Shown: positions 1 to 64,000 of the stretch, piece by piece
Layout of the letters: every line of letters starts with the position of its first letter
Position numbering within the stretch: position 1 is the first letter of the stretch
Source of the DNA: Romanomermis culicivorax
Taxonomy: Eukaryota; Nematoda; Enoplea; Mermithida; Mermithidae
DNA: 64,000 bases
Direction: 5' to 3'
NCBI GenBank assembly: GCA_963922205.1
Contig: CAWUHX010000031.1
Location: 558,001-622,000 of the forward strand
The notes under the pieces: generated by a model
The model's input: only the letters and a program-made list of their open reading frames with translations
What the model was told of the DNA's origin: nothing
Database searches by the model: none
Program-made: the position numbers and the translations under genes

Positions 1-442
1 TAATTTCCTTTTCTTCTTTCCTATTCCCCTTCCTTTTTTCTTTCCTTTTTTTCCCGTTGTTGCATTTTGTCTCACTTTTTGTTATTTCGTTGTTTCTTTT
101 ACTCCCTGTTTTATTTGGTTTCGCATCTTTGTTTCGTTTGGCTCATTTTGTTTTTCGTTTTTTGTTTTATTTTGTTATGTTTTGTTTTTTAATTTTTTTG
201 CTATGTTATGTTTTTTACTTTGCTTGGAATTGTATTTTGTATTTTTGTTTTGTATATTGAAGTTGAGTGATGTGGCTGCAAAGCGTTAGTGCATCCCGTC
301 GGATTCAGGCTCAGCCCGGATCCGAGGATCAGAAGGCGTAGTTGAAACTTCGTTAATTCAACAATTAATGGGGTAGAATTAGAAAAATCTCGATCTCGAA
401 AGCGGTAGATCAGATCAAATAAAACGACAGACAACATCAAAC
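1..442 (+). other. T-rich tract and leader-like segment, no gene
   Basis: The first 260 bases are strongly pyrimidine-rich, and the small reading frames there are low-complexity shadows. Bases 277-290 carry a 14-mer, TGCAAAGCGTTAGT, that recurs at 47273-47286 in the intact retrotransposon, between the end of its pol gene and its second ORF. Both copies follow a T-rich tract and an ATTGAAGT motif and precede a short ATG-led frame. I infer that this may be the post-pol leader of a related but diverged element whose pol lies left of the window. The match is short. Confidence 0.25.
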
Positions 443-595
443 ATGTCCTCGTACTCGACTATCAACCTAGGATTCTATTCCCATGTTGGGGTAATGGAAG
501 TTGAGGACGGTTCGATTTTGCCCGAAAATTTCTGGATTAGGACTTGTCTTGGAAAAGAAGTGGTTCTGGGTTTTACACAGGCTCTTTTAGCTTAG
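443..595 (+). CDS. Short 50-codon ORF of unknown function
   Basis: An ATG-led frame of 50 codons begins MSSYSTINLGFYSHVG and ends FTQALLA followed by TAG. I do not recognise it. It occupies the position that the leader exon of the second ORF holds in the intact retrotransposon at 47342, after the shared 14-mer, but the peptides are not clearly similar. A possible acceptor (TTTTACACAG) overlaps its 3' end, so it could equally be chance or part of a spliced exon. Low confidence that it is a real gene. Confidence 0.2.
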   Translation: MSSYSTINLGFYSHVGVMEVEDGSILPENFWIRTCLGKEVVLGFTQALLA

Positions 596-1852
596 ATTCT
601 TCATTCTATGAACATACTCATGAGAATACATGTAACGGAGATAGGAGTTTTGGTGGTAGATCAGGTAACTTTTTTTACGACGGGTAGGATTATCGATTGC
701 CCAAAATTCTGAAATTTTACGGTTGGGGTCATTGAAAGAAAAAGTTTTCATTTTGCAGCCTTGCAAAATAGTTCCGGAAAAATTAATTATTGTCTCAAAC
801 ATCGTTAATCGGTTCTGTCCCGTTATTTTTAATGTCCCGTTACTTCTAGCATACAAAACATTCTAGCGTTGTATTCTGCTGAAGAAAGTTAATTGGTAGG
901 GCAATAATTTTATCTCTTTTTCATAAACATGCTTTTTGCAATTATGATTCCGATAGAAAAGGGTCACTTTAAAAATGTTATCTCGGATTTCTTGCCTCTT
1001 TGAATGATCACCGTCTCAAGTCACAAACTACGCTTTTACTTTTTCGTATTTTACAAATTGTTTTTTACTTTGCTTTCTTCGTGCTTTTTATTTAGTGTAT
1101 TTATTGTTTTCTTTTATCCCTTGTAGTTGTTTCCTTTTTTTGTTCATTTTGTATCACTTGCTTCTTACTTCTTTCCATCTATTTTTCATGACTTATTTTT
1201 CTACTGTGTTATTTTGCGTATTTTTTGTTTTCTCTCCCTTTCTTTATTGCTCTTTAAGCTTTGAACTATTTTTCATCATAGTCTGTTTTTTATAAAATCG
1301 TTGCAAATAAAGAAGACAAAAATTACCACTCGTCGACACCGTTTACACACAGTTTTTACAATAGTTTTTTTACTTGACAAAATTATTGAAGCTCAATTGA
1401 ATATGCACATAAATTTCCACTCCTATGTGATATATGGTTTAGCATTATACGATAAAAACAAGAAATAGGACCCGTTTTCCACTCGTAATATTCACAAGAA
1501 TTTAAAAAAAAGAATATAACTTGGTTCATTGAAATCGTCCATATTACAATTTTCATCAACAAAAGTAAATGAAGAATCGCAAATTTACTCTGACATACTG
1601 TAACTTTCGCAGTGTCACATGTTTGCACGCTGTTGTTAGGGTCGGCTACCCGTTAGAATCGAATTGTGCAAATTTATTTTTCAAGTTTTTTGCTCTCTAA
1701 CGTTACTTCGGTAGAAGAATGGTACTTTTTGTATAGTAACGGAAAATTTTGTTTACGGCCAAAAAAGGCTGTTAGAAAAAACGGAACTTTAGAATTAACG
1801 ACACGCAACCGCCCATTTCAGCGATATGATTGACAAATCTTGAGGGAGTCAA
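596..1852. other. AT-rich stretch without recognisable gene
   Basis: I see no protein family here. Bases 1095-1295 are T-rich low complexity. At 1276-1300 is an ATAGTCTGTTTTTTATAAAA segment identical to the left end of the MITEs at 22481 and 32565, but no convincing right end follows, so it is a decayed or truncated copy. Confidence 0.4.
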
Positions 1853-1870
1853 CATATGGCTAGCCATATG
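1853..1870. repeat. Perfect 18-bp palindrome
   Basis: CATATGGCTAGCCATATG equals its own reverse complement. Nearly the same core recurs twice, in inverted orientation, at 33966-34029. This suggests that both places carry remnants of one small palindromic element. Confidence 0.55.
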
Positions 1871-2061
1871 GCCGACGACTCCTGAGGAAGTTCATAGAAT
1901 ACGTCCCTCCAAGGAGCTTTGTGTTTCTTTACTAGTAATTAATGGCAGACGTGATTTCAATTCAAATGATTTTCCGGTAATATTCAACAAGTGTATTTTT
2001 AGATCACGATACTCCGATTTCGATTCCAGATTAACAACTTAAATTCTAGCTTCTTTTTCAG

Positions 2062-2238
2062 GTTTCAACCAAACGACTTCATTTGTTCACTTTTCTACAA
2101 TTATTATGCTTCATCGGGCTTTATTCGGTGAACGTTTTCCGACGTAGCGCTATCGCTTTTCCGTTCGTTTTGATTGTCATCGCTCTCGTTCGGCACTTGG
2201 TTTTCCCGAAAATTTTCACCGAACACGAATTAATCGTC
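2062..2238 (+). CDS. C-terminal exon of an SLC4-family bicarbonate transporter
   Basis: The exon is bounded by TTTTTCAG and by a GTGAGT donor and holds exactly 59 codons in phase 0. The translation has the last transmembrane region of SLC4 anion exchangers and Na-bicarbonate cotransporters: RLHLFTFLQLLC, then a hydrophobic stretch with AFPFVLIVIALVRHLVFPKIF, then TEHEL. In the family this run is typically (R)xHLFTxxQ, FPxxLIxxxxxR and F(T/S)xxEL near the end of the membrane domain. The protein would move bicarbonate, with chloride or sodium, across the plasma membrane. No neighbouring SLC4 exon was recognised within about 2 kb on either side, so this is either one exon of a long-intron gene extending left of the window or a remnant. 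The exon itself shows no stop or frameshift. Confidence 0.75.
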
Positions 2239-3390
2239 GTGAGTAATTGTGGGAAAGATGCTTTTTGAGTAGATTGATTTCAAGAATAAGGGCTTACTGG
2301 TACTGAATAATTAAATCTTTTTAGAAAAAAAGTATTTTAACGGCCGCAACATGCAAATTTATTGTTATTTACGAAATGTACAGTAATTGCACTTTTTGAG
2401 GCTTCTTCGCCGAAAATCCTGGGAATTTATAAACACTTCAAAGCATTGTAGCCGATTTGATAAGTTCACGAACAAATCTATTATTAAAATCTCGATTTAC
2501 AGGATTACCGTGAACGCAAACATGAAAAAGCATATGCTGGAGTTTTTCAATTCAAAATTTATTCGTTATTCTAAAGTAAAGCCAACTGTATTTTTAAAAT
2601 CCGCCAAATCGGCACAGTAAGCATCTGCAACAATTACACTTGATTTTGTAGAGAAATTCATTCGCCCAATTCATGCATGTTATAGTAAAGTGGTAAAATC
2701 GTTTACCGTTATCGTAATACTTACTAATTCTCTTTTTTCCATTTCACCTTATCAGTAATAACTTTTTTCTTCAGCATATTTATTTTTTAATGTCCTTTAC
2801 AAAAAATCGCCTCACAATATCAGTGTTTTGGATAGCTACAATAAACCAATAGAATTCAGCTGTTCATTATTGAAAATCCGATTTCACTGATATTCACTTT
2901 CCTAATTTTTATAGCTCGACGGTATCCCTCAATCAAAAGCGATTGACCTCCAAGAAGAAGATCTAAAATCTGACGACGGAAAATAGAGATATACTTCCTT
3001 GCTCCCTCCATAGCTTCGCTATTATACTTTTTTGTAGAATCATAGTTTTGTATGTAATTTTTCAAATTCTCTTTTTCAATAAAAAATTTTTGATTCTTGC
3101 GTGATAATGTTTACTTTTTCAACACAACGACTCCCAGTTTTAGGAAACTTTTTGAAACATTCTTCCTTCTCTTCTTCTTCATTACACAAAGAATCATGAC
3201 GCATTTGGAGATTAAAGAAATGATGAAAATGTGCGACCAGTTTTTCTATAAAGAAGTCATTTTTAGAATCTTTTCAATTCAATATTGCGATTATAATAAC
3301 AAATTGTCGCTTCTAAATGTATGAAATACATTCTGAGAACTATACCGAGGGAAGACCTACGGGCTGTTCCATTTTCGAAAATTTGAAACT
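2239..3390. other. Intergenic or intronic AT-rich sequence
   Basis: Several frames of 60-77 codons occur but show no family resemblance or consistent splice structure. No repeat in this stretch was matched elsewhere in the window. Confidence 0.4.
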
Positions 3391-3680
3391 ATGTTTCTAC
3401 AGGTTCTTTTTTATTTATTTACTTTGCTGATAACTGCTGGAGAAAGTTGGGATTCCTACAGTCAGGTTAGTTTAAAGTGATAATTTTCAGTCATACACTT
3501 GATATCAGCATGCAGCAACCTCGTCAAGAAGAAAGTGACTACAGTAATAAATCTATATGTATACGATCGTTTCTAATATTTCAATGCACATTATTATCCA
3601 ACTGCAAACGGCTAGAAAATTTTATACTCGAAACCGTGTGCATCAAATTGTGGATCTTTGAAGTCACTAGTCCGATTTGA
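3391..3680 (+). CDS. Possible secreted-protein gene start (two exons)
   Basis: An ATG at 3391 opens a frame beginning MFLQVLFYLFTLLITAG, a typical signal peptide with probable cleavage near Gly17. It runs in frame to a GTTAG donor at 3466. A phase-0 acceptor after CATGCAG lets the frame resume at 3516 and run to a TGA at 3678-3680, adding two close Cys-containing segments. An alternative acceptor (TTTTCAG at 3490) gives an immediate stop in this phase. The galectin-like exons 1.2 kb downstream lie on the same strand and could belong to the same gene, with the MITE at 4015 then intronic. No domain is recognised in these two exons. Confidence 0.3.
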
Positions 3681-4014
3681 TGAGATATTCTACTTCCTAC
3701 GAATTTTAAATTTGCGCAGTAAGCAACAAAGTCCGGACCCACATTTTTGGCGATGGTGTAAAGGAACAATTTTTCAAATGAAAGAGGCTGCAGTATTCAT
3801 CGTCAACGCGTATAGAATCTGCGACTTATCCACAGTAACTGTGATAAAATTTATTTTTTTGATACGATGTAAGTGAGAGACGGATAAAATTTCTGGTACC
3901 AAACTGATACATCAGAAACACATGAATGGTGGAGAATTTTTCACATTACAATTATTAACAGTGAAATGTTTCCTTAGAGAGTAAGATGTTATTCATGTCT
4001 GACACACTAAAAGC

Positions 4015-4295
4015 CCTGTCATACTTCACCGCGCGGTACCGCGCGGCGCCGCGCGGTGCCGGTTGTCATATTCATACTAACAGGCGGCGCCGCTTTTTTA
4101 CTTTTGGATTTTGCTCTTTTCAAAAAATGTGTATTGGTTTAGTTGAAACCTGATGGGGCGCAGCGCGGCGCCGCAAAAATTACAAAAACCTATTCATACT
4201 TCAAAGGCGGTACCGCGCGGCGCCGGCCGGCGCCGCTTTTTAGTATGAATAGAACAACCGGCGCCGCGCGGTACCGCGCGGTGAAGTATGACAGG
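4015..4295. mobile_element. GC-rich palindromic MITE
   Basis: The 281-bp segment starts CCTGTCATACTTCACCGCGC and ends with the exact reverse complement of that. The two arms are about 56-66 bp and align end to end except for a 10-bp CGCGGTGCCG unit present only in the left arm and a few substitutions. Inside, GGTACC and GGCGCC hexamers alternate with CGCG spacers in an otherwise AT-rich neighbourhood. There is no coding capacity. The size and terminal inverted repeats fit a non-autonomous DNA transposon (MITE). No clear target duplication is visible, so the superfamily is undetermined. Confidence 0.75.
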
Positions 4296-4882
4296 ACCTT
4301 AATAATGTAGGAGTGAAATTTTCACATTAAAATTTCTTACTGAAGTTACTGTCAGTGGGTCGAATCAATGTCATTCTATTTAGATTCCACTATCAAATTA
4401 ATGATATATGCCAAATAACTTGACCTAATTTTACCAAGAGACAGAAGAGTGAAATTGGCACGCTAAAAGTTCATGCAGCAGAATGACTCACGCAGTAAAT
4501 GCCCCGGCATAGTTTTGCTTTCCTCGTGGGGACTATGATCAAGTTCATCATGTATGGTGTGAATATCAGATAGATTTCTTTAACGAGGCAAATGTGACAT
4601 GCATGATATTTCTCATGTCGCTGCAACTCTAATGCATAAATTCACCTGTTTTCTACGATTTATATCTTATTGTAAGAGCAAAAGGAGTGCAGTAAAATCA
4701 TTCAGGAGAGCAAAAGTTCACATGTAACTTCTGATTCACAAAAAACACTGCCCTTGGGAAAATTTTACCGGGAAACGACTCTGACTATGCATTTCGTTAC
4801 GTCAAGACAAGTACAATAAAGTTATAATCTTTGATTTCTGGTTCGCTATGTAAGGAAGCTTTTGTAATCGATGATAATGTAG
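4296..4882. other. No recognisable feature
   Basis: AT-rich sequence between the palindromic MITE and the galectin-like exons. It is probably intronic or intergenic. Confidence 0.4.
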
Positions 4883-5548
4883 ATGTTGGATTCATCCTCA
4901 TCACCATACGAAAAATCAACGTGCTTCGATATCAATTGGACAATGACAGTGGTTGGCTCGACATCGGCGGACAATTTTCGACAATTCGATGTCAATTTGA
5001 TCAACGAAAAGAACGAAATACCACTGAATTTATGCTTTAATAACCAGGTCTTTTCTCAAGATTTTTTCGCAAAACTTGGCATTCGTCCAATTTTTCAATT
5101 ATTAATAGGGAAATGGAAGAATCAACATACAAGTTTCGCGAAAAATTCATTTATTGAATCAATGGCAGGTTCGAGAGGTGGTAGTGGAAAATCCTATGAA
5201 AATTGGTCACAATTTTTTCATTGAATTGACACGTTTTAGAGATGTATATGCTGTAAGAGATAGTTGTCCATCTTGAAATCACATCTCTTGATAAATAAGC
5301 TTTTCCAGCTCAAGATCAACAACACTTTAGTCGATTTGATAGTAGCAGAAAACGACGATTCTGAAAGTTTATGCAAAGCGACCATCTACGGAAACGTACG
5401 AATAAAAAGTTGGGAATATGTGCCGAATAAGGATCAAGATTTAAAATTAATTTTGGGGAGAAATATTTCGACTAAAATGTTCAATTCGATGTTTATATTT
5501 TTCACAGTTATACCTTCTTGCTTTATTTTTTGCACTAAATATTTATAG
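4883..5548 (+). CDS. Galectin-like domain, two or three exons
   Basis: The frame from 4883 reads MTVVGSTSADNFRQFDVNLI then NEIPLNLCFNN, matching the galectin pattern of a GS loop, an F-x-(V/I)-NL strand and an I-(A/P)-L-x strand. A Trp-containing GKWKNQ segment follows, where galectins keep their sugar-stacking Trp. An exon from 5309 (acceptor TTTTCCAG) reads LKINNTLVDLIV and ATIYGNVRIKSWEYV, like the final F-x-V-x-N and G-D-V strands. The usual H-NPR sugar-binding motif is not preserved (LNLCFNNQ instead), so lectin activity is doubtful. The last exon ends in a hydrophobic stretch (5480-5545) and a TAG. Exon limits between 5050 and 5309 are uncertain; an in-frame stop at 5224 implies an intron. 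Another beta-sandwich family is possible. Confidence 0.45.
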
Positions 5549-5754
5549 TCTGTCATGCGACATTTGTTTTTCTCATTATTCACATGCATGTTTTGAAATT
5601 TTTGCTTTCATAATACAGACAATCCGTAATTTGATTTTTGGTTAAGGCATCGGTTTAACCAACATCGATAGTGCAATAATTCTTTGTTTTATTAGTCCTG
5701 TATTTTGCGGGCTGATAGAACATCTAGCCGTGCAGCTCTTAGGGCGGTAGGCTC

Positions 5755-5955
5755 ACTGGTCGATTAAAATAATCCACGATTACGTTTAATCCTCGATTAT
5801 GTAATCGTGGATTAAAATTTAATTCACGATTAAAATAATCATTAAGTTCGTCAGCCGATTAAAGGACGATAACATTATCACCGATTAAAAATATAATTGC
5901 TGATTAAAATTATATAATCCAGGATTAAAAGTATAATCGCTGATTGAAAACTGTA
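5755..5955. repeat. Cluster of (C)GATTAAAAT motifs
   Basis: About ten imperfect copies of CGATTAAAAT or its complement occur in 200 bp at irregular 12-30 bp spacing, including a local hairpin (CCACGATTAC against GTAATCGTGG). It looks like a degenerate minisatellite. TAAT-type cores could bind homeodomain proteins, but nothing shows that they do. Confidence 0.5.
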
Positions 5956-6191
5956 CGACGGATACTGTTTACAGTAAAGATGTACAACTTTCCCTTCATC
6001 GTTCGTCATCAACCTATAATTATCAATTTTTTTCCTGATAATATCCACGTCAAATTCCACGTGTCGGTAGAAAACCACTAATTTTGATTATAAAAAAATT
6101 GAAATATTTTGAAAAAAAAATTTCATTATAGATTTTAAAAAAATTTTAAATACAAAATTTTTATTGAATTTTTAATAAACAAATTTTTTTA

Positions 6192-6407
6192 ATGAAATTT
6201 TTTTTGTTTCGTTTTTTATTTTTATTATTTTTTACTAGTTCTCTTGCACTGTCCTTATTTAGGTTGAATTGCGACCAGAACTTTTTATATGAATATGCTT
6301 CCATTCGATTGATTTGTCCAGGAATTAACGAATTTATACCTGATTTTCTGCTTCATCCTAATCTAAATCGTTCAAAACATCAACAACATTCATTCTTCAG
6401 CCACTAA
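6192..6407 (+). CDS. Small ORF with signal-peptide-like start, abutting an LTR
   Basis: A 71-codon frame begins MKFFLFRFLFLLFFTSS, a classical hydrophobic signal sequence, followed by a hydrophilic region with two Cys. It stops six bases before the LTR at 6414, so any downstream exons would have been separated by the insertion. AT-rich sequence can mimic a signal peptide by chance. The product is unrecognised. Confidence 0.2.
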   Translation: MKFFLFRFLFLLFFTSSLALSLFRLNCDQNFLYEYASIRLICPGINEFIPDFLLHPNLNRSKHQQHSFFSH

Positions 6408-6413
6408 ACCGAC

Positions 6414-6899
6414 TGTTGTATTCAATAAATATGGTCGGGGCTTTGGATGAAGGCAGGCAGGAGTTGGGTCCAGGGATCATCCTTAATGCACGTGTTTCCA
6501 ACACCCACCCATACTCGATAAACTAACTTCTTAAAGTACTTAAACCCCACAGTAAAATAATCCAAATTAGAAAACCTTCCATTTCCTAATTTGAATTCCC
6601 AATGAGCTTAATCTGAAAGAGAAGTTTCTCCTAATGATTTTACCTACGAAAATAACCTACTTACGTAAACAAATGGTGCGTGGGTGAGAATATAAGGAAA
6701 GAACCTCACGTGCTGGGAAATACAACAAAAATGCATGGGGGCGCACACTAGTAGATGAAAATATATCAATAACAATCAATGCGAGAGTACTCACTGCACG
6801 CGTACCAGAAATGAATTACAGTAAGACGCCTTCGGATGGTCTGCGTCCCTCGCTCCAATTTGAACTTACATGCATCTCCAAACAATTGACGAATTATCA
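6414..6899 (-). repeat. 3' LTR of degenerate gypsy element (minus strand)
   Basis: This 486-bp block is repeated in the same orientation at 14361-14849 with scattered substitutions and small indels. On the + strand it starts TGTTGTATT and ends GAATTATCA. On the element's own strand it runs TGATAATTC to AATACAACA, the usual TG...CA ends. The visible divergence is far larger than that of the intact element at 40 kb, so this insertion is old. Confidence 0.75.
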
Positions 6900-9140
6900 T
6901 GAAACTCGGCAGAAACACACTAAAACACCCCGCCCCCTTGCAGTAGATCGCCCTAAGCGATCGTCACAAAAACGAACCAAAACTGGCAAGGGAGAGGGAC
7001 TCCACCCTTACAGGATGTCACTGGGGTAGCTGCACACAGTGGGGTCAACAGAGTCATTGTAGTGGTTTGAGCCGAGTTGACAATGTGTAGGGTGAGACCT
7101 CCCAACTCGGTCTGCAATTGACGAGGCCGAAATACATCGGCAACACCACGGCCTGAATCATCACTCTGTCTGCACCAATATACTGGAGCGCACCAGCATA
7201 CGAGCCCATGGGGATGAGAGGGTGAGGCTGGCCACTACTTTCAGGTGCTCCCCGGAACAAACCAAAAAGGTGGAGACACAGCAGGCGGTGAAAAGGACAA
7301 TCTGGTGTGGGGGTGTATGGCGGTAGAACATGTCAGGGCTGCTTGCTGTAATTGCTGGTTAGCGGTAGTAGGGTGGCAAGAAAACTAGTACAGAATACGA
7401 TAAAGCAACAAACGAGATTAGAAAAACAACTGGGAGAAATGAGGCGAAAAATAGAAAAGGAAAACTAACAAAATGAAACAAAATTACTGTACAAAAAATG
7501 GCGGCAAATCAATGGCGATGGCGATGACGGGTGTCAGAAGTAGAACGCGGGTGGCTTTGATAATTGTCGCGGTCATGATGGCGGTCATCTTGGTAATAGT
7601 TGTCAAGATGGCGGGAAGGATCACATTGAGAATCGTATTGATTGTTATTGCAGTGGCTTTCCGATTGCTGATGAGAGCAGCCATGTTGATCAGCGTCGGC
7701 TCAACAGCGAGAAGAGGTGTGGGCATGGCTAGGCATTGGGGACAACAGGTTTGTTCTGGGTCATGGAATCGGCTGTGGAACCATCATTGGGCAATCAGAC
7801 AGAAGCCCAGTAGGTGGTAGCGCATGCAGCTGGAGAAGATTCTATCGCCTGTGAAATCGTGGCATCGCAGCAGTGGTACAGGGTGGTCTGTTTTTCTGTG
7901 GTATTGCAAATAGATTTGATAAATGTCAATGTTGTCGGATGGCAAAGGGAATGGGGAGTACTGGGGGTACGCCATCCAGGAATCGATGATTCCAACTGCA
8001 GTCTTATATGCCTGAATCAAGCAAGATGGGTTGTTCAATTGGCAAGCTTCTAGACCATTTCATGCAGTGTGCACGGCAAAAAGAACTCAACATTGGGATC
8101 AATGCGAGGAGGGTAATGCGGCATTGCCAGCGTGATTGAATGCAGCGAATTGGTAGTGCGAAAATGAATGTAATTTGGCAAGGTAGATGCCTGGCTTGGC
8201 AATTGCAGCTCAGCTTTCAGAACCGTATTGGCCCGTAGGATGGCTCTGAGGACAAGTCCCATGCTAATAACCAATTTGGGCTGTGGAGTTACCATGCTCG
8301 TGGTTGCAGCTACTGAGGTACTGGTAGCCGGCCTTAGCATGATTGTGGTTGAGGGTAACACAGAGTTAGGCCACCACTTGTTGAAATGAGACTTGGGTTA
8401 GACTGAGAAATATAATGAATGGATTGATATCAAAAATAGACGTAATTAGTCAGTTGCTAATTCACCTAATCAGGCCAAAACCTTAGGTAGAATAAGTTTG
8501 CAACAGTTCGGTCAGTCTCAACTTCAACAAAAGATCACCTGCTTTCGTTCCGAGGAACTGCAGAAGATCGATACACTCTGATCTCAAGTAACTTCCAATC
8601 AGGGATGAACAGAGAAGGCAAGCCGAGAATTGAGTTGCAAATGTAGACTTGCACACTGAGTGGCTCTCCAGAAATTGGGGGTCTAACCTGTGTTCCCTCC
8701 TCTGCAAGATCATAATCAAATGTCTGCACAGGGGACATTGTATTTGGAGGAATAACTCCACGATAAACAATAATAATATAATATAAAATAATGGCTGTCG
8801 GGCCGCTGATTTTCACTTTATCAAAAAACAAAATACAAGAATGACCAAAAACATAAACAACCGACACTTTTATATACGGTGTCTATGCAAATTGGCATTG
8901 ACACAAATTGTGTCGACTTTGGCTATTTCTTCGCAACCTGGAGATAGACTATGTCCATCCCTGACAGATTGATGGGTTGTTTTGTCATTGCATGGGTGAC
9001 AGCATTGTCTTCTGCATCTAGTTCAATGGGTGGCATAATCTAAACTGACAGGGTATCAGTTGCTGTGGGATTCGGCATCGAATATTACATCAGTGGAGTG
9101 AAATTTAGGGTGAGAAATCTCAGCAGCTAGGTCTTTCCTG
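6900..9140 (-). pseudogene. Post-RNase H region of degenerate gypsy, unassigned
   Basis: Where integrase is expected I find only fragmentary frames. One at 8535-8867 contains GVIPPNTMSPVQTF and EGTQVRPPISGEPLSVQVYI, which looks coding but is not recognised. Another at 7795-8361 is Pro/Thr/Ser-rich, and a Pro/Gly-rich tail lies at 7054-7260. The intact element at 40 kb has a Pro/Gln-rich carboxy terminus in its second ORF, so remains of a comparable extra ORF are conceivable. No exonuclease motif is visible here. Confidence 0.3.
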
Positions 9141-9141
9141 C

Positions 9142-10613
9142 TCAGAATGGGTGGCTTCTTTCGGTCATCTTTCCTGGATAAGAAGTCAGCATAGGCGTTA
9201 TCTTTACCTTTGACTTATTGGACTTTATAATCATAATCTTGAAGATTGATGGCAAACTGTTGGAGTCGGGAATTGTGGTGTTTTTCATCCTTGAGCCATT
9301 CAAGCAGTTTATGGTCAGTACACACAATAACCTCTTGGCTGTAGACCTAGTGGAGATACATGCGAAATCCCTGGACAATGGTGAGGCATTCTCTTTCGGT
9401 TGTACTATATCGAGTTTCAGCATCAGTGAGGACGTAGCTGTTGTAAGTGATCACTCATTTGTTGTCACCACTTTCTTGGTATAATATCGCACCAATGGAA
9501 GTTGTACTGTCATCAGTTTGAATGATAAACTGGGCTTTGCCATCGTACATGGGGTAGCGTAGGAAAGATGATGATGTTAGGGCTTGTTTGATGCCATCAA
9601 AAGTTTTTTTATGATATTCCGTAAATTTGTAATTGGAATCGTCGCAGAGAAGCGCATACAATGGGCTTGACAATGTGGCCAATTGCCGAATGAATTGGTT
9701 GCACCATTGAACAGGACCTAAAAAACTTTGCATACCTTTTTTTGGTTCAGGAAAATTTGTATTCAGTGATAGCTTTGACTTTGTTCGGATCATCGGTGAT
9801 ACCTTCCACGTTTCCTAAAAATTTCACTTGGGGCCGCAGGAATTCACACTTGTGGTGCCCAAGCATTAAATTGGCACTGCAAAGGGTGTCGAAAATAATT
9901 TGTAAATGTTCCAAATGTTCTTCAAATGAGTTGAAAATACAATAATATCATAAATGAGGCAAATTTTACAAATATACAAGTGGAGAATTTGTTCCATTAA
10001 GCATTGGAATTTGGCCGGCATGTTCTTCAATCAGAATGGCAAAACTTTGAACTGAAACAAACTTTCTTGGCAGATAAAGGTTGTTTGTATCATGGGAATA
10101 GTTGTCAAGGGATACCTACCAACACCCAGCCTGTGGAGCCTGGTGAAGAATTTGGCTTGTCCCATCATGTCCAGGTAGTCGTCAATGCACAGGATTGGGA
10201 ATTTGTCGCTGGGCATTACTTCGTTAATACCCCAGTAATCTAGGACAGGGCACCATGAACCATCTTTCTTTTTTACGAGGAATAGCGGCATAGCCTAGGG
10301 TGAGCAGGAGGTTCAATAAGTCATTATCGAGCATTTCTGGGATATGGCGGCATACAATCGGTCTTTGCTCCATTGCGGTGCGGTAATAGTGACAGGTTAC
10401 TGGCTTTGCTGTGCCAGTGTTGATGCTGACTGTCCATTCGGTGGTAAACATAGGTTTGTCACAGGGGAGGCTGAAAACGTTTCTGTTTTGCCGAAGCATA
10501 CTGAGGGCTTTTACTTTTTGGACCGCAGTAACTCCCGTCTTCTGAGTCATTTTGTTCAATGTGAAATTGAACTTTTGTTTGTTGGTATTGCACGGGAGCA
10601 ATTTAACGAGCAT
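9142..10613 (-). pseudogene. Reverse transcriptase and RNase H of degenerate gypsy
   Basis: Frames at 10224-10613, 10031-10291, 9455-9793 and 9142-9423 together trace Pol: a [14 protein letters not shown] segment, then [47 protein letters not shown], then FLGPVQWCNQFIRQLATL and FIIQTDDSTTSIGAILYQE, and in another frame KGKDNAYADFLSRKDD. These line up with the intact Pol at 40 kb. The YIDD catalytic motif is lost in a damaged region and at least four frameshifts or stops are present, so it cannot be functional. Confidence 0.85.
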
Positions 10614-10961
10614 GGCCAGTTGATGATTGGTCAGATCGGGGTCCTATGCAGCAGTTGCAACTTGAAAATCGTCCAAATGGGTGACAGGTTCTAGCTTATA
10701 TTTTGCCATGGCGAGTAATTGGTTAGGGCGAAGTTTGATTCTGTTCATTGTGTTGTTGACAAACAATAGTGGATATCTACCATTGGTAATATTGACAATT
10801 GCAGTTTTGATTGGAAATTCCGTGGTGACTTGGTTGTTGGGCAGAGGTTGAATGATTTGATCAGAAATAGAGATGGAAGTTGATGGAAAAATGGTGCCAG
10901 TTACCCACTCCTGGCAATTTGGTGAAATGGAAATGGATGCTTGGGCAATGAAGAAAATCAG

Positions 10962-11530
10962 TTAAGCTAGTTCTGTAACCTCCATCAGCCCCAGGGGCAG
11001 GTGGTGTAGACTAGACTGAGCCTGCCCAACCAATTGTTCAGCTTCGATTTCCTCTCTTTGGCTGAAAGTATCTGATTTATCTCCACAAAAACTTACTCTT
11101 TCCTCTTCTGGTACTTCTTCTAAAACGTTGTCATGGATGGCGCTGAGGAAAAGTTTTGTCTGCAGGCTGACCATGGCAATTACTTGGAGTGGTAATTTTA
11201 TGTCTTGAATTTTGATATAATTGTCTTTGAAGTTAAGGATTGCGTGGATATCGGGATGCACCAGGAAATCAGTACCAATGATACATTGATCATTTCTATG
11301 GTCCTCAAGCATGATGCATTTTGTCATATGTTCTCCAAAGTGGACTCCATGGTAATAAAAACTGGACCATGGGTGGTGACGATGGCTCTATCAGCAACTT
11401 TGATCTTTCCACAAAGCACATTTGACAAGACCAGATAACAACACAGAACATTGGGCGCCAGTGTGGATAAGAGCCTATGCATTGATGCTACCAATCTCAA
11501 CGGGTATTTGAAAGGCTCACGTGGAGGCAT
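10962..11530 (-). pseudogene. Retropepsin-like protease remnant of degenerate gypsy
   Basis: The minus-strand frame at 10962-11327 contains CIIGTDFLVHPDIHAILNF, equivalent to the [14 protein letters not shown] segment after the protease of the intact element. The upstream frame (11324-11530) contains VTTHGPVFI, matching the flap-to-strand region. The active-site DTGA motif is frame-disrupted. Confidence 0.7.
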
Positions 11531-11611
11531 ATTTTCAAACGAACGTTTTTGTAGATGGCAAATAGATGATTGGATGTGGCATGGGTCATCTGCTGCTTTA
11601 GTTGTTGCAGC

Positions 11612-14282
11612 CTATTGGATGATTTTAGGGCTAAAAATAGGAGCAGCAGAGGCGATTTCTTTGGAAGGTATGACCATATTGGCAGTAGAGGTCTGTTGGG
11701 TACTAGTGCATGTATCTAAATTACTGGCCTTGGAGGCTGGGGAGGTGGACAGCAAGGTGGGTAGAGCAAGCGGGACTTTAGATGATTGGGAACTGGCATG
11801 GGACAAATCCATAGGCATGGTAATGTAGGGGTGGGTGCCGCATTATAATGAATGTGTTGTTCCCACAGTGATGCATAATCATAATTTGGGTAAATGGTGT
11901 AAGTGTTCTGAACAAGATCATTAGGGCGAGAAAAACGGTTAGCTTGATTATCGTATCTGGGAGTGATGCCCGAATAATTGTTGCCTCGTTGGGAAGGTGC
12001 TCCACATCGCAGTCTCTATTCCCGTTGTTCGTGGATGTCATTTGAACTTGTTCCAAAATCTAGCACTGGCAGTTGCGCAGTGTAGGGTGGGTGACCCTGA
12101 TCAGGGTGTTGATTCCCTTGAGCATTTTGATGTTTCAGCCAGATGCAGTCTTGGGTGTTGTGTGTACGGGATTTGTGGGCATCGCACCAAAAACCAGTTG
12201 ATTGGTACTGGGCGGGACGCCTGTGGTCTCAGCTTGGGGAATAATCAAAATGGTCAGGATAATTGTCAAGTGGTTGGGAATTTTCTCATGGAGGCGGGTC
12301 ATGGGCACCCGGTTGGTATTTGTCTGAGTGGAATCCGGATTGACATTCTTCGCATTCGTGATCCCAGTGTTTGATTAGTTGTTCCAGCAAAATTTCTGTT
12401 TGCAGCTGTTGTTGCTGGAAAGACACATTTTTGGGCTGCCCAGATACTAGTTCTTGAACACTGCATTCAGCAGAGGGCTCACTGTTGCAGTATTGATCTT
12501 GGGAACATTCCCTACTGCAGCGGCAGTCAAATCGGCAATAAGGGCAGCTATGGCAATTGCGGTGGTATGGCCTCTGGGGCAGCTTGGTTCACAAGGATAG
12601 GATGCTTGGTAGTACCAATTCCGGGTTTTGTAGTGTTGAGAATGCTGCGGGCTTTGGCGATGGCATTGGCCAATTGTTGTACATTTGTGAAATTTTTTGC
12701 TTGCTCACAGATAGTCAGTTGATAGAAAACAGGCATTTTAGTTAAAAAGACCAAAGAGTTTTGTCCTCATGTTGGTATAATAACTGCACATATGTTACCT
12801 TAGTCAAGAACATGGCGGGCTCTTCTCCGGCTTCAGGGGTGATGGATGGGAGTTTGGGCTTGAGGGTCATTTTATTGCAATCAGGCGCCAATTGGAACAT
12901 AAGGAAATTTTTTGCATCTTTGTACCCTGTCATATATCATATCATATCACTTGGGGTATCACAAGTAAGGCAGCCCAGAGTGCTCATTTTCAGGTGGTTT
13001 GACACATCATATCCGTACTCGTTTCCAAGGCAAATAAAGAAGCATAGTACGCGTTCATTGTTTGTGGTGCTGTCAGTTATGAGCTGATGCATATTATTGA
13101 CAATTGTTTTGATTCAACTATCTTCTTCTCCATGGGACATACCCAGTGGATCCAACTGAGGCTGGGTGTGATCATAATAATCATTGGGTGGATAATCCGA
13201 GAAACCAAACTGGTGAGCTGTGGGTGGTGGGCGTCGTGTTGGTGCGGGAGATGGAGTATCATCTTCGTCGGGGATGGTACGCAAAAAGTGGTTATTGTAA
13301 AGGGTGTCCATAGAAGGCGCTTTCAGTTTGACTCTCAGCAGAGGGTGGGAATAAGCCAAAGCTGGTTCAGTTTCTCTGAAGGAATCATTGGTGATATAGA
13401 CATCACATGGCTCCTCGCAGTGAAACTGTGAGGTGACCGGCGGTGGCCAAGGCATTGGCAGATTGTTGGAAACTGCAGGGGCGGCAGGTGTAGTCAAGAT
13501 TAGCTGTTGCATTTGTTCAGCAAGGGCAGTGAAATGGGTGTTTGTTACTTGAGCTTGTTCCTGGATTTTGTGTTGCACACAGTTGTTGGGCTTGAAATTG
13601 ATCGGAAACAGCTCCAATGATTCGATTGATAGTTTGTACCATTGGCACATTGTTGGTGATCCTTGCCACGGCAGTATTTAGTTGTTCTAGGGCATCCTAT
13701 GCTTCTAATCGAAAATTTTGCACTTCATTTGCGGTGGCAATAGCTATACTCCTGCATTGGTTGTGGGTAGTTGCTAGAATGGTGGCAAGGTCCAGCGGCA
13801 GGTGGAGGTTGATGAATGAATCGGTTGAATTGGTGGGGTCTATATTTGGATCAGTTGCCTGGTGTGCAGCATCTTGTGGGGGCAGTACTTGCGATATGGC
13901 CGGTGTGCCAGCATCAATAGCAGTGGCAGTATTCAAAATTTGTCCTGAAGCCTGTGTTGCAACTGAAATCGACAACCACGCAGCTGTCGAGCTTTGTGGC
14001 ACTTGTTGTGAGGCACTTCTGCTTGACGAGTCATTACTGAAAAGAAAAGGAAGTGGATTGAGGGGCAGAAGGCTCACCAAAAGTGGGGCTGATGGCTGGG
14101 CAGGATTCTAAATGGTTGGCGGATTTTGCTGGTCGAAATTCCAAATAGGGCCTGGCATTTGAGCCCGCGTCAGGTGAACTTGATTGAGATATTTGGCATT
14201 GCTGATCAGGAGGTGTATGTCTCATGCACAGCATTTTCGTATGCAATTTTCTTGTTGGTATCCCTGGACACAAGGGTGGCAT
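11612..14282 (-). pseudogene. Gag remnant of degenerate gypsy
   Basis: Several short minus-strand frames (13114-13650, 12742-12933, 13697-14080, 11612-11818) are Gln/Pro/Thr-rich and hydrophilic, and lie between the 5' LTR and protease as Gag should. A frame at 12742-12933 has [12 protein letters not shown], suggestive of a Gag helical core. No zinc knuckle is readable. Confidence 0.5.
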
Positions 14283-14360
14283 GGTCGATTTTCAAGACTT
14301 GGAGGACGGATGCAGCGCAATGGCGTGGAAACAAAGCGTGCAAACCAAGCCACTCACCAA

Positions 14361-14849
14361 TGTTGTATTGGATAAATATGGTTAGGGCTTTGGATGAAGG
14401 CAGGCAGGAGTTGGGTCCAGGGATCATCCTTAATGCATGTGTTTCCAACACCCATGCTTACCTGATAAACTAACTTCTTAAACTGCTTAAACCCCACAGT
14501 AAAATAATCCAAATGAGAAAACCTTCCATTTCCTAATTTGAATTCCCAATGAGCTTAATCCGAATGAGGAGAAGTTTCTCCTAATAATTTTACCTACAAA
14601 AGTAACACACTTATGTAAACAAATGGTGTGTGGGAGAGAATATAATGGAAGAACCCCACGTATTGGGAAATACAACAAAAATGTTCAGGGGCACACACTA
14701 GTAGATGAAAATATATCAGCAACAATCAATGCGAGAGTACTCACTGCAGGTGTACTAGAACTGAATTACAGTAAGACGCCCTTGGATGGTTCCCATCGCT
14801 CACTCCAATTGGAACCTTAGTGCATCTCCAAACATTTAACGAATTATTA
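14361..14849 (-). repeat. 5' LTR of degenerate gypsy element (minus strand)
   Basis: 489-bp partner of the LTR at 6414, same orientation. Its element-strand start has decayed from TG to TA. Shared landmarks include GGCAGGCAGGAGTTGGGTCC and ACACTAGTAGATGAAAATAT. Confidence 0.75.
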
Positions 14850-14959
14850 TAACTGGTTCTGTTCTGAACTGACCTGTTAGAGCTAATTCCAGGGCTAGGC
14901 CTCCAAGGTCATGCAACAGTCTGGTTCCTTTGACCTGGGAACGACAATTAATAACTTAC

Positions 14960-15150
14960 CTTTAAATGAGGGGCCTCACAATGAAGCCCTTGCAATCTCC
15001 TACGAGAGAAAGGTTCCTCCTCAGGAATTAACTTACTTGCAGGATCCCTGTTAAGGTCTTCCTCTGCTTGGTGTAAGCAAGCGGGGCCCCTAGGCCTCTG
15101 GCTCTTCGCTCCAGATGAACTATCAAATCTAAATAATAAGTAATATATCA
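14960..15150 (-). CDS. Possible small spliced exons
   Basis: On the minus strand, a 40-bp segment (14960-14999) is framed by a good acceptor (TTCTCTCGTAG) and donor (GTAAGTT). It is preceded by a second GTAAGTT donor at 15036, giving a 37-bp candidate intron. The upstream part reads SSGAKSQRPRGPACLHQAEE. The splice signals are better than chance-looking, but the peptide is unrecognised. Confidence 0.2.
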
Positions 15151-16121
15151 ATAAAATGGGATGAATATTTAAAAGAATGTGGGTGTACCACTAATAGTTT
15201 ATGTAAATCAAATAGGAATTTGCTGGTGCAAGGTTTATTGGCCACTGGCACTATGTTATCCAAAGTATAATAAAAATTGACAATGATTCATCATCATCAC
15301 TTCTGTCTTTCTATGGTGCTCCACTTCTATGCAAATGTTTGCACCACTGTTTGTCCAATTCATCAATTTGCATGTTGATTTCCCATTGCGACTTGCCAGC
15401 AACAGGGTGCCCAACATTCCTGGCATGTCGAAACTGACTTATGGGAGGTAGAAAAATACATTTAGCCAGGTTAGCCCCGCATTACTAAAATTACCTAAAA
15501 TATCTACGGTTTGGCTGACTCCCAGCATCCTAATCTCTCTAGGCTCAAACTCCTGTAATGGTTGTTGGACACAACAAATACCAAGGACTGTGCTGCAATG
15601 GCTGGCAAGTGATGCCCATTTTGACCTTGGCTTTGGTGGAAAGACCCCCTGTTCTAAGGAGTATGATGTTACCCTTGGTGCTGAATTTCTGTCGATTTCA
15701 GGTTCAGTCCTACGGTCTGCATGTTGTGGCAAGTTGTTGGCCGATGGTCTAATCAATCATGCAAATCCCTTTCCCCCATCTCTATTTTTTCTAAAACAAA
15801 CTAAAATATGAGATTATATTTTAGGATACAAAAAGATGACGAGGGAATGTACAAGTATCACAAAAATAAAAGGCACTAAAAATTGAGCAAAAATTGTGGC
15901 CAAAAATTTGAAAAGTATTTTTGTGGTTGCTTTTTGCACTAAGTTGTCAAAAATGATATTTTTTTAGGCCAGCAGCACCGAAAATTTAAATAATATTTCT
16001 GGATTTTGTGATATTTTTTTAATTTTTTGAATTTTTTGTAATTTTATCAGTGTTTTTTTTGGGTTTTGTGTTTTAGTAAAATAATATACAAAAAAGATAA
16101 TTTTGGGCCAAAATTGCACAG
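15151..16121 (-). other. Unassigned stretch with coding-like minus-strand fragments
   Basis: At about 15300-15430, a minus-strand frame reads [19 protein letters not shown] then [12 protein letters not shown], which looks protein-like. The adjacent frame at 15439-15756 is hydrophilic. Both may be Gag-like debris of the neighbouring gypsy or a host exon. The part from 15850 to 16070 is low complexity. Confidence 0.25.
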
Positions 16122-16424
16122 CTATTTACTGCTGCTGCCTGCTGCCTCTACAGCCTCCTTGAGGCCTTCCTTGATAATATCCCCTCTGGCATTGGCCTCA
16201 GATTTGGCCTCCATCTTGGCCATGATTTTGGCCTTGGTTTTGACCTCCTTGGCTCCTACCACGTCTGCCAAGGGGTTCAAAATTTGGATTATAGAATTGC
16301 ACCTCCCGGTCTTGGCCTTGATGTTGCCAGTTTCCTCAGCCTCTGTAGGGTTGCTGAGGGCACTCTCCAAAACCTCCTCTGAATCCGCCTCTGCCATACC
16401 CCAGTCTACACCAGTATGGGGCAT
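16122..16424 (-). pseudogene. Ala/Glu/Lys-rich tail joined to the broken RT
   Basis: The minus-strand frame is helical-looking (EEVLESALSNPTEAEETGNI, then KIMAKMEAKSEANARG) and begins where the RT frame is lost. It is not part of any RT. It may come from a different element joined by deletion, or be a frame running through unrelated DNA. Confidence 0.25.
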
Positions 16425-16768
16425 TCGAGATCAAGGGTGGTATAAAATTTTGCCCTTCCTAAACAGTCTAGGTAGTCATACATTCTACGAATGGGATACT
16501 TGTCATCTTTTGTTACCTCATTTATACCCCTAAAGTCCACTACTGGTCGCTTGGTACCATCCTTTTTACCTACAAAAAATAAAGGAGCTGCCCAAGGTGA
16601 CTTTGATGGTTCTATAACACCCTTTTTGAGCATATCTTGCACATGCTCACAAACACATGGCCTTAAATCAATAGCAGTCCTGTGATAGTGTTTAGCCACA
16701 GGTGCTGCATTGCCTGTATCTATTTTACGGGTCAAATAGGGTGTAGTAGTTGGTGGATCATTAGGCAA
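16406..16768 (-). pseudogene. Gypsy reverse transcriptase, amino-terminal half
   Basis: The frame contains [58 protein letters not shown] and RAKFYTTLDL, covering RT blocks before the catalytic YIDD. It breaks off right after the LDL motif that carries the first catalytic Asp, so it is truncated. Confidence 0.85.
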
Positions 16769-17021
16769 GCTAAATACATCTCTATATTTGGCGAGACAGT
16801 TTAAAGCTTGTTCTAACTGATCAAAAGTATGTTGGATTTAGCTAGCATACTGTACAAAGCTTCCCTGGACTCTTTCTCATCACTTTGAGTCGAATCAGGT
16901 TTAGCTTGAACTGCACAAGTTTGCAGCTTCTCCTCTTCTTCAACTATCTTCTCCATTAGTTGATCTTGATTAGAGGAATCACATAACACAGAATTAGTAT
17001 AGCCAATTATTTGATTTTGTT

Positions 17022-17924
17022 TCAAATGACATCCTGATCCTTGCTATTAGATACCATAACTACAAAATCATTTTTAGTACCATCTACTATAGTACTATCT
17101 ATGTGAAACCTATTTTCATTTTCTTCAGACTCTACTATGATCCCATTCAGGCAATTTTCGCCTACCTTGTCCCAAAGTTTCGCTTTCACAAGTATATCAG
17201 TACCAATAGGCAAGTAGACTTGATTCAAACTTATCACTGGCACCAAAACCTTTAAGGGGCAAATCCTTGGATGACATTGATTGGTGGTAAACATTGTAGA
17301 TTGTGCAGCACTTGTGGTCATGACCTCTCCATAATTTGTTTGAGGCTGCTCCTGCATCACGTGTATCAATTGTTGCCTGTTGTTAAGGGTCATCATCCTG
17401 TTCCTGAAATTTATTATGGCTCCTACCAGAGGATGAGCCACAAAATCTGTCCCCACAATGAGATTTTCACTGGCTTCAGGTATCACAATAGCTTTTACTG
17501 GAAACGGTCCACACAGGGTATCTATCCTAAACTGAATATACCCATGGGCTTGGACTGTTTTACCATCCCTTACAGTAACATTTAATATCCTGGAATATTC
17601 AGTGTAATCTGGTTCCAAAGTTTATTTCAGAAACTTAGCTGACATAACCGTGCACTGAGCTCCTGTGTCAGTGAGAGCCAATGTCTTACATTCTCCCATT
17701 ATAACCTCAATATGGAATGTGGCTGTCTTGGGGTGCGTATCCAGCAAACCTTGCTCCTGAGGACTAGCTGGTGTGCCTCTCTTTATCACCTGTACTGCTG
17801 GTACTATAGTTTGAGCTGCAATAGCATTCATTTGGACAATACTGCCCAATACTTCATCCGGGCAATTTACTCTCTGATCTGCTTGTACCACAGGATTCAT
17901 TTGTGATTGCTTAGCAACCATCAC
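17022..17924 (-). pseudogene. Gypsy protease region
   Basis: The frame at 17622-17924 ends with LALTDTGAQCTVMSAKFLK, carrying the retropepsin DTGA active site. The following frame (17022-17618) carries ENLIVGTDFVAHPLVGAIIN, the characteristic segment after the protease. They are separated by a stop. Confidence 0.8.
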
Positions 17925-18627
17925 ACTAGAATAATCCTTCTGGGGCTGCTGATTTGTGAATTGACCCTGGTGCAGAGTCTGAGTCCGTCCCCTGATAGCT
18001 TGAGTTGGCTGAGGTGGCTGTAATGCAGCTTGCTGCTAAAATTTCTGCATTTGTTGATACTGCTTCTGCAGTTCCTTTTTATTTTTGAATCCCAAAAATT
18101 CGTTATAGTTGGAATTCTGTTCAAAATTTTCATGGCCATCCTGATATCTGGAGTAGCCAACATGATAAGCACCTCTGCCTCTGCTATTAAAGTTAGCATT
18201 CGGGTAACCTCCTCTACCTCTGTAGTTACCTCTAGCAAAATTGTTGAAGCCTCCCCTGTTGGAGGTGGGGAAGCTAGCTCTGCGTCTGCTCCTGCGCTCG
18301 GACAAAACTCGCAATGTCCTGCAGTCTACAGTATTATGTGTTATGTTCTTGTGGAACTCACACCATGGCTTTGTCGGATCACCGGGAGACTTGACCTCCC
18401 TGGCTGGTGCTGGCTATGGCTACATCAGACTGATTTTCCACCTGTCTATCATCAACCTTTTGCTGGAGCTGATCGAATCTCTTGACCAGTTGTACCATTT
18501 CTTTAGAATATTTTAACACAAGAGACTCCTTCTTACCTTTTTCGGTCTGAGCCCTAGGGGCTTCTTCTGTTCTTGATCGTCTCACCTGAAATATTCTGAT
18601 GGAGCATCTGTGTTGCTTTTTTTCCAA
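17921..18627 (-). pseudogene. Gag carboxy-terminal RG-rich remnant
   Basis: The frame at 18036-18314 is Arg/Gly/Asn-rich (NRGGFNNFARGNYRGRGGYP), as is the nucleocapsid-proximal part of the intact Gag ([12 protein letters not shown]). No zinc knuckle is seen. The upstream frame at 18379-18627 is charged and probably helical. Confidence 0.6.
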
Positions 18628-18660
18628 AACAATATTTGAGTCATATCACTGCAGGAGCTT

Positions 18661-20645
18661 AGTCAGGTAGGATTAAGAAAAATATCCTCTTTCTATTTTG
18701 AATAAAAAAGGGCTGACAATTGAGCCTTGAGATTTAGCTGTCAATACAGATAAAATTTTCCCTTAAGTGTAAGCTTGGTTCATGTTCATTCAAGTTTGAA
18801 GTCCCTTTTCATCACCTTTTTCCCATGTGTGATTTTCGCAAGTTGTGAAAAGCAGAATCTAGTTTTCTTTGATAACTTGTTTTCTATTGCCGAAAAAAAG
18901 CATAAATTATTTTTTAAGCGGCATGATAATCGAAAACTCCTCACTGAGTGTGTGATATTTGAAACCAGACAAAATCAACATTGAAAACAAAGATAAATCA
19001 GACAACTGAAAAAAATCAAAAATTTCTTACACGAAGTAAAATAATAATGCTATTTTAAACATAGAACTCTCATTCTAACATAAAATTTGCATAATTAATA
19101 AAACTTTATGCCGGAGAATCAATAATTATTTCTTAATGAAGACTTGTAGTGGCATTGACAAAAATTGGAATTACCTCGTATTTTATTTTAAACTTTGGCT
19201 TCGTCAGACTTGGGATGAGTGAGTGAAATGTATTTTTTCATCTTTCAACATGAAATTAATATGAATTAAGTCATTTATATCTTGTTAAAATACTTAACTT
19301 GAATCTAACGTAAGTTAGTACGAGTTAAAGTTAAGCGATTTTAACGATTCAACACGAGTTAAATAACACGTGTTAAAGTTAGCAGCCTTTATGCATACCA
19401 TCATTAGTTCTATCTCCTGCTCTTTAAGCCTCTCCTTGTTTTAGACTATACTTTGATCTTATGATCTGATGCTTATGGATTCTTCGTTCATTGAACTTCG
19501 GGCAAGAAAACCACTTCTTGTTCTGTAATTGGTAGGTCATAAGGCCAACAAAATTACTCATTGCATTCAGAGTTTAAAGCAGCTAAGAGACATTTTTGCA
19601 CTCAATAAATTATTTAATTTCTTAATGACATGAAAGGACATTTTTTTGTAATGTTGGAATGCCAAAATTTTTTCTAGCTTGAAAACAGCTTATTCAAATA
19701 CTTCTCAAGAGCGGTGAGTCCTCGGATGAGTTTGCCTATGGGAGCACTCATTTTCTTACCATTTCTTGAGTGTAAATTCTTGTAGACCCTGGGAGCTTGG
19801 TATTTTTCCCTGTCTTTCTTCTTCGATCATTAGTGTTGATAGGTCTTAAGAGTTCACCACTTTTTAGATAGGTTTGGTGTTAGGAGGATTTGTCTGACTT
19901 GGGTTTATACAAAAGAAGATGAAATAGTTCTTACCATGCCCTAGCAACAAATAAATAGACCATTAAGTTCTCTGTCCAGATTCTCAGAGGCGTAACCTGG
20001 GACTCTTAAAGCCCATGAAAGAACACCGTGATGTCTGCAATATATGTCCTACCCATGTCTCCAATATCCAAATCTGAAAAACTTCTTCCGCTATGCTCAC
20101 AAAACAATACAAGTAATCATATCGAGTTTGCATTGGTCACCAAAACATGGAAAGCAAAAAATCTCAATAAATGATCGTAAATGGAGCTGAGCATACATTC
20201 AAAATCATAACCAAAAATAAATAAAAACACCCAGAAAACACAGAATTGGTTACAAACAACAGTTATGTAGCTTTGTTCAGACGAATGAGCAGGCTGTGTT
20301 GTGGACTGTATAGGAGGAAAACACCACTGCACTCACTCTTGCACATTCCAGAGAAAAACGTGGTCACCATACATCAACTTGAGAAAGCTTCCTGACGGTA
20401 GACCTCACCCAAAAACAGTTTGGCTTACCCAGGTAGATGTTCAAACCCATACAAATAGTGACTTTGCAATGCAAAACAATGGGCATCAATCAATGGATCT
20501 TGTTGAAAGTTATTCAAAAACGTGATATTTCTTCTTTTCTTTTTAATTTTTTTGCGGATACACCTGTATCCATTTTCCTATAGCCGAAACTTACATAATA
20601 AATGAAATAGGCTCACCTCCTCGTTTGCAACAACTTATCGCTAAT
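18661..20645. other. No recognised gene
   Basis: AT-rich sequence. Bases 19270-19385 contain several ACGAGTTAAA/TTAACG motifs and the E-box palindrome AACACGTGTT. A minus-strand segment near 19770-19860 reads INTNDRRRKTGKNTKLPGST before a GTAAGA and could be an exon, but there is no further support. Confidence 0.3.
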
Positions 20646-20757
20646 ATGGTAACTGGGCTGAGTGGACACTGGCAGGAAGCATTTCAAGCTTGCCTACACA
20701 ATTTATTGACCCTGTAAGAATGATAGGCAGGCCATAACCACTAGACCAATATGGCCC
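20646..20757 (-). mobile_element. Truncated tRNA-derived SINE copy
   Basis: On the minus strand this reads GGGCCATATTGGTCTAGTGG (A-box TGGTCTAGTGG), then jumps to a block with AATTGTGTAGGCAAGCTTG and CACTCAGCCCAG. Both parts match the SINE at 38729-39178 (AATTTGTGTAGGGGAGCTTG, TACTCAGCCCAG). The B-box and middle are deleted. Confidence 0.65.
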
Positions 20758-21252
20758 TAAAACGTGATATGGTGCAACTTTGTCTAAAGGTTGATTGACC
20801 TGCTGCAGATATGCCTTGCTGTGGACATAACAATGTGCCAGCCTATGTACGGGACAAGCATCAAACAATGCGGTTGGGCCAAGCAGTGCACAAGTGTCAT
20901 GTAGTACACAAACGCCACATACTGCTAGACTAGCGCCTTGTTCACAAACGGCCTGTTGTGCATCGGGAAAACATAACCATCAATAATGAAACGGATACCG
21001 TGCAGTATGAACTCTGCCTAAAGTATGGTACATGATGCGTAAGATATACTTCTCAGTTAGTAGGAATAATTTATGGACATCATGAAATCATCAAAGATTC
21101 ATGATGAAAGCTTGAACTTTTGGTCATGATCATACATAGTTTCTAATGTTCAAGGGAGAAATAATATTGCACAGACATCGTAAAATATGAAAACCAGTAA
21201 AAGTCACGATTGTGCAGTTAAATAGAACTTGAAGTGTTTGCTGTCTTTCTAG

Positions 21253-22369
21253 GTTCGCTAGAGTTTATTATCCAAATTCGAAGCATTTTTGGTATTTGTG
21301 GCGAGAAAATTGCCTAATTACCATGTTGTGGCTGCTTGGTGTATTGAACATTATGGTAACAGTATTCGTATTCAATCGCAAGCTGTTATTCTCGACTGAT
21401 AATTTGAAGTACATGCTCAGTTGTCGATTCCAGCTATTTTACTTATTGATGAATATCCTAAACGCAGTCATCTTTGCTTTGATTCTGCTACCTTATGGTT
21501 TCATAATTTATAAGGTAAGAAAAGTATGACGAATTCGATGGACTCGTGTCTTTGGAATTCTGTAACAGAATTCAATGCCATAAATAGTCTGACTTTTGAA
21601 ATCTAGAATAGAATCTTGTTCAGTCATCCGAAGATTTCAAAACAGAATGATCACCTACAGGCGTGAATACTTAGCCAAGAAATACTATCATCTGTACCGT
21701 TCCATGTAAAAAATGTCGAAAGCACAGCACCTAAATTTTTTAAAACATAATGCAGATTCCACAAATCTATTAGATTTAATAAATTTAATTTATTGAAAGT
21801 CACCATCAATAACTTATCTTTTACTGTTGTTAGCTCACTGTATTGCCTTGCATCAATTCAAATGAAAATTCTGCATTGTCAGTGTCAGAAAAATGTATCC
21901 TATAATAATTACATTACTCAATAGAAGATTAGTTCCTAATCAACGCGGCAAGACATCTTGCTAAAGTCGACACTCTATGAAGACTTCTTGCTAAAGTCGT
22001 CATAGAGTGAAATGTCAGGAAACTTTTTTTGTTCCAAATCCTGCTTCATTATTGTTTTATCCATTTTCATGACCTAAATTTGAAATTGTTCAGGTTTTCA
22101 GAGTCAGAAATCAAGTCGCATCCACAGTGATGCACTCGGCATCTGAAAATGTAGAAATACGTTTGAGTATTCAGGCAATATTGATCCATTTTATATTGAT
22201 TATCAACAACGTCACGTTTCAAATTGTATGCAGTTTCTAAACTGGATGCACGCTGGTCGTGGTTAACCACATATTTACTTTCATTGTCAGCATTCACTCG
22301 ACTATCTTATCTTTTGTTTTCAACGCCGAATTGAGAGGAAAACTTTTCCTTGTTTTCAAAAAGTTGTAG
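21253..22369 (+). pseudogene. Serpentine-type 7TM chemoreceptor, carboxy-terminal half
   Basis: Exon 21253-21514 (acceptor TTTCTAG, donor GTAAGA, phase 0) reads FARVYYPNSKHFWYLW, a post-TM3 DRY-like region, then TM4 (MLWLLGVLNIMVTVFVFN) and TM5 ending LLPYGFIIYKVRK. After an intron of about 580 bp, the frame resumes at 22094 with VFRVRNQVAS, then VEIRLSIQAILIHFILIINN (TM6) and NHIFTFIVSIHSTILSFVFN (TM7), stopping at 22367. An in-frame TAA at 22238 between TM6 and TM7 breaks it. The E-x-R-L-x-IQ before TM6 and the FN after TM7 are features of nematode chemoreceptors (Srx/Srv-like). TM1-3 are not found upstream. The paralogue at 32953-34500 shares the TM6-TM7 exon. Confidence 0.6.
21971..22009. 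repeat. Intronic hairpin
   Basis: CACTCTATGA and TCATAGAGTG form a perfect 10-bp stem around a 19-base loop, inside the chemoreceptor intron. The loop shares CTTGCTAAAGTCG with the sequence just left of the stem, so this looks like a small inverted duplication. Confidence 0.6.
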
Positions 22370-22480
22370 ATTCCGCGAAAATGTCCTGGTCTTCAAAAAG
22401 TTACACGAATATATTCTCTTCAGGATATACTTCAGTAAAAAATTGCTACGTCGGTAAACTAATGCTTTCCTATGATGAAT

Positions 22481-22731
22481 ATATAGTCTGTTTTTTATAA
22501 AATTCTTCCCAATAAAAATGTGGCATAAGTCAGTATTGTCGTCTGAATCGTCTATGTAGAGCTCTTAGTGTGTAATTTTTTGCTGGAAAAATTGTTAAAG
22601 GCTAGGTAAGAATGCTCACAAATTTCCAGTCCTGTATGATATAATGTTCATTAGCAAATCATGAAAATCTGAAATACTATTTGCTTTCCACTTTCATTAT
22701 TAAGAAGCATTTCAAGAAAAACAGATTATAG
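22481..22731. mobile_element. MITE, TATAGTCTG family
   Basis: 251 bp with ends ATATAGTCTGTTTTTTATAA and AAGAAAAACAGATTATAG. The copy at 32565-32810 has the same ends and shares internal blocks such as ATATAATGTTCATTA-like and CTTTC(A)CACTTTCATTAT. TA-rich ends suggest a TA target, but this cannot be decided. Confidence 0.65.
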
Positions 22732-22732
22732 G

Positions 22733-22925
22733 GTACATGTCAATTGCTCAGTCTAAACTGTCTACTGGCATCCACTAGTTATGGTCTTTCTTGTATATGT
22801 CACATTAATTGAAAACTGGGGCCATGTCACATTGATAGAAAAACGTGACCAGTCACATTGATGGAAGACCCATGCAATATTGATAGAAATATACAGCCAT
22901 GTCACTGTGAGTGACATGCTGTGAT
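22733..22925. repeat. Short GTCACATTGAT repeats and palindrome
   Basis: Four spaced copies of (G)TCACATTGATAGAA or close variants occur between 22798 and 22890. Then comes CATGTCAC-TGTGA-GTGACATG, an 8-bp inverted repeat at about 22895-22920. No coding is seen. Confidence 0.45.
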
Positions 22926-24430
22926 TTTGTTGGGTGGCCCACTTCTTTTACTTTGGGAACCTAACCCAGCTAGTACTGGCTATAGGAAGACCTATAGGGT
23001 ACTCTGGTGCTGTCCTGGGGTTGCTACTGTAGAATAACGGATAATGCAGCCAGGTTAGGGGTGGTCATACCTGTCCCATTCAGTACGAAAGATGGACAAG
23101 GTCATTCCAAAAATGACCTAAATTGGGGACCTGATTGTGAACCAAAAGATCCCCTTTTTAGCCCTAACCCGAGGGGAACAAGAGCCCTACTAATTGAGGG
23201 AAAACTCAGGGGAAAGCCAACTTGGAAAGGGTTTCCCAAAATATACCCTCAACAGTAATAACCTAGTGAGAAGACTCACCTAGTCCTGCTTCTCAAATGA
23301 TTCGACGAAGGGCGACGGGGTCTCTGGTTGGCGATTCCAGTTGACAAATGGATGGGAATGCTTTGACTCAATTCCTCAACTGGTAAACGCTGGAGGCCCG
23401 GGCGACTCCCTTCATTTGAATGCAATGGGCGGTGACCAGGCACAAGTGGGTGACGGGCGAGTATATGCAAATTGGGTGGCAGACGCCATGTAGAATAAAA
23501 TATGCAAATTTATTGAAAATAAGGGGCTGCGGACGCACGAGCTACAAAATAAAACGGACGCAGGGGTAAAACTCAAGAATGAGTGAAAGACTAAAGAAAC
23601 ATGTCCTTTTAAGGACCTTGTGGGCTTACAGTAAAGCCTGGGCAGAGCTCCCGATGCCCAAGCTAACTTGAGGAAAATGGTGCTAAAGATGCCTATGGTC
23701 ACATAGACATTTTCCCAGTTGGAATACATTTAGCGTTGGGGCCGAGTTTCATGCCTATGCTATACATATCAACGTCTTTAATAAAAAATTCTTGACTAGT
23801 CCTTTTGCGTGGCAAAAACGACGCTAGCTTTACTGATAAGAGGCGCACTGAATGCACCAAATATAGCCATGAGCTTGTGGAGCTCACTTGGCAGAAGTTT
23901 TTAATTAAAGGGGCATACTTCAGCCTATGTGTGAAAGAAACACAAACAAATGAAATACAATAAAAATTTAACACAAAAATGCATGTAAAAATAATGAACG
24001 AAACGAAATAAAAGTAAATGATTGTAAAATAAAATAGTGAACGAAATGAAATATCAACATGATGAGAATCACATGACGTTTGGGAAAATTGGTCGAGACG
24101 TGACATATATCATTGATGCCCATCTTACTTTGGCTCCCATCCTTTGGCCGTCCTTGCACATTGGCGCTCCATCTTACGGCCGAATAAAGAAAAGTGGGCT
24201 AGGGGCAAATGGTGGGAAAAAGTGTAAAAAAATGGTGGGGCAAATCGTAAGGCAAATCTAGGGGCAATTAGATTGGCGTCAAAGACGCAGCTTGGGCGCG
24301 AGGGTGAGACAAGGTGCCAAAGTGAGATGAGTGCCAAATTAAGCTTTGCACCAAAGTGAGATGGGCGCCAAATTGCGACACAATCATTTTATTAGGGTAC
24401 ATGCCAAACAAGACAACATGTGTTACAGCC
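22926..24430 (-). mobile_element. Probable LTR-retroelement end, minus strand
   Basis: On the minus strand, a promoter-like CCTTAAAAGGACA (near 23606) is followed by an AATAAA poly(A) signal (near 23510). Then come TTTATTCTACAT and TGGCGTCTGCCACCC, which resembles an LTR end followed by a primer-binding site beginning TGG. The adjacent region down to 23280 is GC-richer. No second LTR and no Pol remnant were seen. At 24300-24375, two imperfect copies of a CACCAAAGTGAGATG(A/G)(G)GCCAAATT unit are tandem. Confidence 0.35.
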
Positions 24431-25260
24431 CAAGTCTCAACTGCAAATGTACGGGTATGTGTGTGTCACTTTTATTTTTAGAATTACATATCGTGTTTTC
24501 ATAACATACTCGTTTTTGGTGGGTAATACTGTTTACTTTCAAGAATAAACTCGAGAAGATAAGGTTAAGGTATTACAAAGCAGAGATTGAAAACTAAAAA
24601 CTAAATTCATCAAATTGACGACGCAAAATTTTTAGACAGAAATAAAAATTAAGGCTGTAAGTGACTGAGAATTAAAACTAATTGTAAAAATAAAATTCCA
24701 CGTAATCAAGAAACCTACTCTACTCACAAAAGGATAATGCAGCTTTTCGTTTTGTCATAATATTATGATGTGCTAACAGAAACTCAACGCAACTTATTCA
24801 ATGTTTCAGACTTCACATCAAAACGTCAGGCTACATAACCAAAATTTTACTTTCAGAGTTACAAGAGGAGTAATTCACAATAACACAGTAACTATATAAA
24901 ATATTTATGATACAACTTTTTATAATTATATATTATATAGTTCCTATTAACATATTCCACCCCATATTCTCGATCTCGTATGCTAAACTCCCAATATGCG
25001 AATACGGTCCTAAAGTCTGGTGTAGCGTAAATGTGTCATCCCATAGGGTAATACAAAATGACAATATGAATATATTTCCTTCCCCATTTTCGGGCTAAAT
25101 GTGTAAAAGTCTTTTTTACAAGGATTATTCAGTCGTCAATTTAGACAAATCTGGTTGTGCCATTTTATTTTTCATCGACTTTCTCATTCTGAAAATTGAC
25201 TTCCTCCTGGAAGAGGGTCCATTCCTATGACCTTTGACTCTGTCATTTAAATGTTTTTCT
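24431..25260. other. No recognised gene
   Basis: AT-rich sequence. A frame at 24952-25096 after a TATATAG acceptor-like site is unrecognised. Bases 25205-25250 resemble the first 45 bases of the LTR at 40046 (GAGGGTC-ATTCCT-TGACCTTTG), perhaps a relic of a related LTR. Confidence 0.3.
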
Positions 25261-25261
25261 A

Positions 25262-25841
25262 TAATCATAGGTGGCGCGATAACGTCAACCTATAATATAC
25301 TTGGCCTCCAAATTTCATGTCCCCCTACCCTAGAGCCAAAACGGTAAGACCAAGAACCTTCGGGTTTTTTGCATAATTTCGGGCGTAGGGGCAAACTATG
25401 GGGTGCCTTTTGTCATTTCTCCTCTTGTTCGGTGGGGCCCCAGAAACATGAAGAAAACACACTTTTTAAGGCCCCCCCCCCCAGTTCCACCATGCCCAGC
25501 AATGGCTGTGCCATATACAACCTCCATACTTCGGCCTGAGCATCCTGGGCCTAAGCATCATAGAAAAAGAGCATCTTTGGCATAAGCATCATAGAAAAAT
25601 TTTACTGTAGTTAATGCCAGGGCAAGGACAAAATGCACTATGCTGCAGAATATACTTTTTCACAGACTTGCAAAATTTTTTTAGAAAGAATGAAAATTCA
25701 ATATAACAAAAGGGAATTTTTTCCAACTCTAACCCAAGTTCCCAAAAATCTACTCCACTTCTTTTTCTAGCTTGACGACTATCCAAGCATGTATATTCTC
25801 CTTTTTTCTGCCCTATCGGGGCATTTTATAATAAAATAGTT
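25262..25841 (-). mobile_element. Truncated E-family repeat with linked block
   Basis: Bases 25262-25560 match 57787-58075 (landmarks GTCAACCTATAATATACTTG, GGGGCAAACTATGGGGTGCC). Bases 25600-25841 match the E-family terminal repeat, ending GCCCTATCGGGGCATTTTAT. The block is followed by a C-homopolymer at about 25471-25482. The opposite end of the element is missing. Confidence 0.65.
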
Positions 25842-26576
25842 ATAGTTCTTTGTGCAGACTTTAGATTCTCCTATAATGCTGAGACTTGACTTTATTGCAG
25901 GCTCATTCCAGAACAGTGCGGACGTCATCTCAAATACTAAACCCCACCCCAAAAAAATTCACCATTAGCATGTCGTCAGTACTACAATTCATTCGTTCAT
26001 TCGAGCTTTCTCCTGTTAGCCGTGTTTTGTTGCTGTGAAAAATTTTCTGCGCCGATGTCACACGAAATCTACTAAAAAGTATCGGAAAAACTGAAAAAGC
26101 GGCATCCACTATAAAGTTTTACATTTTAGTGATGAAAATCTGCCATCTGCATCCGCACTTTAGACATCAAAATCAGCGAAAATCCGCCAGAAATGTGCCG
26201 ATTTAAATCCACCATCTATGTGCCCGTCTGAATTTTATACAGCAATTATTGTCTGCATCGACAAAAAGTTTTATACACTAATTGTTGCATGCATCGACAA
26301 ATTCGCATTTTAGTCATACCCCGCATCAAAAGCCACTCAAAAACCTTTGTGTCTTCAAGTACTAGTTCAGGTCTATCACGGTATTTAAAATATTTACCGG
26401 CATGGGATTACTTGACTGATCTCTGTCAAGTGATCAAACGCACACAATGCACATTAAAGCAGCAGTAGTGCCAATTTTTACGTTGACGGTCTGAAAGTTC
26501 ATGGTGATTTAGCCAGTCTCATGAGTTTGAGGGAACAATGCCAGCCTCATGTTTATCACTAGGAAGAAATTTGAGA
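25842..26576. other. No recognised gene
   Basis: AT-rich, with no frame or repeat that I could match. Confidence 0.4.
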
Positions 26577-27108
26577 TTTTGCAAGGCCTTTAGGCCGATG
26601 TGAAATCATTATTTTTCGGTATCAATGAGACTTAACTAGTAGAATATAAATCATGTCAACCATTAGCTAGCTAGGTACTTTCTATACATTGTTCTTGAGG
26701 CAACACAACAATATGGCCAGATGGAAGATATCATGACAATCAAAAGCAAATCATTATAGTATGGAAAAATCAGAAACTAAACGAAAATGAATTATGAAGA
26801 AGCAAAATGGAGCACACAGACATCGAAGTTGACGAAAAAACACGAAATTCTGTGAAAATATACAGGCCAAGAGGCACTGAGGAACGTACCAGAAAAGCTA
26901 ACTATAAAAGAATCAAAGCATGAATTTCAAATAGTCAAAATCGTCCTGAATGACCACTCTAGGAAAATTCCTATTGAAACGCCGATAATTGCCTCAAATT
27001 ATAAAATAAAAGTATTCCTTACACGCAGGGAGAGGCGAGCAGGATCAGGTTAAGTCTCACTGATACTGAAGAATAATGATTTCACATCGGCCTAAAGGCC
27101 TTGCAAAA
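26577..27108. mobile_element. MITE with 60-bp terminal inverted repeats
   Basis: The left arm 26577-26636 and right arm 27049-27108 are reverse complements with only a few mismatches. Each carries an internal GGCCTTTAGGCC palindrome close to the tip. The 412-bp interior is AT-rich and has no coding capacity. Ends read TTTTGCAAGG...CCTTGCAAAA. A possible AT flank on both sides is too short to call a target duplication. Confidence 0.75.
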
Positions 27109-27450
27109 TGTCATATTCTATTATCAATGATCCTTAACTTGTAGAATATCTTTAAAGCTTACATTAGCATTAAAAACGATGTTAGTATTCCTGTATAGCG
27201 TCCACAGATGACAAAATGCATGCGTTGTAATTTTTGTATATTTTCAAGCCCGTAATTAAGCAATGCTGAATTTCTCTAGTGAACAGATTTGCTTTTAGAA
27301 GAGCTTGGCTAACTTACACGAACTTCCCCAATGAACAGGCTACGTCGTACAGTGCTACTTCTTGTTTGGACAGTAAATTTTAGCACAAATCCAAAATATT
27401 TTTCAGTTTTTCATGGAGAATGTATAGTGTCATTGTTCTGGTGCATATAA
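27109..27450. other. No recognised feature
   Basis: AT-rich spacer between the MITE and the DIRS remnant. Confidence 0.4.
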
Positions 27451-28560
27451 TTAGCCGCAAAAAGTTATTTTCTTTGTTGGCACCAATTCAGATTTTTCAA
27501 AACATACAACAAAGCCAAGATTTGTTATCATGAACGTGATTCGCTCAATGTCATATTTCAAGCCTTCATAAGTAGCATTTAAAATTAAGATGTTATCTAA
27601 ATAGACGATGAGGCGAATGCCCAGCTGATGCAGCCTGCTTATGAAATGCTTGAAAATCTCTGTATAAACCCGTAGTGCTGAGCATAAACCGAAGGCCATG
27701 CAAGTAAATTTATAATTTTTTTCCTGCCATCCGAAACAAAGAAATTTTCGATCATTACAGTGAACCGGGACTGAAAAATATGCATCTTTTAAATCAATGT
27801 TCGCCAAAAAAAATCATCCGGTTGTATTAAAATTTTTCACCAAATATATGTCCTTTATTTTAAAATGTTCATAGTGCATATAATTATTGAGCTATCTCAA
27901 CTTGATAACTGGTCGCATACCACCAGAAAAATTAATGGAAAAAACGTGGATTAGTTCGTTAGGTGGATCAGTTTTCTAACCTGAATGTAAGACTGATACA
28001 GCTTGCAAAATCCAACTGTCTGAAGTAATTACAGTGCAGTTACTGCATTAGGTGGAGCCGTTGTTGGTTTAAGACCAAAATTATAAATATCATACTTGGA
28101 ATTGTTGAAAGCCATCGGTGTGCTCAAAGGCCGTTTTTTCAAACTTGGGAAAGTAGACATGAGAAAAATTTTATCACACGTGGCAAGAAGACATTGCCAC
28201 CACTGAACTGCTCAGTTTCCGAACAGCATAATGAACGCTGTTTTTTTGACCAAAATTTTTCATTTTATCACAAATGGCCTTGCCAAAAAGATGGAGGCGT
28301 CAGCTTAGTTGCTGATCCATTTTACTCTTGACTAAATCTGAAGCCACTAAAGATTCACATGCGATCTCTTAAAATGAAGCCAACTGAATTCCAAGATTTT
28401 TCAAAATTTCATATTGATGAATGTGAAAATTTCATATTGATGAATTAAAGCAGACTAATATGTCGGATGGAATGAGTAATAGAATTGATAGCAACTTTAG
28501 GATCAAAAGATCCTTTTTCTTTTGCATTAAGCACCAGCAATATAGGAAAAGACGTTTCTA
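27451..28560 (-). pseudogene. DIRS-type reverse transcriptase remnant
   Basis: One minus-strand frame, with a few stops, reads VITSDSWILQAVSVLHSG, SGGMRPVIKLR, then NIDLKDAYFSVPVHCNDRKF, AFGLCSALRVYTEIFKHF and GIRLIVYLDNILIL. The order T-S-D-x-W-I-L, RPVIxLR, DLKDAYFxVP, GIRxxxYLD is that of DIRS/Ngaro-group tyrosine-recombinase retrotransposons. The catalytic YLDD has become YLDN. Stops within the frame (for example after VLHSG and KLR) show that it is dead. Upstream of 28050, fragments such as KKRPLSTPMAFNNSKYDI may be its Gag or RT leader. RNase H and recombinase parts were not found. Confidence 0.8.
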
Positions 28561-29729
28561 AAACCCATTGCTGTAAACGATGACAGGATTTCTGAGAGGA
28601 TTCAGCTTTGTTGTGATAAGTAAAAAACTAACCCTACCTGAAAATCACATATTTGGCATAACTTGATGCACTAGAAACGAAAATAATATCGATTTCGTCT
28701 GAAAATCAAAACTCGCACAGCTACAGTAACATGAAAGTTGAAAATTTTCAATTTTTTCGATTTTTGAGATACACTTCTTATAACTTTTGCAATTTCAGAT
28801 ATGTCAGACATTGTGTTCTGAAAATTTACCCAATATTAGGCCCATGGATGGGCCACAATTTACTGTAGGATTCATTAGTGTTAAGTGCTTATTACGAATA
28901 CAGTGGTGCTTGAAACATCAAATTTTTAGAGCAAAAATTGTCATTTTTTTACAAAAATCATCCAGTATACTGCTAAAGCTCAGAAGGACTAAAAACTTCC
29001 CTATACAATAGATAGCTTATGGTGTCTTCTACCTGCTGACAAAAAATTACGGAAATTCATGTGCTGCTATAGGGTCGCACAACCTTAAGTTTAAATACTA
29101 TCTTTAATTGTATTTTCTGGAAGTTCCAACCTCCACTGTGGAACTACTAGAGCTTGATAAATTTTAAAAATGAGAAAATAATACAAGTTTCATGTGGTGA
29201 ATATTAATAGAATTCCCAAACTCAGAAAAAAATTCGCGGGGCTACAGTATCCCAAAGTTCGCAATTTTTGCATTTTTCAGCACTTTTCTGTCTATTTACA
29301 TGACTTGAGATATATCGACCTAGGCATTTAGCAATTTTATTGCTGACTTTGAATTTGATACAGAATACAATGCTCTATAATGTGGTATGAAATCGTTTAC
29401 CGAGTTGTGCATTTTACACTTTTTTGGCACTTTTAAAATGTCAAAAATCATATCATAAAAATTGTGAAAATGCAGGTTTCTCTCCACAAAAATGATTATA
29501 TGTACTGCTAAAGCCAAAAGCATCCAAAATTTCCCTATACAGTTGCTATATTATGATGTCTGCTAGTTGCATACATAACATTTCCAAAGTTTGTGTGCTG
29601 CAACCCTGCAAAAATCTACTACAGTTGATAAATTTTAATTTTCAATTCTTGATCAATAAAGGTTTACTTTTCTCAAAATTTCATGTTACAGTTGAGATGA
29701 TAGGGATTTATTGGAAGTTTGAACATAAA

Positions 29730-30180
29730 TAGAAAAACAAAACATCGCAAGCTTTCAAAGCAATCAGTTTGAAGCAATTCCCTTTCCATCTGCAGATTCG
29801 GGTCATATATTGCTGGGTCGTTCATAGCTTCAGCTTCATCTTCACACAAACTGTCCGCATGGTATAATCCTTGGTCTTCAGGATGGCAACTTGCTTCCGC
29901 TAACCAGAAGCTTGCAATTTATTGGCCTATTAGAAATTCATCCTTGGAAAACTGTCTATTTTTGCACATCAGCCTGGATATCATCTCAGCATAAAACTTT
30001 TGTTTGAGAGGGATTCTTTCATCAAATTTGCTAAGTAGAAACTGTTTCTGCTTTGCTGTGAGCATTTTACATCTTTTTTGACTTTTGAGTGCCCATTTTT
30101 CTTCTACAATATTTGTTCCATCTGCAGCGTAGAAAGCTTGCAATGCTTCTTGAAGATCTGGAAGTAATGACATCAATTAT
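29730..30180 (-). pseudogene. Unknown conserved-looking domain (KQKxFLL...DEFL)
   Basis: The minus-strand frame reads EKWALKSQKRCKMLTAKQKQ, FLLSKFDERIP, then FSKDEFLIGQ, a TAA, and in the same frame IASFWLAEASC and acidic sequence. The segment resembles a small widespread invertebrate domain of unknown function with the pattern (T)xKQKxFLxxxF...F...E(F/Y)LTxQQIASFFSRLA, often near transposon-derived proteins. The TAA replaces the second Gln of QQIASF, so the copy is broken by a single codon here. It lies inside the foldback element. The assignment rests on memory of the pattern. Confidence 0.4.
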
Positions 30181-30275
30181 AAGATAGTGTTCAAATTTCA
30201 GGTTGTGGGACCCTCCAGCAGTACATCAATTTCGGTAATTTTTTGTCAGCAGGTAGAAGAAATCGTAAGCTATCT

Positions 30276-30838
30276 TGTTGTAATGTGAAATCTGACAAAC
30301 TCGTGTCAGTTTTAGAAGATGCCCACAGGTAAAAATGTCAGACCATGCCCGACCTGGTTCAGTGAAACGGTTACTGTAGAAGATTGATTTTGTGATTTAG
30401 TTAGTGAATTTTTCATGTCTCATCTTATATGTTAATATTGATATTCTCGCCTGTAAATTAGCTACCTGTTTTTTATAATAGTAAATTGTGACGATTTTGG
30501 AAGGGGCGATTTAGTGGTTAGTTTTATAAATAAATATTTAGTTAGAAAATCGTCTTACTTGTGTTCAAAAGTGTGTTACCTTGTCTGGCTAGTTTTATTC
30601 AGGCATTTCTTGGGTAAGTAGTATTCTTGTACTGAACTTCTCGCCCCTGAGTGAGGAGTCATTCCAAAGTTGGAGGCAGGCGCAGGGAAGCACTGGCGTT
30701 AAGGTCGATTCCTGGCTATCTTTCCTGCACAACAAATCCTCTTACCGATTTACCCTTCTTCCTCCGACCTCATCGATCAAAGAGGCAAGAAATCGGTCTG
30801 AGCTACCAAAGGCCATCTCAATTTTTTTAAATATAACA
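30276..30838 (+). mobile_element. Solo LTR with ATCT target-site duplication
   Basis: The right arm of the foldback is interrupted exactly between TAAGCTATCT and ATTGTATAGG, as judged from its inverted partner at 28614-29025. The insert starts TGTTGTAATG, ends AAATATAACA (TG...CA) and is flanked on both sides by ATCT (30272-30275, 30839-30842). It contains an AATAAA near 30532 and no coding. These features make it a solo LTR, 563 bp, left by recombination between the LTRs of an element that I do not see elsewhere. Confidence 0.85.
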
Positions 30839-31249
30839 ATCTATTGTATAGGGAATTTTTTGGTCCTTCTGAGCTTTAGCAGTATATGTGGTGATTTTTG
30901 TAAAAAAAAGACAATTTTTGCTCTCAAAATTTGATGTTTCAAGCACCACTGTATTCCAAATAAGCATTTTACACTATGAATCCTACAGTAAATTGTGGTC
31001 CATCCATTGGCCTAATATTGGCGAAATTTTCAGAACATGATGTCTGACGTACCTGAACTTGCAAAAGTTAAAAGAAGTGTATGTCAAAAATCGAAAAAAT
31101 TGGAAATTTTCTACTTTCGTCTTACTGTAGCTGTGCGAGTTTTGATTTTCAGACAAAATGAATATCATTTTCGTTCCTAACGCATGAAGTTACACTAAAT
31201 ATGTGATTTTCACGTAGGTTTAATTTTTTACTTATCTCAACTCTCTGTA

Positions 31250-31870
31250 TAAGAAGCTGAATTCTCTCAGACATTGTCTGTTAATAATCCATCTTTTACT
31301 GTCCTTCTCCAGGAAACAAGAAGTCTCCTCATTAATAGCAGCAACTATAGCCAAATTCGAATCTGGAATGGGAAAATTGGCATACTGTTCTGAGTGTTCA
31401 TGACGGCTGCATAATTTTTTTACTGATAAAATCAACAAGTTTGCTTTTGAGCTTCAAATGCTGATGTTCGGGTTTTGGATCATCTGAAAAATCTGGAATA
31501 TCAACTCTGCTGTCAACAGACACAGAACGAGAGTGTCAAAAACACAAAGAATTGAAAGAAATAACACTGTGATTGTGGCCTGTCACTGAATGACCTGTCA
31601 AAGCTAATTTGCTGTTTTGACCATCATCCATTCTTTCAGTTGCTTGGTCTGGTTCAACAGATCTATAATCTACAGCAGCAACAGCTCGGGCATTGTTAGG
31701 GAAATGATTTTCTGAAAAATCATCCACTACAGCAGTCCGACCTTCAACAGAAGTCAGTATAAAATTTTTCGTACTCAGAACAACAGCTCGAGAAAGATTA
31801 TCAGTTTGATCCAATGATTTCGACTGAGATTCCAAACTTGAACTCAAAATTGGAGAAATTGAATGAGATT
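31250..31870 (-). pseudogene. Coding-like remnant, unrecognised
   Basis: Minus-strand frames 31536-31847 (hydrophilic, Ser/Asp/Val-rich) and 31232-31438 (FPIPDSNLAIVAAINEE, FLEKDSKRWIINRQCLREFS) lie end to end with frameshifts between them. Codon texture looks protein-like. They could be the Gag-like part of the DIRS remnant, split from it by the foldback insertion. No domain is recognised. Confidence 0.3.
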
Positions 31871-32564
31871 GTAGTCAAGAGTGATGACGAGGTCGCTTGT
31901 TGTTCCTCATAATGTCTCGTCGTGTTGATCAAGAACAACTATGCCTGGACAAGCAGCCATATTTGCTCAACCAAATAGTATTAGAAACAGAGCCTATAGA
32001 TGCTCTAGTAACAACCGAATGTAAAGACATTAGGAAAAAGTGTGCTAATTGTAGAAACTGAAAAGAACAATGTATAGGTAGCTAGCTAACAGTTGACTGA
32101 TTACATAATAAGTTAAGGCTCATTGATAATAAAGAATTAGCTTATGACTGCATTATTTGTAAAATCTTTAAAATAATATTTGAGTCTACATTTCATTCAT
32201 TAGTTAAAAACGTTAGTTCCTGTTGATGTACCCTGTTGTCTGCAGAATTGCATAAAAATAGAAATCTTTTCATCGTAATTCATAATATAACACAATGATA
32301 TAGTATGACAGTGTTCAACCCTGAACTCTGGTTGAGGCAAGAAGACTAACTGCTAGGCATTGTTGCCACTTTCAATACATATGCTTTTGGATATTCCATT
32401 TATGCTTGTGGGTTGCAGGTTGTTCGGCACTTAGTATCAAATGCATGTGCGATGAAAAAGTTTCTATTTCAATTTTGACTACTTTTTATACATCTTATAC
32501 CCACTTTTTTGGGGACTTGCAGATTCCATTTCCATTGTGTCCACACAACAGTGGTAAAGGAAAT
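31871..32564. other. No recognised gene
   Basis: AT-rich; nothing matched. Confidence 0.4.
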
Positions 32565-32810
32565 CTATAGTCTGTTTTTTATAAAATGCTTCAAAATTAA
32601 AAATTGAAAAAAATCAGGATTATAGTCCAAACCATTAACACAAAGCTTCTACAGTAAAATTTTTTATTCAACAAATTGCTGAAGGTCAGGTCGATATGCT
32701 AACAAATTTTCAGTTTGATATGATATATAGTTCATTAAAAATTGTTGAATTATGGAATAATACTTGCTTTTCACTTTCATTATTTAGAATTGTAGAAAAA
32801 CAGACTATAG
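32565..32810. mobile_element. MITE, TATAGTCTG family
   Basis: 246 bp, starting CTATAGTCTGTTTTTTATAA and ending TTGTAGAAAAACAGACTATA-G. It is the second copy of the family seen at 22481-22731. Both copies sit next to chemoreceptor pseudogenes (one just after, one just before). Confidence 0.7.
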
Positions 32811-32952
32811 GTAGGTCAACTAAATTGCTGTAAATTTATATTTGGTTTCTTGTTTTTCCCTAAAAATTCTGCCATATAACTTAATTCCACAGTTTTTAAG
32901 GCAGCACTCATTTGTAATTTTTTAACATTTTAATTTAACTTACAGATCGATA

Positions 32953-34500
32953 ATGGACACAAGCCTAGCAATAGGATACATATTAATAGTTGGAAATACG
33001 ATTAGAATGTCAATATGTTTATTGATGTCATTCATGATTTTAGATCACAAATTCTTACCTTTGAATCCATACAACAAGATGTTACCTTCATTGTCCATAT
33101 CCGATTTAATCAGCATATCGTTCTCTACATCTTTCAGGGTACCCTGTATCTTCGCCAAATTCCATACATTTCCCAACTTGCCCGACCATGTTGGCGGAGC
33201 AGTGTCAAATATGGCCTACAGAGTTTTGGTCCACAAAGTATTTTGCACAGCTTTGTATAGGTTAGGTGATTGTGAGGGGCATTATAAGAGTTCATTCAGT
33301 GTATTCAAGGTTTGCAAGAGTTTGTCACTCTAAGCTAAGCTGTTCAGCTGTGTTGTATTTGAAAGCTCCCCTGTCTTACATTCCAAAAATACTAATCAAA
33401 TTAATTTGCAGTGTTTTCCATAAATTTAGTACATGCTGCTGATTTTCTTGTGAATTTTAAGCTTAGTGGAAACGATGCAAATATTCAGTATTTGGTGGAG
33501 TTATTGAATATAATTCTGTGAAATAAAACATTTGGCAGAAATCAGTTCGTGGATTCCTAGGTGAAATGCTGGACATATTAATGTTAATTGCAAAAACAGT
33601 TTGTGTTCTCGAAAATACATGACAGGTTTGCTGTTGTTACCACCATACATGTAACAGGGCCCCGAGGTCTGGGGGAGGGGTGAATCGGGCGACTTTTTTT
33701 GGGCCGGGGGTCAGTAATTCCCAAAATTTTGGGTGGAGAGGTCTCTCAAGGAAAATAATTTCGATTTTTTCACGAAAAGAGTCCAAAAAATAGTTCAAAA
33801 AATAGAAATGTTTTCTAAAAAAACCGAAAAAATGTATTCATGGCGCGAAGCGCCAAGAAAATTCGCATTTTTTACCATTTTTTGTTCAAAAATTGAAATT
33901 TTTCATCAAAAAATTGACATTTTTCAGTATTTTTCCGACCAAAGTATCGGGGTCCCTACGACTACCATATGGCTAGCCATTGGATTGAAAAATCATGGGA
34001 GGTGGTCGCCCAATGGCTGGCCATATGGTCGAAGATTTCTGGGCAAGGTTCCCATAGCACTTCCCCCCAATCACATGTATGGTTACCACATGATGTGCTG
34101 TATTGGTTCTATTGGGTTAAATTTCAGTGACGCTTGCTCGACATTAAGCAGCTGCATCATTTCATAAATTTAAATGTGTTCTGTTTTGGTTTTCAAAGTT
34201 AAGAATCAAGTTGCATCAAGGCATCCAATGCCTCGAAAGGTCGAACGACGTTTGAGCATTCAATCCTTACTGATTGGTGTTATACTGATTACCAACAATG
34301 TCACGTCCAGATTCCAAACCAGATTCACACTTGTAATGTTCAGCCACGTTTTCACTACTGTTCACATTCATTCCATCATCTCGTCTTTCATGTTCAATTG
34401 TAAACTCAGAGAAAAGCTTGTTCTAACATTCAAAATTTTTTTCATGTATAAATGTATTATTGTCACCTTTATATATGCTGCAAAACGCCAAACATTTTGA
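32953..34500 (+). pseudogene. Second serpentine-type chemoreceptor, broken
   Basis: An ATG after an acceptor (AACTTACAG at 32945) gives TM1 (IGYILIVGNTIRMSICLLMS, with the conserved GN) and TM2 (PYNKMLPSLSISDLISISF). At 34177, VFKVKNQVAS, then VERRLSIQSLLIGVILITNN (TM6) and FSHVFTTVHIHSIISSFMFN (TM7) match the TM6-TM7 exon of the pseudogene at 22094. TM3-TM5 are absent; a repeat block (33640-34110) lies in their place. The acceptor before the TM6 exon has decayed (TTTTGG instead of TTCAGG). It is a nematode-type receptor of the same subfamily as the first, and inactive. Confidence 0.55.
33640..34110. repeat. Repeat block with inverted CCATATGGCTAGCCAT cores
   Basis: Bases 33959-33985 and 34012-34033 are an inverted repeat (CCATATGGCTAGCCATTGG against CCAATGGCTGGCCATATGG). 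This core is the 18-bp palindrome seen at 1853. Upstream is a TGGCGC-GAA-GCGCCA hairpin (about 33841-33855) and a GC-rich start at 33658-33710. It is probably a transposon remnant that replaced the middle of the chemoreceptor gene. Confidence 0.45.
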
Positions 34501-34887
34501 TGATGATATATATGCCACACCCGCTTAGCTCTATTGATGGCAGTAGCCATCAGAAATTCCAAATCTGGTTAGAACTCCGTTCATTCAATTTCTACTTCTC
34601 CCATTGAGCAGTATATCACTTTCATTTTTGTGTTGAGTGAATATTGATCTGAAACTTTGTGGGTATTCAATCATAAACTGGATGAATAGCCTTTATTTAT
34701 ATAAGCAGCATTTCATTTCGTCTATGCGGTAGCTCTGAAAATAAATAAAAGTAAGATGCATTAATTGAAAAGAAAAAATGAGCACCATTTATTGCAGAAA
34801 ATACAAAAATACTTGCTAAAAAAATAAAAAATTAGCAATAACTGCTTAAAATTTTTTTTGAATATACGTTGGGGACTTTTCTGTGTG

Positions 34888-34931
34888 AATTCCATGGAAT
34901 TTTGAATCTTCGGCAAAGAGCTTTGCCGAAG
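34888..34931. repeat. Two adjacent perfect palindromes
   Basis: AATTCCATGGAATT is a perfect 14-bp palindrome. Six bases on, CTTCGGCAAAG and CTTTGCCGAAG form an 11-bp stem separated by only AG. No surrounding terminal repeat was identified. Confidence 0.6.
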
Positions 34932-35596
34932 AAAGTTTTGGTCCCAATATGAGATTCATGACCAAAGAAGAGATATGCAATGTTCCTTCCCCTTGAACAA
35001 ACAGGAGAGGTCCTGCAATGATGAATAATCAACATGCTTCAGCTGTCCCATGCTCTCCATCATTTTAAGAAACTCGTGGTATAATAGTGGATATACTATG
35101 CTCTTTGAGATCAGAAAGCTCTAGAAAAGTCCTTTGTTATGAAAATAATGGATCATGCTAATAGTAAATTGACATCAAGTTTTTCAATTCCATAGGGTAT
35201 TCAAAAATGTATATATTTCAGAGATAAATAAAAATTTCAGAAATGAATAAAATTTATTTCCTGATACCCTTTACTGCTCAGTGTAAATTTTTCAAAAATT
35301 TTTTCTGAGTTTTCAAAGTTACTGTGGCTTTTTCGGTAAACGTCTATGTCTAACATGCCAAATTTTGGTTTACATACATTTAGCCTGCTATGATAGTAGG
35401 CTAAATTTGTGGGCCAAAAGTCAAGCACTTTAGACCGATTTTTAGACTTCTGACTTTGTATGGATATCGATTTTTTGAAACTTCGATCTATAGACTTCAG
35501 ACGGCCCTTTAAACAACTGTGAAATATCGGTATGCCCGCATTTGTTAAGCAGTGAATTTTTTGTGTTGCACCAACATTAGTGGTATCTTTTTACAG

Positions 35597-35778
35597 CTGA
35601 CAAACCAATGGTAAGATGCCTTGCAGCCTCCTGTCAAGTGGGTATGTGTCCAAATTATCCTGATGCAACGTGCGAATTGGACCAAATCCACAAGCACCCT
35701 GATGCAGCATGCACATCTGACTACGTCAACGGTCATCAAGTGACATGTGTCATTCAATCCTGCAACTATAAAGGCTGA
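35597..35778 (+). CDS. Terminal exon of a Cys-rich extracellular domain
   Basis: After a strong acceptor (CTTTTTACAG), 60 codons run to TGA with seven Cys: RCLAASCQVGMCPNYPDATC, then HPDAACTSDYVNGHQVTC and QSCN. The C-x-x-x-(x)-C-P-N-x-P-x-A-x-C...C...NGxxVxC spacing resembles a small disulphide-rich module found singly or in arrays in secreted invertebrate proteins. Whether the CGGC core of that module is replaced here by HPDAAC is a guess. Upstream exons, including a signal peptide, were not found. No stop or frameshift lies inside the exon. Confidence 0.45.
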
Positions 35779-36010
35779 AAGTAAAGAGAATCAAATCAAC
35801 ATCAGCACGTTTGATATGAAATCAGATTTTCGATCCTCTTATTAGAATTTTCGATACATATTGCTAGAGATGACTGGCCAAAGCTACTACATATTTTTAA
35901 AAATAAAAATTTCACAGATCACAGTTTTTTATTGAAACCAGCATATATCACTTCTCAAAAAATGTGTATGCCGTTGAACAAAACACTGCCTCACCCAGCG
36001 GGTAAAGTCC

Positions 36011-36186
36011 GGGGCCCAGTTTCATCAGACAGACTTACGCTCCAGCTGAGCTAACTGTAGCTTACTTCTATATGCTATAATAAAACCGTCAAAATGAAGG
36101 TCAGCTGCAGCTTGACTTTCTCGATGAGCTGCACTTTAAGGCTAATACTTCAGCTAGTGCTAAAGCTCTTCGAAGAAACCTGGTCC
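36011..36186. mobile_element. Small MITE with GGxCCAGxTTTC ends
   Basis: 176 bp. The left end is GGGGCCCAGTTTCATCAG and the right end is CTTCGAAGAAACCTGGTCC, reverse complements with some mismatches. Inner sequence is partly palindromic (CAGCTGAGCTAACTGTAGC against GCTAATACTTCAGCTAGTGC). Elements with GGCCCAGTTTC-type ends are common in invertebrate genomes. Confidence 0.5.
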
Positions 36187-36221
36187 AGATCCGGATTCTG
36201 AAAAATCTGGAAACAATTCGG

Positions 36222-36400
36222 ATTTGCTGGTTAACCCAAAGTCCCCCTCGAACCCAAGTGAACTGTACCCTAAATTCCGGAACCGGATATATAATCTGCT
36301 TTTCTTGAAATTTATCAACCAGATACTAATATTTTTCGTTTTTATTCCTTTTCTATTTACCTTTATTTTTTCGTTGGATTTTCTTGGAATGCAAGAGGTA
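36222..36400 (+). CDS. Possible exon with one membrane segment
   Basis: The frame reads NPKSPSNPSELYPKFRNRIY, then a long hydrophobic run (INQILIFFVFIPFLFTFIFS) and a GTAAAG donor after GAG near 36399. AT-rich DNA readily encodes Phe/Ile/Leu runs, so this is weak evidence. Confidence 0.2.
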
Positions 36401-36502
36401 AAGACAAGTATTTCGTATTTTTATGATCTTCTGCTAAATTATGCATCCCATAGGACTGAAAATTATACTCAACTAAAATTTATAAATTTTTTGAATAAAT
36501 AA

Positions 36503-37773
36503 TCTTACTGTAAAGCATTGTCGAAACTTTTTCACAATAATATTAATTTCTTCATTTACAAGTATTTTCAAAAAACGAACTGTAGAATTTGTGGGTTCCT
36601 GGTTAGGTTAAAATAGTACTCGAACTTGCTATCTGGTACCTACAGTGTGGCTCAAATTTTTAGATGCACTTCACAAAGCTTTATTTTCCAAAAAAATTGA
36701 TGAAATTCCAATCAAGTTTATTTATTCAACGAGTACTTAACCGATCATGATATGCTTAGTACCATTAGGTAGCTTATTCATTCTCCAACAAAGCACTGTA
36801 TATTTTCAGTGTATTTGTTTCGCGGGTTTCCATTAAATAGCAGAAAATTACGATACAACTTTCTTCATCTATTTGTGAGAAATTTTCAAGCATTAATGAC
36901 GTTTTTGGAAAATTTTTTCCGTGGTATTTATGGTCTTGACTTATCGACCTTATCCGATTTTTAATGCTGATTTGTCGGGGATGTGCTTATGGTAGAAGTC
37001 ATCCCATCTATGCAAAATTGTGTGTATGGAAGAATGCCAATATGTGCGCCTCTACGGGTCCATAGTAAAACAGGGGATGCCACATACTATTATGTACATA
37101 TTATTTTAGTATTGTTTATCGCTTGCCTTACAAGTAGAAGTGGGAGCCGACGTGGGCTGCTGCAATTACCCTTCGAGGAACTTATCCCTCATGGTCGTCG
37201 AGCATAGCGGGTTTCAAGTATGAGCCTGCAAGAAGCAGATTGGGGAATGCTTTTCTATTGCAAGCCCTTGTTGGATTCCAGTTACTGTGTACCAGTTACT
37301 GTATAGTTACTGTACTGAAGATTATATTTAGTCTGCTGAAGAACTGTTGCAGCCTTTACCAACAGGAAACTCTTTTGAGTGAACTATAGTAGTCAGTTGG
37401 GTACAATTCAACAGACTCTTTGGTTACATAGCTGACGTATTTTGACCAGAGCAGAGATATAAGCATAACAGATTCCAAGTGTTATTATCGTAGCAAAAGA
37501 ATTATGAAATACGTTTCATATCTCAAAACCAAGGTAGATTGCTTGTAATTGTGTTGTTTGTTTGTGCAAATATGTTTACGTTTCTGTTTACACTTACATA
37601 AAGTTAAATGTGACTAATCTAGTTGCATTAATTATTGATTTTTTGTCTCTATTTACTCTATATACATATATTTTGATCATGAATGAAAAATGTCAACTAT
37701 GCTTAACATATTGTGAGTAAATCAGTCTCCAGCATTGAAAAATCAGAAAAGTTGAAGTTCCAGTTATAATTTA
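36503..37773. other. No recognised gene
   Basis: AT-rich. Bases 37275-37312 carry three copies of AGTTACTGTAT-like sequence. The frame at 36983-37207 is unrecognised. Confidence 0.35.
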
Positions 37774-38397
37774 CTAGTTTATTAGAAAATGCCCCGATGC
37801 CGCAGAAAAAAAAGAATATACTTGCTTGGATAGTTACCAAGCTAGAAAAAGAAGTGGAATAGATTTTTGAGAACTTGGGTTAAAGTTGGAAAAAATTCAC
37901 TTTTCTATTTTCATTCTTATTAAAACATTTTCCATAAGTATATTCTGCAGCATCGTGCATTGTGTCGTTCCCCTGGCATCAACTACAGTAAAATTTTTTC
38001 AATATGAAAATTATATGCAATGATGCCTATGGCTGACTTCACTCAAATGTATAGAAATGGTAAACCAATAGCATTCTAACTTTCGACCAATTCAAAGCTC
38101 CTGCCTCTCACTCTAGCTGAAAAATAGCAAGGGAGGCACATTAAATTGCTGATCCTCAGTATGAGCTAACTGCAATATTGAGATTATTTTCTTCCAGTGC
38201 TCAAACAATACTCACTTCAGGATTAACTAATATTTAGGTTTAAATTCGAGTTTGGGAATTGCAAACATTTTTATGTTTATTTACTTTGGAGATAAGAAAA
38301 TTATGTGGAAATGATTGTACAACCCAAGAGCTTGGGCTGGGGATAATCTTGACATTGAGCTCGTTATAATCCTGATGACATTTAAATTATACAGAAC

Positions 38398-38530
38398 TTG
38401 AAATCAAACCGAGTCACCTTTTTGTTTGAGATCATCATGAGTTCAAGCTTAGACCTCTTTAGTGGAACTGGGCCTTGGTTACAGTCATTGGGCACAAATC
38501 TGCAAGTGGGAGAACAGGGTGAAGCATACA
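38398..38530 (+). other. Conserved E-family interior block
   Basis: The translated frame (KSNRVTFLFEIIMSSSLDLF, then TGPWLQSLGTNLQ) matches the minus strand of E4 at 63140-63283 (RSNRIAFLFEIMLSSSSDPF, then TGPWLQSLGTGLQ). A shorter copy is at 57655-57735. Differences include silent and replacement changes, and I cannot tell coding conservation from DNA conservation. Confidence 0.35.
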
Positions 38531-38728
38531 GAATTGCCATTAAGAAAGCTCCCTATTTAGCCACACCTATATTAAGGGTGTGTTGTTCCTGCTTCTCCCC
38601 TGCTCTACTTGTACTCCCACAGCAACAGTACAACTTTTTTGAAAGCAGGACGAGAATGATCAGGATGGGTGAAATCACTTCCCATCTGAAATCCCACAAA
38701 AAGCTCTCTTTCTGTAAATCTCAGCTTA

Positions 38729-39178
38729 AATGGGCCATCTTGGTCTAGTGGTTATCGCCTCTGACTTCTAGTCTCAAGAACCAGGTTGGATTCCAGGTGT
38801 AACCCAAAATTGAATTTCTGGTAGCTGGATCAGGCAGACACAGCCCTTCATCCTTTCGGGGTAGACAAATTTGTGTAGGGGAGCTTGGAATGCTGCTTGC
38901 TGGGGTCTACTCAGCCCAGTCAGTTGTCAGTTAGCATGTTGGTGATAGTATGGCAAATGAGGAGGTTGGCCACTTCCATTCTGAGGTAGGTATCCAGTCA
39001 TGTCCTGATTGTCAGGCAGATGCCAGCCTGTGGAATGTGGCCTCGACTAGGTGGTAAAAAGCACCCAAAGAGTGTCTCTCATATAAGGTGGGCACTTATA
39101 TGGCCATATAGTTCTGTAAAGCCTGCCTTTCCAGCTATAGGAAAATAGGTAGGTGTACCCACAAAAATTTAAAAAAAT
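38729..39178 (+). mobile_element. tRNA-derived SINE
   Basis: A tRNA-like head has an A-box (TGGTCTAGTGG, 38741-38751) and B-box (GGTTGGATTCC, 38784-38794) at the right spacing, with a degenerate cloverleaf. It is followed by a body with TTCATCCTTTCGGGGT (38848-38862), resembling the TTTCGGGGT core of many invertebrate tRNA SINEs, and an A-rich tail near 39165-39178. It interrupts E1 relative to E4 and has a truncated relative at 20646. RNA polymerase III would be the expected transcriber. Confidence 0.7.
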
Positions 39179-39788
39179 GTAAAACTTACAGAGTGAATTC
39201 TATACCACATGTTATATAAAATGACTGAATTAAATAGATCCTGCACAATCAACTTAGTTCTAGGAAAACTTTGTGCCATAGCTTTTTTCTAATAAACTGA
39301 ATATTTTAAATGTCAATTTTCTACAGTTGATTGATGTTTTATTAACACTAAATTTAGTAAAAAAGTTCAACGAGTTGGAAGCACACATGTGTGAGGGGGA
39401 AAATGAGGGTGCAAACTACCCCAAGAGTTTTGAAACTGGAAAATTTTGCGTTAAAAGAAAATTTTTGGCCAGCTTTTCTCAATCTGCTGTTCAAAAAAAC
39501 GTAAAAAAACAAGGGTCCATCCAAGTGCCTTCCTCCAATTTTTGAATAAGCACATTTGTGATTGGAAAGTGTGTTGATGCACTCAGCTGCAGAATATACT
39601 TTTCCACAGACATGGAAAATTTTTTAATGAGAAGGAATGAAAATCCCTTATTAGAAAACTGAATTTTTTTTAACTTTGACCCAAGTTCTCAAAAATCTAG
39701 TCCACTTCTTTTTCTAGCTTGGCAACTATCCAAGCAAGTATATTCTCCTTTTTTTTGGCCCATTAGAGCATTTTCTAATGAACCAGTC

Positions 39789-40045
39789 CACCTCTTTTTA
39801 GTGGGCCTTGGCCATGCATGAAAACCTTTGTGGAAGCACATTGAAGTTTTAAATTTAGTCATCTTCACATCAAAAAAACAATAAAAACAATCTTAAAGCT
39901 ATAAATTCTCACTTTTGGTAAAAGTAAAATATGTCTAAGCTGCATAGAACTTAAATCAAATTGTAAACAAAATGTAAAGTGGCCATTTCCATTCAATTCA
40001 TCATGATCAAGAACCCCTCAACCCAAAAAGAACACTGAAATATCT
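39789..40045. mobile_element. F foldback copy F2, inner arm part (left of gypsy)
   Basis: This segment matches 60185-60430 of F1 (landmarks CCACCTCTTTTTAGTGGGCC, GCATGAAAACCTT, CATCTTCACATCAAA) and continues, after the gypsy element, at 53706. The join of the two flanks minus one ATCT restores the F1 sequence order. Confidence 0.7.
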
Positions 40046-40878
40046 TGTCAGAGGGTCAATTCCTCTGACCTTTGGTCCTCTAATTACATCATTTTATTTT
40101 CTAAAGTTTCTTTATTGCTAAAGTGTTTTCATTTATTCTCAGGTAAACAAACCGATAAAACGGTTTGTGTCACTCATATTTTTGGTCTAAAATAAACAAA
40201 TGGTTGGCGCAAATGTTTTGCATATCACTTGCAGGTCGATGTTAGACGCGCGACAGCGTTTTTATTCATTCTCGTTTTTTCTTATTATTATTATTGTGAA
40301 AAATATTCTCGTCTGGAGACTCACCTCTCCCTTGTGTATTATTGGCGTCTGCAACGTAGCATTCGGACGCTGTGTTATTTGGACGGTGGTGATGAAGGAA
40401 AGGATCGTCGTTTTGTTTATTTGTATTTCGTGATACGCGCCGCGGGCGAATTTGAGTAGTAACGCGGCCTGAGACGTTTTCGACGTTCCATTTTGAGGAA
40501 AGGAACCAGTGAGTGGTTGTTTGAGTTAGTTCACTTATTTTTGGTAGAGTTTCAGCTTAGGCCGTGGCCTGAGAGATCCCATTGGCCCTGTGGCTCGTTG
40601 CTCAGGGACAAGTCAGAAGGATCAGTCGACTAGGGAGGTTGTTGGCGTTAGTGTTTATATTTTCGGCACTCTGCACCTTTGTTTCGTACTTACATTCCTC
40701 ATTGTATTCCACTACCTGTTGTGTTTTGCTCACCAATAAACGTTCACGTACATCAAGTCTCAACTCACTGCAGTAGGAGTGAAATTAGTACCGGGTTAGC
40801 ATCAGGGGCCGTACCAGATTGGATCTCCCAAGAACCGCAGGTAGGCAGCCGAGGGCATACGAGCACTTAAATACGACA
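40046..40878 (+). repeat. 5' LTR, 833 bp
   Basis: It starts TGTCAGAGGG and ends AATACGACA, identical in length to the 3' LTR. The first bases form a hairpin (GTCAGAGG and CCTCTGAC around a 7-base loop), and a second perfect hairpin (ACAAACCG and CGGTTTGT) lies at about 40147-40168. A TATA-like TTTATATTTT lies near 40651, and an AATAAA poly(A) signal is at 40735. That places the transcript start near 40680, with a short R of less than about 100 bases. Confidence 0.95.
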
Positions 40879-40902
40879 TTGGTGACTTGTACAGCTACAA
40901 AG
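40879..40902 (+). promoter_or_regulatory. Primer-binding site and candidate splice donor
   Basis: Directly after the LTR comes T-TGGTGACTTGTACAGC. The TGG complements a tRNA 3' CCA, so this is the expected primer-binding site; I did not identify the tRNA. At 40902/40903, CAAAG|GTAAAA is a fair splice donor, seven bases before the gag start codon at 40910. A donor here would allow gag-pol to be skipped. Confidence 0.6.
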
Positions 40903-40909
40903 GTAAAAG

Positions 40910-43900
40910 ATGAAGAAAGTATCGAAGCCGAAATTAACGATACGGAAGCAACCTGGACGACGGCCGAAAGTAACATTATCGCAAACGGAATTGACTAAAG
41001 AGGATCACGATGAACGGATGGCAAATATGGAAGCAACGATCGAACAAGTAGCAAAGAAATTTGCGAATTCACCCGATGACAGCAACAAAGATCAGACTAT
41101 GGACGCAGAGACATATGATTATGCGGATCAGGGGATACAGACGTCCTCTGGTTCAGTATCATCCTTCGAGAAGATTAATGTAACTCCGAAAACGAATGTG
41201 GTATCATTTCATAATTCGAAATACACGCCTACAATACCGGAAATCGACGCAAAAATTGGTATCGAAACGAAACCGAGGAATGAAACCGAAAGACCGACGA
41301 AAGGGAATTTGCAGGATGTGGCCACTTTAGCCATCCTGGAATCAATGCAAAGAGCAGTGGATAAATCAACAAATGCCGTTAATGTGGAAAGAACGAAAGC
41401 AGCGCTCCGGGAACAAGAAATATTAGAACAACTTATGCAAGAAAGAGCAGAGAGAAAATTATTGGAAGAAAAGTTACGAGAACAGGATCAACAAAATGCG
41501 AGAAAGATAATGGAAGAGGTCGAAAAACAAATGCGGGAATTGATGAGGAAAACGGACAAGAAGCTCGATGAAAGAATGTCGAATTATGAAAATACAGAAA
41601 TACTTCAGTCTGAACCGGTTAAAGACCATTTAGACAGAAGTTTAGAAAGAAAATTAAATTGGTTTGAAAATCATCTCGCCCAGGCACAGGCTCAAGGTGC
41701 GCAGCATCGGAGGATGGAAGATGAAATACCAACGACGTCATGGAATCGCGGAATGGAACAACCTGTGTCTGGAAGTATAAATCGAAATCCGCAAGATTAT
41801 GGACGATATTGTGAAGATCCCGAGAAAAGAATCAAGATAATTTTGGGTCGAATGAAGAATAAAGAAATATCGGATAAAATGGAGGCCGCAGAGATACTCA
41901 ATTTTTTCGCCTGTTTGGAAGGCACATTCAAGCCTGAAGATACGGAAGACCTTAGAATTGAAGTACTTTGGCGATGTTGCGATTTTGAAACTTCGACATA
42001 CGTGGATAAGAATAGTAGCTATGAAGAAGGAAAGGCAAGCATGATAAGAATGATTGCTCCCAAAATGGACACTCCTGCACTTAGAAGGGAGTTACATGAT
42101 ATGAAAAAACGAAAAGGGGAGACGACAAAGGATTTTCTACGACGAATAAAAACTTATGTTCATTTATTGAATTACGAAAAAACGGAAAATGAACGGAATA
42201 GAATTGTTATCGAAACGTATTTTCACAAGGCTCCAGTTTACGTCCAAACTCGAATGGAGGGTCGGCTTCACGAATTCAAAAATATCGCCTCTTTGGCGGA
42301 ATTCGTAAACAAATTGAAAGCCGATACGACGGCCTGGAAGGAATTTAGCGAGGACCAAGAAGACGGCGAAGATGATCGGTTGAATAGAGTCTATGAAAAT
42401 AAAAGATTTAATAATTTACAATTCCGTCCTCAGGATAATAATGCTGGTCAACAACAACAGATTATACGGCCTCAGCAAATTTTCCCGCCGCCACCAGCAT
42501 TTCAAACCCCTTTATCACAACAGGATATTATGAAAATGGTTAATGAAGCAATTAGGAATCAGGGCCCTCAAACTCTTAATCGTTGGGGAGTCAATAATAA
42601 TCCTAATAATGTACCATATAATAATAATTTACCTGATAGAATTTTGGGAAATCCGTATCGCCGACCGTATTGTACATACCACAAATCGAATAGTCATTCG
42701 TCTGAAAATTGTTTTATCCTGCACCCGGAATTGATCCAACCAATGGATCAAGGGAGGTCGTGGAATCGCGGCAATAATTTTTATAATCGAAATTTTGATC
42801 ATCGTGGCGGCTTTGTAAATCGTGGAAGAGCAGGATTTGCGAATTTTGGCCAACGAGTGCCATACCACAATAATAACGTCGAGCATAATCCGAATGTGGC
42901 ATATTATTACCGCCAAAATAGCGCCCCGCAGCCACCGCCAAATGTTGTACCGGTAACGCCAACGCAACCGGTGAATAACCCTCCGAATAATTCCGTAAAT
43001 GTCATAAATTCACAAGAGGCTAAAAAACAAGATAAGCCAGAAATTATAGCATTAGATGGAGTTTTGATAGAAAACTACGAGTTAGGCTTGGGGAACGTTA
43101 TCAATTCTACTTCAGAGACGAAGCCTAGACTCGCCAATGATAACGAGCACCTATTTTTGGAAAATTTTCGCAAATGTCAACCGTTATTGATACCCGTTAG
43201 GATACGCGGAGAAGAATTTAAAGCCCTAATCGATACGGGAGCGCAGTCTAGCTTTATGAGGACAGATACAGCATCCAGGCTACTGAATACGCCCAAGACA
43301 AAATTCCCTATCTTAAATTCAGTAGTAACAGCCGTCGGAAAACGAGTGACAACATATGGTCCTACATTTGTGTACGTTGGAACCGGTTTTGGAAATTTTC
43401 TGGCCAGATTCGCGTTACTGGATAACCTAAATGAAGGTATTATATTGGGCCTAGATTTTCTAACCCATCCTAGTATACAGGCGTCTATCGATTTTCGAAA
43501 CGGCCACATACGTCTAGCAAATGTAGAGAAACAAATTATTAGTGAGACATTATTCGACGATGCGCAAATACCGTCCCGTTTACCAATTCCTACGAATCCA
43601 ATGGTTCTGGATTATGTACCTTTACAAGAAGAAGTCAAAGAAGAAGATCTACCTGAGTTAGAAAGTGACGAGGATCAAGAACAAGTAATGCGAATTACTG
43701 AAATGAACGAGGAAACTTTTATTTGGACGAAAAATGGGACATATATTCCCCCAAATACCACTTCTTTTGTGCAAGCGGTGGTGTGGCCACAGAAAGATTG
43801 GGCAAAGGGTCCCATAGTGGTAGAAGAAACGGGGAAAGATACCTTATTTGACATCGATGCCTCAATCGTGGACGCTAGAGACAACAATTTTCGTATCCTA

Positions 43901-46900
43901 CTAATAAATGAGACAAACAAAGGAATCAAACTGCGCAGCAACGAGTTGATAGCCAAGTCTAAAACGAAGTTCGTGGGGCCAGAATTTGACGAAAAAATAC
44001 ATCAACTGCAATCGGAGCCTCAAACTCAATGGCAAATCGAACCAGAATTCGTCAAAATTGTTACGCAGTTGGTAAAGGAATCGAGTGTCGATAGAGAAGG
44101 GCAACAACAGCTTATGAATGTCCTACTCAAGCATAGGCAGGCATTTAGCATGAAGAACGACCCTTTAACAATGACCCACGAAGCGGAGCATAAGATCGAT
44201 ACAGGAGATGCGCTACCTGTCCAAAAACACTACTGGAGAGCTCCAATTATGCAAAGAGATATAATTCGAGAACATGTGAAAGATATGATGGAAAAGGGTG
44301 TCATCGAGCCTTCTAGAAGCCCTTGGGCTGCGCCATTGTTTTTAGTGGGCAAAAAAGATGGCACATGGAGACCAGTAGTCGACTACAGAGGAATCAATCA
44401 AGTGACAAAAGACGACAAATTTCCGATACCGCGAATAGATGATTATTTAGATGCGCTGGGAGGAGCACGGTACTTTTCCACTTTGGATTTAAAGTCTGGG
44501 TATTGGCAGGTACCGATGCACTCCGAATCAAAAGAAAAAACAGCATTTATATGTCAAGAAGGTCTGTTCCAGTTCAAGGTGATGCCGTTCGGTTTAAAGA
44601 ATGCTCCCGCGGAATTTCAACGACTAATGGAACGAATTTTGTACCCATACGTATGGAAAATATGCCTAGTATATATCGACGATGTCATAATTTTTTCAAA
44701 AACCGTCGAAGAGCATATAGAAAATTTGGAGACAATATTTCGATGTCTAACAAACGCGAACCTCACACTAAAACCTGACAAATGTTCCTTTATGCCAGCC
44801 AGTGTGAAATTCTTAGGCCACATATTGGACAAGAATGGAATGTCAGTAGATCCACAAAAGATAGAAGCAGTAAAAAATTTCGAAGTACCCAAATCCATCA
44901 AGCAGCTGCAAAAGTTCTTGGGATTAGTGCAGTGGTCTAAACGTTTCATTCACAATTTAGCCTTTATCGCCCAGCCCTTATTTAAAGCCCTCGCAAAGAA
45001 AAATAGGAAGGAAAAGTTTGAACTTTCAGAGGAGCAGTTAGCAGCTTTTGAAAGTGTAAAGAATGCCCTAATGACGGCACCCTTCCTTCGATACCCAGTA
45101 TTTGACGGGTCGGCAAGATTTGTAATTCAAACAGATGCCTCAGGAACAGCGGTAGGGGCAATTTTGTATCAGGAAACGGAAAGTGATCGATGGACAATAG
45201 CTTACTCGAGTCGAGTTTTAAACGACGCGGAAACAAGGTATTCAACGACAGAAAGAGAATGTTTGGCAGTAGTTTACGGGTTCAAGCAGTATAGGCATTA
45301 CGTGATGGGATTTAGGGTCACAATCAGGACAGACCATAAACCACTCACGTGGCTCTCCGCAGAGAAACAACAAAATCAAAGGTTGTTAAAATGGGCTTTA
45401 TATCTTGGCCAATTTAATTATATATTCGAATACGTAGCCGGACGTGAAAACGCCTTCGCAGATTTCTTATCACGGTCCAAAGAAAAGGAAAAGACTCGAA
45501 ATAAGAGACAAGAAACAAAGGAAGAAATCGAAGAGAAGAAGTTGAGTACGGAACCCGAATGCATGGCAGTAACTCGAGCCATGACGAGGCAAATGCTTGA
45601 ACCCGAGACTCAGGAAACATTCATTGATCCCCCACCGCCGACCCAACAAGAAATAGATCAAACACCGAAGGAAGTGAAAAAAGATTCCGAATTATTCTCC
45701 CTGGAATTAGTTAAGAAACAACAACAATTGGATCCGAAGTTGGTGGACATTTTTCGGAACGTTGGTGAAAATAGTTCGAAAAAATACTTTAATAGTTTTC
45801 ACTTAGAAAACGGAGTATTATACCGCGAAAATGCCCATGGAAAAAGCCAACTAGTGATCCCATCAAGACTTAGACACCTCATCTTACATCAATATCATGG
45901 CGATACATTAATGGGGCACCAGGGAATAGATAGAATTATCGCCGCGATAGGAAACAAGTTTTGGTGGCCAAATATGGAAAACGACATTATTAAATGGATA
46001 AAATCCTGCGTCGTTTGCCAACTGTGCCGCCCCATAGCAAATCCGATCCAACCACTTAACCCAATACCCGTCTCGTACCCTTGGGAGATAGTAGCAACCG
46101 ATGTGGTCAGTATTTCGCCCCTTCGAGAAAAAAGACCATACGTTATTGTATTTATGGACTATTTCACGAAATGGGTCGAAGCAAAATGCATCCCAGATCA
46201 AAAGGCCGACACAATAGTGAAGGCATTTATGGAAAAGGTCATTTATACACACGGAACACCGAAACACTTGCTGAGTGACCAAGGCTCAGCGTACATGTCC
46301 GAGTTAATGCGCAACGTGTGCGATCTCTTAAAAATAAAGAAAATAAATACAACACCATACCACCCGCAATGCAATGGTATGGTGGAGAGATTCAATAGAA
46401 CATTAATAGAGCAAATTAGGAGAGTCGCAATAACCGACCCGGACGATTGGCCACACTATCTCGAGCAAATTTTATTTGCATATCGGATTACGCCGCACAA
46501 AACAACGAAAAATTCCCCCCATAGCCTACTGTACGGACACGAGGCAAGGTTTCAATTAGATAATGAGATAGCGAGGCCAATAATTATCCAGAATAATTAC
46601 GATACCTACAGATACATGTTAACGGAGCACCTCCTTAACACGTATAAAATCATAAATGAAAATCATAAAAAATCCGCGGCCGAAAGAAAACTACAGTATG
46701 ATAAGAAGGCTCGCGAAAAGACGTTCCAAACGGGAGAACTTGTTCTCTACCAGAAGGGAATTATCAAAGGAAAGGCCGACACAACAAACGACGGTCCGTA
46801 TGAAGTAATTGAGACATCGAATTTAGAAAAAAATGTCATTAAAATACGTCGCGCTGGGAAACCAGATTCGCGCGTACAAATAGTTTCTGTAAATCGCGTA

Positions 46901-46942
46901 ATGCCTTTTGTTACGCGAACGCCCGATTTTTACTGTAACTAA
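40910..46942 (+). CDS. gag-pol: Gag-Pol polyprotein, 2010 residues
   Basis: One uninterrupted frame. Gag: a Glu/Arg-rich helical region (about 130-240), a retrotransposon Gag core (about 300-480), and an Asn/Pro/Gln-rich part with a [14 protein letters not shown] zinc knuckle (about 587-600, spacing C-x2-H-x4-H-x4-C). Protease: IDTGAQ with Asp775, then [11 protein letters not shown]. Reverse transcriptase: [29 protein letters not shown] at 1255-1258. RNase H: QTDASG near 1408, [10 protein letters not shown]. Integrase: an HHCC zinc finger (H-QYH...C-VVC), then Asp1731, Asp1790 and Glu1826, an exact D,D35E. The tail has a DGPYEV module and no chromodomain. All catalytic residues are present, so it looks functional. 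The ATG at 40910 is the first in the leader. No frameshift separates gag from pol, so Gag excess must come from another mechanism or be absent. Confidence 0.97.
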
Positions 46943-47341
46943 CAATTCATTTTTATCGTTTTTTGTGTGCGTTTTGTTCGGATTAATTTTATGTGTATTT
47001 TCTAATGCCCTATGTATTGTATTTTTTCTAACCTTTTCCCCTTTCTTCTTTTTCAATTTTTAATTGTACTGACTTATTTTTGGCAACTTTATGGCAAGTT
47101 TTAGGCATTTTCCAAAAAATTACGACGCCGGAAAATTTTTAATGGGCGAAATAATATTTTTTCACGCGCTCAGTGTGAAAAAATTAAATGTTTATAAGTC
47201 CCGGGAAAGTCTTCCCCGAATCATTGAAGTCGTGAAGCCGAAGAATTATGGAATTATTTTTTAGATTTCATTTGCAAAGCGTTAGTATATTAGTAATTTT
47301 CGTCGATTGGAAATTTCAAGAAATTCGAATTCGAACGCGAT
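46943..47341 (+). promoter_or_regulatory. Spacer with candidate subgenomic splice acceptor
   Basis: A 400-base noncoding spacer, T-rich at first. ATTATTTTTTAG at 47253-47264 is a good acceptor and would join the leader exon ending at 40902 to 47265. From there the first ATG is the one at 47342. The arrangement parallels the spliced env RNA of retroviruses and gypsy-type errantiviruses. Confidence 0.45.
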
Positions 47342-47426
47342 ATGGCAACGTCCAGTATCGTCGAAATTGATAGCACCTTCGGGCAGCCTCAAGATCGGCA
47401 AGATAATACGAATTTTCAACTTAGTA
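47342..47426 (+). CDS. Leader exon of ORF2 (28 codons)
   Basis: ATG at 47342 opens MATSSIVEIDSTFGQPQDRQ and continues to a GTAAGT donor at 47427. The exon leaves one extra base (A). The exon at 47657, after GATTAG, starts with TG and then the ORF2 codons. A+TG makes an in-frame Met, so splicing gives a continuous protein. Without splicing, the leader stops at codon 45 and ORF2 has no ATG before residue 79, which would cut the exonuclease domain. Confidence 0.65.
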
Positions 47427-47656
47427 GTAAGTATCGGAAAGGTAGAATATATGTTGAAATTTTTCGGAATAGGACTCTAAGTTGACCGGCCGGCAATTTA
47501 TATGCCGAGGATTTTGGGTGTTTGAGAGCCTGATCAACTCCCCTTCGTCCAAATTTATTCTTGTGCATTTGAGTCGTTTTTGTTTCGAAATTATTGTCAA
47601 AAATTGTAGTTAGAAAATTGTGTGAAAATTTTAAGATTACAATGTTCGAAGATTAG
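47427..47656 (+). other. Predicted 230-bp intron in ORF2
   Basis: It begins GTAAGTAT and ends GAAGATTAG. The phase fits exactly. Another acceptor such as TTGTAG at about 47607 would not give the ORF2 frame without stops, as far as I can see. Confidence 0.6.
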
Positions 47657-50600
47657 TGCGTTCAACGGATATTTCAAATTATTTCACGTCGTTGTTCGGT
47701 GTGCCTCATGCGGCCATCGAAGAACCATTATTTTTGGCGCCCGAAAATTTGAAAGCATTTATTAGGGCGATAAACAATTCGAAGTTTCGAGGACGGATAG
47801 TCATAGCGTTGGATACAGAAAGTGGGAGGAAGCCAAAAACCCCAGGATCGAAGCCTAGCGACGCATTGCGACTCTTAACGATTTCAACCATGTGCGGAAA
47901 GAACTTCATAATCGATTTGAAATTTTGGGACAAAGAACATTTCCACAAAGTATATGGAACAATATTTCGCCGCGAAAACATCATCGTCGGTTTTCATATT
48001 CGAGAGGACATCACGTTAGTTTTGACTAAATTCGGATATTTAGATCAAGAAAAAGAACTAGTGCGGAAAAGACGGGACAACATAGATTATATTTTATCGT
48101 GCTGCGTTTACGATTTGGAGATTGTGTTGGCAGAAATGAAGGACAAGCCGAAAGCCAGAATAGTCGGAATCAGCCCCGAAGGTCTCAATTTGAAAGCCCT
48201 CATGACGGAAATTTTGTTTTTATGGGCCGACGCCTTCAAGATTTCGTGGGGACAGTTGAGTTCCCTAGAGTTTCGACAGCTAATGGAGGCAGATAAGTTA
48301 AACATAGAAGTTTTGAGATACGCGACGCTCGACGCGCGCGGGTCTCTTTTATGTTTCTTAGCGTTACTTCGATATGGATTCGCGAGCGATATTCAAAATT
48401 GCTTTCAATTGTACCCACACGACACGATGGAGCCGGAATTGATCTCCGATCTAGCACGAAGATTTAGAGACACATTCGAAGGTAGATATGCGGATCCAGA
48501 GTGGAAAGGAGCATATGGAGTAGAAGAAGTAACGGATAACACCAACGCGTTGTATTTCATGATGCGTGGAGAAGCTATCGCGACGTATAAATTGTCGGAG
48601 GAAATGGCGCCCGGGACTTTTCATTGTCCTCCGCATTTCTCCAATACGGATATTGAGCCACAGCCAGTGCCCAAGGGTTGGTTCCCGTGGATAGAGAGAA
48701 AAGTGAAAGCGTCAAGGAAAAGAAAGGATACTGACGATTCCGAAGAAGCACCGACAAACGATTGGGATTTAGAGGATATCTTGGCGGCACGACAGTTCGG
48801 ACGGCCAATTGAACCCCGGGAAATGGAAATGAAAAAAGGAAAATGGCCTAAGGAAGTGATCCACTTCACTAATGTTATACGAGAACAAGTTTCGGCACTT
48901 AAAGACCATTATCACTCCAAAATCAACCGATCAATCGTCCCCATAGTCAAAGATTTGTACGAGAAAAACGTAAACCCAATCATTTACTTCTTGTGGCCTC
49001 ACTCGGCGCAAGAGTGGAAAGCCTGGGTTCCTGGATTCACGTCTGGTATGTGGGCCTCTGTGTGGAGAACCGAACAGGAACGGGTTGAATTCATGAAGTG
49101 GATGGGCCAGGATCTTTTGAACGACAAAATTACCGATCAAATGGAGCAGATGATGGAACGGTATCCGAAGATACGTACGCAGAAATCCATCCAGAACACT
49201 TTTTGCGTACTACCTATAAGATGGATACCGCGATCCTGCAAAGAACCTATCCAAGAAATAAAGACGAATTTGCGCGATAATTCTATTTATTATATGAATT
49301 GTAACTTTTATAATTTGTTTCATTTTCTGAATATCCATGCCGCGAGTCAGAACCTCATTTATTGGAATGTTTCCGCGTCCATATTCGAGGCTAAGGACCT
49401 ATGGGCCCCTAGCACCTCTGCAACTTTTAAGTCTGTAACTAAGTGGGACGATTCAGATCTGATTCCGCAAGTAGAAGTTGTGGTTCCCGCTAGCCAGGGC
49501 CCTATGGAAGAAACTTCGAAGGAGCAGACTGTAACAGTGCCCTCTACAATAGATAATTCGAATGTTTCAGGTACCGAGATGGAGCAAGAGAAACCCGTAG
49601 TTGTGGTCATCACGGATCCCCCTATCGCCAGTACACCCGCTGAGGGGAGTACAGGTGTTGAAGAGGAGGAGAAACTCATGGAAATAGTCGAAACTGAAAA
49701 AGAAACCCAACCCGATTTGGAGAAATTAACCGACCAGATAAAAGAAATGAAAGAAAAAATAGAAGTTTTGGAAAAAGAAAAGTACGGGAAGGCCGCAATC
49801 GAATTAGCAAAGCAATTAGAAGATGTCAATCCCGAGGAAGAAGAAACGAGCGAAGAACCCTACGTGGAGGTGGTATCAGAGATCGGTAGCGATGACGAAG
49901 AAATTACGGATAACGTTTTGCCCACGCCGCCGGTTTATGCAAAAGCCGGTGGGCAAAATGTAGAGAATATCAAGAATCCGGGAAAATTTGCGAAGGTGAT
50001 GCAATCGAAAAGACAGGCTACAGAGAAACGGATAGATCGCGAAGAGAATAAAGCCGAACTGGACAAAGTAAAGAGCGGGCAGTTTCAACAGCCAGCCGGA
50101 AATCCGAATGATAAAGTCAAATATCGACGAGGCCTCGGGAAACGGGGGCAAGTTCTTAACAAGGCCTTGAAGGAAGGAAAGTACGTCGTCGATTTCCAGT
50201 ATGGGAGAGTATCTCTGTCAAACCCATGTGTCCAGAAGTATCTCGCGCACATGGATCCCACTTTGGATGAGGAGGTAGCTCTAATGGCGACAGATCTGAT
50301 AAACCGTGTGTACGACGAAGCCGGGATCGAAATTGAAACTATACGATATTACGAACTACAGTTTCACGTTCTACAGGCGAACTTGCCAGAAAAATTGTGG
50401 AGTATTTTCGAGCTTCAATTAACCGAATGGAGTACTAAGCGATCTGCGGAGAAAGCTTATGAAGCCGCCGTATGGGCTTGTGCGTGTCTATTTATGAAAT
50501 TGTCGAGATTGGGCAGGATTCCCCAAAATTTCGCTGGATTCCATTACCAAGCCCATGCGTATGTTACGATGAAATTGCGCCGCGAGTTCAACGCTAGGCA

Positions 50601-51708
50601 AGGAGGAGCAGGGAGCAATTTTCATACGTTATACTCCTCATGTCAGGCAAAGGCAGCGGGGTTAGCGTATACGATTGCTAAGGCCGTGCTACAAGACAAG
50701 AAGGACCCTGAACCCAAATACGCGAATATACAAGTTTGGAAGAAGGAAATTGACAATACGGACCCCAGAATACGGTTTTGGGAAGTTATCGATCGAAAGA
50801 AGGCTCGCGATATATTGGAAGTTCAAAAAGCCTTAAAGAAAAGAGTGGGATACCGAGTCAAGCATGCCCACGCTAGGCCTGCGACCAGTAAGGTATCCAA
50901 ACGATGGATTAGAAAAGAAAGTGATACACAAAGAACGGAGAAATCGAAAACGCCAGAAAATGACAGAAAAAGAAGGCACGAAAGTCGACACAGAGACGAA
51001 AGTCGTCACGAGAAGTCGATGTCGCGAGAAAAGAAACGCAAGGAAGCTGAAGAAGAAAGTTGGCGTAAAGAGATCGATGATTACGAAAGGAACTACGAAA
51101 GGAAGGAAAAAGAAAAGAGAGAAGCGGCAGAACGCAAAGATAGCAGAGAGTCTCAGAGTAGAAAAAGAACATCGGCATACTACCAACACGATGATAGAGT
51201 GGACGTGGCCTACTCCAGTCGAAAGACTTCACTGGATAGGTGTAGGGTCACCGAAACAACTCAGCAAGGAGTGTCAATGGCCGATCCAAACGCGATGATG
51301 CAAGCCCAGCAGCAGCAATTACCTTATTTACCGCCGAATTATCCGGGATTGCCGATGGTGGGTGTTGATTGTATAAACCGCCCTCTTTTTTCAGGACAAT
51401 TATTCCCGAATACAATGGTGCCGCCGCCGGCACAGTTTCAAATGCCGCAGTTTCCGGTCATGCAATTCCAGGCCGGGCAACCCCAATTTTACCACCAGTT
51501 CTTAGTCCCGCCGGGGATGCAGATGCCTCCGCCTACGATGATTCCGCCGGTGCGTAATGTGCAAACCGAGGAAAGGATGGACATCCCGGGGACGTCTACG
51601 AGTACGAGACCGCCGTCGACCGAAAATCCCGATTATATTTCGCCGTTGAAGCGAGATATTGGTATTGGTCAACCGGGACGGGACCATAGCGGTCATAGAA
51701 GGAAGTAA
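47657..51708 (+). CDS. ORF2: DEDDy 3'-5' exonuclease fused to a long unknown region
   Basis: 1,349 codons to TAA, numbered here from 47656. Residues 45-240 are a DEDDy exonuclease: IALDTES (Asp53, Glu55), IIVGFHIREDITLVL (Asp118), CVYDLEIVLAE, GLNLKAL, and RYATLDA (Tyr222, Asp226). This is the full D-E-D-Y-x3-D set of the RNase D/WRN/Mut-7 group, which trims RNA or single-stranded DNA with two metal ions. Residues 245-650 are unrecognised; 685-720 form a coiled coil (EKLTDQIKEMKEKIEVLEKE); 850-1060 are mostly helical and unrecognised; 1084-1175 are extremely rich in Arg, Lys and Glu; 1215-1350 are Pro/Gln/Met-rich. There is no signal peptide or membrane segment. DEDDy ORF3s are known from bdelloid rotifer LTR and Penelope-like elements, so the association has precedent; this copy and its large extension are not something I recognise. 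The long open frame indicates selection or youth. Confidence 0.85.
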
Positions 51709-52860
51709 AGTTTTTATGTTTCAGATGACCCCGCTCTCCGTGAGGTCATTATAAAGATAATTATTTCGTTCTGTAAAATTTTTCGATATTTCAAAAGTTA
51801 CCTATTTTTTCTGTTTTGAGCGTCTGTATTACAAAATCGAAACCGGTTGTGCCACCTTTTTATGCCTTAAAGTTGCCTCTTGTACTAATCTCAAATTGTT
51901 TCATTTATTTTTTCGTTTGTGTTTTGTTCGAGATCTGCACGGAAATATATCGTATTTCTTTTTTTTGCGAATCTGGAAATTGCCAAGCAATTTTTTGTAC
52001 CTTCTTAAATCGCGGGTATTTTTGTGTTCCTTTCCGAAAAGTCACCAATTGACATCACCCAAGGATAGCAGGCTTTGCGCTGCCATTTTTCATATTTTTT
52101 CCATCTTTTTTCCAAAACACATTTTCATTCTAAAATTTTTTCGTGGCACAGACCGTGTTATGGGTTTAAGTTTACCTCTTAATAAGGCAAATTCACTTTA
52201 GCAATAAATACCTTAAATATTTTTGGTTCAAAATCTAGACAGCCAAAGGGCCAGAGGATTTGGTTTTTCGGGCATCCTTTCTCCCTGGGGGCAGATAATA
52301 CCAAAGGCGTTGGGGGGGCCAGTGTCCGGCCAAGGGGCCAGAGGAGCAACGGCGGCGGAATTTGGAAAGTCTTGCGGGCTCTCCACGAGCAACAACCCCC
52401 CCTCCGGAGAGGACGGAGACGAATGCCACAATCCGTGATGGAGGAGCCGCCGATACTACATACATCGACGGCAGTGGGGAGCAGCCCACAACCTAACTCG
52501 GGCACCGCGGGGGTCGCCGCCGATTAAACGTTTTTATTTTTCAATTTGGTCAAATTCGGCCCGAGTGCCGCGAACGCTATTCGTTCGAACATTTTTTATT
52601 TTATTCGGGACCACGAGCCCACGGGGCATTTTAGTAGTGAACCTTGTAGCGTCGGGGGTAGCATCCGGCGCAATTGGCCCAAAGTTGTGAAGATACCGTT
52701 CGATACGGACATTTTATTTTTTATTGTTTATAATTGCGTCAACGGCGCGTAGCGTCGTTGTTTGGAACATTTGGAGGCGTCGAGCGTCGGCGTCGAGGGT
52801 CTGGGGCCCTTGGGGGACCTCCTGACTTTTCCCTTCGCTGGCGGGAAAAGTCTTGCCTTT
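51709..52860 (+). other. 3' noncoding part of the gypsy element
   Basis: 1.15 kb between ORF2 and the polypurine tract. The first 500 bases are T-rich. From 52230 it becomes GC-rich with repeated GTCGAGCGTCGG/GGCGTCGAGGG motifs near 52775-52800. Small frames here are not convincing. Long 3' noncoding tracts may hold RNA export or packaging signals, but nothing specific is visible. Confidence 0.5.
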
Positions 52861-52872
52861 GGGGGGGAGGGA
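52861..52872 (+). promoter_or_regulatory. Polypurine tract
   Basis: GGGGGGGAGGGA ends exactly at the first base of the 3' LTR, as expected for the plus-strand primer of reverse transcription. Confidence 0.9.
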
Positions 52873-53705
52873 TGTCAGAGGGTCAATTCCTCTGACCTTT
52901 GGTCCTCTAATTACATCATTTCATTTTCTAAAGTTTCTTTATTGCTAAAGTGTTTTCATTTATTCTCAGGTAAACAAACCGATAAAACGGTTTGTGTCAC
53001 TCATATTTTTGGTCTAAAATAAACAAATGGTTGGCGCAAATGTTTTGCATATCACTTGCAGGTCGATGTTAGACGCGCGACAGCGTTTTTATTCATTCTC
53101 GTTTTTTCTTATTATTATTATTGTGAAAAATATTCTCGTCTGGAGACTCGCCTCTCCCTTGTGTATTATTGGCGTCTGCACCGTAGCATTCGGACGCTGT
53201 GTTATTTGGACGGTGGTGACGAAGGAAAGGATCGTCGTTTTGTTTATTTGTATTTCGTGATACGCGCCGCGGGCGAATTTGAGTAGTAACGCGGCCTGAG
53301 ACGTTTTCGACGTTCCATTTTGAGGAGAGGAACCAGTGAGTGGTTGTTTGAGTTAGTTCACTTATTTTTGGTAGAGTTTCAGCTTAGGCCGTGGCCTGAG
53401 AGATCCCATTGGCCCTGTGGCTCGTTGCTCAGGGACAAGTCAGAAGGATCAGTCGACTAGGGAGGTTGTTGGCGTTAGTGTTTATATTTTCGGCACTCTG
53501 CACCTTTGTTTCGTACTTACATTCCTCATTGTATTCCACTACCTGTTGTGTTTTGCTCACCAATAAACGTTCACGTACATCAAGTCTCAACTCACTGCAG
53601 TAGGAGTGAAATTAGTACCGGGTTAGCGTCAGGGGCCGTACCAGATTGGATCTCCCAAGAACCGCAGGTAGGCAGCCGAGGGCATACGAGCACTTAAATA
53701 CGACA
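52873..53705 (+). repeat. 3' LTR, 833 bp
   Basis: Same length as the 5' LTR. I find six substitutions (for example TTTTATTTT/TTTCATTTT near the start, GCAACG/GCACCG, GGTGATGAA/GGTGACGAA, AGCATCAGG/AGCGTCAGG) and no indel, about 0.7 percent. Confidence 0.95.
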
Positions 53706-54400
53706 ATCTTGGTTTACACACAAAACAATTTTTTATGTGAAGTGACTGTGTACATTGAATACCCCATGGTCAGCAGCCTCTTCCACCAAAAATTGCAGAA
53801 ATAAATTTGTTCACATTCAATATAATGTTGTGTTTAAAGTGATCACATTGATTAAATTCCTCATTGTGGAAAAACCCTTTCACACAAAAATCATGAAAAT
53901 ACACTTGTTTACACCTGAGTGTTTTTTAGTGTAAAATGATGCACCCATTGAATTACTGGCAGTTGAAAACGTCTTCCATCAAAAAAATACAAAAATATGC
54001 TTGTTCACAACCATAATATTTTTTTGTGTAAGGTGAGCCCATTCCTTGAATTCTCTGTGGTGCAAAACTCTTTGCCCCATACAATCACAAAAATATGCTT
54101 GTTTACACCTGAGATAATTTTTCATGTAAAATGACTGCATCCATTGAATTCTCAGTAACTGAAAACTCCTTCCTCCAAAAAGTCACATGAGTACTTTTAT
54201 TTACATTAATGAGTTTTTTGGGTAAAGTGAAAGCATCCATCCAATTTTCCATTATCAAAAGCCTTTACATCCCAGAAATCCCAATAATGCTACTGATTCA
54301 ATTGAAACTGCAGAAAATTCTGGCACGGTAGTGCATTATGCTGCAAAAAATTATTTTTTTGAAGCCGTTAGTATTATATAACAAAATTTTATGCTTTTTA
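53706..54400. mobile_element. F foldback copy F2, satellite arm (right of gypsy)
   Basis: Six to seven tandem units of about 98 bp, in the same orientation as the right arm of F1 (TTGAATTC-like and TTTACAC-like landmarks every 95-100 bases). They are followed by the outer block with AATGCTACTGATTCAATTGA, matching AACGCTACTGGTTCAATTGA at 61139-61158. Confidence 0.75.
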
Positions 54401-54657
54401 TATTTTCAATGAACATAAAGCCAGCCTCGAAAGAATTCACATGTAAAAAAGAATGATACCACCCAGTTTTCAGAGGTAAAAAAGGATGATAACACCCAAA
54501 CCACAGCGATTTTTGCTGCAACAATCATGCACAGCAATCAGATTTCATTGCATAATTTCTTTAAATACCTATAAGTATTTGAATTTTATTATTTAAGCAT
54601 ATGCTTTAGATGGTGATTTCGTATCAATTCGAAGAGCAAAATGTCAAAACATAATGT
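54401..54657. other. Outer F-repeat remnant, no gene
   Basis: Contains GATAACACCC/GATACCACCC repeats comparable with the GTGGTAACA repeats at 61240-61275. Nothing coding. Confidence 0.35.
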
Positions 54658-55941
54658 TTGACAACATGGCCGACATTCATGAAAAAAAAATCTGGAATGT
54701 TTTGTTTACAAGGTCTTATAACGGATAAAGTGTTTAGTGAACAATATAACAGGTGGATTATTTGTTTTGCCTATGAAAACAATTATGTTGACTTGGCCCT
54801 ATCAGACACAACAGACACGCAGTACAAGGTTGGTTTGACCTATAATTTATTGGACATCTGCAAGCTGGAATATTATCCATATTTAAAAATGTAAAGCAGT
54901 TCAGTGGTATGTAATTAATTATCTATTTTAATAGTAGGCATGTTGCATTAATGTAGAAGTGTTAAACTTATGTAGCTGTCATTAGCCACATCTGCAAAGA
55001 TAACAATTGGGAAAGACATTCCACATATCGAAATTTTGAAAGTGCTTTGTAAAATGCAAAGCAGCAAAGAATTGTTCAAATATGCTGAACAACAAATAAA
55101 AATGGGTGGGAAATATCTGAAAGGAACATTGTATGGAATTGTAACACAGGTAAACTTGTTGAGGTTTATGCAAATGTTATGGTAGAACATATTATTTTCA
55201 TTCGAGGTCAACTTATGGAAATCTACCTCAGCTTCTCATCCAATGCACACCATTACAGTATATGATTCCGCTGGAGAAACAGGTTGCATGAGGTTGTAGG
55301 AGTGCATAAAAGTATAGTGTTTAATGTGATGTAATTTTACCAGATTCTTATTTTATTCAGCTTGATTTCAAACTTGTATATTGTAGAGATTGGAAAGGCA
55401 TAGGAATTTTGCAATTTCAATTTGAATACCAAAAATCAAATTAAGTCTTGTCTTCTGGTGGGAAATCACGTTCTATTGATGTATGACATAGCATAAGATT
55501 ATTTGTAGCAGCATTATTAACATTCATTTTCCTTTATAGGAAGTTCAAGTTGACCTTACATTACCATTGGATTATGGCACTACTTACATAGTAGGCGTAA
55601 GGATTGGAAGTTTGAGGATCTATGACCTATATGGTTTTCCAGATGGTCGCAAACATCAAATAGGGCTTGAAAATCAGAAAGGCATTCATATTTGCAACAG
55701 TTGCAAAGCGGCATCACCTGATGACAGTAAGCAAATATATGTAAAATGTGTTTAATTGTACCAAGAGGGTTTTTTTTAAATTATTGCTGGTTTCTTAGCT
55801 GATGTGATGCTAAATGATGATTTGGCTTATGATTATGGCAGGCTGGTAAAATTGTTTGGCAAAAGCTTGATAAAGTTACTAGCTGTTGACGAAATTTTGT
55901 ATCTCACTGCAATGGACAGTTGCAAAGGGTTTCATTATTAG
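54658..55941 (+). CDS. Multi-exon gene, unknown; possible OB-fold protein
   Basis: Exons with matching phases: to 54828 (donor GTTGGT), 54976-55149 (58 codons, donor GTAAAC), from 55207, then 55540-55726 (donor GTAAGC) and 55799-55941, where phase 1 joins exactly and runs to TAG. The amino-terminal part reads WIICFAYENNYVDLALSD, then YLKGTLYGIVTQ, VNLWKSTSASHPMHTITVYD and SAGETGC. The later part reads GTTYIVGVRIGSLRIYDLYG. The YGIV...TVYDSAGE pattern recalls an OB-fold such as the telomere-binding POT1 family, but this is a guess from pattern only. The start codon is uncertain; the first ATG in the frame gives MKKKSGMFC. The exon between 55207 and 55540 is not resolved. It may be a functional host gene. 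Confidence 0.45.
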
Positions 55942-56624
55942 GAAAACATGCTCCACAATAAAGTCTGGTGAATTAAGGGTTTGTGTGCTGCCAAACTATT
56001 GATGCTTCCAATTTATAACATTACTTCCACTGAATTGGCAAACATGTTAATATTTATGTTGTTTAAATGTTATGTGGAATTTTTGTGTAATAGACTTTTA
56101 ATGTGAAAACCTGTATCATATGCCTTAAGTGTGTATTGTAGTTGTTACAAACAGCACACTAAGCAGAAAATGTATCATAAATGTGTGTATGTCACCTAAT
56201 CCGATAAAATACAATTTTTTTGTACTTTTAGCAGAAAGGGTGGCTCTTGGTTAGCTTACTTACTGTACTATTAAACATTTATATTTTAAATACATGCATT
56301 TAATTTTTATAATCTCAGGTTTTGTTATATTCTCATCTGTAATGATGTTATGTTATGAATGTTTAAAAAATCATTTATTTTTGGGTCTACTATAAAATTG
56401 GATATTGTAATCATGTGGAATATCTTGTCACTATGCATTATCCAGGTGAAAGTGCACAGCTACAACAGGTTCTATTATTTGTTAAATCTTTTATGTTCTG
56501 GAGATTTCTTAAGATATGAAATTTTCTTTTGTTGCTCATTATTTATAGGGAGTAAAAATTGTACATCATATGTGAGTGTTAAATTTTAGAATTTATAGGT
56601 AAAGTTTCAGAGTTATGTAAAGTA
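55942..56624. other. Intergenic, no gene
   Basis: AT-rich sequence downstream of the unknown gene. The 56359-56589 frame is Phe/Ile/Leu-rich and not supported. Confidence 0.4.
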
Positions 56625-57000
56625 TCCATAGAGTATGCACAGGTTCAAATTCACATGTATAGTACGCTTACAGTAAGAACAAGTTCGAATTTACATTTTA
56701 ACTATGTCTACAGTGAGAAAAGTTAAAATTTATATGTACAGTATGCCTACAGTACGAACAAGTTCAAATTTACATGCAAAGTATGCCTACAGTATTAACA
56801 AGTTCGAATTTACATGCAAGATATGGCTACAGTGTGCAAACAAGTTTGAATTTACATGCAAAGCATGCCTACAGTGAGAAAAGCTCGAATTTACATGCAA
56901 GATTTGCCTACAGTAAGAAACGTTCAAATTTACATGCAAAGTATGCCTACAGTACAAACAAGTTCGACCTAACAGGTAAAGTATGCCTACAGAATGATCA
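56625..57000. repeat. 40-bp tandem repeat, about nine copies
   Basis: The unit is roughly AGTTCGAATTTACATGCAAA followed by GTATGCCTACAGTA-GAACA. CTACAG(T) recurs at 39-42 base intervals from 56671 to 56990, with unit length mostly 39-40 and one of 42. Open frames on both strands are by-products of the periodicity. Confidence 0.85.
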
Positions 57001-57233
57001 TATGTAAAATTATGTTGCATCAGTGTTAATTAGATTTTTATATTTTATTACTACGTTTTTGGTATACATTCTACTATACCTTGTTTTTTAGGAACACGGC
57101 TACAGTAGGGTTTCCTATTGCAAGTATATATCTCGACTGTGTTAACATTTTTGTAGCTGCTGTTCCCGAAAAAAACAAGCTATAGCTAAAGTTCAGTCAT
57201 TATTTAATGTAGTAAGACACGTATATACAATAC
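57001..57233. other. Short spacer without feature
   Basis: Nothing recognised. Confidence 0.4.
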
Positions 57234-57786
57234 TAGTTTATTAGAAAATGCCCTGATGGGGCACAAAAAAAGAAGAATATACTTGCTTGGATAGTTGCCG
57301 AGCTAGAAAAAGACTAGATTTTTGAGAACTTGGGTTAAAGTTGGAAAAAATTCACTTACGTTATATTGGATTTTCATTCTTTCTCAAAAAAAAATTTGTC
57401 ATGTCTGTGAAAAAGTATATTCTGCAGCATCGTGCATTTTGTCCGTCCCCTGGCATCAACTACAGTAAAATTTTTCTATATAAAAATTATATGCACATGA
57501 CTTCACATGTAAAGAAATGGTAAACCAATAGCATTCTAACTCCTGACCGATTCAAACTTCTGCCTCTCACAATAGCTGAAAAATGGTGATGTAGGCATAT
57601 TATAGTCATAATCTCGACATGAGCTCGTTATAGTCCTGACGACATTCAAATTATACAGAACTTGAGATCAAACCGAGTCACCTTTTTGTTCGAGACTATC
57701 TGGCTTAGACCCCTTTAGCGAACTGGGCCTTGGTTACTTACGGAGTGAATTCTATGCCATGTGTTATATAAAATGAGTGAATCATG
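57234..57786. mobile_element. E-family element, internally deleted copy E2
   Basis: It begins with the terminal repeat (57234-57430), then the CCCCTGGCATCAACTACAG side of the interior, then a short form of the TGGGCCTTGGTTAC block. It jumps to ACTTACGGAGTGAATTCTAT, which in E1 lies after the SINE (39183). The opposite terminal repeat is missing. Confidence 0.65.
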
Positions 57787-58075
57787 GGTGGCGTGATAGC
57801 GTCAACTTATAATATACTTGGCCCGAATTTCATGTCCCCCTTCTAGAGCCAAAACGGTAGCTAGAACCTTCCGGTTTTCTTCATAATTTCAGACATAGGG
57901 GCAAACTATGGGATGCCTTTTGTCATTTCGCCTCTATCTGCAAGTCGTGCTCGGTGGGGCCCCAAAAACATGCAAAAAACGCACTTTTTAAGGGCCCCCA
58001 GTTCTGCCATGCTCTGCAATGGGTGTGCCATATGCAAGCTCCATACTTGGGCATAAGCATCTTGGAGGTGCAATC
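57787..58075. repeat. Dispersed block shared with 25262-25560
   Basis: Shares TATAATATACTTGGCC, GAGCCAAAACGGTA, GGGGCAAACTATGGG and TCGGTGGGGCCCCA with the other copy, in the same orientation, next to E-family sequence in both places. It may be an element of its own or part of a larger E/F composite. Confidence 0.6.
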
Positions 58076-58289
58076 TCAAATGCGAATTTTCATTTTTTTA
58101 AATCGGCCTCAATTCAATTATACAGTGATCCAAAGTCCCAAAAACCGCGAAATTTGGCAATTTTGTTATATAAAACTTACGGCTTCAAAAAAGTATTTTT
58201 TGCAGCAAAATGCACTAACGGTGCCAGAATTTTTTGCAGTTTCAATTGAACCGGTAGTTTTATTGGGATTTTAGGGGTGTAAGGGTTTT

Positions 58290-59215
58290 CGATCATGGGG
58301 AATTCAATGGACGCAGTCACTTTACAAAAAAATCAATATGAATCTAAATAAAGGTATTCCTGCGATATTTTGGAGAAAGGGTTTTCGATCATTGGGAATT
58401 CAATGGATGCGACCAGTTTACACAAAAAAATATCCCAGGTGTAAACAGGCGTATTTTTGCAATTTTTTGGGGAAAGGGGTTTTTGACTGCGGGGAATTCA
58501 TTAAATGCGGTCGCTTTACACAAAAAACTATCCCGAGTGTAAACAAGCGTATTTCCGTGATTTTTTGGCGGCAGGGGTTTTCGACAGTGGGGAATTCAAT
58601 AAATGCGGTTACTTTATACAAAAAATTATTCCGGGTGTAAAAAACGTATTTTCCTGATTTTTTGATGGCAGAGGTTTTCGACCACGGGGTATTCAATGGG
58701 TGGTCACTTTACAAAAAAAGCCATTAGGAATGTAAATAAAGGTATTCCCGTGATATTTTTGAGGTAGGGGCTTCCGAGCATTCAGAATCAATGTATGTGG
58801 TCACTTTACACAAAAAATTATCCCGTGTGTGAACAAACGTATTTTTTTAATTTTTTGGTGGAAAGGGATTTTCGACCGCGAGGAATTCAATGGATGTGAT
58901 CACTTTACACCAAAAATTATCCAAGGTGGAAACAAGTGTATTTTTGCGATTTTTTATGGGGAGAGGTTTCCAGCTATGGAGAATTCGATAGATGCAGTCA
59001 CATCACACAAAAAATTATCCTGAGTGCAAACAAACGTATTTCCGCGATTTTTGGGGGAAATGATGTCTGACCATGGGGAATTCAATAGATGCAGTCACTT
59101 TACACAAAAAAATTTTTCCGGTGTGTGAACAAAGGTATTTCTGCGATTATTTAGGTCTCGGGGTTCTTCACAATGGGGAATTCAATAGATATGGTCACTT
59201 TACACTCTTTTTACA
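58290..59215. repeat. 98-bp satellite, about ten units (left F1 arm)
   Basis: GAATTC or a one-base variant recurs at 58300, 58396, 58494, 58592, 58689, 58784, 58883, 58981, 59078 and 59178, so the unit is 95-100 bases. Each unit has ACTTTACACAAAAAATTATC, GTGTAAACAAGCGTATTT and GGGGTTTTCGAC landmarks. Confidence 0.9.
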
Positions 59216-59385
59216 ACGTGTTTTAAGTACGATGCGGTTTACTTATCTTTTACTTGTACCCAAAGCGAGAATTCATAGCTTTTCTATTGTCTCATTGATG
59301 TGAAGGTGACCAAGTTTAAAACTTCAATGTGCTTCTATGAAGATTTTCATGCATGGTTGAGGAGAAAGACAAGAAAGAGTTGGAC

Positions 59386-60184
59386 TACTTTATTAGAAAA
59401 TGCCCCGATGAGCAGAAAAAAGAAGAATATACTTGCTTGGATACTTGCCAAGCTGGAAAAAAGAGCGGACTAGATTTTTGAGAACTTGAGTTAAAGTCGT
59501 AAAAAATTCACAATTGTTATATTGTATTTTCATTCTTTCTCATTAAAAAATTTTCCATGTCCGTGAAAAAGTATATTCTGCAGCTGAGTGCATCAACACA
59601 CTTTCCAACCATACATGTGCATCTCCAAAATTTTTCACAGGGGTGGGACCCTGTTTTTTTGGCTTTTTTTGAGACGAAAAATTCAAAAAAAGTAGGCCAA
59701 CAAATTTTTGTATAACAAATTTTCCAGTCTCAAAACTCTTGAGTAGTTTAAGCCCCCAAGTCCCCCTGACACATCTGTGCTTCCAATCGCGTTGAACTTT
59801 TTTACTAAATTTAGTGACAATAAAACAGGAATCAACTGTGGGAAAATAACACATAAAATCCCATTCAGTTTTTTAGAAAAAAAGCTACAGCATAAGGTCG
59901 TCTTTGAACTAAATCGATTGTGTAACATATATTTAATTCAGTCATTTTTTATAAGACATCGTATAGAGGACAAAATACACGATGCTGCAGAATATATTTC
60001 TCCACAGACTTGGAAAATTTTTTTATGAGAAAGAATGAAAATCCAATATAACGCAAGTGAATTTTTTCCAACTTTAACCCAAGTTCTCAAAAATCTACTC
60101 CGCTCTTTTTTCCCGCTTGACATCTATCCAAGCAAGTATATTCGTCTTTTTTCTGCCCCATCGAGGCATGTTCTAATAAACTAG
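59386..60184. mobile_element. E-family element, short copy E3
   Basis: Inverted terminal repeats 59386-59585 and 59983-60184 flank only 400 bases of interior. The interior includes the AGTGCATCAACACACTTTCC side on the left and a GATGCTGCAG junction on the right. Being at the exact centre of F1, it may be an integral part of F. Confidence 0.7.
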
Positions 60185-60429
60185 TCCACCTCTTTTTAGT
60201 GGGCCTCAGCTATGCATGAAAACCTTCGTAGAAGCACGTTGAAGTTATAAATTTAGCCATCTTCACATCAAAGAAACAATAAAAAACAATCCTAATGCTA
60301 TGAATTCTCATTTTCGATAAAAGTAAAAGATGTGTAAACCGCATAGAACTTAAAACACGTTGTAAACATATTGTGAATTGGCCATTTCCTTTGCATTCCC
60401 CATGATCCGGAACCTGTCAACCCAAAATA

Positions 60430-61130
60430 CTCAGAAACACTTTCGCTTAGACATAGAACATTTTTTTGTGGAGTGACTGTGTCCATTGAATTCCCCATGG
60501 TCAGAAACCTCTTACCGCAAAAATCGCTAAAATAAATTTGTATACATTCAATGTATTTTTGTGTGTAAAGTGGTCACATTCATTAAATTCCCCGTGGTCC
60601 AAAACTCCTAGCCCCAAAATTATCACGGAAATACGCTTGTTTTCACCCGAGATAATTATTCATGTAGAATGTCTTCATTTACATTGTGTAAAGTGGTCAC
60701 ATTTACATTGTGTAAAGTGGTCTCAATGGTCAAAAACCGCTTCCTCCATCAAAAATTCAAGGGAGTGTCTTCAATTACATTGTGTAAAGTGACTGTATCC
60801 ATCGAATTCGCTTCGGTCGAAAACCCCTTCCACCAAAAATCACGAAAATACGCTTGGTTACACCCGGGATAATTTTTTGTGTGAAGTGATCACATTCATG
60901 AAATTCCCCGAGGTCGAAAACCTCTTCCACCAAAAAATTACGAAAACACTCTTGTTTACACCGGAGATAATTTTTTGTGTAATGTGACCGCATCCATTGA
61001 ATTACCCGTGGTCCAAAACCCCTCGCCCCAAATAATCACGAAAATACGCTTGTGTACACCCGGAATAAATTTTTTGTGTAAACTGACCGCGTCCATTGAA
61101 TTCGCTTCGGTCGAAACCCCTTAATCCAAA
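60430..61130. repeat. 98-bp satellite, about seven units (right F1 arm, inverted)
   Basis: Inverse orientation of the left array: TTGAATTC-type motifs near 60495, 60590, 60803, 60900, 60998 and 61098, with TTTTTTGTGTAAAGTGA. A 23-base unit (ATTTACATTGTGTAAAGTGG) is duplicated at about 60678-60722. Confidence 0.85.
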
Positions 61131-61210
61131 AATCCCAATAACGCTACTGGTTCAATTGATCCTGCGAAAAATTCGGGCTACAATGCTGCAAATATTTTTT
61201 TGGAGCCGTA

Positions 61211-62265
61211 ATTTCATTCGCTTTTTTCAAGAGGAAATAAATTCTCTCAAGTGGTAACAAATTTTTTCAAGTGGTAACACCTTTTTTTATTTGGTGCTTC
61301 TTATATTCTGCATACTATAGCGCGTTCGGCAGTCCAGGAGCGAACTTACTAACACATCAATCGTTTTTGCTAATACACATTTTTTTCATACAAACTTGCA
61401 AAAGTGCTCGAAAAAATTTACTCGGTCCATAATTGATCTAAAGACCAGCCGATACAAAATGCAATCTTTCACATTCGATAGAATATTCGAGCAACTACAA
61501 TAACTTTAATATGACTAAAGTTCTACCTCCAACATATCCGGAAATATACACAATTTCTGGGGAGTTTAGTGTATAAAATCAGCCTTAATATCAGAAAGAC
61601 TTTCTTCCTTCATCTTTACTGTCTACTCAGTTACATAGTACGAATTACAAACGTCTCATTACAACATAAAAGGAAAAAATAGAAAACTTCATCAATTTGT
61701 CCAATTTTGAAAATTGTTTGAAAAGTTAGCAAAATAAGCCAAATCTTACTTACTTTTTGATCATTTCTAAAAACTGAAATTTCAAAAAATACGGTTTCAT
61801 ATTACATATATATATATATATATATATATATTATGAACACTGTACATATCCTTGAACATCTTTCACATGAATTTTTCCAATTTCAATGTTTCTTCGCCAT
61901 TTCTGAACGTCTCTTGTTTATTATTTGCGGTCAGCGACATCCGACTTTTCCGTTCACCGCTGATTTTCCGATTGATGGAATTGACTTCAACTCTATTTCG
62001 CCGATTAGACACTCTGAACAGTTCAGCCCAAGTGGGTAAAACCGTCCAAAGCCATGAGCTCTTTTTGCGTGAACATTCGATCCATGATCACTTTTCGGAT
62101 TAGGACCATGACGAAAAGCTATGAAGAAAAAAGTTAGAGAAAGTCAGAATTGGAAGAAGTTCAATATTGACACATTGTCAGTCAGGATGTTGGCGTTTTA
62201 AAGCATAAATCCAACATCTTCATCAACGTTACTCAAAGTTCATTTTCAAACTGTAATTACAAAAT
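61211..62265. other. Intergenic, with a TA microsatellite
   Basis: A (TA)n run of about 13 units spans 61805-61831. Two overlapping frames after it (61833-62103) are unrecognised. Nothing else is seen. Confidence 0.5.
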
Positions 62266-63997
62266 AAAGAATTAGAAAATGCCCCGACCGGGCAGAAAAA
62301 AGGAGAATATACTTGCTTGCTTGGATAGTTGCCAAGCTAGAAAAAAGATCGAACTATATTTTTGAGAACTTGGGTTGGAGTTGGAAAAAATTCACTTTCG
62401 TTATACTGGATTTTCATTCTTTCTCAAAAAAAATTTTCCATGTCTGTGGAAAAGTTTATTCTGCAGCTGAGTGCATCAACACACTTTCCAACCAAACATA
62501 AAGATCTCCGAAATTTTGAGGAGAGTACAAGGCTGGACCTTGGTTTTTTGGCGTTTTTTGAGACAACAAATTCAAAAAAAGTTGACCAAAATTTTTTTTC
62601 GTAACAAATTTTCCAGTTTCAAAACTTTTGGGTTAGTTTGTACCCCCATGTCCTCCCTCACACATGTGTGCTTCTAACTGCGTTGAACTTTTTTGCTAAA
62701 TTTAGCGTCAATAAAACACGAATCAAGTGCGGAAAATTGGCACGTGAAATTTCACTCGGCTTTTTTAGAAAGAAAGCTATATCATAAAGTCTTTTTAAAA
62801 CTAAATCGATTGTGCAAGATATGTTTAATTCACTCATTTTACATAACATATCGCATAGGATTCCTTTTATAAGTTCTACTGATTACTAGCTATAAACAAA
62901 TTTATTCTCTTCTATTTAACTATTCAACAAAATAGCATCATTCACAGTTTTTGGATTTAAACAGAAATTAGCAAAACGAGCGCTTTTTGTGGGACGGCAG
63001 ACGGGAAGCAATTTCTCCCATCTCTGTCGCTCTGGTCCTGATTTCAAAAAAGTCGTAATGTTGCAGTGGGAGTGTGAGTAGGGTCGGGGAGAACCGGATA
63101 CGGCATTTGGCGCACACCCCTAATAGGCACGGCTGAACCAGGAGCATTTTTGTATGCTTTACCTTGTTCGCTCATTTGCAGACCAGTGCCCAATGACTGT
63201 AACCAAGGCCCAGTTGCACTAAAGGGGTCTGAGCTCGAGCTCAACATAATCTCGAACAAAAAAGCGATTCGGTTTGATCTCATGTTCGGTGTATTTTGAA
63301 TGTCGTCAGGATCATAACGAGCTCAATGTCGAGATTATCCCCAACTCGAGCTGTGGGGTTGCAATAACATTTTCCCATCATTTTCATATCATTAAAGCAA
63401 ATAAATATAAAAATGTCTGCAATTCTCAAACTCGAACTTACACTTCAGTAGTAGTTAATCCTGAAGTGAGTACTGTTTGTGCACTGGAAGAGAATACATT
63501 GGACATTGCGATTAGCTAAAATTCAGGATCAGCAATTTAATTCCGATGTTGAGATTATCCTCGTGTTGGGTTAGTGCGCCCAACCTCAGGTTTCTTTATA
63601 GTTCTGAAACTGACTATAATATGCCTGCCTCACTAATTTTCAGCTAGTGTGAGATGCAGGAGTTTCGAATCGGTCGGGAGTTTGGAAGCTATTGGTTTAC
63701 CATTTCTTTACATTTGAAATCATGTGCATATAATTTTCATATAGAAAAATTTTGCTGCAGTTAATGCCAGGGGAACGACAAAATGCACGATGCTGCAGAA
63801 TATACTTTTTTACAGAAATGGAAAATTTATTTTGAAAAAGAATGAAAATCCAATATAACGAAAGTGAATTTTTTCCAACTCCAACCAAAGTTCTCAAAAA
63901 TCTAGTTCGATCCTTTTTCTAGCTTGGCAACTATCCAAGCAAGCAAGTATATTCTCCTTTTTTCTGCCCCATCGGGGCATTTCCTAATAAACTAGTT
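62266..63997. mobile_element. E-family TIR element, copy E4
   Basis: 1.73 kb between terminal repeats 62266-62466 and 63791-63997. Orientation is opposite to E1: the AGTGCATCAACACACTTTCC side is on the left and the TTAATGCCAGGGGAACGAC side on the right. It lacks the SINE present in E1, which shows that the SINE is a later insertion. No transposase is recognised. Confidence 0.75.
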
Positions 63998-64000
63998 CAC

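What the first reader, a model, noticed from the sequence alone, without database searches (positions are those of the whole stretch)
47657..51708. Retrotransposon ORF2 carries a complete DEDDy 3'-5' exonuclease
The frame downstream of pol in an intact gypsy element has all five DEDDy positions (Asp53, Glu55, Asp118, Tyr222, Asp226) and no envelope features. A retroelement-borne 3'-5' exonuclease could trim cDNA ends, remove mispaired primer ends during reverse transcription, process element RNA, or interfere with host small-RNA pathways that use Mut-7-type exonucleases. Comparable DEDDy ORFs were described in bdelloid rotifer LTR and Penelope-like elements (Rodriguez, Kenefick and Arkhipova). 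Seeing one in what looks like a nematode element would point to repeated capture or wide spread.
Basis: partly seen in the sequence, partly recalled or inferred. Interest (0 to 1): 0.88.

Follow-up and report, generated by a model that had tools for sequence, protein, structure and literature searches.

The report
Exonuclease-like protein in worm retrotransposon
A young, intact retrotransposon of a mosquito-parasitic roundworm carries, after its replication genes, a large extra gene whose front part looks like a divergent RNA/DNA-trimming enzyme; a similar pairing is on record in rotifer elements, so this looks like a new nematode variant of a known but unexplained theme.

Summary
Window 40046-53705 is an intact Ty3/Gypsy-type element: 833-bp LTRs with 6 differences, 4-bp target duplication, PBS, PPT, gag-pol ORF. 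Behind pol lies ORF2 (47656-51708 as listed) with D53, E55, D118, Y222, D226 in RNase D-like order. DEDDy kinship is likely but divergent: PF01612 is hit below its cut-off by some inputs and missed by most; a profile comparison puts all five residues in register with RNase D (1 of 400 shuffles as good); a low-confidence AlphaFold model ranks many DEDD proteins high, none significantly. All 51 relatives found are entries of the mermithid nematode Romanomermis culicivorax; one is identical to window residues 2-99. Twelve carry an extra 5' coding exon (window 47342-47426), so the gene is probably spliced (1385 aa). No transmembrane segment is predicted. The five residues are kept in 48 of 52 cases, not significantly above background (p = 0.15); two relatives carry E55K. 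Neither activity nor selection for it is shown. Best reading: a spliced, soluble, RNA-handling accessory protein built on a DEDDy module, comparable in place to Cer1 CERV and rotifer DEDDy ORF3. New variant of a known kind.

The parts
40042..40045 (.). target-site duplication ATCT, left
40046..40878 (+). 5' LTR, 833 bp, TG...CA
40880..40889 (+). primer binding site candidate, TGGTGACTTG, 1 nt after the LTR; tRNA not identified
   Evidence: interpretation by position
40910..46942 (+). gag-pol single ORF, 2010 aa
43190..43468 (+). aspartic protease domain (PF13975)
44348..44827 (+). reverse transcriptase domain (PF00078)
45110..45415 (+). RNase H domain (PF17917)
45857..46366 (+). integrase zinc-binding and core domains (PF17921, PF00665)
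47342..47426 (+). predicted 5' coding exon of ORF2 (MATSSIVEIDSTFGQPQDRQDNTNFQLS + 1 nt)
   Evidence: similar peptide in 12 of 51 relatives; splice junction inferred
47427..47635 (+). predicted intron, GTAAGTAT...TTTTAAG
   Evidence: fits the NYNVRRL/NCNVRRL-type junction of relatives' gene models; no RNA evidence
47636..51708 (+). main exon of ORF2 including stop
47737..48405 (+). DEDDy/RNase D-like region, residues 28-250 of the listed ORF
47812..47820 (+). Exo I motif, Asp53-x-Glu55
48007..48009 (+). Exo II, Asp118
48319..48333 (+). Exo III, Tyr222-x3-Asp226
49453..49995 (+). acidic region, residues about 600-780, looks coiled-coil-like by eye (no program run)
   Evidence: composition
49993..50895 (+). 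second stretch, residues about 780-1080, parts of it shared with relatives, no Pfam family
50893..51255 (+). Arg/Lys/Glu/Ser-rich region with SR dipeptides and basic clusters
51253..51705 (+). Pro/Gln-rich C-terminus
52861..52872 (+). polypurine tract GGGGGGGAGGGA
52873..53705 (+). 3' LTR, 833 bp
53706..53709 (.). target-site duplication ATCT, right

Best explanation
ORF2 is an accessory protein of a recently active Gypsy-type element of Romanomermis culicivorax. It is made from a spliced mRNA (inferred), is soluble, and has a divergent RNase D-like DEDDy module at its N-terminus, then further shared and charged low-complexity regions. It most likely acts on the element's own RNA. The DEDDy module binds RNA 3' ends or stem-loops and, with its five metal-binding/catalytic positions intact in this copy, probably can trim 3' ends. 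The basic, SR-containing tail would place it in nuclear or RNP compartments. Shown: element anatomy, the five residues, relatives with the same exon and some with gag linkage. Inferred: fold, splicing, location, RNA as substrate, activity.
For: Intact young element. PF01612 is the only Pfam hit of the 260-aa N-terminal piece, E 0.0063 for the whole library, residues 30-127, and of relative P0005, E 0.014. UniRef names 2 of 51 relatives '3'-5' exonuclease domain-containing'. hhalign of the family against five RNase D-like sequences aligns D53/E55, D118, Y222/D226 with RNase D D28/E30, D85, Y151/D155; score 26.5, mean of 400 column shuffles 13.4, 1 of 400 as high; the reversed profile scores 14.5 and six other ORF2 parts, run as single sequences, 10.8-13.6, against 22.9 for the N-terminus as a single sequence. 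The model begins with helices and then has strand, strand, strand, helix, strand, with Asp53 at the end of the first strand, and 19 of the 50 Foldseek rows shown (of 436) are EXD2, Egalitarian-BicD, Rrp6, apicoplast polymerase or RNase AS entries (Rrp6 chains identified). Gag or pol sequence is joined to ORF2 sequence in 3 of 51 relatives' gene models. No transmembrane segment.
Confidence: 0.5

Rival explanations
1. Non-catalytic RNA carrier: the DEDDy-like fold serves only as an RNA-binding module, as the exonuclease homology domain does in Egalitarian, and ORF2 exports or localises unspliced genomic RNA in the way CERV does for Cer1.
Against: All five residues are intact in this young copy, and D53, D118 and Y222 are unchanged in 8 of 8, 14 of 14 and 11 of 11 well-aligned relatives. 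Similarity to CERV was not tested. Model confidence is low.
Confidence: 0.27
2. Active nuclease aimed at the host: ORF2 trims or destroys host small RNAs or their precursors and so protects the element from silencing.
For: RNase D-like relatives Mut-7/Nibbler act in small-RNA pathways (recalled; the mut-7 silencing role is mentioned in PMC5408684, passages). Intact residues in this copy.
Against: Nothing in the sequence points to small RNAs. [quoted passage not shown] No data on small RNAs here.
Confidence: 0.08
3. Chance resemblance: the N-terminal region is an unrelated, lineage-specific fold in which five residues happen to fit.
For: Loose motif in 92 of 20000 shuffles; no significant structural or PDB sequence match; sub-threshold Pfam score.
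Against: Separate weak signals agree on one superfamily and on register: Pfam, hhalign with shuffles, Foldseek ranking.
Confidence: 0.13
4. Envelope-like protein for passage between cells.
For: Position behind pol.
Against: No transmembrane or signal-like segment: best 19-residue hydropathy mean 1.29; no envelope family hit.
Confidence: 0.02

Closest known systems
DEDDy ORF3 of bdelloid rotifer Juno and Vesta LTR retrotransposons and Athena/Terminon elements (Rodriguez, Kenefick, Arkhipova 2017, PMC5408684; abstract and passages seen)
   Same: LTR element with a non-envelope ORF behind pol that carries an RNase D-like DEDDy domain; [quoted passage not shown]
CERV of Cer1, C. elegans Gypsy/Ty3 element (PMC10309623; abstract and passages seen)
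   Same: Large ORF behind pol, expressed from a spliced mRNA, no resemblance to envelope proteins, lineage-specific
   Different: CERV is 517 aa with H, M and G domains; its G domain resembles inactive GTPases; the word exonuclease does not occur in the paper; its role in RNA export is shown experimentally, here only proposed
Egalitarian exonuclease homology domain (PMC13186709; passages seen)
   Same: Highest-ranked DEDD-like structural neighbour of the low-confidence model; example of an RNA-binding use of this fold, also on I-factor RNA (entry title; that I factor is a retrotransposon is recalled)
   Different: Cellular protein with LOTUS-like domains; no sequence relation shown
Cellular RNase D family (RNase D, Rrp6, EXD2, Mut-7; PF01612)
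   Same: Order of the five residues, in-register profile alignment
   Different: Profile score below cut-off; longer stretch between Exo II and Exo III (alignment)

Membership tests
Ty3/Gypsy-type LTR retrotransposon | paired LTRs, short target duplication, PBS, PPT | tested here: met
   PBS by position only
Ty3/Gypsy-type LTR retrotransposon | PR-RT-RNase H-integrase order | tested here: met
   clade within Gypsy not tested
DEDDy subgroup of the DEDD (DnaQ-like) exonucleases | Asp-x-Glu, Asp, Tyr-x3-Asp in order | tested here: met
DEDDy subgroup of the DEDD (DnaQ-like) exonucleases | DnaQ-like fold | tested here: inconclusive
   pLDDT 46; DEDD entries frequent among top rows but no significant match
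DEDDy subgroup of the DEDD (DnaQ-like) exonucleases | metal-dependent 3'-5' exonuclease activity | not testable with these tools
   needs biochemistry
Pfam PF01612 at its curated cut-off | score of at least 23.6 bits | tested here: not met
   16.8 bits, 15.6 bits for P0005; so not filed as a PF01612 member
Rotifer-type retroelement DEDDy ORF3 | DEDDy-like ORF behind pol in an LTR element | tested here: met
   as likeness only
Rotifer-type retroelement DEDDy ORF3 | closer to retroelement DEDDy ORFs than to cellular ones in a tree | not tested
   rotifer sequences not reached
CERV-type regulator | spliced ORF behind pol | tested here: inconclusive
   exon peptide shared by 12 of 51 relatives, no RNA data
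CERV-type regulator | needed for nuclear export of unspliced RNA | not testable with these tools
   needs genetics
Retroviral envelope | signal peptide and transmembrane segment | tested here: not met
   hydropathy only

The most novel reading that the evidence does not exclude
Gypsy elements of nematodes carry their own RNA-handling factor behind pol, and in the mermithid lineage it is a captured exonuclease fold that was partly turned into a genomic-RNA carrier: an element-borne counterpart of Egalitarian/CERV, with active and inactive (E55K) versions in the same genome.
Probability: 0.25. Interest if true: 0.78.

Novelty: new variant of a known kind. Interest (0 to 1): 0.55.

Why it matters
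It would be a DEDDy-like ORF in an LTR element of a second animal phylum. The 2017 rotifer paper says that DEDDy exonucleases had not been reported in retrotransposons before, and no nematode case was seen in the searches, which cover open-licence papers only and of which the listings, not all papers, were looked at. That suggests repeated capture or a shared pool, and links the unexplained rotifer ORFs to a nematode post-pol protein with a known role, CERV. Because intact and E55K versions appear to coexist in one genome, the question whether retroelement DEDDy proteins work as nucleases or as RNA binders becomes testable.

Tried and rejected
Full-length protein search: nothing at E <= 10; only candidates of about 740-2360 aa are considered there, and the relatives found later are 47-418 aa. 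Viral contigs: no relative. Single-sequence AlphaFold of 466 residues: pLDDT 37, discarded. PHROGs, NCBIfam and PDB sequence searches: no DEDD hit; the other weak hits (WipA, Regnase, MglA, SPT16 and so on; best E 0.013) had no agreeing evidence. BFVD fold search: no match at E <= 0.001; the 50 rows shown of 510 include two phage DNA polymerase entries but mostly unnamed or unrelated proteins. A stricter motif pattern that I wrote did not match ORF2, because it asked for Leu or Met where residue 122 is Val. My first splice guess, acceptor before 47657, was replaced by 47636 after seeing the relatives. Rfam at gathering cut-offs and the tRNA scan of the window were empty. An envelope role was rejected.

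Full report
The element. Window 40046-53705 is a complete LTR retrotransposon. Its LTRs of 833 bp differ at 6 positions and it is flanked by ATCT on both sides; a PBS-like TGGTGACTTG follows the 5' LTR and a polypurine tract precedes the 3' LTR. [quoted passage not shown] It is recent and apparently intact. ORF2 as listed follows 0.7 kb downstream.

The host. Searching the first 300 residues gave 20 relatives, and a profile of part of them gave 51, the 20 included. All 51 are UniRef entries of the mermithid nematode Romanomermis culicivorax. One, P0030, is 100% identical to residues 2-99, so the window is from that species or one very near it. Its long-read assembly is reported as 68.2% repeats (PMC10879605, passages). 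Nothing outside this species scored at E <= 10 in these two searches, although sensitivity is limited to proteins of similar length that share five-residue words.

The gene. The listed start (GTG 47656) is probably not the real one. Twelve of 51 relatives carry a peptide like MATSSIVEIDSTFGQPQDRQDNTNFQLS, encoded at 47342-47426 in the window. Several of them continue as NYNVRRL or NCNVRRL and then STDIF, which the window gives if GT at 47427 is joined to the AG at 47634-47635. The predicted protein has 1385 residues. These are gene models; no RNA was seen. Three of 51 models also contain gag or pol sequence (P0017, P0047, P0048), so ORF2 travels with this element type in more than one place.

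Is it used as a nuclease? At the five sites 48 of 52 relatives' residues are unchanged (D53 8 of 8, E55 6 of 8, D118 14 of 14, Y222 11 of 11, D226 9 of 11), against a mean of 80% over 207 columns; permutation p = 0.15. This count left out the identical P0030 and poorly aligned positions. Without those filters the counts are D53 9 of 9, E55 8 of 10, D118 14 of 15, Y222 11 of 12, D226 9 of 12, gaps apart. P0014 and P0040 share E55K. Many of these models may come from decayed copies. So constraint on catalysis is compatible with the data but not shown.

Mechanism. No transmembrane segment; basic clusters; an Arg/Lys/Glu/Ser-rich stretch with SR dipeptides; a Pro/Gln-rich end. In Cer1 a protein in the same place, from a spliced mRNA, is required for export of the genomic RNA (PMC10309623). 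In Egalitarian an exonuclease homology domain binds RNA without need for its putative catalytic residues (PMC13186709). For the rotifer DEDDy ORFs the authors suggest 3'-end processing and stress that activity is undemonstrated (PMC5408684; a similar suggestion in PMC6431247, passages). I therefore favour an RNA-handling accessory protein, active or formerly active as a 3'-5' exonuclease. Proofreading of cDNA is possible, but nothing here supports it specifically.

Novelty. DEDDy ORFs in LTR elements are known from bdelloid rotifers (PMC5408684; PMC5718144, passages). No nematode case was seen in the searches, in a library without most subscription papers and without preprints. The nematode host, the predicted spliced 1385-aa multi-region protein and the coexistence with E55K versions make it a new variant of a known kind.

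Noticed in passing
window 9095-11363 (-), 16391-17768 (-): Fragments of other Gypsy-type pol sequences, 24-60% identical to this element's gag-pol.
   Followed up: no
window 27454-27924 (-): Short, distant reverse transcriptase-like stretch, 27% identical to this pol.
   Followed up: no
window 58270-59210: Tandem-like array with a unit of about 98 bp, copies mostly 60-80% alike.
   Followed up: no
window 56562-57000: Array with a period of about 40 bp.
   Followed up: no
window 39199-40028 and about 57200-64000: The sequence flanking the 5' LTR is itself a repeat, with several direct and inverted copies to the right of the element: the element sits in older repeats.
   Followed up: no
window 51709-52872: Long stretch of 1.16 kb between ORF2 and the 3' LTR; 52143-52208 is an inverted copy (79%) of a part of the LTR.
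   Followed up: no
relatives P0014 and P0040: Both carry Lys instead of Glu55 and share neighbouring changes, suggesting a subfamily with a broken Exo I motif.
   Followed up: partly
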